Below are positions 1 through 34,970 of a stretch of DNA of 34,970 nucleotides, one piece after another. This stretch comes from a virus. The stretch covers positions 1 to 34,970 of IMG/VR virus record IMGVR_UViG_3300031525_000153; one strand, given 5' to 3'. Every line of letters begins with the position of its first letter. Positions within the stretch are counted from its first letter, which is position 1. The notes below the pieces were generated by a model that saw only the letters and a list, made by a program, of their open reading frames with translations, ran no database searches and had not been told where the DNA came from. Both the position numbers and the translations under genes were made by a program.

Positions 1-303
1 AAGAAACTCGATCTAGTCGTGTACGAGCGCCCGCATCACCGCGGCGCCGCAGCAACCGAAGTCGCGCACGGATTCTCGACGCGGATACACGAATTCTGCG
101 CGCGGCATCGAGTGCGGTACGAGTCGGTGCACACCGGAACTTTGAAGCGCTTCGCTACTGGAGACGGGCACGCCGAAAAACTAGCGATGATTCGTTTCGC
201 GCAGCATTTGAAGCCTGGTGTCACGAGCGATGACGAGGCGGACGCGCTGTGGCTTAGGGAATACGCGCAGAAGGTGATTCTGAAAAAGGTGAACACGGCT
301 TGA
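1..303 (+). CDS. RuvC-like Holliday-junction resolvase, C-terminal part (5' partial)
   Basis: The frame is open from base 1, so the N-terminus lies outside the window; an internal GTG at 19 is unlikely to be the real start because it would cut into the conserved core. The visible 100 residues carry the pattern of phage RuvC-family resolvases (RNase H fold, metal-dependent nucleases that resolve four-way junctions before packaging). There is a catalytic-type acid in VVYERP (E9 of the visible part), a basic KRFATGDGHAEK stretch (residues 49-60) of the kind that follows the active-site strand, and a C-terminal acidic DDEADAL cluster (77-83) that would supply the last metal ligands. The first catalytic aspartate, expected near the N-terminus, is not in view. 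The stop overlaps the next gene by 4 nt (TTGA). Confidence 0.8.
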   Translation, partial: KKLDLVVYERPHHRGAAATEVAHGFSTRIHEFCARHRVRYESVHTGTLKRFATGDGHAEKLAMIRFAQHLKPGVTSDDEADALWLREYAQKVILKKVNTA

Positions 304-461
304 AAGCCACATTCGAAGCGGACAATGGCGTCAAGTTCATTTTCTACCGCGAGCACGCGACCGAGTACGTTCGGACCGTGACCGCTTCCGGAAAAGAAGT
401 AACCGTAACGCTCGAGCAGTTTTGCGAGATCGTTTCCAAAGCCCGCAAGGCGCGAGCTTGA
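300..461 (+). CDS. Small protein of unknown function, 53 aa
   Basis: A TTG codon overlaps the stop of the resolvase gene (TTGA, 4-nt overlap) and opens a 53-residue frame that begins MKATFEADNGVKFIFYRE and ends SKARKARA. The N-terminal half reads like alternating beta strands and the C-terminal half like a short helix (TLEQFCEIVSKARK), so a compact folded mini-protein is plausible. I recognise no family. Support for coding is the translational coupling, the balanced codon choice and the lack of any other use for these 160 bases. There is no strong ribosome-binding site, as expected for a gene translated by coupling. Confidence 0.55.
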   Translation: MKATFEADNGVKFIFYREHATEYVRTVTASGKEVTVTLEQFCEIVSKARKARA

Positions 462-499
462 CGACTCCGGCTCTAGACTGTGGATGATCGAGGTGAAAA

Positions 500-670
500 G
501 TGAAACGAGAAAACAAATCTGAGCAACTCGCGCTTCTGCCGGAAGCGAAGCAAACGCCAGCGCTTACTTCATTTGCTTTAGTCGAGCTTTTTGGGCACCA
601 ACGCATCGTAGGTTGGCTCGTGGTAAACCCTCCAGAATTTCCTTCGATGATTCGGGAATTATATAGATGA
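500..670 (+). CDS. Small protein with VELFGH motif, 56 aa
   Basis: A GTG start at 500 follows a GAGG-type Shine-Dalgarno (GAGGTGA, 490-496, matching the extended anti-SD). The 56-aa product has a polar N-terminus with LALLPEAKQ and a compact core, FALVELFGHQRIVGWLV. The pattern V-E-L-F/W-G-H-x-x-I-x-G recurs, as far as I remember, in many tiny phage and prophage proteins of unknown function. It ends EFPSMIRELYR just before the Shine-Dalgarno of the next gene, 18 nt from its start. No enzymatic residues can be assigned. Confidence 0.6.
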   Translation: MKRENKSEQLALLPEAKQTPALTSFALVELFGHQRIVGWLVVNPPEFPSMIRELYR

Positions 671-688
671 CTCCCTTGGAGGATTTAA

Positions 689-964
689 GTGACGCAAATT
701 CAACCTATCAACACAACTGGATCAATGCGGAACGTGTTCGATGAAATTGTGCGCGAACGCATGACTCAAGATAAGAAATGGGGAGGTCCAGACCACGACA
801 TTGAACATTCCGAGTGGGATTGGAGACATTTCATCCGTACCCACACTGAAAGGGCATTAGACCTTAACTTTCGGACGCAGATGATTAGGGTCGCTGCGCT
901 TGCCATCGCCGCAGTTCAGTCCCACGATCTGAAGGAAAAGATGAAAAGGGAGTCAACTATATAA
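689..964 (+). CDS. Small MazG-like phage protein (degenerate), 91 aa
   Basis: GTG start with an excellent Shine-Dalgarno, GGAGGA at 678-683, 5 nt upstream. Residues 17-50 contain DEIVRERMTQDKKWGGPDHD and EHSEWDW, matching the E-R-x-x-Q-D-x-K-W-G-x-x-x-H pattern found at the start of small phage proteins related to the all-alpha NTP pyrophosphohydrolases (MazG/dUTPase-2 type). The C-terminus (QMIRVAALAIAAVQS) matches their last helix. However, the E-E-x-G-E metal-binding helix expected in the middle is replaced by HFIRTHTERALDL, so nucleotide hydrolysis is doubtful. It may be a catalytically dead relative or a fold-only homologue. Confidence 0.6.
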   Translation: MTQIQPINTTGSMRNVFDEIVRERMTQDKKWGGPDHDIEHSEWDWRHFIRTHTERALDLNFRTQMIRVAALAIAAVQSHDLKEKMKRESTI

Positions 965-984
965 TTCCCCTAAGTTGCGGGCCG

Positions 985-1007
985 CGCAGCTAAGGCAGGG
1001 ACGCGAA
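985..1007 (+). repeat. Direct repeat, copy 1
   Basis: A 23-bp element with core GCAGCTAAGGCAGGGACGCG lies immediately upstream of, and its last base overlaps, the ATG of the zinc-ribbon gene. It matches the copy at 1227-1249 at 22 of 23 positions (one G/A difference), and loose similarity (GGGC-rich) continues on the 5' side. The two copies are 242 bp apart and bracket the zinc-ribbon coding region. Confidence 0.85.
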
Positions 1008-1267
1008 TGAGTTTCGATCGAACGAAGCAATGCCCTTCGTGTGGATTGGATCGCGACAAGCTGGAGAAAATGGCTGTCCGAGACCCGAGCAGTGGAGAGC
1101 ATTTTATGTGTCCGATGTGCGGGGACATCCTGGTGGACAATGGCGGCAAGATTGGCTTAGGGCTGTGCTCTGACCCGTTCGGCCATTGCAGTGATAAAGA
1201 TAAGGTCTGGTCTGCCGGGCGGACCTCGCAGCTAAAGCAGGGACGCGAAAAGGAGGAGCAGTCCTGA
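1007..1267 (+). CDS. Zinc-ribbon protein, 86 aa
   Basis: ATG start at 1007; the purine-rich AAGGCAGG at 992-999 inside the upstream repeat can serve as ribosome-binding site. Two Cys pairs, CPSC at residues 9-12 and CPMC at 35-38, are spaced as a zinc ribbon, with further cysteines at about 54 and 61. The last 15 residues (TSQLKQGREKEEQS) are encoded by the second direct repeat and by the Shine-Dalgarno of the next gene, so the natural C-terminus may have been replaced when the repeat arose. The family is not recognised; small zinc ribbons in phages usually bind nucleic acids or proteins. The stop overlaps the CTG start of the glycosyltransferase by 3 nt. Confidence 0.6.
   Translation: MSFDRTKQCPSCGLDRDKLEKMAVRDPSSGEHFMCPMCGDILVDNGGKIGLGLCSDPFGHCSDKDKVWSAGRTSQLKQGREKEEQS
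1227..1249 (+). repeat. Direct repeat, copy 2
   Basis: This is the second copy of the 23-bp element at 985-1007, core GCAGCTAAAGCAGGGACGCG. Here it lies inside the 3' end of the zinc-ribbon gene and directly in front of the AGGAGGAG ribosome-binding site of the glycosyltransferase gene. Both copies therefore sit just upstream of a start codon, which suggests a duplicated leader segment. Confidence 0.85.
1251..1258 (+). promoter_or_regulatory. Strong Shine-Dalgarno that decides a CTG start
   Basis: AGGAGGAG is the strongest ribosome-binding site in the left part of the window and ends 5 nt before CTG 1264. No ATG, GTG or TTG in the glycosyltransferase frame lies at a usable distance; the first one is GTG 1366, more than 100 nt away and inside conserved sequence. 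Confidence 0.7.
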
Positions 1268-3261
1268 AGATAAATATAGTCACGAATCTAAGAGCCTTAG
1301 GGTTAGGCGTTGAATTCTGGCTACTCAAGTCGTTCCTTGAGAAGCGCGGCCACGAAGTAACGGGCGTGCAGTATGACGAGTCGTCCGATTCCCTCGCGGA
1401 CCTGAATATTAACCTGGAGGTTGCTCCGAAGCACCACCTTGCGCTGGCTCCGGAGAGCTGGGTGTTCGTAAATCCCGAGTGGCTTAAGCCAGAGTTCCTG
1501 CCGATCTTCCGAGACAGCTTCTCAAGGATATTCGCCAAGACTCACGATGCAGAGAGGATCTGCAAAGAGCTTTTCGGGCACTGCATCTACACCGGCTTCC
1601 TTGTTCGCGATCAGATGGATACGAGCATCAAAAGAGAGCGCAGGTTTCTGCATATCGGCGGCAACTCGACCCTCAGGAATACGCGGACGATTATTCAGGC
1701 ATGGGAACTGATGGAGAATCCTTATCCGCTCACGATTGTCTCCCGGTGGTTCTGCGAGCCGGTTCCGGGCATAGAGTTTTACGAGGAAGTGACCGAGCAT
1801 GAACTGAAGGAACTTCAGAACTCGCACCTATTTCACCTGTACCCGAGCGGTTATGAGGGCTTTGGGCACGCCCTGCATGAGTCACAGTCAGTCGGAGCAA
1901 GTTTGCTGACTACCCTCGCGCCGCCGATGGATGAATTTGACGCGCAGTATTATGTTAAGCCAATCGGTACGACTCGATATAACCACGGAAGTGTAGCGGA
2001 AGTGCCGGTGGAGGGCGTTCGGGCAGCAGCAGAGGCGATGTGGGATGAGGTAGAGAAAGGCCTTAATGCTCCTGCCCCGGAAGTCCCTCAGGGCTATCTT
2101 ACCAGCAGAATTCTGGTTCACGATCCGGAGGCCCGCAGTAAGTTTGAGGGTAACAACAAGAGATTCGAGGAACTCTTTGGAGAGGTGATTGATGGTTTTA
2201 CTGCTGGTAATTGCAGCCCTGTTCGGCCTGTTGTGTGGACTCGCTCTGATGTTTCGTCTGATGCTCGATGTATTGCGATACTGGGTAACTTTGGGGTCAG
2301 TTACTCCACCGAAAGTGAGCTTGCGTGGTCCTTCCGGCATCTCGGGCACAACGTCATCGAACTCCAGGAAGGACGCGCAACCGGGAAAGAAATAGTCAGT
2401 GCATGCCTGATGAACAACGTGGACGCCTTCGTCTGGATTCACACGCACACCTGGGAGACTCCGGGCGATCCTGCATTCGCAATCGGCCTTGATGCCATTA
2501 AAAAGGCAGGCATCCCCACAATTGGATTCCATTTGGATCGTTACTGGGGACTTAACATTCTGGATGGACGGGAGGATGGAATTGGAAACACACCATGGTG
2601 GCAATGTGATTTTGTCTTCACGGCAGATGGAGGGAATCAGGAACGCTTTAAGGCTCGCGGCGTCCGGCATGTCTGGCTTCCACCTGGAGTTGTTGAACGT
2701 GGAGTCCACTACGGAAGATTCCGACCTGAGTTTGACTGTGACGTTGCGTTTGTCGGCTCCCGGAATTATCATCCCGAGTATCCGTTCCGTGGAGAGTTAA
2801 TCTCTTGGCTGGAAATAACTTATGGCAAGAGATTCAAGCTGATAACAGGAGTGCGCGAGGGCGATCTGAACGATGCTTACGCGAGCGCGAAAGTAGTGGT
2901 TGGTGATAGTTGTTTCGCGGGAGAGCCGTACTATTGGTCAGACCGTGTGCCGGAGACAGTTGGACGCGGTGGTTATCTGATACACCCTTTCAGCGAAGGG
3001 ATGCACGCAGGATATTGCCTGCCGTACGTCGGATTGGAACATCTCAGACAGCAGATTGAAGATTCTCTTGAGCTTCCGGAGATGCGTCGGAAGTGGGTTC
3101 GTTATCAGATGGAGATTGTTCGTCAGCACGAAACGTACTCGCAGCGGGTTCAGACGATTCTGGAGACGGTGGGCGTGGTACGAAAGTCTGAAGATCGGGA
3201 GATATTACCCACTTCGTCAGATCGAGTCCACGAGATGCGATCAGGTTCTGACGGTACATAA
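1264..3261 (+). CDS. Two-domain glycosyltransferase (GT4-like + CgeB-like fusion), probable CTG start
   Basis: From CTG 1264 the 665-aa product begins with KINIVTNLRALGL, a typical first strand and loop of a GT-B glycosyltransferase; starting at GTG 1366 would delete that strand. Domain 1 (about residues 1-310) has LHIGGNSTLRNT and the acceptor/donor-site E-x7-E motif EGFGHALHE (198-206) of GT4-like retaining enzymes. Domain 2 starts near residue 335 with CIAILGNFGVSYSTES and contains VAFVGSRNYHPEYPFR and RVPETVGRGGYLIHPF, as in CgeB/DUF3880-type glycosyltransferases. Both should transfer sugars from nucleotide-sugar donors in the cytoplasm; the acceptor (DNA base, virion protein or host glycan) is unknown. 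The last 30 residues after TILETV look unlike any glycosyltransferase and lie antisense to the minus-strand gene. Confidence 0.85.
   Translation: MKINIVTNLRALGLGVEFWLLKSFLEKRGHEVTGVQYDESSDSLADLNINLEVAPKHHLALAPESWVFVNPEWLKPEFLPIFRDSFSRIFAKTHDAERICKELFGHCIYTGFLVRDQMDTSIKRERRFLHIGGNSTLRNTRTIIQAWELMENPYPLTIVSRWFCEPVPGIEFYEEVTEHELKELQNSHLFHLYPSGYEGFGHALHESQSVGASLLTTLAPPMDEFDAQYYVKPIGTTRYNHGSVAEVPVEGVRAAAEAMWDEVEKGLNAPAPEVPQGYLTSRILVHDPEARSKFEGNNKRFEELFGEVIDGFTAGNCSPVRPVVWTRSDVSSDARCIAILGNFGVSYSTESELAWSFRHLGHNVIELQEGRATGKEIVSACLMNNVDAFVWIHTHTWETPGDPAFAIGLDAIKKAGIPTIGFHLDRYWGLNILDGREDGIGNTPWWQCDFVFTADGGNQERFKARGVRHVWLPPGVVERGVHYGRFRPEFDCDVAFVGSRNYHPEYPFRGELISWLEITYGKRFKLITGVREGDLNDAYASAKVVVGDSCFAGEPYYWSDRVPETVGRGGYLIHPFSEGMHAGYCLPYVGLEHLRQQIEDSLELPEMRRKWVRYQMEIVRQHETYSQRVQTILETVGVVRKSEDREILPTSSDRVHEMRSGSDGT
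2192..2395 (+). CDS. Possible overprinted small membrane protein, 67 aa
   Basis: In a second plus frame inside the glycosyltransferase fusion, ATG 2192 is preceded by an AGAGGTGA Shine-Dalgarno (2181-2188) and opens a frame whose first 28 residues (MVLLLVIAALFGLLCGLALM...) form a convincing transmembrane helix followed by a basic flank. It lies over the linker between the two glycosyltransferase domains, the least constrained part of that protein. The C-terminal half (from about residue 33) looks like a mere frame-shifted copy of the glycosyltransferase. It could be a holin-like or other single-span membrane protein, a relic of a gene once lying between two separate glycosyltransferase genes, or chance. 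No independent evidence. Confidence 0.25.
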   Translation: MVLLLVIAALFGLLCGLALMFRLMLDVLRYWVTLGSVTPPKVSLRGPSGISGTTSSNSRKDAQPGKK

Positions 3262-3400
3262 TCACGGCCATCTGCGTCATCTTTTGCAGGTGCTGTGCGC
3301 TGGCGAGATTGGCTTCGCAGATTTCATGCTGATTCAGGAGCACGAGCAACTGGCCTTTTTCAGAGAGCGTAAGCGGAGCAGGAATCGAGGTCTTTTTCAC
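3044..3400 (-). CDS. Minus-strand small phage protein, up to 118 aa
   Basis: Read on the minus strand from GTG at 3400, the frame encodes KKTSIPAPLTLSEKGQLLVL, a helical middle (NQHEICEANLASAQHLQKM) and LDLTKWVISPDLQTFVPR. A helical pair followed by G-L-D-x-x-x-W/Y-V-x-S-x-D-L is, from memory, a recurring layout in short phage proteins of unknown function. Codon choice in this part is good (CTG/CTC Leu, AAG Lys, GCC Ala). After VPR (around 3180) the sequence becomes Ser/Pro/Glu-rich and lies antisense to conserved glycosyltransferase sequence, so the native end was probably near there. No strong ribosome-binding site is seen, and the start nearly touches ATG 3402 of the divergent next gene. 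Function unknown. Confidence 0.5.
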   Translation of the reverse strand: MKKTSIPAPLTLSEKGQLLVLLNQHEICEANLASAQHLQKMTQMAVIMYRQNLIASRGLDLTKWVISPDLQTFVPRPPSPESSEPAASTFRADEQSPSDNEPTSDASPEAQENLQSAV

Positions 3401-3401
3401 A

Positions 3402-4325
3402 ATGCCGAATAATAGCACAACGGTTATCTGGAGCAACAGGCATCCACGCGGCTGCTGGGACGACACCATATTCCAGGGGATCTTTGCCAGGGGTAATTTC
3501 ACGCATATCACCGAGTTCGCCAATCTCAGGGATGACGGTGCCGTTGTGATGTTCCCTGCCGCGCATCATCAGAGCGATCTGGCATGGATCAACCGTGAGA
3601 TCAACAGACTCAAGTGGTGCGTGATGGTGGTTTATGGTGACGAGGAGAACCTGTTCCCCGCGCACCTGATTCGCCATCCGAACATGAAGCTGTGGTATCA
3701 GTGTCCAATACCAGGAGTCCATGACTTCGCGGATCGCAAGATCATCTTCGGCTATACGCCCGACACTGTGCCGATGATTGAAAAGAACCGAGGGACTTCT
3801 CGCGACCTGGACTGGTCCTTTGCTGGGCAGGTCCAGACATGGAATACACGACGCATCGAATGCGTTGAGCAGTTGCAGAAGTTTAAGGATGCTGATGGTA
3901 ATGGCTTATTTTTCACGACGCCTGGATTTAACCAGGGACTTACCCATGAGGAATATTATGAGCTTATGTGCAGCGCTAAGGTTATCCCGTGTCCCTCGGG
4001 GAATGGTACTCCCGATAGCTTTCGCCTGGCCGAAGCGCTTGAGGCTGGCTGCGTGCCGATTGCCGATGGGCGCAACTGGAGGCCGCACTATCCGTCGGGC
4101 TATTGGCAAAATGCTTTCATGGTGAAGGATCTCTGCGAGCAGGGATACTGGCTTCCCTTTCCAATCATTGATGATTGGGCAGACTTACCGAACATTATGA
4201 AGGACACGTTGGCGAATTGGGACGCGCTCTCTCGGCAGTGCAGGGGGTTTTGGGGCGCGTACAAACGTGAGCTTTGCTGGGATATGGATGCAGATATTGC
4301 GAAGGTTAAATTTCAATGCCGATAG
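3402..4325 (+). CDS. Exostosin-like glycosyltransferase
   Basis: This 307-aa protein has a C-terminal GT-B half with AKVIPCPSGNGTPDSFRLAE followed by ALEAGCVPIADG (about residues 193-228), the hallmark of exostosin/GT47-like domains, where the donor-binding Glu lies in the F-R-L-x-E-A segment. An earlier LDWSFAGQVQTWNTRR is the usual strand and loop opening that half. The N-terminal half lacks a recognised acceptor motif. The start ATG at 3402 has only a weak, distant GAGG (3387-3390). The 10-nt overlap with the next gene indicates coupled translation. It probably adds a sugar in the same pathway as the neighbouring transferases. Confidence 0.75.
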   Translation: MPNNSTTVIWSNRHPRGCWDDTIFQGIFARGNFTHITEFANLRDDGAVVMFPAAHHQSDLAWINREINRLKWCVMVVYGDEENLFPAHLIRHPNMKLWYQCPIPGVHDFADRKIIFGYTPDTVPMIEKNRGTSRDLDWSFAGQVQTWNTRRIECVEQLQKFKDADGNGLFFTTPGFNQGLTHEEYYELMCSAKVIPCPSGNGTPDSFRLAEALEAGCVPIADGRNWRPHYPSGYWQNAFMVKDLCEQGYWLPFPIIDDWADLPNIMKDTLANWDALSRQCRGFWGAYKRELCWDMDADIAKVKFQCR

Positions 4326-5032
4326 ACGATCAGATTACAGTATTGATTCCAACGTCACCAATCCCTTCGCACCCGAGTACTGCGATTATTGACCAGACAA
4401 TCGCGAGCGTGCGTTTCTGGCTGCCTAAGTCTGAAATATTCGTGATGTGCGACGGAATAAGGCCAGAGCAGGAAGATCGCAGGGTTGATTATGCGGACTA
4501 TGTCTGGAAGCTTTATAGAAGCAAAGACATTCGTGTGATCGTATACCTTGAGTTTCTGCATCAGGCGATGATGATGAAGCGAACGCTGTGTCGGGTTCGG
4601 GTGAAGACTCCGCTTATTCTTTACGTCGAGCATGATACGCCGCTGGTAACTGACGAGCCAATTGAGTGGCAACATTGTATGCAGGCCATCTACGGAGAGG
4701 AGTACAACTCAGTGAGATTTATGCACGAATCCCATATTCTGCCTGAACACGAATATCTGATGTGTGGGAGAGCTGAAGGGTGGCCGCTGATTAAGACGAT
4801 CCAGTATTCCGCGCGTCCACACCTCGCCTCAACCGACTGGTATCGCAGGCTGATCGCCGGCAATTTCACAGAAGACTCCCGCACGTTTCTGGAAGATAAG
4901 CTTCACTCAGTGGTACAATGCGCTCCGTGGGAGCGATACAGGCTGGCGATCTATGCGCCGCCGGGAAACATGAAGCGATCTCTGCACCTTGATGGTCGTT
5001 CGGTTGATCCGAAGTACGAGATGAAATTCTGA
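4316..5032 (+). CDS. GT-A-type glycosyltransferase
   Basis: This 238-aa protein starts with a Rossmann-like strand, ITVLIPTSPIPSHPS, and carries LILYVEHDTPLV (about residues 101-112), where E-H-D-T occupies the place of the D-x-D metal and nucleotide-sugar motif of GT-A enzymes. The start overlaps the preceding gene by 10 nt, and its TGA shares one base with the next ATG (TGATG). The sequence after residue 130 (HESHILPEHEYLMCG, STDWYRRLI) is not a family signature I can name. Function as a cytoplasmic nucleotide-sugar-dependent transferase is likely; substrate unknown. Confidence 0.65.
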   Translation: MPIDDQITVLIPTSPIPSHPSTAIIDQTIASVRFWLPKSEIFVMCDGIRPEQEDRRVDYADYVWKLYRSKDIRVIVYLEFLHQAMMMKRTLCRVRVKTPLILYVEHDTPLVTDEPIEWQHCMQAIYGEEYNSVRFMHESHILPEHEYLMCGRAEGWPLIKTIQYSARPHLASTDWYRRLIAGNFTEDSRTFLEDKLHSVVQCAPWERYRLAIYAPPGNMKRSLHLDGRSVDPKYEMKF

Positions 5033-5949
5033 TGAGCGAACTCGTGATCGTGACAACGTATCAACGTCCCGAATTGCTGACCTGCACTCTAAAACGCATC
5101 AATGAGGCAGCTCCGGGTATTGACCTTTGTGTGTGGAATGATCGCGGCCAGGGTGTGCAGGGCGTCAGGAAGCACGGTTTTTACGGGAACACCTACAGCA
5201 CGATGGAAGCATTAGGATTGGCTCATAGGGAACGATACGATTACGTCTATCTGATCGAAGATGATGTGTTCGTTTATCCCGACTTCTTCGACTGGCACCG
5301 GAGGGCGCATGCCGATAATCCAGACATTTTCGCTTCCTGCGCCTGGACGTTCAATCGACATGCACCCGTCGTGGATGGTGATGACTCATTTGCGCCGTGG
5401 TATTACTCAATTGGAGTTTGTTTCCGAGCGGACAAACTCGAACTCGTTGCGCGACACGCAAACATCTCATACTACAGTGACATGCCCGGATATATCCGAG
5501 ATACTTTTCCTGATTCAAAGCTGAATACCGGCGACATGGCGGCTCACTATGAGCAGGATGGATTGATTCAGCGTGTCCTTGAGCAGGACAAATCTCAGGT
5601 CTGCTGGCCAGCGCTGCCTAAATGCGCTCACATGGGCTGGAGCGGTTACAACAAGCCCAACGGCCCGAAGATCCTGACTGCGGATACTTTCGAGGGCCGC
5701 GTGCAGCAGGTTGAAGACTTCTATGCAAACTCAGAATATCGTGCTAAGGTTTTCGGTGACGACATCGTACGCAGAGAAGAAGCTGGAGCTGGCCGCGGCA
5801 AGTTTCACAGTTACAGGGAATGGCAGATCGTGAAGCCTTCCGGTACTCTCGGACGCGCATTCACGACCAAAGAACCATTGCAACCGCCGTGGCAATTGCT
5901 GGGCGAGCGTACGAGTTTCAAGATGCTTCACGAAGTCAATGCAGGATAA
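5032..5949 (+). CDS. GT-A-type glycosyltransferase with EDD motif
   Basis: This 305-aa protein opens with ELVIVTTYQRPELLTCTLKR, the classic first strand and helix of GT2-like enzymes. YVYLIEDDVFVYPDFFDW (about residues 73-90) supplies the E-D-D metal-binding motif also seen in GNT-I-like transferases. The central part holds aromatic patches (APWYYSIGVCF) and a likely catalytic acid region around MAAHYEQDG. It is the fourth glycosyltransferase gene in a row, coupled to the previous one by TGATG, and ends 6 nt before the terminase block. The set probably builds a short glycan rather than adding a single sugar. Confidence 0.75.
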   Translation: MSELVIVTTYQRPELLTCTLKRINEAAPGIDLCVWNDRGQGVQGVRKHGFYGNTYSTMEALGLAHRERYDYVYLIEDDVFVYPDFFDWHRRAHADNPDIFASCAWTFNRHAPVVDGDDSFAPWYYSIGVCFRADKLELVARHANISYYSDMPGYIRDTFPDSKLNTGDMAAHYEQDGLIQRVLEQDKSQVCWPALPKCAHMGWSGYNKPNGPKILTADTFEGRVQQVEDFYANSEYRAKVFGDDIVRREEAGAGRGKFHSYREWQIVKPSGTLGRAFTTKEPLQPPWQLLGERTSFKMLHEVNAG

Positions 5950-5955
5950 AGACTT

Positions 5956-6264
5956 ATGGAAGATTCAGGCGAAATAATCCAGCCACCTGTCTGGCCCTCG
6001 AATGGTCAGTTTGTAAAAGGGCATGACCCGCGACGCAATCTTACTGGTGGACCAAAGACTAAGCCACTTACCGAAGCCCTTGAACGACAACTCACCACGA
6101 AAGAATGTGATCGCATCGCAAGAGCTATGATTCGACAGGCCGGCAAAGGTTCAGTGTCCCACTTTGAGTCTGTTGCTGATCGCGTAGAAGGTCCCGTGGC
6201 CCGCGCTGAAGCCGAATCCTCGAAGACTACCATTCAGGTTGTAATCCTCACGGGCGATGCGTGA
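5956..6264 (+). CDS. DUF5681-like protein, putative small terminase subunit
   Basis: The 102-aa product has NGQFVKGHDPRRNLTGGPK near the N-terminus, matching the F-x-x-G-x-x-x-N-x-G-G-R-P pattern of DUF5681 proteins. These commonly precede terminase large-subunit genes and are thought to act in DNA recognition or to bind near the packaging site. The following helical segment, PLTEALERQLTTKECDRIAR, fits the family. It overlaps the large terminase gene by 8 nt. The role as small terminase is inferred from position; a helix-turn-helix is not obvious. Confidence 0.6.
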   Translation: MEDSGEIIQPPVWPSNGQFVKGHDPRRNLTGGPKTKPLTEALERQLTTKECDRIARAMIRQAGKGSVSHFESVADRVEGPVARAEAESSKTTIQVVILTGDA

Positions 6265-7825
6265 TTTATCGAAGTACCTCGACTCAGAAGGCAAGCTCAA
6301 ACTCATAGACTTACGCCCCGTTGCCGAACAGGACGATTCCCATGTTTACCAGGCCACAATAAAGCAACGCGATCTGCACCTGTCCAGGGCTCGCTTCAGA
6401 ATGGCCATTGGTGGGCGCGGTTCCGGAAAATCTCAGTTTCTTCTATGGGAAGCTGTTCGTTACATGACGAAGTGGCCGGGCTGCCACACACTCCTGTTGC
6501 GTAAAGATTTCAAGGAACTGGCGAAGGGTTTGATTCAGGACCTGCAACGGGATGTTCCGGGTCAGCTCTACAAGTACAACGGGCAGGATCACATCGCCCA
6601 TTGGTTCAACGGATCACTCCTCTATTTCGGCCATTGCGAGAACCTGAACATCAAGGACCTGAACCAGTACCTCTCTGCCTCCTTCAGCTTCATTGGCGTA
6701 GAAGAGACCGGTGAGTTCCCATTCGATATATGGGACTTTCTTCTCGGCTCAAACCGCAACAAGGTGGAAGGGCCGACGCCAACAATGGCTGGCGCAACGA
6801 ATCCTTATGGCATCGGTTACGGCTGGATCAAGACACTGTTTGTGGAGAAACGCCCTGTAGCCCAAATCGAGGAGAGCAAATCGTATGACCCCCAAAATTA
6901 CTTTTACAATCACTCCACGCTGCTGGATAACCCGTACCTTATGCGCAAAGATCCTGACTATATCAATCGGCTCAACCTCTTATCGCCTGAGTTACGGCAG
7001 AAAATGCTCTATGGAGACCTTGACTCCGTCAGCGGACAATACTTCACAAATTTCAGCATGGATCGGCACGTTATCCCTCTCTCGCATCAAGCGGAGCGGA
7101 TTCAGTGGGAAGACTGGCAAACACCCTGGATCGGATCGGACTACGGACTCGCGCACTTTTGGGTAACGTACTGGATGCGCCTTGCGATGGTCAGGCGTGG
7201 CGACGACTGGAAACGTTGCTGCGTGATCTATCGGGAGCTGGTGGACCATGACAAGTCGATCGCCGAATATACCGCCCTGATTGACCATCGCATGAGAAAC
7301 GGGCGCGACTCGTATACGTTCAGGGAGGAGAAGATCGCCCACGTATTCTTTTCGCCTGAGCGATTCAACCGTACTTCACCGCAACATACGCCGGCCGACC
7401 AGTTCACCGAAGAGTTGTACAAGTTCGGTCTGCCACCGGCTTCAAGAGCTACCGATGATCGCGTGGCTGGTGCGACGTTCATGTACTCGATGTTTGACGC
7501 CAACGAGATTGTGATTCTGGATTGCTGCCCGAACCTGATACGTGCAATCCCTACGCTGATTCGCGGGGGCAAGACTTCCAAGGACATTGAGGACGTTTAC
7601 AAGGCCGAGACGCTCGAAGACGATTGCTACGACGGCGCACGGTATGGCATAGTGTCCAAACTGATGGAAGTAAACAAGCCAGCCGAAACGATCATGCGCG
7701 AACACGCCATGCAGATCCATGATCCTGTTGCCCGTCACCACTTCGTACGAAAGCAAAACGCGCAGATTGAGAAGAGTGGCGAATACTTCAAGCCGACCTA
7801 TGGGCCGCGCTGGAGGAATCAATGA
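6257..7825 (+). CDS. terL: Terminase large subunit (packaging ATPase/nuclease)
   Basis: This 522-aa protein is the motor that pumps genomic DNA into the procapsid. A clear Walker A, GGRGSGKS, is at residues 52-59, and FSFIGVEETGEF (143-154) provides the Walker B and catalytic glutamate. The coupling motif ATNP lies at 180-183. WIGSDYG (291-297) gives the first acidic residue of the C-terminal RNase H-like nuclease, which cuts concatemers; further acids (DDRVAG, EDDCYDGARYG) follow. Length is normal for the family. The start ATG lies within the small-terminase gene and the stop overlaps the next ATG (ATGA). Confidence 0.93.
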   Translation: MRDLSKYLDSEGKLKLIDLRPVAEQDDSHVYQATIKQRDLHLSRARFRMAIGGRGSGKSQFLLWEAVRYMTKWPGCHTLLLRKDFKELAKGLIQDLQRDVPGQLYKYNGQDHIAHWFNGSLLYFGHCENLNIKDLNQYLSASFSFIGVEETGEFPFDIWDFLLGSNRNKVEGPTPTMAGATNPYGIGYGWIKTLFVEKRPVAQIEESKSYDPQNYFYNHSTLLDNPYLMRKDPDYINRLNLLSPELRQKMLYGDLDSVSGQYFTNFSMDRHVIPLSHQAERIQWEDWQTPWIGSDYGLAHFWVTYWMRLAMVRRGDDWKRCCVIYRELVDHDKSIAEYTALIDHRMRNGRDSYTFREEKIAHVFFSPERFNRTSPQHTPADQFTEELYKFGLPPASRATDDRVAGATFMYSMFDANEIVILDCCPNLIRAIPTLIRGGKTSKDIEDVYKAETLEDDCYDGARYGIVSKLMEVNKPAETIMREHAMQIHDPVARHHFVRKQNAQIEKSGEYFKPTYGPRWRNQ

Positions 7826-8169
7826 AGTGGCGCACCGCACTTGAAACTCATCTGCTTACCGAGAACTCCTGGTTGCGTCACCAGCTCGAAGTCGCGCAGG
7901 CCAAGATCGAACGCATGGAACTGGCGATCATGCCGATGACGGAAGCAGGGAGACGCTACGCATCGAAGGCTGAACCGGTAGAACCGATATTCATACCAGA
8001 AGGAAAAGATTTGCCTTTGGTCGGCGGATGGCGTAAAACTCAGGAACAGAACGCGCTGGATTTGAAGGAGGCAGAACGTGACGATGCTCTTCGGCAAAAA
8101 GCCAATGCCCAAACCGCAGTCCGGGCATCCACCGCAACAGATGGAACCCAAGCAGAACGATCAGCCTGA
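7822..8169 (+). CDS. Small coiled-coil protein of unknown function, 115 aa
   Basis: ATG overlaps the terminase stop (ATGA) and has GGAGGA (7812-7817) 4 nt upstream. The N-terminal 40 residues are a probable coiled coil (LLTENSWLRHQLEVAQAK, IERMEL), followed by a proline-rich linker and a charged helical tail. No family recognised. Position between terminase and portal suggests a virion or assembly role. Its last 92 nt overlap the next gene in a different frame, where the reading of the C-terminus (ANAQTAVRASTATDGTQ) looks less constrained. Confidence 0.6.
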   Translation: MKWRTALETHLLTENSWLRHQLEVAQAKIERMELAIMPMTEAGRRYASKAEPVEPIFIPEGKDLPLVGGWRKTQEQNALDLKEAERDDALRQKANAQTAVRASTATDGTQAERSA

Positions 8170-8443
8170 ATCACAGAATCAGGGCGATGAGGGCGAAGAC
8201 ATTCATTCCGTAGTCGCGCAGCATGGTCCTGCCAACGAAGTCCACATCATGCACTCCGGTGGGCAGCACACCATGCACTCAACGCATGGAGCGCACAAGC
8301 ACAAATCCAGCCACGGTTCAGCCCACGAAGCACATCAGGCGGGTATGACTGCGGCGAACGCTGAACAGCCCGAGGGTGACGAGGAAGGCGTAACGTCCGA
8401 TCAGAACACGCCGGAACAGGCCCCGGCAATCCCAGGTTACTAA
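8078..8443 (+). CDS. His-rich protein of unknown function, 121 aa
   Basis: GTG start with an excellent AAGGAGG (8065-8071) 6 nt upstream. The N-terminus is Pro/Gln-rich. The middle (about residues 43-90) is unusually rich in histidine: HSVVAQHGPANEVHIMHS, then HTMHSTHGAHKHK and SSHGSAHEAHQAG. The pattern HGPA-x-EV and HGSA-x-EAH resembles, from memory, other small phage proteins encoded close to portal genes, but no function is known. Metal binding is an obvious possibility. The C-terminus is acidic. It overlaps the previous gene by 92 nt. Confidence 0.65.
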   Translation: MTMLFGKKPMPKPQSGHPPQQMEPKQNDQPESQNQGDEGEDIHSVVAQHGPANEVHIMHSGGQHTMHSTHGAHKHKSSHGSAHEAHQAGMTAANAEQPEGDEEGVTSDQNTPEQAPAIPGY

Positions 8444-8493
8444 CGGAGGACTCCCTAAGTTCTCTGACGTAGCAAAGGCGCGTCATTCAAAGA

Positions 8494-10926
8494 ATGGCTG
8501 ACGAACAAGCTCCGCAATCCTCGCTACCGGAACCTGGCGTAATCGCTCCGTGGGATTATTCTCCAGAAGAAAACTCACAGCTATCTGAAAAAGCCCAGCA
8601 GTGGCTTACGACTCTGTGTGAGAAGTTCGCCAAGCGCGATATGGCCGCTCGCAGGTTTGAGGTTGAGCAGAGCTGGAAAGCGGGGATGTTCAAGCGCGGG
8701 TATCAGTACCTGCTGCCCCAGAAAGGCGGAGGCTGGATCACCTGGCAGGCCAAGAACCCTGAGACGTGGAACGCCAATCCCGGCCTGAACACGAACATCT
8801 ACACGCCGTACCACGACATCATTGTGTCGGCGCTCACGCGTGATACGCCTGAAGTCAGGTTCGAGCCGGAAGACCCTGAGAATGACGGAGACATCACGGC
8901 GGCTGATGCGGCCGGGGATTTCATCAAGGTATTCGAGCGCAACAACGATCTTCTTACGCTGCACACGGATATCTCGAGTTATCTGTTCACGGACGGGAGA
9001 AGCCATGTCTACACGCGGTACGTCAAGGACGCGCAGCAATTCGGGTACGAGCAGGAAACGGACGAAGAGCCAGTCGTCCCGGAAGACGAAGAACAGCAGC
9101 AACCCCCTGACCCGGACACACTATCCGGCCAAGCTGCGAGTACCGAGGGAATGGCTCAAGAGAACACTGGAGGAATTCAACAGGAATCTGGACAAAGTTC
9201 TGGAAAACAACCACGCGGCCGAGAAGTAGCAGAAGCCTTTGGCAAGCTATCCGTAAAAGTTCCCATCAACACCAAAAAGCAGTCGCAGTGGCACGCGCTT
9301 AGTCTTTCTCGTGAATGGGACGTGTCCATAGCCAAGGCTACGTTTCCGTGGATCGCCGACAAGATTGCGCCCAGCTCAAGCCCTGGTGAGAATGAACTCG
9401 ACCGCATCGCACGAATCAATATCGGGCTGGCCCTTGGATCTTCGTATGTTACAGGCGATTCGATGGTGAATGACGTTACCGTGCAGGGCGTGTGGTTCCG
9501 GCCTGCCGCGTTCATGGAAGTTTCTGATATTCCGGTACGTGACGAGCTGATGGGCCTGTTTGCCGACAAGGGCGGATGTCTCGTGGTTCATGCTGGCAAG
9601 ACCTTCGCTTTCGCTCGACCTGAGTGCATGGACGATCACTGGTCAGTTATCAAGGCGAACCCCTCCGACAGCATGAACTGTCCGGGTCAGGGTGAGTGGC
9701 TTATCCCGATACAGGAGCGTGTCAACAACCTGGTGGATTTGCTCTATGCATTCTTTGTGGCTACAGTTCCGCGAAAGCACTTCGACTCAAAAGCATTCAA
9801 CATCGAGGCGCTTAAGAATCAGACAAACTATCCTGGTGAATCAGGGCCTTTCGTTCGCCAGCCGGGTACGCCAGTATCCGAGTTGGTATTTATTGAACCT
9901 TCGCCGCAGCATCAGCCGGAACTGCCGGACTTCCTCTGGAAGATGATCAATGAGATCGCACAGCTACTTACCGGAGCTTATCCCGCACTTTCAGGCGGTG
10001 ACACTGAGGGGAACGACACCGCTTCCGGTATCGCCACACAGCGCGATCAGGCTCTTGGACGCCTTGGGCTGGTTTGGCATTCAATTCAGGCTGCCACCGC
10101 GAATTACCATCGGCAGGCAGTTCAGTGTGCTGCACGATGTCGAGAGCGAGACGTAAAGCAGTTGATCGGGGAGTCGGATACCGTCATCATCGAACTGAAC
10201 GATCTCAAGGGCAACGTGCTGTGCTTCCCGGAGTCCGATACGAGCTTCCCCGAATCGTGGACGCAGCGCCAGCAGAGATTCACCGCATTGCTTCAGGACT
10301 CAAAGAACCCCGTTATCCAGACGCTGCTTCAGTTGCCCAACAATCTCCGGGTGGCCAAAGATGCGGTTGGCCTTACTGACTTCGAGATTCCCCAGGCGGA
10401 TTCAGTCGATAAGCAGCGTGGCGAGTTTGAAGTGCTGATGAAGACCGGGCCTGTTCCAAACCCGAAGCTTCAGCAGGCGCAGCAGCTCATGCAGTCAGCA
10501 CAGATGAAAGGCGCACCACCCGAAGCCCTGCAACAGGCTGAGCAGATGATTCAGCAGATACCACCTGAAGTCTCTACTGTTCCCGTCGATCCCGACTGGG
10601 ACGACCACGAAGCGGAGGCTGCGACCTGTGGGCAGTTCATCAATTCACCGACAGGCCGCAAGATGAAGAACGGAACTCCCGAGGAGCAGGCAGGCCTTGC
10701 GAACATTGCTTTGCACGGCATGGAACACAAGGCGCTGATTAAAGCACCGCAGCCGCAACAGAAACCAGTGAGCGAGCAGATATCGCTGAAGGATTTACCG
10801 CCTGAAGGTCAGCAGCAAATGGCCGCGCAGGCAGGAATCCAGATTACTCCGCAGCAGGTAGCAGCCAGGGCTATTGCAGAGAAACCACCCGCACCAATCG
10901 TACAACCAGGAGGACCTATTCAATGA
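8494..10926 (+). CDS. Portal protein
   Basis: This 810-aa protein is placed directly upstream of a scaffold-like protein and the capsid gene and has the layout of large podovirus-type portals, the dodecameric ring through which DNA enters and the tail attaches. Seen features: an N-terminal helical region with AARRFEVEQSWKAGMFKRGY, a NIYTPYHDIIVSALTRDTP segment (about 108-126), and the conserved stem/crown-side region LLTGAYPALSGGDTEGND followed by TASGIATQRDQALGRLG (about 490-525). A Gln/Glu/Pro-rich insertion occurs at about 195-245, and the C-terminal 150 residues are Gln/Pro-rich (QQAEQMIQQIPPE), as in portals with long barrels. Start at ATG 8494 has a weak Shine-Dalgarno. Its stop overlaps the next ATG (ATGA). 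Confidence 0.85.
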   Translation: MADEQAPQSSLPEPGVIAPWDYSPEENSQLSEKAQQWLTTLCEKFAKRDMAARRFEVEQSWKAGMFKRGYQYLLPQKGGGWITWQAKNPETWNANPGLNTNIYTPYHDIIVSALTRDTPEVRFEPEDPENDGDITAADAAGDFIKVFERNNDLLTLHTDISSYLFTDGRSHVYTRYVKDAQQFGYEQETDEEPVVPEDEEQQQPPDPDTLSGQAASTEGMAQENTGGIQQESGQSSGKQPRGREVAEAFGKLSVKVPINTKKQSQWHALSLSREWDVSIAKATFPWIADKIAPSSSPGENELDRIARINIGLALGSSYVTGDSMVNDVTVQGVWFRPAAFMEVSDIPVRDELMGLFADKGGCLVVHAGKTFAFARPECMDDHWSVIKANPSDSMNCPGQGEWLIPIQERVNNLVDLLYAFFVATVPRKHFDSKAFNIEALKNQTNYPGESGPFVRQPGTPVSELVFIEPSPQHQPELPDFLWKMINEIAQLLTGAYPALSGGDTEGNDTASGIATQRDQALGRLGLVWHSIQAATANYHRQAVQCAARCRERDVKQLIGESDTVIIELNDLKGNVLCFPESDTSFPESWTQRQQRFTALLQDSKNPVIQTLLQLPNNLRVAKDAVGLTDFEIPQADSVDKQRGEFEVLMKTGPVPNPKLQQAQQLMQSAQMKGAPPEALQQAEQMIQQIPPEVSTVPVDPDWDDHEAEAATCGQFINSPTGRKMKNGTPEEQAGLANIALHGMEHKALIKAPQPQQKPVSEQISLKDLPPEGQQQMAAQAGIQITPQQVAARAIAEKPPAPIVQPGGPIQ

Positions 10927-12113
10927 GCGACGAACAGGCAGTCGCCGAAGTTGCGGCAGATACAGGAACGGAAGTAGTCGAGCAACCAGCGGTTGAAACT
11001 GAGGTTGCGGATACCGGCACAGAGATTACTCCCGATCTTGATAAGCCGGAAGGTCAGGACGAATCTGTCGAGGGCGATAATCGTGCCCTGCCGCGTGATA
11101 TTCAACGGACGCTCAAGACGCTGCGCGACAGTGGCGATCCCGCACAGGCCAAAGTCGCACGCGCATTGAACGATTCCTATTTCCGCGAGCAGGCGTTCGT
11201 CAAGGTTTTCCCCAAGCCCTCCGACGCAATGGCTGCGAAGTCCACGCTCGATCTGGTTGGCGGTTCCGAAGGCATTTCCGAGATGCAGTCGCAGCTTGAA
11301 ACCATGCGACTCGTGGATGAGGACATCGCGAATGGACGCCCTGAGTTCCTGGACGACATCATCAAGACTTCTCCGGAGGGTTTCAAGAAGATTGCTCCGC
11401 ATGTCCTGAATAAACTCTTCAATCTCGACCGTGATGCTTACGGCAACACCGTTGCTCCTGTAATCGCAAACACGCTGCGAACTTACGGTGTAATCGGCCA
11501 GGATGGCAAGGTGGTCCCTGAAGCCTTCCAGCGCCTCGTCACTGACCTCGAGGAAACGCTGCGCCAATCTAAGAATGTTGCTGAGAATCCGAAGGAAAAA
11601 GAACTATCCGAGCGCGAGAAGAAACTGAACGAACGCGAGGAAAGTGACTTCCGAACCAGTCTTGGCCGAACTTCCAACGAGCATATGAACCAGCAGATTC
11701 AGAAACACATTACGCCTTTGCTGGCTTCGATGTCTTCGGTCAAGAACGACAAGGCTGGCTTTGTCACTGAAGTCAACGCGCAGATCAATGCGCTTCTGAA
11801 GCAGGATGCCAACTACCAAAAGAACGTGAAGTCTCTGCTGCGAGAAAAGAACGCCGAGAAGATCACGCGGTACATCAACGCCAAACTGGACGAGGCCGTT
11901 CCTAAAGCAGTCACGGCGGTCAAGAATACCTGGCAGAAACGCTATGGAACGCAGAAGCCGAAAGTGGCGACAAACGGGAACGGTGCAGGACCGAGCGGGA
12001 TGCTCTCCAAACAGCCGGACGTGAAGGACATCGACAAGGTGGCTGGCTGGCAATTGCTGTGGATGCAGGGAAAGGGAACCATAAAAGGGCGTGCGGTTTC
12101 GTGGAAGAAGTGA
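10923..12113 (+). CDS. Scaffold-like capsid assembly protein
   Basis: This 396-aa protein has a strongly acidic N-terminal 55 residues (TEVVEQPAVETEVADTGTE), a helical middle, a charged coiled coil at about 221-240 (EKELSEREKKLNEREE) and a basic C-terminus (KNTWQKRYGTQKPK ... GRAVSWKK). Acid-to-basic polarity, helical content and location between portal and major capsid protein are the usual signs of an internal scaffold that directs procapsid assembly and leaves before packaging. AGGAGG at 10908-10913 precedes the ATG. Sequence-level family assignment is not possible by eye; an internal virion role is the alternative. Confidence 0.7.
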   Translation: MSDEQAVAEVAADTGTEVVEQPAVETEVADTGTEITPDLDKPEGQDESVEGDNRALPRDIQRTLKTLRDSGDPAQAKVARALNDSYFREQAFVKVFPKPSDAMAAKSTLDLVGGSEGISEMQSQLETMRLVDEDIANGRPEFLDDIIKTSPEGFKKIAPHVLNKLFNLDRDAYGNTVAPVIANTLRTYGVIGQDGKVVPEAFQRLVTDLEETLRQSKNVAENPKEKELSEREKKLNEREESDFRTSLGRTSNEHMNQQIQKHITPLLASMSSVKNDKAGFVTEVNAQINALLKQDANYQKNVKSLLREKNAEKITRYINAKLDEAVPKAVTAVKNTWQKRYGTQKPKVATNGNGAGPSGMLSKQPDVKDIDKVAGWQLLWMQGKGTIKGRAVSWKK

Positions 12114-12267
12114 TATAAGATTTTGCAAGCGTTGCGGGAAGTTTCAGGGACGGGGCTTAACTGATTACTTCCTAGGCTTAGGCCGAGACGGCACCGCAAC
12201 GCTATCGCCCCGAAAATTGGATCGTCAAAGCTTCGACAACCTAGCGTTGTCGCTGAATCAGGCGTAG
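12091..12267 (+). CDS. Possible small CxxC protein, 58 aa
   Basis: A frame opening at GTG 12091, inside the last codons of the scaffold gene, runs 58 codons through the start of the intergenic gap. Its product contains FCKRCGKFQGRGLTDYFLG and ends RQSFDNLALSLNQA. The C-x-x-C knuckle followed by a basic helix resembles the start of small zinc-binding phage proteins, but only one Cys pair is present. The same bases form two strong inverted repeats, so the openness of the frame might be incidental. Ribosome-binding site is weak (AAAAGGG). Confidence 0.3.
   Translation: MRFRGRSDIRFCKRCGKFQGRGLTDYFLGLGRDGTATLSPRKLDRQSFDNLALSLNQA
12128..12203 (+). repeat. 10-bp perfect inverted repeat
   Basis: AGCGTTGCGG at 12128-12137 is the exact reverse complement of CCGCAACGCT at 12194-12203. 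The 56-nt interval contains shorter self-complementary patches (CCTAGG, GGCCGAGACGG), so the RNA could fold into a branched structure. Confidence 0.6.
12234..12252 (+). repeat. Hairpin with 7-bp stem
   Basis: CGACAAC (12234-12240) and GTTGTCG (12246-12252) pair perfectly around a 5-nt CTAGC loop. No run of T follows, so it is not an ordinary intrinsic terminator. Confidence 0.6.
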
Positions 12268-12396
12268 TTATCAGTACAGCCGTGCGGAGTGAAAACCGCA
12301 ACGGTGCCAACGCCAAAAACGCTGCACATCCTTTGTGCTGGACCTACAGGCGGGTCGAAAAAGGAGGCGACTTGAGCTAATTGTGCAGGTGTGTAC

Positions 12397-13725
12397 ATGG
12401 CGAATCCGCTCGCAGAAGCTGCGGTACAAGCCGTAGAAATTGACGCCTTCTCCAAAGATATCCCCAACATGATGTACGACTCAGACACGCTGTACCGTCT
12501 GATGAAGGAAAAAGCAACAGTCATTCCTGTTTCAAATATCACTGGTGGTGGTGGCGTTACCCGTCCGTCGTTCCGCGTCAACATGAGGATTCAGGCGGGC
12601 GCTGCAATCACGCAAGGGACCGGCAACGGCGACTCACTTGGACGTGGCACTGGTTCGCAGTGGGCAGGTATGGCGCTTTCCCCGGTGTTCTTCTACTCCG
12701 GCTGCGAAATCACCTACCTTGCTCGCATGGCAACCAATGGACCGAAGCGCAGTGAAGGCGGATTCAAGGTTCAGGCGCAGGAACTCAAGAACAGCCTTAC
12801 GCAGGCCGAACAGGGCCTCGAAGGGCTGATGAACTCTGACGGTTCCGGCGCATTCGATCAGATCCCGGCAACCGCAACGGTAAACAACAACACCGGCTCC
12901 GGCCAGTCCACATCTTCGATTGTTGGTATGAACGTGGCCGTGCAGTTCGCCGATCAGCAGGTTGTGCAGGTATTCTCATCCATCGGTGGAACCAATCGCG
13001 GATCGTTCACGATTTCCTATGTCGATGGCGTGAGCAATACGCTCTACTCTGCCGGTGCTTTGCCAGCCGGAACAACGACCGGAGATTATCTGGTCATCAA
13101 CGGCGGTTCCGGTGCCGCAGGTTCTTCGCTGATGGGACTTCGCGCCTATCAGGTGAACAGCAACGTCGGATCGCTCAACGGTCTGCCTCGCGCTTCTTTC
13201 CCCGGACGGCTCTCGACTCCCACAATCAACATGAACGGTCAGGCAGTCGTGCAGGCCACTGAGACGCGGATCAGCACGCTGATTGGTCGAGCACTTGGAC
13301 CTGAATCCGAAGCCCTGAAGGACCTGATTTACTATTGCGGTCCTGACCAGGCTGCCGCGATTCAGAATATCTACTACACCATAAACTACTTCAATGTGCC
13401 CGATGCAAAGGGTGACGTGACACCGGACATCACCAAGCGTTTCTTCCCGAAGACATGGGGGGGGCGCGATCTGCACGTCTCGTGGAACGCGCTGCCCGGA
13501 CGCATTGACGCCTTCTGCCCGAGCACATGGTACATGGGAGAAATGATTCCGCTGGAGCTGTATGACTTTGGCAGCGGCGTGACGGTCGCTCCAATTGTTG
13601 ATATCAACACTGGTGGTTACCTGACCTCAAACATTTTCTATTACAACGCATGTTTGAATCTGGTGAACTCAAACGTCAGATCTGGCTGCTACCTGACATC
13701 CTGCGCTCAACCGGCCATTTCGTAA
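12397..13725 (+). CDS. Major capsid protein
   Basis: The 442-aa product (MANPLAEAAVQAVEIDAF...) has the size, position and texture of a podovirus-type HK97-fold major capsid protein: an N-terminal arm, a glycine-rich segment (NITGGGGVTRPSF), an extended-loop-like region with ITYLARMATNGPKRSEGG, an insertion rich in Ser/Thr/Gly/Asn (about 150-250) and a C-terminal beta part (GGRDLHVSWNALPGR ... FYYNACLNLVNS). ATG 12397 with AGGTG 5 nt upstream is preferred over GTG 12391, which would add only two residues. The assignment rests on context plus pattern and not on a single diagnostic motif. It sits between the structured gap and the co-chaperonin gene. Confidence 0.8.
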   Translation: MANPLAEAAVQAVEIDAFSKDIPNMMYDSDTLYRLMKEKATVIPVSNITGGGGVTRPSFRVNMRIQAGAAITQGTGNGDSLGRGTGSQWAGMALSPVFFYSGCEITYLARMATNGPKRSEGGFKVQAQELKNSLTQAEQGLEGLMNSDGSGAFDQIPATATVNNNTGSGQSTSSIVGMNVAVQFADQQVVQVFSSIGGTNRGSFTISYVDGVSNTLYSAGALPAGTTTGDYLVINGGSGAAGSSLMGLRAYQVNSNVGSLNGLPRASFPGRLSTPTINMNGQAVVQATETRISTLIGRALGPESEALKDLIYYCGPDQAAAIQNIYYTINYFNVPDAKGDVTPDITKRFFPKTWGGRDLHVSWNALPGRIDAFCPSTWYMGEMIPLELYDFGSGVTVAPIVDINTGGYLTSNIFYYNACLNLVNSNVRSGCYLTSCAQPAIS

Positions 13726-13732
13726 CTTAACC

Positions 13733-13760
13733 AGGGGCGTGGGTTTCGGCTCACGCCTCT
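13733..13760 (+). other. Intergenic hairpin between capsid and GroES-like genes
   Basis: AGGGGCGTG (13733-13741) pairs with CACGCCTCT (13752-13760) over 9 bp, with a single G-U pair, around a 10-nt loop. It starts 8 nt after the capsid stop and ends 7 nt before the AGGAG of the next gene. There is no T-run, so partial termination, RNase processing or 3'-end protection of the capsid message are more likely than full termination. Confidence 0.6.
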
Positions 13761-13775
13761 CACTCAGGAGAGAAG

Positions 13776-14132
13776 ATGCTAAGACCAAGAAACGATCTGG
13801 TTCTTATCAGGCGCATCAAGGAAGACGTTGATTCACCAATCATCCGTCCTGATTCTTCAGTCACTCCTTCAAATAAGGGAGAAGTGATTGCAGTAGGACG
13901 CGGAGAAGTCATCGACGGGAAACTGATTCCCATTGATCTTGAACCCGGAACCATCGTTATCTTCTCGAAGTATTCAGAGATGACGGTAGAAACAACGGAA
14001 GAAGGAGATTTTCTTCTGGTACGCAGCATGGAGATTTACGGAGAAGAGGATGAATTACCGTATCCCAGGCCCCGAGCGGAGAAAGTGCCCATCGGAGTTT
14101 CAGCGCAGAATCACAAGGGCAGGCGGAATTAA
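13776..14132 (+). CDS. GroES-like co-chaperonin
   Basis: This 118-aa protein aligns by eye with Cpn10/GroES over residues 3-89: LRPRNDLVLIRRIKED (first strand), a mobile-loop-like segment VDSPIIRPDSSVTPS (18-32) with a hydrophobic tripeptide where GroES contacts GroEL, then NKGEVIAVGRGEVIDGKLIP, the PGTIVIFSKYSE strand and FLLVRSMEIYG. Phage co-chaperonins such as T4 gp31 replace host GroES to fold the capsid protein; position immediately after the capsid gene supports the same job. An extra basic C-terminal tail of about 28 residues (PYPRPRAEKVP) is not part of the fold and overlaps the next gene. Start ATG follows CAGGAGAG. Confidence 0.85.
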   Translation: MLRPRNDLVLIRRIKEDVDSPIIRPDSSVTPSNKGEVIAVGRGEVIDGKLIPIDLEPGTIVIFSKYSEMTVETTEEGDFLLVRSMEIYGEEDELPYPRPRAEKVPIGVSAQNHKGRRN

Positions 14133-14646
14133 CCGCTTCGGAAAGCCGAACTTCGATATTATCTGGGGCGAGACGGCTACAGTTCGCACCGAGGCTGGCG
14201 TGATGCTCTCCCTGTTCGGTGAGCAGTGCTGGGCGCTCAGGAAGTGGAACGACGCAGAGAGACGCTACGAAGTCGTGCAGCCGTTCCGCTGGGCAGGCAT
14301 TGTGAATGGAAAGCTGGTGCGGGAGTTCATGCCGCTTAATTCAGTAATCATCGACAAGGTGATACCGATTATCCGGCAGAGTCAGGACGTGTCTTACTGG
14401 CAGCGATGGCTCGCGCTTCGCGCGGAGCGGGAGCGTATTGAGAAGGCCAGAGAGGATCGCATCGAGGCCAATATCCGGAATGCAAGTCCGTGGGCTGGCC
14501 CGGTGTCGTTTGCAGCGCAGCGCATGAGGACTTCGCTCATCGACAAGAAGATCGAAGCGATCAAACGCAACTGGGATCGGGCCATGTATATGCAGAGGAT
14601 TTTACGCAGGGGGCATTCGGCCTTTAACAAGCCAGTGCTTAACTGA
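14050..14646 (+). CDS. Structural-module protein of unknown function, 198 aa
   Basis: ATG 14050 lies inside the GroES-like gene (83-nt overlap) with GGAG 6 nt upstream. The N-terminus is basic (MNYRIPGPERRKCPSEFQRR), the centre beta-rich (NFDIIWGETATVRTE, RWAGIVNGKLVREFMPLN), and residues 125-190 form long charged helices (RAERERIEKAREDRIEANI). I recognise no family. Location between capsid and adaptor genes suggests a head-associated or assembly protein. The overlap with GroES uses the region coding for the non-conserved tail of that protein. Confidence 0.7.
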   Translation: MNYRIPGPERRKCPSEFQRRITRAGGINRFGKPNFDIIWGETATVRTEAGVMLSLFGEQCWALRKWNDAERRYEVVQPFRWAGIVNGKLVREFMPLNSVIIDKVIPIIRQSQDVSYWQRWLALRAERERIEKAREDRIEANIRNASPWAGPVSFAAQRMRTSLIDKKIEAIKRNWDRAMYMQRILRRGHSAFNKPVLN

Positions 14647-14660
14647 ACTCAGGAGGAACC

Positions 14661-15434
14661 ATGTCAGCGAACGCAACGATCACGAAACAGTCCAGGCCGA
14701 TCAAGGCTGGGCAGGGACCAGACACCACCGATCCCGGATATCAGATGGGCGTCAAGGAAAACCAGATCAACTGGCGGTCCGACCCGAACATGGTGCGGCA
14801 GGCGGAGTACTTCATTTACGTGTTCAATGTCGGCGGGAAGAATCATCCCATCACGCATCCGCTGGTAAAGGGGAACATCCCCGCGTGCCCTCCGGGCGAA
14901 CGTTACAAGCTGGCTTTCAAGCTGCCAAACATTATGACTCAGGTTTGGGCGGATGATGCAACAGGACTTCCCCGAACCCATGCGGAATACGGTGAGCGCG
15001 TTGCCACCGACCTGATTAACCCTGCGAATCTTGGAATTGACCAGTGGGCAAATCTCGATGAATCGCAGATTATTTCCAGCGGCCAGGACATGGCGAAGTT
15101 CGGAGTATTCTGGAGTTTGTCTGAAGTTCCTTCCGATGAAGAACTCGTGAAGATTACCGAGAAGATGAAGAAGCACTACCGGGTGCTGATTGGCCGGGCA
15201 GATGAACTGGCCCGCAAAGGGAAGCTCGAAGACATCACCCAGGACATGCACATGGCGGCTGACTACTTCCAGTATGAAGCAAGCTGGCACGCGCAGGTGG
15301 AGATGCCGACCAACTGCCCGAACTGCGGAGAGAAGATTCGCAAGGGCATTGCGTATCACAAGAATTCGATGGATATGGTTTGCGTCATCGACAGGAAACG
15401 CTACGAGGCGGCAACGGGGAAGACCGCCGAATAA
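14661..15434 (+). CDS. Zinc-ribbon-containing protein of unknown function, 257 aa
   Basis: ATG follows an excellent AGGAGG (14651-14656). The first 30 residues are polar; residues 45-100 look like a beta-rich domain (AEYFIYVFNVGGKNHPI, ACPPGERYKLAFKLP), followed by helices (KITEKMKKHYRVLIGRADEL). Near the C-terminus, NCPNCGEKIRKGIAYH (about 215-230) with a later cysteine in MVCVIDRKRY resembles a zinc ribbon. This combination is unfamiliar to me. A virion or assembly role is suggested only by its position in the head module. Confidence 0.7.
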   Translation: MSANATITKQSRPIKAGQGPDTTDPGYQMGVKENQINWRSDPNMVRQAEYFIYVFNVGGKNHPITHPLVKGNIPACPPGERYKLAFKLPNIMTQVWADDATGLPRTHAEYGERVATDLINPANLGIDQWANLDESQIISSGQDMAKFGVFWSLSEVPSDEELVKITEKMKKHYRVLIGRADELARKGKLEDITQDMHMAADYFQYEASWHAQVEMPTNCPNCGEKIRKGIAYHKNSMDMVCVIDRKRYEAATGKTAE

Positions 15435-15439
15435 TCTTC

Positions 15440-15498
15440 ATCGTGGCCCGGTGACTTCTCCTGGGCTTGCCTGAGTTCAGTCGTTGCCGGGCTGCGAT
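15440..15498 (+). other. Intergenic long-stem hairpin
   Basis: ATCGTGGCCCGG (15440-15451) pairs with CCGGGCTGCGAT (15487-15498) at 10 of 12 positions, enclosing 35 nt that can fold further (GGGC/GCCT). It fills most of the 79-nt gap and ends 15 nt before the adaptor-gene ATG; the GAGGA Shine-Dalgarno (15506-15510) stays free. There is no T-run after the stem. Confidence 0.5.
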
Positions 15499-15513
15499 GA
15501 TGTTTGAGGACAA

Positions 15514-16302
15514 ATGCCGATAGTTGTCACAGGGCCGTACCCTAGCGTTGAGGAAGTGCTTCAGGACGCTCGCGCCCTCGTGAACGACACTTACGGTGGC
15601 ACTGGCCTCGTGCTGACCGATACCGCCCCGTTTACAATTCCGCTGATTAACGGGGCGATCAGGCGGCTGCGTCTTGAGTTTGCAAACAACAATATTTCCA
15701 CGGTCATCAAGGACAATGTAATTCTGTCCCCGATCCTCCCGGTGCAGAATATTGATCCTTCCGTGCAGCAGTTCATTTCATGGAGCGGGTTCTACGATGG
15801 CACGCAGATGTGGCCCGTGCCTGTCCTGCCGCCTGATCTGATCGTTCCTCTGTTTGCGTGGGAGCGGCAGACTGGGGCCGGCCTGCCATTTGTTGAGATG
15901 CAGGAACCTCAGTCAGGACTGATTTCACGGTTTCAGTATCCCAGTCTCGGACAGTGGGAATGGCGCACGGATCAGATCAACCTGATTGGCTCGACAGAAT
16001 CAAGGGACATGCGCCTTCGCTACGAGGCACAGGTTATTACCGAGATTCAGCCAGATTCTGATTTTACTGTGACCACGATAGGCAGCATCGACTCTCAGGA
16101 CGCGCTGGCGTATGAGATTGCTTACCGGTTCGCAACGGCCCGAGGCGCTGCGATTGCTCCGCAGATGAAGGCTGACCGTGACGAGTATCTGTTCCTGATG
16201 GTGAATCGGTACGTACGCAGGCAGCAGGAGATTCCTTATCTTCGTCAGCAGTTCGGGGCGACGAACAATCCGTATCCAGGCGGAAACATCAACCTGCCGT
16301 AA
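15514..16302 (+). CDS. Head-tail adaptor (connector) candidate
   Basis: The 262-aa protein begins MPIVVTGPYPSVEEVLQDAR and has a helical N-terminal region with ALVNDTYGGTG and INGAIRRLRLEF, a central beta region with WSGFYDGTQMWPVPVLPPDL, and a C-terminal helix bundle (DALAYEIAYRFATARG, MKADRDEYLFLMVNRYVRRQ). Phage adaptor proteins binding below the portal (gp4-like and gp6-like groups) have this mostly helical layout with a terminal R/K-rich helix, and this is the expected gene position before the tail genes. The assignment is by context and general pattern only. Confidence 0.6.
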   Translation: MPIVVTGPYPSVEEVLQDARALVNDTYGGTGLVLTDTAPFTIPLINGAIRRLRLEFANNNISTVIKDNVILSPILPVQNIDPSVQQFISWSGFYDGTQMWPVPVLPPDLIVPLFAWERQTGAGLPFVEMQEPQSGLISRFQYPSLGQWEWRTDQINLIGSTESRDMRLRYEAQVITEIQPDSDFTVTTIGSIDSQDALAYEIAYRFATARGAAIAPQMKADRDEYLFLMVNRYVRRQQEIPYLRQQFGATNNPYPGGNINLP

Positions 16303-16313
16303 AGGAGAACTCG

Positions 16314-16697
16314 ATGGCGTTAGGCACACTTACTGCAACAGTGACCAAATCAACCGTGGACCAGAAGTGCCAGATTATTTTCGGGACGCTTCAGGTCAGC
16401 GGATTCAATGACACCTATCCTGCTGGCGGGTTCCCTCTGGACTCTGTTCTTAAGCAGCTCGAAGCGGTCAAGTCAACCAGCGGCGTGCCTCTGCGCGTGC
16501 TGATTAACTCCGGGGCAGGTTCAGGGTATATCTACCAGCGAATTACGGCCACCGGAACGATGATGATTCTACAGGTGCCACTGTCGGGCTCTCTGACCAC
16601 GGCCGCGCCGCTTCAGCAGTTGTCTTCTGCTGCTGGTTCGTTGTCGGGACCGTACGAGGACACGATAGAATTCATTGCATGGTACCTGAAGGTCTAG
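16314..16697 (+). CDS. Small structural protein, 127 aa
   Basis: ATG with AAAGGAG (16302-16308) 5 nt upstream. The product is beta-rich and low in charge (MALGTLTATVTKSTVDQKCQ, YIYQRITATGTMMILQVPL) and ends with TIEFIAWYLKV. Its shape resembles small phage head or tail structural proteins with a MALGT-type N-terminus encoded near connectors. The precise role (decoration, stopper or tail completion) cannot be decided. Its stop is followed with no spacer by the GTG of the next gene. Confidence 0.6.
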   Translation: MALGTLTATVTKSTVDQKCQIIFGTLQVSGFNDTYPAGGFPLDSVLKQLEAVKSTSGVPLRVLINSGAGSGYIYQRITATGTMMILQVPLSGSLTTAAPLQQLSSAAGSLSGPYEDTIEFIAWYLKV

Positions 16698-19600
16698 GTG
16701 ATTAACGCGGGGCAGGGATATACCCAGGTTCCGCTCACCGCCTTCCTGGGACTTTACACTGAAGCCTCTCCCGAGAGCCTTCCCGAAGGTGCATCTCCGC
16801 TTACCTGGGACACCGATTTCGTTATCGGTGGCGTGAAGATGCGCCCCGGCAAGCAGAGCGCTTTCGCTTTCAGCGGATCGTCCACGGGACCGAATGGCTG
16901 TCAGTCAGGGACCGCACCACTCACCGGGCTTTCTCCCTGGACCAATCCCGGAGCAATAACCGCGCACGATGCGAGTTACGCATCAGCGACTCCATCCGCA
17001 ACTCAGACGACTCCGCTGGTCATTGCAGGAATGGGGGCGAACGGACCGCTGCTTGGCCCTCTATGGTCAAATCCAAACGATGTTACATCTGGGGCGTCCT
17101 ATGCCACGCTTACATCCGGTTCCGGTGGACCATCCTCTGCGCTGGTTGCGAGCGGGTTCTTATTTTCTCTGCCTGCTTCTGAAGCTGTCGATGGCGTTAT
17201 CGTATCTTTCCAGGCGTTCATAAATTCAGTCAGTTTCACCAATTTGGTGATCGTGCAGCTCACTCAGAATGGGAATCCGGTAGGGAATACCAAGACAATC
17301 AACCTGAGTTCGACGTCCCCGGCAACGTACACATTGGGAGGTTCAGGAGATTCCTGGGGAGCAACGCTTTCCACGAGCGACACGATAGGCGTTCAGTTCA
17401 TCGCCCAGAATGGTGTTGGCGGAGGCACGAGAATCTATAGCCTGAACAACGTGCAGATGCAACTCAGCTATTCAGGTGATATCTCAGACCCTCTATATGC
17501 AAAGACGTTCGGATTCAGTCTCCCGTCGCAGAACCTGACCGGTTTCCAGATTGGCGTTACAGGGTACGTTACAGGGACCGGAGTCCTGACCGCGCAGCTA
17601 TTGCAGGCAGGTGTCCCGGTGGGGACGGTAAAGACCTTCGCACTGACTTCCAGCCCGACGCGAGTTGTGCTTGGCTCACCAACGGATATCTGGGGTACGA
17701 CGCTTGCGTATTCGGACGTGAACGGAACCAACTTCGGAGTAGTGCTTCAGGCTATTGGAACTTTTACCGCTTACATCGACTATGTGGACTGCACTGTGTC
17801 ACAGACCAGTGGGAGGCAGAACTTCAACTGGTTTGGAACGTACGAGCGAGAAAGCATTTCACAGATCGACACACTGGCGCTGGACGCACTCGGGACGCTG
17901 TGGGACGAGAACGTCACCTCGGATCAGGGGATTCTGACTTCGATATTCACCGGGATTGCACCCAACAGCTTCGCCAATGGATCTACGCTTGATGCGGTGG
18001 AATATCTGGCGATCTCCGATCTCACGGCCGGTAACGACATCCCTCGGCAGTGGGACGGAACGACTCTGAACAGAGTCTCGCAGGTCGGACCAGGCGCGGC
18101 CCCGGCGTTCAGCTTCAGCTCCACAACGTATCCAGAAGCTGCATCTCCAAACGGAATCACTCAGCCAGCAGCGGTGGTGAATACAGGTTCAGGGGTTCCT
18201 ATCAGGGCGCTGCTATGGTCAAGCGGCCCAGGAGTCAAACACACTCCCGGTAATGTCATCACGATTTATTATGGGATAGGACCGACGACACCGGACCCTG
18301 ATTTACAGGTCGGGCTCGGAGTAGTGCTCGCCAACTTTGCGAGCGTGGGAGGAGTCAGCCCGAATCTGACCTACATCATCACCGGGATCGGAGTTCAGCC
18401 TGCGGGATTGTTTGCCCAGCCCATAAATTATTTCACGGTCACAGCCACGTCAACGGAGAACGCCTTCGTGACGCCTGCGACAAGCTCGTCCTATCAATCA
18501 TCCCTGGCAACTGTAACAACCACGGTTCCGGTGCCTGGAGTTCAGGTCGGGACTTCCATCTCCCTTGCCGGTAACAGCAATGCGACGTGGAACCAGACAT
18601 GGACCGTTCTGTTCACTCCCAACGGAGCACAGCTCCTGATTACCTCGACCAGCCTCGCGGCGAACGTGGCGACATATGATTATGTTCTGGTGAGCGGTAC
18701 CGATCCTTCGGCTGGGGAGCTTGTGACCATTACCAACACGGCAAATGGTGGAGGAATATTCAACATCGTGGATGGCGTGGTTGTGTCAGCGACTTCCAGT
18801 TCGTTCACAGTGAATCTGGTGGGTGCTAACGTCACGTCTTCGGCTGAATCGGGTAATGGAATCATCAACGGGACTGAGTTCCAGATTGATCCGGCGCCCC
18901 TGTACGCAGGGACCGCAACAACCGCGATCCTCGGGAATGATGGCGGCGGGACGCTTTCGATAGCAGGATTTCTCGGAGCTGGCACGAGACAGGCCGTTGT
19001 GATGTTCCTGACCGATTCCGATTATCTGACACAGCCTTCTCCGTTCGCTACTTTCACTCTTCCCGATGACGCATCATCCATCTTCGCCACGCTGATTCCC
19101 ATAGGTCCTCCAAACACAAAAGCACGATGGATTGCTTTCACGGGGGCGCAGGGTGGATACTATTACGTCATCCCCGAACCCGTTTCAGTCGTCTCAAACG
19201 GCCAGACGATCACCTATACTTCCACGGTCATCAACGACAACACAACGACCTCAGCGACGTTCACATTTACGGATGCTGTGCTTCTTGCTGCCGATGAGAT
19301 TGATGTTCAGGGCAATGATAATTTCAACCAGATGGAACTGGGGCCTTCTCTCGGGTGCATTCCGTATGCGGGACGAATGTTCTACTGGGGGACGCTTGAC
19401 AAAATTACGAACTTCAACAACCTGACCTTCGATGGCGGCTATCTTCCGACGAGTCAGACGAGCGCGGTCTATCCGTTGGGCTGGACTATTGACCAGGTGA
19501 ATGGAAGAGGAGGGAATCTACAACTCTCACCCGTATTCGGAAACAGTTACCTCATCAGCAATTCATTCGGAGGGACGGTTGCGACCCTCGGCCTGATTAC

Positions 19601-21029
19601 TCAGGGAGCTTTTCAGGATCAGTACAATGTCGCCATCATCGAACCACTGACGACCTACAGCGTCAGAATAGCGGCCAGAACTCCATCCGGCGCGACCGCC
19701 GGTGTCCTGACGATTGATCTGTACAGCCCGAGCTTCAATCTGGTTTATGGTACGGCGTCGTTCCCGACCTCGGGGATGACGACCACAATGGGGCTGTACA
19801 GTACTACACTGCTGACAAATGATTTCACGGGGCAGATTCCCTCTGACCTTCAATTGCGGATGTATTTCAAGAACTCTGCGAACGGTGAGAATGTAGAGGT
19901 TGACCGCATTGAGGTATTCCCGACCGAAGAGCCTGTACTTGAAACGGACGTGATCGGTTCGTACGAAGCCAACTTCGAAGCGTTCGATCAGGTAACCGGC
20001 CCGATTGATACTTCACTTATCAACCAGCAGTCGGTGAGATCCTGCTTCACGCTGTTCGATGATCTGTACATCCTGAAAACCGAATCGCTGATTTCCACTC
20101 AGGACAACCAGACATCCGAACCGGAAGGGTGGACCCTGCGGACCGTTTCCAACATCGTGGGAACTCCCAGCGTGAATGGTGTGGATTCCGGAGAGGACTG
20201 GGCCGTCATCGCTTCTCGTAAAGGTCCCTATGGATTCAATGGCGGGGAACCTGTGCCACTTGGACCTGAGATTCGTTCTCTCTGGAATATGATTAACTGG
20301 ACGTACGGGAATACTCTCTGGGTATCGAACGACACTGTGAATCGGAGAATCGTGTTTGGTGTTCCCCTGGCGACTCCGAACCAATGGTTGCCACTTGCCC
20401 CGGTAAATGCGAACCCGACGACTCCGAATGTATGCCTGGCGTTGAATTACGTGGACGTGAACGGTATTTCTGAGCTGATTGACGAAGCGGTAAGGTCCTC
20501 AGCATTTACCGGAAAACTTCTCGCACGGGATAAGTCCCGAAAGTGGACGATCTGGAATATTCAGGCACCTTACGGGGCTCTCATTACTCGACAGGACGGC
20601 ACCACGCCGATGTTCCTTGGAAATTCAATGGGCACTGGCAAAGCCTACCAGCTCATCGAAGGCTCAACCAACGATGACGGCCTCGCTATCAATGAACTCT
20701 ACACGACCTACGGATGGGTGACTCCGGAAACCGGACAGGCACTGCAAATGGGAGTCGTACGACATGGATATTATCTTCTGCGCGGAGTGATTGACGGCTC
20801 TGGCGCTCTCAGCGTGAAGGCTATCCCAGAAAAACTCAGTTCTCCCTACGCGAGTACGCTGAATCTGACTCTGCCAACGTACGGCGATCTTGAAATGCCA
20901 CTGAATCAGACCGCATCCAGACTTTATACGCAGTTCAGCACCAACGCGGTGGGAGATAACTTTAATCTGTCACAACTCGTGATGGCGATGCGCTCCGATC
21001 CCACGATTCCTGTGCGAGGATCGAACTGA
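16698..21029 (+). CDS. Large tail nozzle/hub-like structural protein, 1443 aa
   Basis: GTG follows the previous stop directly (TAGGTG). The N-terminus, YTQVPLTAFLGLYTEASPES then LPEGASPLTWDTDFVIGG, has the N-G-L-n-t-e-x-x-P-x-x-L-P-x-G-A-x-x-x-x-x-N layout of short-tail nozzle or P22 gp10-like proteins. Two tandem beta-sandwich repeats follow (about 134-262 and 266-375), both with a SLP start, a G-x-P-V-G-x-x-K-T middle and W-G-T/A-T-L. The central third is Ser/Thr/Gly-rich beta sequence, and the last 350 residues read as a beta-propeller-like hub (LYILKTESLISTQDNQ, SGEDWAVIASRKGPYGFNGG). Only about five cysteines occur in 1443 residues. It probably forms the tail tip or nozzle; exact family membership is unproven. 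Confidence 0.7.
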   Translation: MINAGQGYTQVPLTAFLGLYTEASPESLPEGASPLTWDTDFVIGGVKMRPGKQSAFAFSGSSTGPNGCQSGTAPLTGLSPWTNPGAITAHDASYASATPSATQTTPLVIAGMGANGPLLGPLWSNPNDVTSGASYATLTSGSGGPSSALVASGFLFSLPASEAVDGVIVSFQAFINSVSFTNLVIVQLTQNGNPVGNTKTINLSSTSPATYTLGGSGDSWGATLSTSDTIGVQFIAQNGVGGGTRIYSLNNVQMQLSYSGDISDPLYAKTFGFSLPSQNLTGFQIGVTGYVTGTGVLTAQLLQAGVPVGTVKTFALTSSPTRVVLGSPTDIWGTTLAYSDVNGTNFGVVLQAIGTFTAYIDYVDCTVSQTSGRQNFNWFGTYERESISQIDTLALDALGTLWDENVTSDQGILTSIFTGIAPNSFANGSTLDAVEYLAISDLTAGNDIPRQWDGTTLNRVSQVGPGAAPAFSFSSTTYPEAASPNGITQPAAVVNTGSGVPIRALLWSSGPGVKHTPGNVITIYYGIGPTTPDPDLQVGLGVVLANFASVGGVSPNLTYIITGIGVQPAGLFAQPINYFTVTATSTENAFVTPATSSSYQSSLATVTTTVPVPGVQVGTSISLAGNSNATWNQTWTVLFTPNGAQLLITSTSLAANVATYDYVLVSGTDPSAGELVTITNTANGGGIFNIVDGVVVSATSSSFTVNLVGANVTSSAESGNGIINGTEFQIDPAPLYAGTATTAILGNDGGGTLSIAGFLGAGTRQAVVMFLTDSDYLTQPSPFATFTLPDDASSIFATLIPIGPPNTKARWIAFTGAQGGYYYVIPEPVSVVSNGQTITYTSTVINDNTTTSATFTFTDAVLLAADEIDVQGNDNFNQMELGPSLGCIPYAGRMFYWGTLDKITNFNNLTFDGGYLPTSQTSAVYPLGWTIDQVNGRGGNLQLSPVFGNSYLISNSFGGTVATLGLITQGAFQDQYNVAIIEPLTTYSVRIAARTPSGATAGVLTIDLYSPSFNLVYGTASFPTSGMTTTMGLYSTTLLTNDFTGQIPSDLQLRMYFKNSANGENVEVDRIEVFPTEEPVLETDVIGSYEANFEAFDQVTGPIDTSLINQQSVRSCFTLFDDLYILKTESLISTQDNQTSEPEGWTLRTVSNIVGTPSVNGVDSGEDWAVIASRKGPYGFNGGEPVPLGPEIRSLWNMINWTYGNTLWVSNDTVNRRIVFGVPLATPNQWLPLAPVNANPTTPNVCLALNYVDVNGISELIDEAVRSSAFTGKLLARDKSRKWTIWNIQAPYGALITRQDGTTPMFLGNSMGTGKAYQLIEGSTNDDGLAINELYTTYGWVTPETGQALQMGVVRHGYYLLRGVIDGSGALSVKAIPEKLSSPYASTLNLTLPTYGDLEMPLNQTASRLYTQFSTNAVGDNFNLSQLVMAMRSDPTIPVRGSN

Positions 21030-21613
21030 TGCCTCTCACGGTCAACAACGAACTCGGTTCAATCAGGCGAATCCCTGTTTTCGGGCGTTTCTTCGTGACG
21101 ATCTTCCAGAACATCGAAAAAGCGGTGAATAATCTTGGAACTCACGTTGGCGCTGACCCGACAGGTTCACTGCCGCCACCGCCGGTGATTGACGGTGTGA
21201 ACGTAAAGGCATCCGGTGGGCTGGTTCACATCACACTGACGCATAACGCGCCGATTCGGAGAAATATCCAGTACCATGTGGAAGCCGCCACAGAACCGAA
21301 CTTTTTAGCTCCTCATCCTTTCGATCTTGGGAGTTCGCGCGTGCTGTTCGCTACCCTTCCGGCAAAGAATGACGCTGGCGATGCTCAAAGTTGGTATTTC
21401 AGAGCCTTTCCGCAATACCTTGGAAGTAAGTCACCGGCAGTTCCGACGAATTACGGAGGCGTGTTACCAGCGCCGGTGAATGTCGGTGGAACGGTTCAGC
21501 TAACGCCGCTGCAATCGACCGGCAGTGGTACGGCTTCTCCCAATGGCACCCAGGGAGGATGGGGACTTGGGAAGGTTCTTTATCGTCCTGCATTAGGACC
21601 AAAACGAGCATGA
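21029..21613 (+). CDS. Fn3-like tail accessory protein, 194 aa
   Basis: ATG overlaps the preceding TGA (TGATG). After an N-terminal helix (RFFVTIFQNIEKAVNNLGTH) a fibronectin type III-like domain spans about 50-140: PPPPVIDGVNVKASGGLVHI, YHVEAATEPNF, and the WYFRAFPQYLGSKSPA strand before the final linker. Fn3 folds are frequent in phage tail and fibre proteins and may bind carbohydrate or partner proteins. The C-terminus is Gly/Thr-rich and ends in a basic RPALGPKRA. It probably decorates the tail hub encoded just upstream. Confidence 0.65.
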   Translation: MPLTVNNELGSIRRIPVFGRFFVTIFQNIEKAVNNLGTHVGADPTGSLPPPPVIDGVNVKASGGLVHITLTHNAPIRRNIQYHVEAATEPNFLAPHPFDLGSSRVLFATLPAKNDAGDAQSWYFRAFPQYLGSKSPAVPTNYGGVLPAPVNVGGTVQLTPLQSTGSGTASPNGTQGGWGLGKVLYRPALGPKRA

Positions 21614-22005
21614 AGATACGCGATCTAAACTCGAATGATGTGGGGGCAATGGAAATCATTTTCTCACAGTCGCAGCTTCCACCAGAATGCAGGCCTGACA
21701 CTTCCGACCCTCTGTTTCTGGTTAAGCGCGTAGTGGAAGATGAAAAGGGACGCGTGGGAATGATTGCCGCAGCTAAAGTGACCTCGGAAGTCTGGCTTCT
21801 GGTCGATCATTCGTGGGGAACGGCCAAACAGCGGTGGGAACTACTGCAAAACCTTACTCAGGACGTTGCTTCGGAAGCGAAGCGTAAGGGACTTGACCAA
21901 TTAACTTGTTTTGTGCCTGCCTCTGTAGCAAAATCCTTCGCTAAGAGATTACAGGCGCTTGGGTTCGTTAAGGGCTCATTCATCCCTTTTAGTTTGAACT
22001 TATAG
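21610..22005 (+). CDS. GNAT-like acetyltransferase, 131 aa
   Basis: ATG 21610 overlaps the previous stop (ATGA) and gives MKIRDLNSNDVGAMEIIF, the usual beginning of a GNAT domain. An upstream in-frame ATG at 21559 would add a non-conserved extension that overlaps the Fn3-like gene. Strands GRVGMIAAAKV and SEVWLLVDHSW, a helix with QRWELLQNLTQDVASEAK, and LTCFVPASVAKSFAKRLQAL then GFVKG correspond to beta4-alpha3-beta5-alpha4 of the fold. The acetyl-CoA pyrophosphate loop (Q/R-x-x-G-x-G/A) is weak (WGTAKQRW), so activity is uncertain. Phages often encode such a protein among tail genes, perhaps to modify virion or host proteins. Confidence 0.65.
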   Translation: MKIRDLNSNDVGAMEIIFSQSQLPPECRPDTSDPLFLVKRVVEDEKGRVGMIAAAKVTSEVWLLVDHSWGTAKQRWELLQNLTQDVASEAKRKGLDQLTCFVPASVAKSFAKRLQALGFVKGSFIPFSLNL

Positions 22006-22013
22006 GAGCGCCT

Positions 22014-22670
22014 GTGAAGATTTACCGCTGCCTCACTGTTGACATCCACTCAGGCGAGATTCTTTTCGAGGACTCCTATTCTTACGATGGCCCGGTGATG
22101 CTGTGTGACCGTTCGGCAGCAGGACAGGCCGGAGCCGCTGCAAATGCCGCCAAAGGAACAGCCAATACCTACGGAGGCCGCGCCACACAGGAATACGGTT
22201 CACTTCTCCCCGGACTTGAACGCGAAGCAAATACCCCGATCGGCTACACGCCCACTGAGCAGAACAACATGCTCGTGGCAGGAGAACAGGGTGCCGGGGG
22301 CGCGAATTCAGGGATCACCGGACAGGCAAATCTTACGGCTGGGCGCACACGCAATGCTTCAGGATATGGTGCGGCGCTCGATCAGGCTGCGCGACAGAAA
22401 GGCTCGCAGCTCAGTGAGAACGCCCTGAACGTATCGAATAAATCAGCGGAACTCGGCGAGCAGAAGCAGCAGGGCGCCCAGAGGGCCTTGCAGGGATTGT
22501 ACGGCACCGATACCAGCGGAATGCTCGGAGCGATGGGACTGATACCCCAAGATGTGAACGCGGAAGCCAATGCAGACAAGACGGGCTGGGTCCAGGATCT
22601 GACAAGCATAGGGAACATGCTCGCCAATGGAGCTAAGGCAGCTTCTGGGGCAGCGGGCGCAGGCGGATAA
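22014..22670 (+). CDS. Internal virion (ejection) protein candidate, 218 aa
   Basis: GTG start with AGGAG at 22004-22008 overlapping the previous stop. After a short ordered N-terminus (KIYRCLTVDIHSGEILFED) the protein is rich in Ala, Gly, Asn and Gln, with helix-forming stretches (AAGQAGAAANAAKGTANTYG, YGAALDQAARQKGSQLSENA). Such low-complexity, helix-prone proteins encoded after the tail nozzle are typical of short-tailed phages, where they leave the head with the DNA and form a channel across the cell envelope. The C-terminus (GAKAASGAAGAGG) fits this. No specific homologue recognised. Confidence 0.55.
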   Translation: MKIYRCLTVDIHSGEILFEDSYSYDGPVMLCDRSAAGQAGAAANAAKGTANTYGGRATQEYGSLLPGLEREANTPIGYTPTEQNNMLVAGEQGAGGANSGITGQANLTAGRTRNASGYGAALDQAARQKGSQLSENALNVSNKSAELGEQKQQGAQRALQGLYGTDTSGMLGAMGLIPQDVNAEANADKTGWVQDLTSIGNMLANGAKAASGAAGAGG

Positions 22671-23938
22671 TGGGACTTTCAATCAGCGATCTCGATGATT
22701 TGATGGGCTACGACCCCGTAACCCATAGCGCAAAGGGATTTCCCTCTCTGGCTGGCGCTCCTGCTGGGATGGGGCTTGATGCACCGGCACCGAATTTGCA
22801 AAGGCCGCAGGCGACCACGGCAGAGCTTCCTGGCCTCGCACAGGCGAGTGGTCGAACTCCCAAACAGGAAGGGCAGTATCAGTTCAAAGCGGGAATGCCG
22901 CAGGTTGAAGCGCCGCCGTTGACTCCCGGTTATTTCCGAGAGAAACAGGCACAGCAGGATTACGGGACCTCGCATCCCTGGGGTTCTCCCATCTCCGAGC
23001 ATCCGGGATTCGCTGGTAAAGTAGGGCACGCTCTCTCTGTTGCCGGGAATATAGCAGGTAACGTACTAGCCCCAGCCGAAACATCGCTTGTTCCTGGAAG
23101 CGATCTGAATAAGCAAAAAGAATCTCAGCGCAACCTTGCCGGAGAAGTGGCGACTGAGAAACCGGATATTGCAGAGCAGGAAGGCGAGATTAAGGAAGCG
23201 GTTGCGAGAGATAACGCCGATGCAGCACAAAGGCGCGTGGAAACTCAGCAGGCGGGAGCCGATACGCGAGCTACTGCCGGTAATGCTAAAGATGAGGACA
23301 TTGCTGATAAGGGCAATCTGACAAAGACAAAGATTTCCGGGGACGAGAACGCCACCAGGGAAGATATTGCCAATAAGGGCATCTATTCCCGTGAAAAAGT
23401 TGCTAAGCTGCACGATGATACAGAGAAGCTTATCGCTCAGGAGCGCGAGGCCGGCGCCAACGAACGCGCAGCGATAGCTCAGGACCCGAACAAGCTCACG
23501 AACACAATGAAAACGATGAAACAGCAGGCGCAGACCACGCTGCCGGAGATTGACAAGGCATTGACTGAAACTGCACAGGTCAAAGACCTGCTTGGTCCGA
23601 GTGCCGGGCGCTGGAACGATTTCATTCAGGGGAAGATTGGTATTTCCGATCCTCGCTTTGCTCACTACCGGGATGAAATCAGTTTGGTGTCTACCGCTGT
23701 GACGTTGGCACACGCTCGGGGCCGAATGAGCGGAGAACTTTACAATCACTTCCAGCAGATGTTCGATGCAGGAAAGCAGGACCCGGACAATATGGTCCAG
23801 GCGCTCGATGTGGCGAAGGAATGGCTCTCAGATTACGCGAGCATGGGTGACACGCCAGGCACTGCTGCTGGCGGCGGAACTCCTGCACCAGCTGGTGGCG
23901 TTCCGTCATTTTCGGACTGGTCTAAAGGGAAGAAATAA
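22670..23938 (+). CDS. Internal virion (ejection) protein candidate with long coiled coil, 422 aa
   Basis: The start shares its A with the previous stop (TAATG). Residues 1-125 are Pro/Gly/Gln-rich; residues 150-280 are extremely rich in Ala, Glu, Lys, Asp and Arg (EVATEKPDIAEQEGEIKEAV, DNADAAQRRVETQQAGADTR), suggesting a long, charged coiled coil. The region 285-390 looks folded (LPEIDKALTETAQVKDLLG ... GELYNHFQQMFDAGKQ) and resembles a helical domain seen in other ejection proteins. The Gly/Pro-rich tail ends SFSDWSKGKK. Position in a set of three such genes supports a DNA-delivery role. Confidence 0.55.
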   Translation: MGLSISDLDDLMGYDPVTHSAKGFPSLAGAPAGMGLDAPAPNLQRPQATTAELPGLAQASGRTPKQEGQYQFKAGMPQVEAPPLTPGYFREKQAQQDYGTSHPWGSPISEHPGFAGKVGHALSVAGNIAGNVLAPAETSLVPGSDLNKQKESQRNLAGEVATEKPDIAEQEGEIKEAVARDNADAAQRRVETQQAGADTRATAGNAKDEDIADKGNLTKTKISGDENATREDIANKGIYSREKVAKLHDDTEKLIAQEREAGANERAAIAQDPNKLTNTMKTMKQQAQTTLPEIDKALTETAQVKDLLGPSAGRWNDFIQGKIGISDPRFAHYRDEISLVSTAVTLAHARGRMSGELYNHFQQMFDAGKQDPDNMVQALDVAKEWLSDYASMGDTPGTAAGGGTPAPAGGVPSFSDWSKGKK

Positions 23939-24846
23939 TGGGAGTCGCGCAGGATCAGGACTTTCTGAACGCACCGTCTGACCAACAGCATGCTTATCTC
24001 ATGTCTGTTGATAAGGACTATGCAAAGGCTCCTCCCGACCAGCAAAAAGAGTTTCTGCGCTCGGTGAATAATCCTGACCCTGAAACAATGCTTGCGAAGT
24101 CTCAGGCGGATGCGAAGACTCAGGGAACTGCACCACTGACAGCCGCCGCTACGGAATCGGGGAAAGGTGCTGATTTACTTGCGAACATTGCCGGGCATCC
24201 CTACGCGCCAAAAAACGAGCAGGAAGCCGATCAGCAAATGAAGCAGACGACGCGAAGGATGGGCGAGGGATATTCAGGGCCACTGACTGCGGCAATTCCA
24301 GGCCCTGGCGAGGGCGGTTCGCTTCTAGCTCAGGCTGCTAAGGGAGCAGGGGCAGGCGCTGGAGTCGGGGCCTTGGAGCATGGGCTATCCGATGCATGGC
24401 GTGGAGAATTGCCAGACGTAGGTGGAACTTTGAAAGCAGCGGCAACGGGTGGACTCATGGGAGCTGTGGGTGGGCCATTGATGAATTATCCTCCGGTCAG
24501 GAATGCTTTAGAGAGCGTACCGTTCCTAAGAAAATATCTTCCGCAAGAGGAAGATGAGGTCAAGCAGGCCGTGAGAAACAGGGAAGCAAACTGGATTCCG
24601 ACAAAAATAAAAGCAGCACCACCGCAGGAAGCTCCTGCGAGAATGGGAGGTTTTAATCCTGGTTCTCCTGACGTGAATGTTATTCCCGAGCCACGTGGAG
24701 AATTTGAGGGGGAAGTTCCGAACTATATGGCTTCAGTCCCTAGAGAAGAATTAAACAGGCTCGCTCTTGCCGCGAAGCCCGGAGCTGGGAAGCAATTGCA
24801 GCAGCTTGGGAAGCCCGTGATTTATACTCCACGGGGAAGTTATTAA
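23938..24846 (+). CDS. Internal virion (ejection) protein candidate with glycine-zipper helix, 302 aa
   Basis: The start shares its A with the previous stop (TAATG). The N-terminus holds two tandem copies of a 20-residue motif, DFLNAPSDQQHAYLMSVDK and DYAKAPPDQQKEFLRSV, of the form D-[FY]-x-x-A-P-x-D-Q-Q-x-x-[YF]-L. Residues about 120-185 contain Ala/Gly-rich segments (GAGAGAGVGALEHGL, LKAAATGGLMGAVGGPLMNY) that could insert into a membrane during DNA injection. The C-terminal third is polar and Pro-rich, ending VIYTPRGSY. No enzymatic motif, in particular no transglycosylase catalytic pattern, is visible. Confidence 0.55.
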   Translation: MGVAQDQDFLNAPSDQQHAYLMSVDKDYAKAPPDQQKEFLRSVNNPDPETMLAKSQADAKTQGTAPLTAAATESGKGADLLANIAGHPYAPKNEQEADQQMKQTTRRMGEGYSGPLTAAIPGPGEGGSLLAQAAKGAGAGAGVGALEHGLSDAWRGELPDVGGTLKAAATGGLMGAVGGPLMNYPPVRNALESVPFLRKYLPQEEDEVKQAVRNREANWIPTKIKAAPPQEAPARMGGFNPGSPDVNVIPEPRGEFEGEVPNYMASVPREELNRLALAAKPGAGKQLQQLGKPVIYTPRGSY

Positions 24847-24855
24847 GGAGAGCAC

Positions 24856-25218
24856 ATGGCAACGCCACTGGTATTTCAGTCAATCCTGCTTTTCTCTGGC
24901 GATATCCCGATCACGATTGCCAACGGCAAAAGCGGCCCGGCAGACAGTTTGTATTTCACTGTTCATCCGGGTGGATCGAACGAGAAGCGCAACCTTGCGA
25001 TAACGGGCATCGGCACATTCTCTGCGGCAACCATCAACCTGCAATATTCAACGAACGGTGGAGCGACATGGAGCGCTTACAGTACGGCAGACACTGCGTT
25101 CGACCTCCATGCGGTCAATCCGGCTATATTCACCGACATTATGCCGAGCTTTCTGTATAAAATCACACTGAGTGCCCTGACAGGCGGCCCGCTGACACTC
25201 AAGGCGAGCGTGTCGTGA
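24856..25218 (+). CDS. Small beta-rich structural protein, 120 aa
   Basis: ATG with AAGGAG (24845-24850) 5 nt upstream. The product reads as a single beta-sandwich: FQSILLFSGDIPITIANGKS, NLAITGIGTFSAATINLQYS, TNGGATWSAY and SFLYKITLSALTGGPLTLKA. It has no cysteine and no signal peptide, unlike all the genes downstream. Its stop overlaps the first signal-peptide gene (GTGA). A role as a base, collar or decoration protein for the fibres is possible; no family recognised. Confidence 0.6.
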   Translation: MATPLVFQSILLFSGDIPITIANGKSGPADSLYFTVHPGGSNEKRNLAITGIGTFSAATINLQYSTNGGATWSAYSTADTAFDLHAVNPAIFTDIMPSFLYKITLSALTGGPLTLKASVS

Positions 25219-27047
25219 AGCGACTCCTTGTATTGCTGCTGTTCGCAACTCCGGTTGTCGCTCAGACCGGATATCGTGGAGTTGTACAGACCACAACCGG
25301 CCAGGCCGTGGCTGGGGCTACGATTACCGTGTGTTCGTACAGTTCCTCGAACTACAGCACGAGCGGCAATTACAACGGACCGCTTCCCTGCACCACTCCC
25401 GTTTCGATTTATGCGGACCCCGGCCTGGCGCATCCAATCTCAGTTTTATTGAGCGATGGGCAGGGAAACTTTTCTTTCTTTGCCGCTTCGGGGGCTTACA
25501 CCGTCACGATAACCGCGAGCGGAAGAATCAATCCATACGGCTTTGCCATTTCAACGCAGACGGGGCAATCCATCTATTATGCCGGGCCTTTGCCTTCATA
25601 CGATGCCGTAGCTCATGGCGCGGTCTGCAATGGCAATACGGGTAATGTCGCGACCGACTCTGCCGGGATTCTCGCGGCGATCAACGCAGCAATTGCAGCC
25701 TCGCCGGCAGGCGGAATAGTCAACATCGACAACTGCGTCTGGCTGCCACCGAATCCGCTTCCGGTAACGACTGCCTGGATTACTTTGCAGGCTCGAACGG
25801 GATTCACTATCACTGGCACAGTGCACCTGCGCGATCTATACAAACTGCTCGGCCAGCCCAATATCGGCGCTCAGTTCACGCAGTTTGGCACGAAGCCCAC
25901 AGCTCAGATCACCCCGATTCCAGCTTCCATCTCTCCTGTCGTGGAAATGGATAATGTTGCCAGCCAGGGCAACCCTCAGATAGTTCAGAACATCTCCTGC
26001 GCGACGACTTTCACAGGCACCTGTTTCCAGGCTGGTACGCCCTCTCTTGGAGTCGCTGTCGATCAATGGATTGATGATATTGCTGTCTCCAATGCGACTA
26101 CTGCTGTTCCATTCATTCAGTATGGGGGTTTTGGCCTCCGACTGCATGGAGGTTCCTATGCACCGGGGCTGGGTAGCACGAACCCAAGCATCACGCTAAC
26201 GAGCATCAGCGCATCTGATCCGGTAAGGGATGTTGATATATCAGGCTCTGACGATACTTATTTGACAATAAACCTTCAGGGCATTGAAGTTAACGCCCTA
26301 CCTGCCGCTAACGGTGCCTGCTCGACCGATTTAGTATTTGACAAGATTTTATACGAGAATGCTCAGACTTCCGGCTATCAGCACATGATTAACCTGGATT
26401 CCACATATACATGCTTCCAGGGTATCCGCATTGTCGAGCCGATAGTTTCCGATCCAGTCGGTGTCGCTGCAATTTTATCTACCGGATCAGGTGCCCAGGC
26501 GATTCTGGATGTGGAAGTCTGGCTCCCCGCCAACCCGGTAACCACCAGCGCCCCGATTTTCTCCGGCACAAAAGCAGTCAGCGGAATTATTCACATGGCG
26601 GGCACCGCGACGACAGCCAACCTCGGAACCGGAGTCAACTGGGGCGGCATTATCCTGGACGGGAGCGGAATCTTTTACGCGGGCGGCAACGATTGCGCAG
26701 CAGGAGGCTTTTGTGGAATATTCGGTGGCCTGTACGATGACGCAGACACAGCTGCGAGCTGGAACATTTACAAAAGCATCCCGAATCCAACTCTCGCAAA
26801 CCTGTCGCTGAATCAGCGGACCAGTGAAACGGGCGACCTCCTTGACTGGAAAAATTCCAGCAAGAGCATTTTGGGGCACATTGATGCGGGTGGCAACATG
26901 CTGGCCCCATCCTACCGTGCCCCGTTGACGACTCCATCCAGTTCCTCAGCAACCTGCGTTGCCGGGGTTACGGCCTGGGACGCCAATTATGTTTACGTTT
27001 GCACGGCAACGAATACATGGAAGCGCACGGCGTTAACGACATTCTGA
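25215..27047 (+). CDS. Signal-peptide-bearing tailspike/fibre-like protein, 610 aa
   Basis: GTG start within the previous stop (GTGA). Residues 1-16 are a Sec signal peptide (KR, then LLVLLLFATPVVA, cleavage before QTG). Residues 18-115 form a carboxypeptidase-regulatory-like beta domain (VVQTTTGQAVAGATITVC ... GQGNFSFFAASGAYTVTI). Then YDAVAHGAVCNGNTG with AGILAAINAAIAASPAGGIV (about 128-165) is the phage tailspike/pectate-lyase entry motif to a right-handed beta-helix. The C-terminus, CVAGVTAWDANYVYVCTATN then TWKRTALTTF, matches a common phage fibre end. I count 12 cysteines in the mature part. It is probably an exported receptor-binding or depolymerase-type fibre. Confidence 0.75.
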   Translation: MKRLLVLLLFATPVVAQTGYRGVVQTTTGQAVAGATITVCSYSSSNYSTSGNYNGPLPCTTPVSIYADPGLAHPISVLLSDGQGNFSFFAASGAYTVTITASGRINPYGFAISTQTGQSIYYAGPLPSYDAVAHGAVCNGNTGNVATDSAGILAAINAAIAASPAGGIVNIDNCVWLPPNPLPVTTAWITLQARTGFTITGTVHLRDLYKLLGQPNIGAQFTQFGTKPTAQITPIPASISPVVEMDNVASQGNPQIVQNISCATTFTGTCFQAGTPSLGVAVDQWIDDIAVSNATTAVPFIQYGGFGLRLHGGSYAPGLGSTNPSITLTSISASDPVRDVDISGSDDTYLTINLQGIEVNALPAANGACSTDLVFDKILYENAQTSGYQHMINLDSTYTCFQGIRIVEPIVSDPVGVAAILSTGSGAQAILDVEVWLPANPVTTSAPIFSGTKAVSGIIHMAGTATTANLGTGVNWGGIILDGSGIFYAGGNDCAAGGFCGIFGGLYDDADTAASWNIYKSIPNPTLANLSLNQRTSETGDLLDWKNSSKSILGHIDAGGNMLAPSYRAPLTTPSSSSATCVAGVTAWDANYVYVCTATNTWKRTALTTF

Positions 27048-27055
27048 GGATCAAC

Positions 27056-28933
27056 ATGAAAAGACTATTACTTCTCGCGTCACTGCTGTTCTTCGCTCTG
27101 CCCTGCTTCGCACAGCAGCAGCTCCCGATTGTCAACGGACAGGTCACGGTCAACCTCCAGCAGGGGTTTATTTCCTTTGCGGTGATCCTGAATGCCAACG
27201 CAACTGTGACATTCACGAATCCTAACCCTGGACAGGTAGTGACGCTGATCTTCACGCAGGATAGTTCCGGAAATCGGACGGTGAGCTGGGCAGCGAACAT
27301 CCATAACACTCCAACGATCAGTTCGACCGCAAATGCCACGACTGCCGTTAATTTCGTCTTCAACACCAATTCAAATTCATGGTCCGGTATTACAGGCGTT
27401 GGCGGTGGTGGGGCAGGTAATCCGGGAGGTTCAAGCACCCAAGTCCAGTACAACAATGGCGGTGTCTTTGGGGGTATGGCAGACCTGACTTATGTAAGTC
27501 ACACGATCACGCTGGGGGCATCCGGGATATTTGCGATTACGGCAGGCGGAACAATCACGGGCATCACTGCCGCGATGATTCCCACGCTTAACCAGAACAC
27601 AACCGGGACCTCCGGTGGACTCTCAGGTTCTCCGGCGATCACGGTAAGCTCATGTACCGGGTGTGGCAGCGGCCCCGGCACAGGAACCCAATATGAGCCT
27701 GCTTATTGGGCAACGACTTCGACACTGGGCAGCGCGAGCTTCGCCACCACGCCCAATGGCGTCCCTCAAGTTCTCGTAATGGTTCCTTCGGGAAGCGCAC
27801 TAACTGCGCCCGTGGGAGCATTGCCTGGCGTCGTGACTCGTGTGGTCGGAGGCACCACGTCAACCGATACCATCGTGAGCGTCGATTGCAGTCCTGGGCG
27901 CGTGGCTTATCAGGGATCGGTAGCCGTGGCCGTCACATTGCCAACAGCTACCACATTAGCTGTTCCGAGTTGCGTGTTCCGCCTGACGAACACGACCAGT
28001 GGTTCAGCGACGGCAGTTACCGTGACGCCGACAACGTGGACCGTAAACGGTGGAGCGACTTTGGTTATCGCTCAGGGTCGCGCCTGCACCATGTATGTTG
28101 ACCCTGCCGGGAGCGCCTGGGACGCAGACTGCGCCGACCTGCCGATAGTCGCCGGGACGAACGTAACGATTACAAGGGGGCAGTATGGCCCTACCATCGC
28201 AGCAAGCGGGAGCGGCAGCGGGACGGTAACAAGCATTGCCACGACAGCGCCACTTGGCGGAGGCACGATCACCACATCGGGGACGCTGACCTGTACGACC
28301 TGCGTTACCAGCGCGGCGTCGTTAACGAGCACAGCCCTGATGACTGGAGGAGGTTCGCAGGCATCTCAGACACCATCATCCACTTCGACGCTGGATTCCA
28401 GTGGCAATGCGAAGTTTCCTGGCAGCGTCGCCGTAGGTTCATCTCCACCGGCAGTTACTCCCGGCACAGGTGGCGTTGCGGCTGGAGGCGAGGGCACAGC
28501 GCCATCTGTCGGATTCGCAAGCGGCGTGGATGCTCTATGGGCCGATTCGACGGGGCACTGCTACCATGCCAATTTCAACAACGTTGATTTCGGTTGTGTG
28601 CAGGGCACCAAGACTATTATATCGGCAACGAATTGCTCGTCCTCTGCATCCCCTGCGGTCTGCGGATCGGCGGCGGCTGGCAGCGTAGTAATAGCAGCCT
28701 CCGCCACAACAGTCGTCGTGAATACCTCGGCGGTGACAGCCAACAGTCAGATATTCGTTTTCCCGGACGAGACGCTGGGCACAAAGTTGAGCGTGACATG
28801 CAATAGTACTCTCGCGACCGCTGCATCTGGCTTGGCAATCACGGCACGCACCGCGGGAACGAGCTTCACAATTTCGACATTAGCGACGGTTGCGGTGAAT
28901 CCCGTGTGCCTGTCATATTTGGTGACGAATTAG
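27056..28933 (+). CDS. Signal-peptide-bearing tail-fibre-like protein, 625 aa
   Basis: ATG 27056 with TGAGGA 5 nt upstream is chosen over ATG 26999, which lies inside the previous gene and would bury the signal peptide. The N-terminus MKRLLLLASLLFFALPCFAQ is a classic signal peptide (cut before QQQ). STQVQYNNGGVFGGMADLTY (about residues 126-145) is the V-Q-Y/F-N-x-G-G-x-F-G-G signature of phage and prophage tail fibres. Repetitive Gly/Thr/Ser-rich strands follow. The C-terminus has VNTSAVTANSQIFVFPDETL and ends PVCLSYLVTN, a fibre-tip pattern I recall from soil-phage proteins. About 14 cysteines occur after the signal peptide. Confidence 0.75.
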   Translation: MKRLLLLASLLFFALPCFAQQQLPIVNGQVTVNLQQGFISFAVILNANATVTFTNPNPGQVVTLIFTQDSSGNRTVSWAANIHNTPTISSTANATTAVNFVFNTNSNSWSGITGVGGGGAGNPGGSSTQVQYNNGGVFGGMADLTYVSHTITLGASGIFAITAGGTITGITAAMIPTLNQNTTGTSGGLSGSPAITVSSCTGCGSGPGTGTQYEPAYWATTSTLGSASFATTPNGVPQVLVMVPSGSALTAPVGALPGVVTRVVGGTTSTDTIVSVDCSPGRVAYQGSVAVAVTLPTATTLAVPSCVFRLTNTTSGSATAVTVTPTTWTVNGGATLVIAQGRACTMYVDPAGSAWDADCADLPIVAGTNVTITRGQYGPTIAASGSGSGTVTSIATTAPLGGGTITTSGTLTCTTCVTSAASLTSTALMTGGGSQASQTPSSTSTLDSSGNAKFPGSVAVGSSPPAVTPGTGGVAAGGEGTAPSVGFASGVDALWADSTGHCYHANFNNVDFGCVQGTKTIISATNCSSSASPAVCGSAAAGSVVIAASATTVVVNTSAVTANSQIFVFPDETLGTKLSVTCNSTLATAASGLAITARTAGTSFTISTLATVAVNPVCLSYLVTN

Positions 28934-28934
28934 G

Positions 28935-31208
28935 ATGCGAACCATTCTCCTGCTTCTGGTGAGCCTGGCGTTCTGCCTGCCTGCGAGTGCGATCTCGCTT
29001 GTTAATCACACAGGAGCGCAGTCCACCACCGGAGGTGCCATAACAACAGCCTCAGTAGATATGAGTGCCTGCACGACTCACTGCATGGAAGCAGTATGCT
29101 GGGCCGGATTTCAGGCAGGGAATACAATTTCAGATTCACAATCGAATACGTGGCACCGCGTTGCCGTTCAGAATAATTCCGGGCAGACTCAATCCGAGTT
29201 ATGGATTTCATTCACCCCAACCGTAAGCTCAACGCAAACATTCACAGCATCCGGGGGTGCATCGTCACTATCCGCGATGGCTTTCAATGGAGTCGCCTCC
29301 GGGCCAGATCAACAGAATGGTGCAGTTGGTGGATCATCTCCGCTCAGTGCGGGCAGCGTTACGCCGACGAACGCAGGCGAATTGGTACTTTCCTGCTTCT
29401 CGGGATATGCACCGACAAGTCCTGCAATCGCTGGTCCATTGGTGGGGCTTGATCTATTTTCATGGATTTCCACCGCAGAGGGTCTTGGGTCTGGCTACCA
29501 GATTCAGACAACAGCAACGGCGGAGAATCCATCATGGAGTTGGACTGGTGGAGCGATTTTTGGTGCCGCTATCGTCGCGACGTTTTATTCGACCACGGCC
29601 CCAGCGACTCTTACCGTGACGACCACGACATTGCCCGAGGGATTCAACGGCTCGCCTTATACCACTACAATCCAATCAAATGGCGGAGTGAGTCCATTTA
29701 CCTGGTCACAAACAGCAGGGACGTTGCCATCCGGCCTGAATTTTAGCTCCGGGGGCGTTTTGAGTGGCACCCCCACAGCGGCCGTGTTAAACGCGCCACA
29801 AACTTTCAAGGTCACTGACTCTACGAGTGCCACGGCGTCTTCATCGGGATTGACTTTGACTGTCGCGGCCTCGGCGTTGCAAATAACCACGACCACATGC
29901 CCAGCGGGAACGCAAGGCTCATCCTATGCAGGTTGCACCCTCGTGGCGACAGGCGGTACTTCCCCCTACACTTTTTCGATGGATACCTCCGTGAATTATC
30001 CGACACTCCCCGAAGGTATCGCGGTGAACGGAAGTACCGGAGTGCTCAGTAGTTCCCAGATTGGCGGACAGGGAAATTACACGGCAGGTCTGATCGTCAC
30101 AGACTCAAAAGGCGCGACGGCTGAGAATGCAATCCTGTTTTCGATCACAGGAAACAACGGATTCATGTCCACGATCTTCCCCTCAAATTCAATATTCCAT
30201 CATCGCGTGGATGCTGCATCAACCGGACTGCCGGTAGATACTTCACCGGCCGCGCCGATAAATAGTGCCTATACCTCCCATGCGATTGAGCCTTTGTTTG
30301 GAGCTTCGGAGAATGCACCTTATCCTGGTGGCATCCCGGCGTTCTACGTTCCCTGCAATCAGGCGGACGTTAGCATCACCACGACGGTATATCAGTCCTA
30401 TTTCACGAGCGCCCCGATACCAAACAACGCTCCGGTCGAAGGGACAGCCAACAGCACACCACAAGGCCCGGACAATCACGTCCTGATCTATCAGCAAGCT
30501 GGATGCGGTAATCCGCCAATGCTTTGGGAGATGTGGCAGGGAATTTATGAAGGTGGCCCATGGACGGATTCATCGAATGCCTTGTGGACAGATGTTTCTG
30601 GTAATGCTCTTACGCCTCAAGGAATGGGCACGACCGACGCGGCAGGATTGCCAGTGGCCCCTCTCTTGTTGAATGCTGATGAAGTTATTGGAACTGGAAG
30701 TTCATCGGCTCCAAATGGCGTGGTCATGCACCCTACACGTTTTACCATACCACATGCAATTGAGTATTGGGTGTGGCCTTCTACTGCGACATCTGGGGTG
30801 GGAAATTGTAGTGGCACCCCAACATACACACTAATTTCTCAGTCTTCGCCGCCCGCAGGCCCCTGTACCTGGTCTGGGCCGATGGGTGAGATTTATCGCC
30901 TTAAGGCCAGTGTGGGCACTCCCTCATGTGCTGCCACAAGTCCACAGGCTGCAATTATCATTACTGGATTCAGGAATTATGGAATCATCCTGGCTGACAA
31001 CGGCGGCGCTGGATATGTGATTGGCACCCCCGATCCGCGCTGGAACGATGCCGACCTCGCTTGCCTGGAACAGCTTACGCTGGGAAATTTCGAGCCAGTG
31101 AACGTTAGTTCGCTGATTTATGCAGGGACAGATAGCGGTGAGACGCCTCCCGTTACGCCGCCTCCACCAGTAGCAGGTACGCCGACAATGTTCGCGGGGG
31201 GAAGATGA
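28935..31208 (+). CDS. Secreted putative-Ig (He_PIG) protein, 757 aa
   Basis: The N-terminal MRTILLLLVSLAFCLPASA is a Sec signal peptide. Residues 25-200 form a beta-sandwich with NTISDSQSNTWHRVAVQN and ASSLSAMAFNGVASG. Two putative-Ig (He_PIG, cadherin-like) modules follow at about 226-312 (LPEGFNGSPYTTTIQSNGG, GTLPSGLNFSSGGVLSGTPT) and 313-405. Residues 415-725 are a domain with IEPLFGASENAPYPGGIPAF, DNHVLIYQQAGC, LWEMWQGIYEG, RLKASVG and NYGIILADNGGAGYVIGTPD then PRWND; I recall this pattern from secreted proteins of Acidobacteria and other soil bacteria, without a function. A Pro-rich tail ends the protein. Twelve mature cysteines. Confidence 0.7.
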   Translation: MRTILLLLVSLAFCLPASAISLVNHTGAQSTTGGAITTASVDMSACTTHCMEAVCWAGFQAGNTISDSQSNTWHRVAVQNNSGQTQSELWISFTPTVSSTQTFTASGGASSLSAMAFNGVASGPDQQNGAVGGSSPLSAGSVTPTNAGELVLSCFSGYAPTSPAIAGPLVGLDLFSWISTAEGLGSGYQIQTTATAENPSWSWTGGAIFGAAIVATFYSTTAPATLTVTTTTLPEGFNGSPYTTTIQSNGGVSPFTWSQTAGTLPSGLNFSSGGVLSGTPTAAVLNAPQTFKVTDSTSATASSSGLTLTVAASALQITTTTCPAGTQGSSYAGCTLVATGGTSPYTFSMDTSVNYPTLPEGIAVNGSTGVLSSSQIGGQGNYTAGLIVTDSKGATAENAILFSITGNNGFMSTIFPSNSIFHHRVDAASTGLPVDTSPAAPINSAYTSHAIEPLFGASENAPYPGGIPAFYVPCNQADVSITTTVYQSYFTSAPIPNNAPVEGTANSTPQGPDNHVLIYQQAGCGNPPMLWEMWQGIYEGGPWTDSSNALWTDVSGNALTPQGMGTTDAAGLPVAPLLLNADEVIGTGSSSAPNGVVMHPTRFTIPHAIEYWVWPSTATSGVGNCSGTPTYTLISQSSPPAGPCTWSGPMGEIYRLKASVGTPSCAATSPQAAIIITGFRNYGIILADNGGAGYVIGTPDPRWNDADLACLEQLTLGNFEPVNVSSLIYAGTDSGETPPVTPPPPVAGTPTMFAGGR

Positions 31209-32440
31209 AGAAATATCTGCTATTGCTTCCATTGCTTCTGTGCTTCATATGCTCCGCGAAAGCGACCACCTGCGGATATGCCACGGTGGGGAGCCGCACA
31301 GGAGGGGCGACTAATAACCAGGTGGCTGCCGCGCAATGTGTTCCTTCGGTAAACAGCACGGTAAGCGATTGTCAGATATATGCGATTAGTGGAATTGGAA
31401 GCGGGAACTGCGGAATCTTTGACTCTGACGGGGCAGGGGGTCTACCACAAACCTTAATATGCGCTGGCACCCCAACCACGCTTACCGCTGGCTGGAACAC
31501 ATTTTCTTTAACTGGCTGTGGAACACTAACTGCTGGTCACACTTATTGGCTCGCCGTAAATTTAACGACGGATACGTTTGCCTTTGACCTTTCTGCTCTT
31601 ATGGCGCAGCAACAAGGGGAAACCTGCTGCACGATGGTCAGTTATACCTCTCCTGGTTACGTTGGTCTTTCTCTGACGGCTTCTGAGTACATAGATATAA
31701 CCGCTGCCGTTTCCGCAAGCGGCACCACCATAGCAGGCCCGGTGACAATCGCAGGCCCGGTGACGATCCAGCAGGCGGCGGGAAGCGGCGGCGGGACCGT
31801 CACTGCGATCTGTCACAACAACAGTGGCGGATTCTATTCGTCTGCGTCCTGTACGCTCGGCTCGAATGTCCCGGCTGGCGACAGGATTATGCTCACCATT
31901 TTCTTTAATGGGCAGAACTGTGGCACTACCCCGAACAACGTAGCGTCTATCGCAGATAGCGGAAGTAATACTTATGCTGAGGACACGAACGACAGCGCCG
32001 GGGCCGGGACCTGCATTTACAGTGCGCAGGTCGCAACCCAGGTAAATTCCGGCGGGACTGTAACTCTGAATTGCGCTGGGGGCAATTGTACGGGGAGCTT
32101 CTGGGCATGGGACCTGCATCCCTCTAAAGTCTCAGGAGGCATCGAGCAGGCAAACGCTCTGCAACAAACTTTCAGCACATCTGTATCCATACCTGCTGCC
32201 GGGGCGGTCACGAGCACCGACCTCTGTATAGCGATGGTGCAGAGCGGCACAAGTTCAACCAATCAAAATAACTGGACCGGTGGCTTCACGACTCTGTTCG
32301 TCAATCAGGCGATGAACTCCGGGAACTGGGGGGCTGTCGGCTGGATACAGGCTACCAGCGGCACGACGCCTGACGCGACGATGACCCTGAATGCGGGAGA
32401 CAACTCGGGATCGGCTATTGATTGTTCCAAGGAGTTTTGA
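31205..32440 (+). CDS. Secreted cysteine-rich beta-sandwich protein, 411 aa
   Basis: ATG overlaps the previous stop (ATGA). MKKYLLLLPLLLCFICSAKA is a signal peptide cut before TTCGY. Two beta domains are visible: residues 20-165, with a jelly-roll-like end (TLTAGHTYWLAVNLTTDTFA), and residues 195-405, with RIMLTIFFNGQNCG, VASIADSGSNTYAEDTNDS, VNSGGTVTLNCAGGNC and SFWAWDLHPSK, similar in layout to the N-terminal domain of the preceding protein. A short collagen-like tandem (AGPVTIAGPVTI) joins them. About 16 cysteines in 391 mature residues, including CC and CxxxxC pairs, argue for disulfide formation outside the cytoplasm. Function unknown; adhesin or fibre tip are possibilities. Confidence 0.7.
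   Translation: MKKYLLLLPLLLCFICSAKATTCGYATVGSRTGGATNNQVAAAQCVPSVNSTVSDCQIYAISGIGSGNCGIFDSDGAGGLPQTLICAGTPTTLTAGWNTFSLTGCGTLTAGHTYWLAVNLTTDTFAFDLSALMAQQQGETCCTMVSYTSPGYVGLSLTASEYIDITAAVSASGTTIAGPVTIAGPVTIQQAAGSGGGTVTAICHNNSGGFYSSASCTLGSNVPAGDRIMLTIFFNGQNCGTTPNNVASIADSGSNTYAEDTNDSAGAGTCIYSAQVATQVNSGGTVTLNCAGGNCTGSFWAWDLHPSKVSGGIEQANALQQTFSTSVSIPAAGAVTSTDLCIAMVQSGTSSTNQNNWTGGFTTLFVNQAMNSGNWGAVGWIQATSGTTPDATMTLNAGDNSGSAIDCSKEF
31733..31768 (+). repeat. 18-bp tandem duplication
   Basis: Two adjacent 18-bp units, GCAGGCCCGGTGACAATC and GCAGGCCCGGTGACGATC, differ at one base and encode the hinge AGPVTIAGPVTI between the two domains of the secreted protein. This is a slippage-prone linker, not a CRISPR array. 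Confidence 0.85.
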
Positions 32441-34970
32441 TGCGACGCTTATTCCGGGTATTACTTCTGTTGCTGTGTGCTGCACTGCCTGCATCCGCGC
32501 AGTACTATTCTTCCGGCTTTGGTGGCGAGATCGGCACCGGATACGTTGCCAATCCTGCCGCTGGTTCCTATACCGTAATCGCAACTCCCGGCACCGCCCA
32601 AACCTTTCCAGCAATCACTGTTTGTGAAGCTCATAACGTAGCGGCGGTAGTCCCGCTGGCTCCGCAGGGTTATCAACCGGCTGGGTCCAGCAGCAACTCC
32701 GTGACGAGTTCGAATTTTAGTCTTTCAGCCGGGGGTATTGTTCTGGTTGGTGCGACAGCCAACGCAGGTGGATTCACTGTTGGGGGTACCGTTGGCGGAA
32801 ATACCGTCACAGTGGTGCCGTCAACGAACGGGCAGAACATTAACGCCGCCTATGTCACTTTCGGTTCAGCACAAAGCGGCATCAACTCTGCCATGACCAA
32901 CGGCAACGGCGGATTATTGATTTCGTCGGTCGCCCTTCTTTCAAATGGTTCAACCCCCGTTGTGGACAGTTGTTCAGCAGGTCTACAGCAAAACGGATCG
33001 CCAATAAATGTACAAACACCAATCACAGTAACTGGCGGAAGCGGTCATGTATTGATCGCATTCGCGCGTAACGCTGCCGGGTCACAAATTCCCATTACTT
33101 TCACGGATGCTAGTTCGGCGAATGGCGGCCAGGGGAATCTTTGGCTCACGCTGGCACCGAATATTTACTACGTTTCGCAGGCCACGGGGTCTGATTCGAA
33201 CACTTCGACGCAGGCAAGGTCAACCAGTACGCCGTGGAAAACGCTGCCGGGCATGGCAAATACAGGACTCAGTTACTCACCCGTGGCGGGGGACATTTTC
33301 ATTCTCAAGGGGTGTGACGACTGGCCGAACGCCAGCTTTCCGTTCACATGGACGGCGACTGGAACAGCCGCAGCCCATATCAAGATATCAGTCGATCAAT
33401 CATGGTACAACACATCCGCTTGTGCCAGCGCGTGGAACCGCCCGAAGTTCGATGCAGGCGGAACCGCAATTTCCCCTCCGATGTGTACGTCTGCCACACC
33501 GAACAGCAACCTCGACATAATGATGTACTTTACCGGAGGTAATTATTACACCGACTTTAGCTGGATTGAAGAAGTTGGGTATGACTGGACACAGGGAGAA
33601 AATTCCCCGTGCTACGGACTTCAGGAACTGAATAAAGGCATAGGAGCGCACTATCTTAACTTCTCGAATTTCTACGTCCACGACTGGACGTGTACAAGTT
33701 GCGCGGGAGACGCGCAGTTCTGGACGGATCAGAGCGATGGTACCGTAAATATTGACCATTGGGTGATCGACAATACCGACGGCGATCAGGTTGCAGGCGG
33801 CAACATCGACGCCCCGGCATCTTATTCGATCTGGAAATTGGTGGCGAACGCCCTGCGGGTGACGGCTCCGGGAGTTTACGCCAACAACAATATTTCGGAT
33901 GTCGTGAGCGGCGCACCCGGAGAACATTCCAATGCGTTTGAATCCCTGGCCAGTGGCCAGACTCTCTATCTTTACAACAACTGGATACACGACTGTGCGA
34001 ACGCGGGAATTACTGTCACCATCGGAAATCCGGGAGAGACGGATTACCTCTGGAACAATGTCATCGGATACAATTGCCCCAACGGTGGCGACCCGGTTGG
34101 CGGGCCGCAGTCTACTCCCGGCGTCAGTGTTTACCTTTGGAATAACACGCTCATTGCACCCGGCGGTGCGTGCTTTGGCAGTTACGGAACGAATCAGTGG
34201 ACTGGCACTATCTCGCTCCTGAATAACTTCTGCCTGACAACAGTCACGCCAAATGGCGTCTCTCAGTCGCAACTGATGAGCGCCACGACTTTTACGGGAT
34301 ACACAACTCTGGTTGCCACAGGCAATGAGGTTGAAACAGCAACGGCAGGGGCCTCTCAGGGCTATTCCAATTCCAGCACCTATTCCTTTGGGCCGACCTC
34401 AAGGAATTGCAACGGCATCCCGACCAATTGCCCTATCGGGGCCGGGGGTAATCTGAACGCTTCTGCCACAGGGCAATTTGCTGCTCTCGCGCTGGATACC
34501 ACTCTGGCCTGCACGGAGCAAACGATCAACACCGTGGTAGAAAGTGTCTGTCCGCAACGCCCGGCGATTCAGCGGCCTCAGATTGGTGTTACTCCACAGG
34601 CATGGGATTCCGGCGCTTACCAGCTTGCTCCCGCACTGACTGTTGCAGCAGGAACATCACGCGGCACCATTTATCCCGACATCTACGGATTCATGGGGGC
34701 CGGAAATGGACTCGACAACACTTTCGCCACAAGCATCAGTGTGCCGCTGGTTCGCATGGGTGGCGATCCGTGGAGCCGCTACAACGGAGCAAGCGACAGC
34801 GTTTGCTATGTCTCGTACCAGACGATCTGGCAGTGCGGCGTGCAGTTCACCGGAAATGGGACGGCCTATAACTCTGTGGATTCTGTGATTACCAATTATC
34901 GGTCGGATTTCTCGGGCGTTCACATCCTGATGACCATTCCGACAATCCCCTACGTGAGCTATCAATCGCT
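32440..34970 (+). CDS. Secreted beta-helix / GH44-like glycosidase fusion (3' partial)
   Basis: ATG shares its A with the previous TGA (TGATG); GGAG at 32431-32434 is 5 nt upstream. The frame is open for 843 codons to the window edge. MRRLFRVLLLLLCAALPASA is a signal peptide cut before QYY. Residues 25-235 are beta-sandwich (TVCEAHNVAAVVPLAPQGY, HVLIAFARNAAG). From about 241, IYYVSQATGSDSNTSTQARS then PWKTLPGMA starts a right-handed beta-helix, with repeated N-N-x-I rungs (YANNNISDV, YLYNNWIHD, YLWNNTLIAP) to about 690. From 740, GTIYPDIYGFMGAG, PLVRMGGDPWSRYN and HILMTIPTIPYVSY match the beginning of GH44-like TIM-barrel glycosidases; the catalytic glutamates would lie beyond the edge. It probably degrades a surface or environmental polysaccharide. 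Confidence 0.75.
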   Translation, partial: MRRLFRVLLLLLCAALPASAQYYSSGFGGEIGTGYVANPAAGSYTVIATPGTAQTFPAITVCEAHNVAAVVPLAPQGYQPAGSSSNSVTSSNFSLSAGGIVLVGATANAGGFTVGGTVGGNTVTVVPSTNGQNINAAYVTFGSAQSGINSAMTNGNGGLLISSVALLSNGSTPVVDSCSAGLQQNGSPINVQTPITVTGGSGHVLIAFARNAAGSQIPITFTDASSANGGQGNLWLTLAPNIYYVSQATGSDSNTSTQARSTSTPWKTLPGMANTGLSYSPVAGDIFILKGCDDWPNASFPFTWTATGTAAAHIKISVDQSWYNTSACASAWNRPKFDAGGTAISPPMCTSATPNSNLDIMMYFTGGNYYTDFSWIEEVGYDWTQGENSPCYGLQELNKGIGAHYLNFSNFYVHDWTCTSCAGDAQFWTDQSDGTVNIDHWVIDNTDGDQVAGGNIDAPASYSIWKLVANALRVTAPGVYANNNISDVVSGAPGEHSNAFESLASGQTLYLYNNWIHDCANAGITVTIGNPGETDYLWNNVIGYNCPNGGDPVGGPQSTPGVSVYLWNNTLIAPGGACFGSYGTNQWTGTISLLNNFCLTTVTPNGVSQSQLMSATTFTGYTTLVATGNEVETATAGASQGYSNSSTYSFGPTSRNCNGIPTNCPIGAGGNLNASATGQFAALALDTTLACTEQTINTVVESVCPQRPAIQRPQIGVTPQAWDSGAYQLAPALTVAAGTSRGTIYPDIYGFMGAGNGLDNTFATSISVPLVRMGGDPWSRYNGASDSVCYVSYQTIWQCGVQFTGNGTAYNSVDSVITNYRSDFSGVHILMTIPTIPYVSYQS

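What the first reader, a model, noticed from the sequence alone, without database searches (positions are those of the whole stretch)
25215..34970. Five consecutive fibre/spike-like phage genes all carry Sec signal peptides
Seen: the five genes from 25215 to the right edge each start with a short basic N-terminus, a Leu-rich core and an A-x-A or similar cleavage site (ends VVA, CFA, ASA, AKA, ASA), while no gene upstream does. They are translationally coupled or nearly so and follow directly on the virion genes. Two carry clear phage fibre signatures (VQYNNGGVFGG; YDAVAHGAV plus the fibre C-terminus). Phage fibres are normally assembled in the cytoplasm and do not need export. Possible readings: virions acquire fibres from the periplasm at lysis; the proteins are shed outside to modify the cell surface or block superinfection; or they are biofilm or capsule-degrading exoenzymes carried by the phage.
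Basis: partly seen in the sequence, partly recalled or inferred. Interest (0 to 1): 0.85.

Follow-up and report, generated by a model that had tools for sequence, protein, structure and literature searches.

The report
Phage fibre genes with export signals
Five neighbouring phage genes that look partly like tail fibres each begin with a signal for export out of the host cytoplasm, and similar gene runs occur in other phages, including lab-grown viruses of soil Acidobacteriota, so part of the attachment machinery of these phages may be made outside the cell interior, which is not how tail fibres are known to be built.

Summary
Confirmed, and broader than reported. All five genes at the right edge start with strong Sec/signal-peptidase-I-type signal peptides (SPs); none of 26 upstream genes does. 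Starts need correcting: gene 2 at 27056, gene 5 at 32440. In 62 other phage contigs 6 of 347 long ORFs score positive, no two adjacent. Ordinary fibres sharing the same modules lack SPs (0 of 62). The pattern recurs: runs of SP genes lie in the fibre/spike genes of cultivated acidobacterial phages Tunturi 1/2 (podoviruses) and Tunturi 4 (siphovirus) and of five metagenomic phages; a sixth has one. One of these is a distant relative of the window phage with the same terminase-portal-scaffold order. Homologues keep the SP through divergence and domain insertion. Mature proteins are cysteine-rich (median 2.1% against 0.5%), as expected for folding outside the cytoplasm. Only genes 1 and 2 carry phage-fibre modules; gene 3 ends in a domain of bacterial SP-bearing proteins; genes 4 and 5 are unassigned. 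Export is very likely. Whether the proteins dock on virions at lysis or act free is open, and testable on the Tunturi phages. SignalP, proteomics and usable structure models were not available.

The parts
25215..27047 (+). S1, 610 aa: signal peptide, CarboxypepD_reg-like N-domain, tailspike-type YDAVAHGAV region, phage tail C-terminal tip
   Evidence: SP score 3.6; phrog_17312 tail protein 3.5e-8 at 571-610; CarboxypepD_reg E 0.0026, below cut-off; tip shared with 18 phage contigs; N-domain shared with SP genes of G004 and Tunturi 1/2
25215..25262 (+). S1 signal peptide MKRLLVLLLFATPVVA
26922..27044 (+). S1 C-terminal tip (AWDANYVYVCTATNTWKR)
   Evidence: phrog_17312
27056..28933 (+).
   Evidence: motif shared with 44 phage contigs; residues 385-515 are 56% identical to an SP gene of L094
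27056..27112 (+). S2 signal peptide MKRLLLLASLLFFALPCFA
28935..31208 (+). S3, 757 aa: signal peptide, He_PIG domains, C-terminal domain of bacterial SP-bearing proteins
   Evidence: SP 5.4; He_PIG 1.7e-7; bacterial matches to residues 414-727
28935..28991 (+). S3 signal peptide MRTILLLLVSLAFCLPASA
30174..31115 (+). S3 C-terminal domain (residues 414-727), related to bacterial proteins that carry signal peptides
31205..32440 (+). S4, 411 aa: signal peptide, 18 Cys, no family match
   Evidence: SP 5.5
31205..31264 (+). S4 signal peptide MKKYLLLLPLLLCFICSAKA
32440..34970 (+). S5, at least 843 aa, cut by the contig end: signal peptide, no family match
   Evidence: SP 5.7
32440..32499 (+). S5 signal peptide MRRLFRVLLLLLCAALPASA
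24856..25218 (+). 120-aa signal-less, Cys-free gene translationally coupled to S1
6257..7825 (+). terminase large subunit, relates the window to G004
   Evidence: phrog_979 7.6e-28
8494..12113 (+). portal-like (8494-10926) and scaffold-like (10923-12113) genes, in the same order in G004; roles inferred from position
   Evidence: 2.2e-39 and 3.3e-16

Best explanation
The block is a cassette of phage late genes whose products are exported through the host Sec pathway, cut by signal peptidase I, and folded with disulphide bonds outside the cytoplasm. S1 and S2 are receptor-binding or polysaccharide-acting spikes; S3, and perhaps S4 and S5, are exoprotein-like partners. At lysis they meet the virions, and I think docking of the S1/S2 type on the tail is narrowly the likelier end, since a tailed phage needs a receptor binder and no large signal-less fibre is recognisable in this fragment. 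Shown: the signal peptides, their recurrence and persistence in other phages, fibre modules on S1 and S2, cysteine enrichment. Inferred: export itself (about 0.9), disulphide folding (about 0.75), docking on virions (about 0.45).
For: 5/5 SPs against 0/26 upstream and a 6/347 background without adjacent pairs. SP runs at the spike genes of Tunturi 1/2 and 4 and of G004, G005, L094, L096, L097. Homologues keep the SP at 33-39% identity and when about 490-610 residues are inserted behind it. Mature Cys median 2.14% against 0.49%, p 1.6e-9. S1 and S2 carry fibre modules that are signal-less elsewhere. Coupled to the virion genes. The related phage G004 has the same virion order and an SP cassette.
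Against: No SignalP run, no proteomics, no usable structure. Nothing shows any of these proteins in a virion. Signal-less fibre-like genes sit beside or in the cassettes of Tunturi 4 and G005, so the receptor binder could be one of those. Tunturi 3 infects the same strain with signal-less fibres. The window is a fragment and may have other fibres beyond its edge.
Confidence: 0.45

Rival explanations
1. The proteins are exported but never join the virion: they are free exoproteins that degrade or bind surface polysaccharide, clear debris or mask receptors against competing phages.
For: S3's C-domain and the WYIRPDG family (choice-of-anchor Q) belong to bacterial exoprotein-type families. Three to five genes per phage is many for one fibre. 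Signal-less fibre-like genes lie beside the cassettes of Tunturi 4 and G005.
Against: S1 and S2 carry modules typical of virion fibres; the genes are coupled to virion genes; no large signal-less fibre is recognisable in the window.
Confidence: 0.4
2. The signals are leftovers: host secreted-protein genes were captured or fused and their signal peptides have no present role.
For: Bacterial-type domains occur in the cassette.
Against: All five genes and nearly all genes of the other cassettes keep intact signals; 8/8 members of one family keep one although the signals average 36% identity and domains are shuffled behind them; cysteine content follows the signal.
Confidence: 0.07
3. The segments are uncleaved N-terminal membrane anchors, or hydrophobic plugs that fix the proteins to the virion, not export signals.
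For: Hydrophobic cores alone do not prove cleavage.
Against: Short segments with a typical -3/-1 site, often followed by Q, and no lipobox in the window's five.
Confidence: 0.05
4. Artefact of assembly or gene calling.
For: Only one contig covers the block.
Against: Uniform composition, overlapping genes, and the same layout in complete genomes of cultured phages.
Confidence: 0.03

Closest known systems
Tunturiibacter phages Tunturi 1 and 2 (PP887698, PP885685; PMC11924767), ORF12-17
   Same: Run of large, Cys-rich SP-bearing genes next to tail genes; ORF12 shares the S1 N-domain
   Different: Virion genes not detectably related; the published main text does not mention signal peptides or mass spectrometry
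Tunturiibacter phage Tunturi 4 (PP885687), ORF111, 113, 114
   Same: SP-bearing proteins annotated as tail fibre, tail protein and virion structural protein
   Different: Siphovirus; cassette lies just before the terminase and contains one signal-less gene (ORF112)
IMG/VR contig 3300028746_000026 (G004, L082)
   Same: Related terminase, portal and scaffold genes in the same order; SP cassette with the S1 N-domain and S1 tip
   Different: Other cassette genes are not homologous to S2-S5 at the sequence level
Ordinary Caudoviricetes tailspikes and fibres
   Same: Tip, VQYNNG motif and place after the virion genes
   Different: Signal-less in all 62 motif-sharing contigs and in Bacteroides phages B40-8 and crAss001
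Exported phage lysis and exclusion proteins (SAR endolysins, spanins, Cor/Llp-type lipoproteins; from general knowledge)
   Same: Use Sec or membrane targeting
   Different: Small proteins, not runs of 400-1400-residue genes at the fibre locus

Membership tests
Caudoviricetes tail fibre or tailspike | Lies in the late block beside virion genes | tested here: met
   Coupled to 22014-25218
Caudoviricetes tail fibre or tailspike | Carries known fibre modules | tested here: inconclusive
   Met for S1 and S2; not for S3-S5
Caudoviricetes tail fibre or tailspike | Made and assembled in the cytoplasm, without an export signal | tested here: not met
   SPs on all five; 0/62 motif-sharing fibres have one
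Caudoviricetes tail fibre or tailspike | Present in the virion | not testable with these tools
   Needs virion proteomics
Sec/SPI-exported protein | Charged n-region, hydrophobic core, small residues at -3/-1 | tested here: met
   (heuristic, not SignalP)
Sec/SPI-exported protein | Export and cleavage | not testable with these tools
   Needs fractionation or N-terminal sequencing
Bacterial-type secreted exoprotein | Homologous to bacterial proteins with signal peptides | tested here: inconclusive
   Met for the S3 C-domain (three distinct genes read at the N-terminus); not for S1, S2, S4, S5
Moron (independently transcribed cargo) | Own transcription unit apart from virion genes | tested here: inconclusive
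   Genes overlap or abut each other and the upstream virion gene, which speaks against it; promoters were not scanned

The most novel reading that the evidence does not exclude
A class of tailed phages, including cultivated acidobacterial ones, builds its receptor-binding spikes outside the cytoplasm: they are exported by Sec, disulphide-bonded in the periplasm, and fitted to virions only as the cell lyses.
Probability: 0.4. Interest if true: 0.93.

Novelty: new variant of a known kind. Interest (0 to 1): 0.78.

Why it matters
If the proteins join virions, the rule that tailed-phage fibres are finished in the cytoplasm has an exception in several phage lineages, and disulphide-stabilised spikes become possible. 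If they stay free, phages of soil bacteria release sets of large spike-like exoproteins during infection, which bears on biofilms, competition between phages and soil carbon. Either way it can be tested now, because Tunturi 1, 2 and 4 and their hosts are in culture.

Tried and rejected
AlphaFold2 on mature S1 (single sequence) and on the S3 C-domain (3 sequences): pLDDT 36 and 33, not used, so no fold searches were run. GH44-like domain at the S5 C-terminus: a recalled resemblance only; Pfam and PDB searches of that piece gave nothing credible. GenBank phage searches with S1, S2, S4, S5 and the S1 N-domain: no match. Chimeric contig: composition uniform, genes coupled. Bacteroides phages B40-8 and crAss001 (first 50 kb) for comparison: no SP on fibre or tailspike genes. 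Continuation beyond the right edge: no contig found. Two samples of 198 and 151 genomes with the WYIRPDG family: mostly weak matches to the C-terminal part, one strong hit with an SP on a short contig, not followed further. Host of the window phage: not established; I found no route to search Acidobacteriota genomes as a group.

Full report
What the window is. The window is a linear 34,970-base IMG/VR viral contig. It carries glycosyltransferase genes, a terminase (phrog_979, 7.6e-28), portal-like and scaffold-like genes (named by position and by their match to G004), further virion-type genes, and then the block in question. Near-identical contigs cover the left and middle parts only, up to about position 19,307; no second contig covers the block. 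Base composition is uniform, and from 16314 on each gene overlaps the last or starts within 9 nt of it, so a chimeric join is unlikely.

The observation. All five genes begin with a signal peptide (SP) of the Sec/signal-peptidase-I type; none of 26 upstream genes does. I scored them with my own rule because SignalP was not available. Starts were corrected to 27056 and 32440. In 62 other phage contigs 6 of 347 long ORFs were positive and no two were neighbours; 26 of 6200 shuffled N-termini were positive. Five in a row is not chance.

What the proteins are. S1 has a CarboxypepD_reg-like domain (weak, E 0.0026), a tailspike-type YDAVAHGAV motif (seen by eye) and a C-terminal tip matched by phrog_17312 tail protein and by 18 other phage contigs. 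S2 has the VQYNNGGVFGG motif shared with 44 contigs. S3 has He_PIG domains and a C-terminal domain found in a Solirubrobacteraceae genome, a genome labelled Thermoflexus, and Streptomyces and Kitasatospora plasmids, and in 28 of 149 sampled genomes of the phylum of the first. The three distinct cellular genes whose N-termini I could read all carry a signal peptide. S4 and S5 have no convincing match.

Ordinary fibres lack the signal. For the 62 contigs found through the S1 tip or the S2 motif I found no convincing signal peptide on the matched gene. The one score above threshold (3.62, L068) is a hydrophilic segment of the wrong kind.

The pattern recurs. A He_PIG match led to the Tunturi phages of Acidobacteriota. 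Tunturi 2 ORF12, 13, 14, 16 and 17, and the same genes in Tunturi 1, have signal peptides, as do Tunturi 4 ORF111, 113 and 114. Tunturi 3 and 5 fibres do not. Searching with a family shared by Tunturi 2 and 4 gave six more phages: G004, G005, L092, L094, L096 and L097. All carry the signal on that family (8/8 with the Tunturi members). Because the search began from SP-bearing proteins, that number is a property of one family. The more independent point is the neighbours: three further SP genes each in G004, G005 and L094 (one of the L094 genes with a TTG start behind AAAGGAGG), two in L096, two to four in L097 (two are weak), none in L092.

Link to the window. G004 is a distant relative: terminase, portal and scaffold match the window's at 4e-17, 2e-39 and 3e-16 (E-values for a small local database) in the same order. 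Its cassette shares the S1 signal-plus-N-domain and the S1 tip. S2 shares a 131-residue stretch at 56% identity with an SP gene of L094.

Persistence of the signal. Homologues at 33-39% identity keep signal peptides. In the WYIRPDG family the signals average 36% pairwise identity, yet all look intact, and in two members about 490 and 610 residues lie between signal and motif. So the signal is kept while what follows is shuffled, as expected if export is selected.

Cysteine. Mature SP proteins have a median of 2.14% Cys (n=32) against 0.49% for signal-less virion-side proteins of the same phages (n=33), Mann-Whitney p=1.6e-9. This fits disulphide folding outside the cytoplasm. The two sets differ in ancestry as well as in presumed location, and related sequences are not independent, so the p-value is optimistic.

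Mechanism. Export is the simplest reading. The destination is open. For docking on virions: fibre modules on S1 and S2, position, coupling to virion genes, and no recognisable large signal-less fibre in the window. For free exoproteins: bacterial exoprotein-type domains (S3; the choice-of-anchor Q match of the WYIRPDG family), the number of genes, and signal-less fibre-like genes beside the cassettes of Tunturi 4 and G005. I put docking at about 0.45 and free action at about 0.4. That fibres can join finished particles after lysis is known from T4 and P22 in vitro work (general knowledge, not tested here), so docking needs no new chemistry.

What is known. Ten full-text searches of the held open-access library gave no title or abstract reporting exported tail fibres in tailed phages; I opened only a few of the papers, and most subscription papers are not held. 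The Tunturi paper does not contain the words signal peptide or mass spectrometry in its main text. To my knowledge this kind of cassette has not been described.

Limits. Heuristic signal-peptide scoring; mechanical gene calls; no usable structure; host of the window phage not established (a link to Acidobacteriota is suggested by the Tunturi phages only); about nine phage lineages, eight of them sharing one family; the contig is cut inside S5.

Noticed in passing
L081:32077-32434 (Tunturi 4, PP885687 ORF111): The GenBank start of ORF111 (L081:32434) leaves out an in-frame upstream ATG at 32077 that gives a signal peptide nearly identical to that of ORF113, so the deposited gene is probably too short.
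   Followed up: partly
window 13776-14132: Phage-encoded GroES-like co-chaperonin (phrog_3188, 5.1e-10) directly after the probable major capsid gene.
   Followed up: no
window 1366-5949: A glycosyltransferase gene (phrog_28745, 6e-47) and further glycosyltransferase-like genes just before the terminase; possibly surface-polysaccharide modification.
   Followed up: no
L082:1-792: 5'-cut gene with a DGIHP motif like SGNH hydrolases (by eye; no Pfam match) joined to the same C-terminal tip as S1.
   Followed up: partly
L096:7276-15689: AT-rich contig (38% GC) with the same kind of cassette and several further SP genes downstream, so the pattern may not be confined to one host phylum.
   Followed up: no
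L020-L024: Contigs from four other samples are 99.98-100% identical to the window over 6-12.6 kb, which suggests one very recent population.
   Followed up: no
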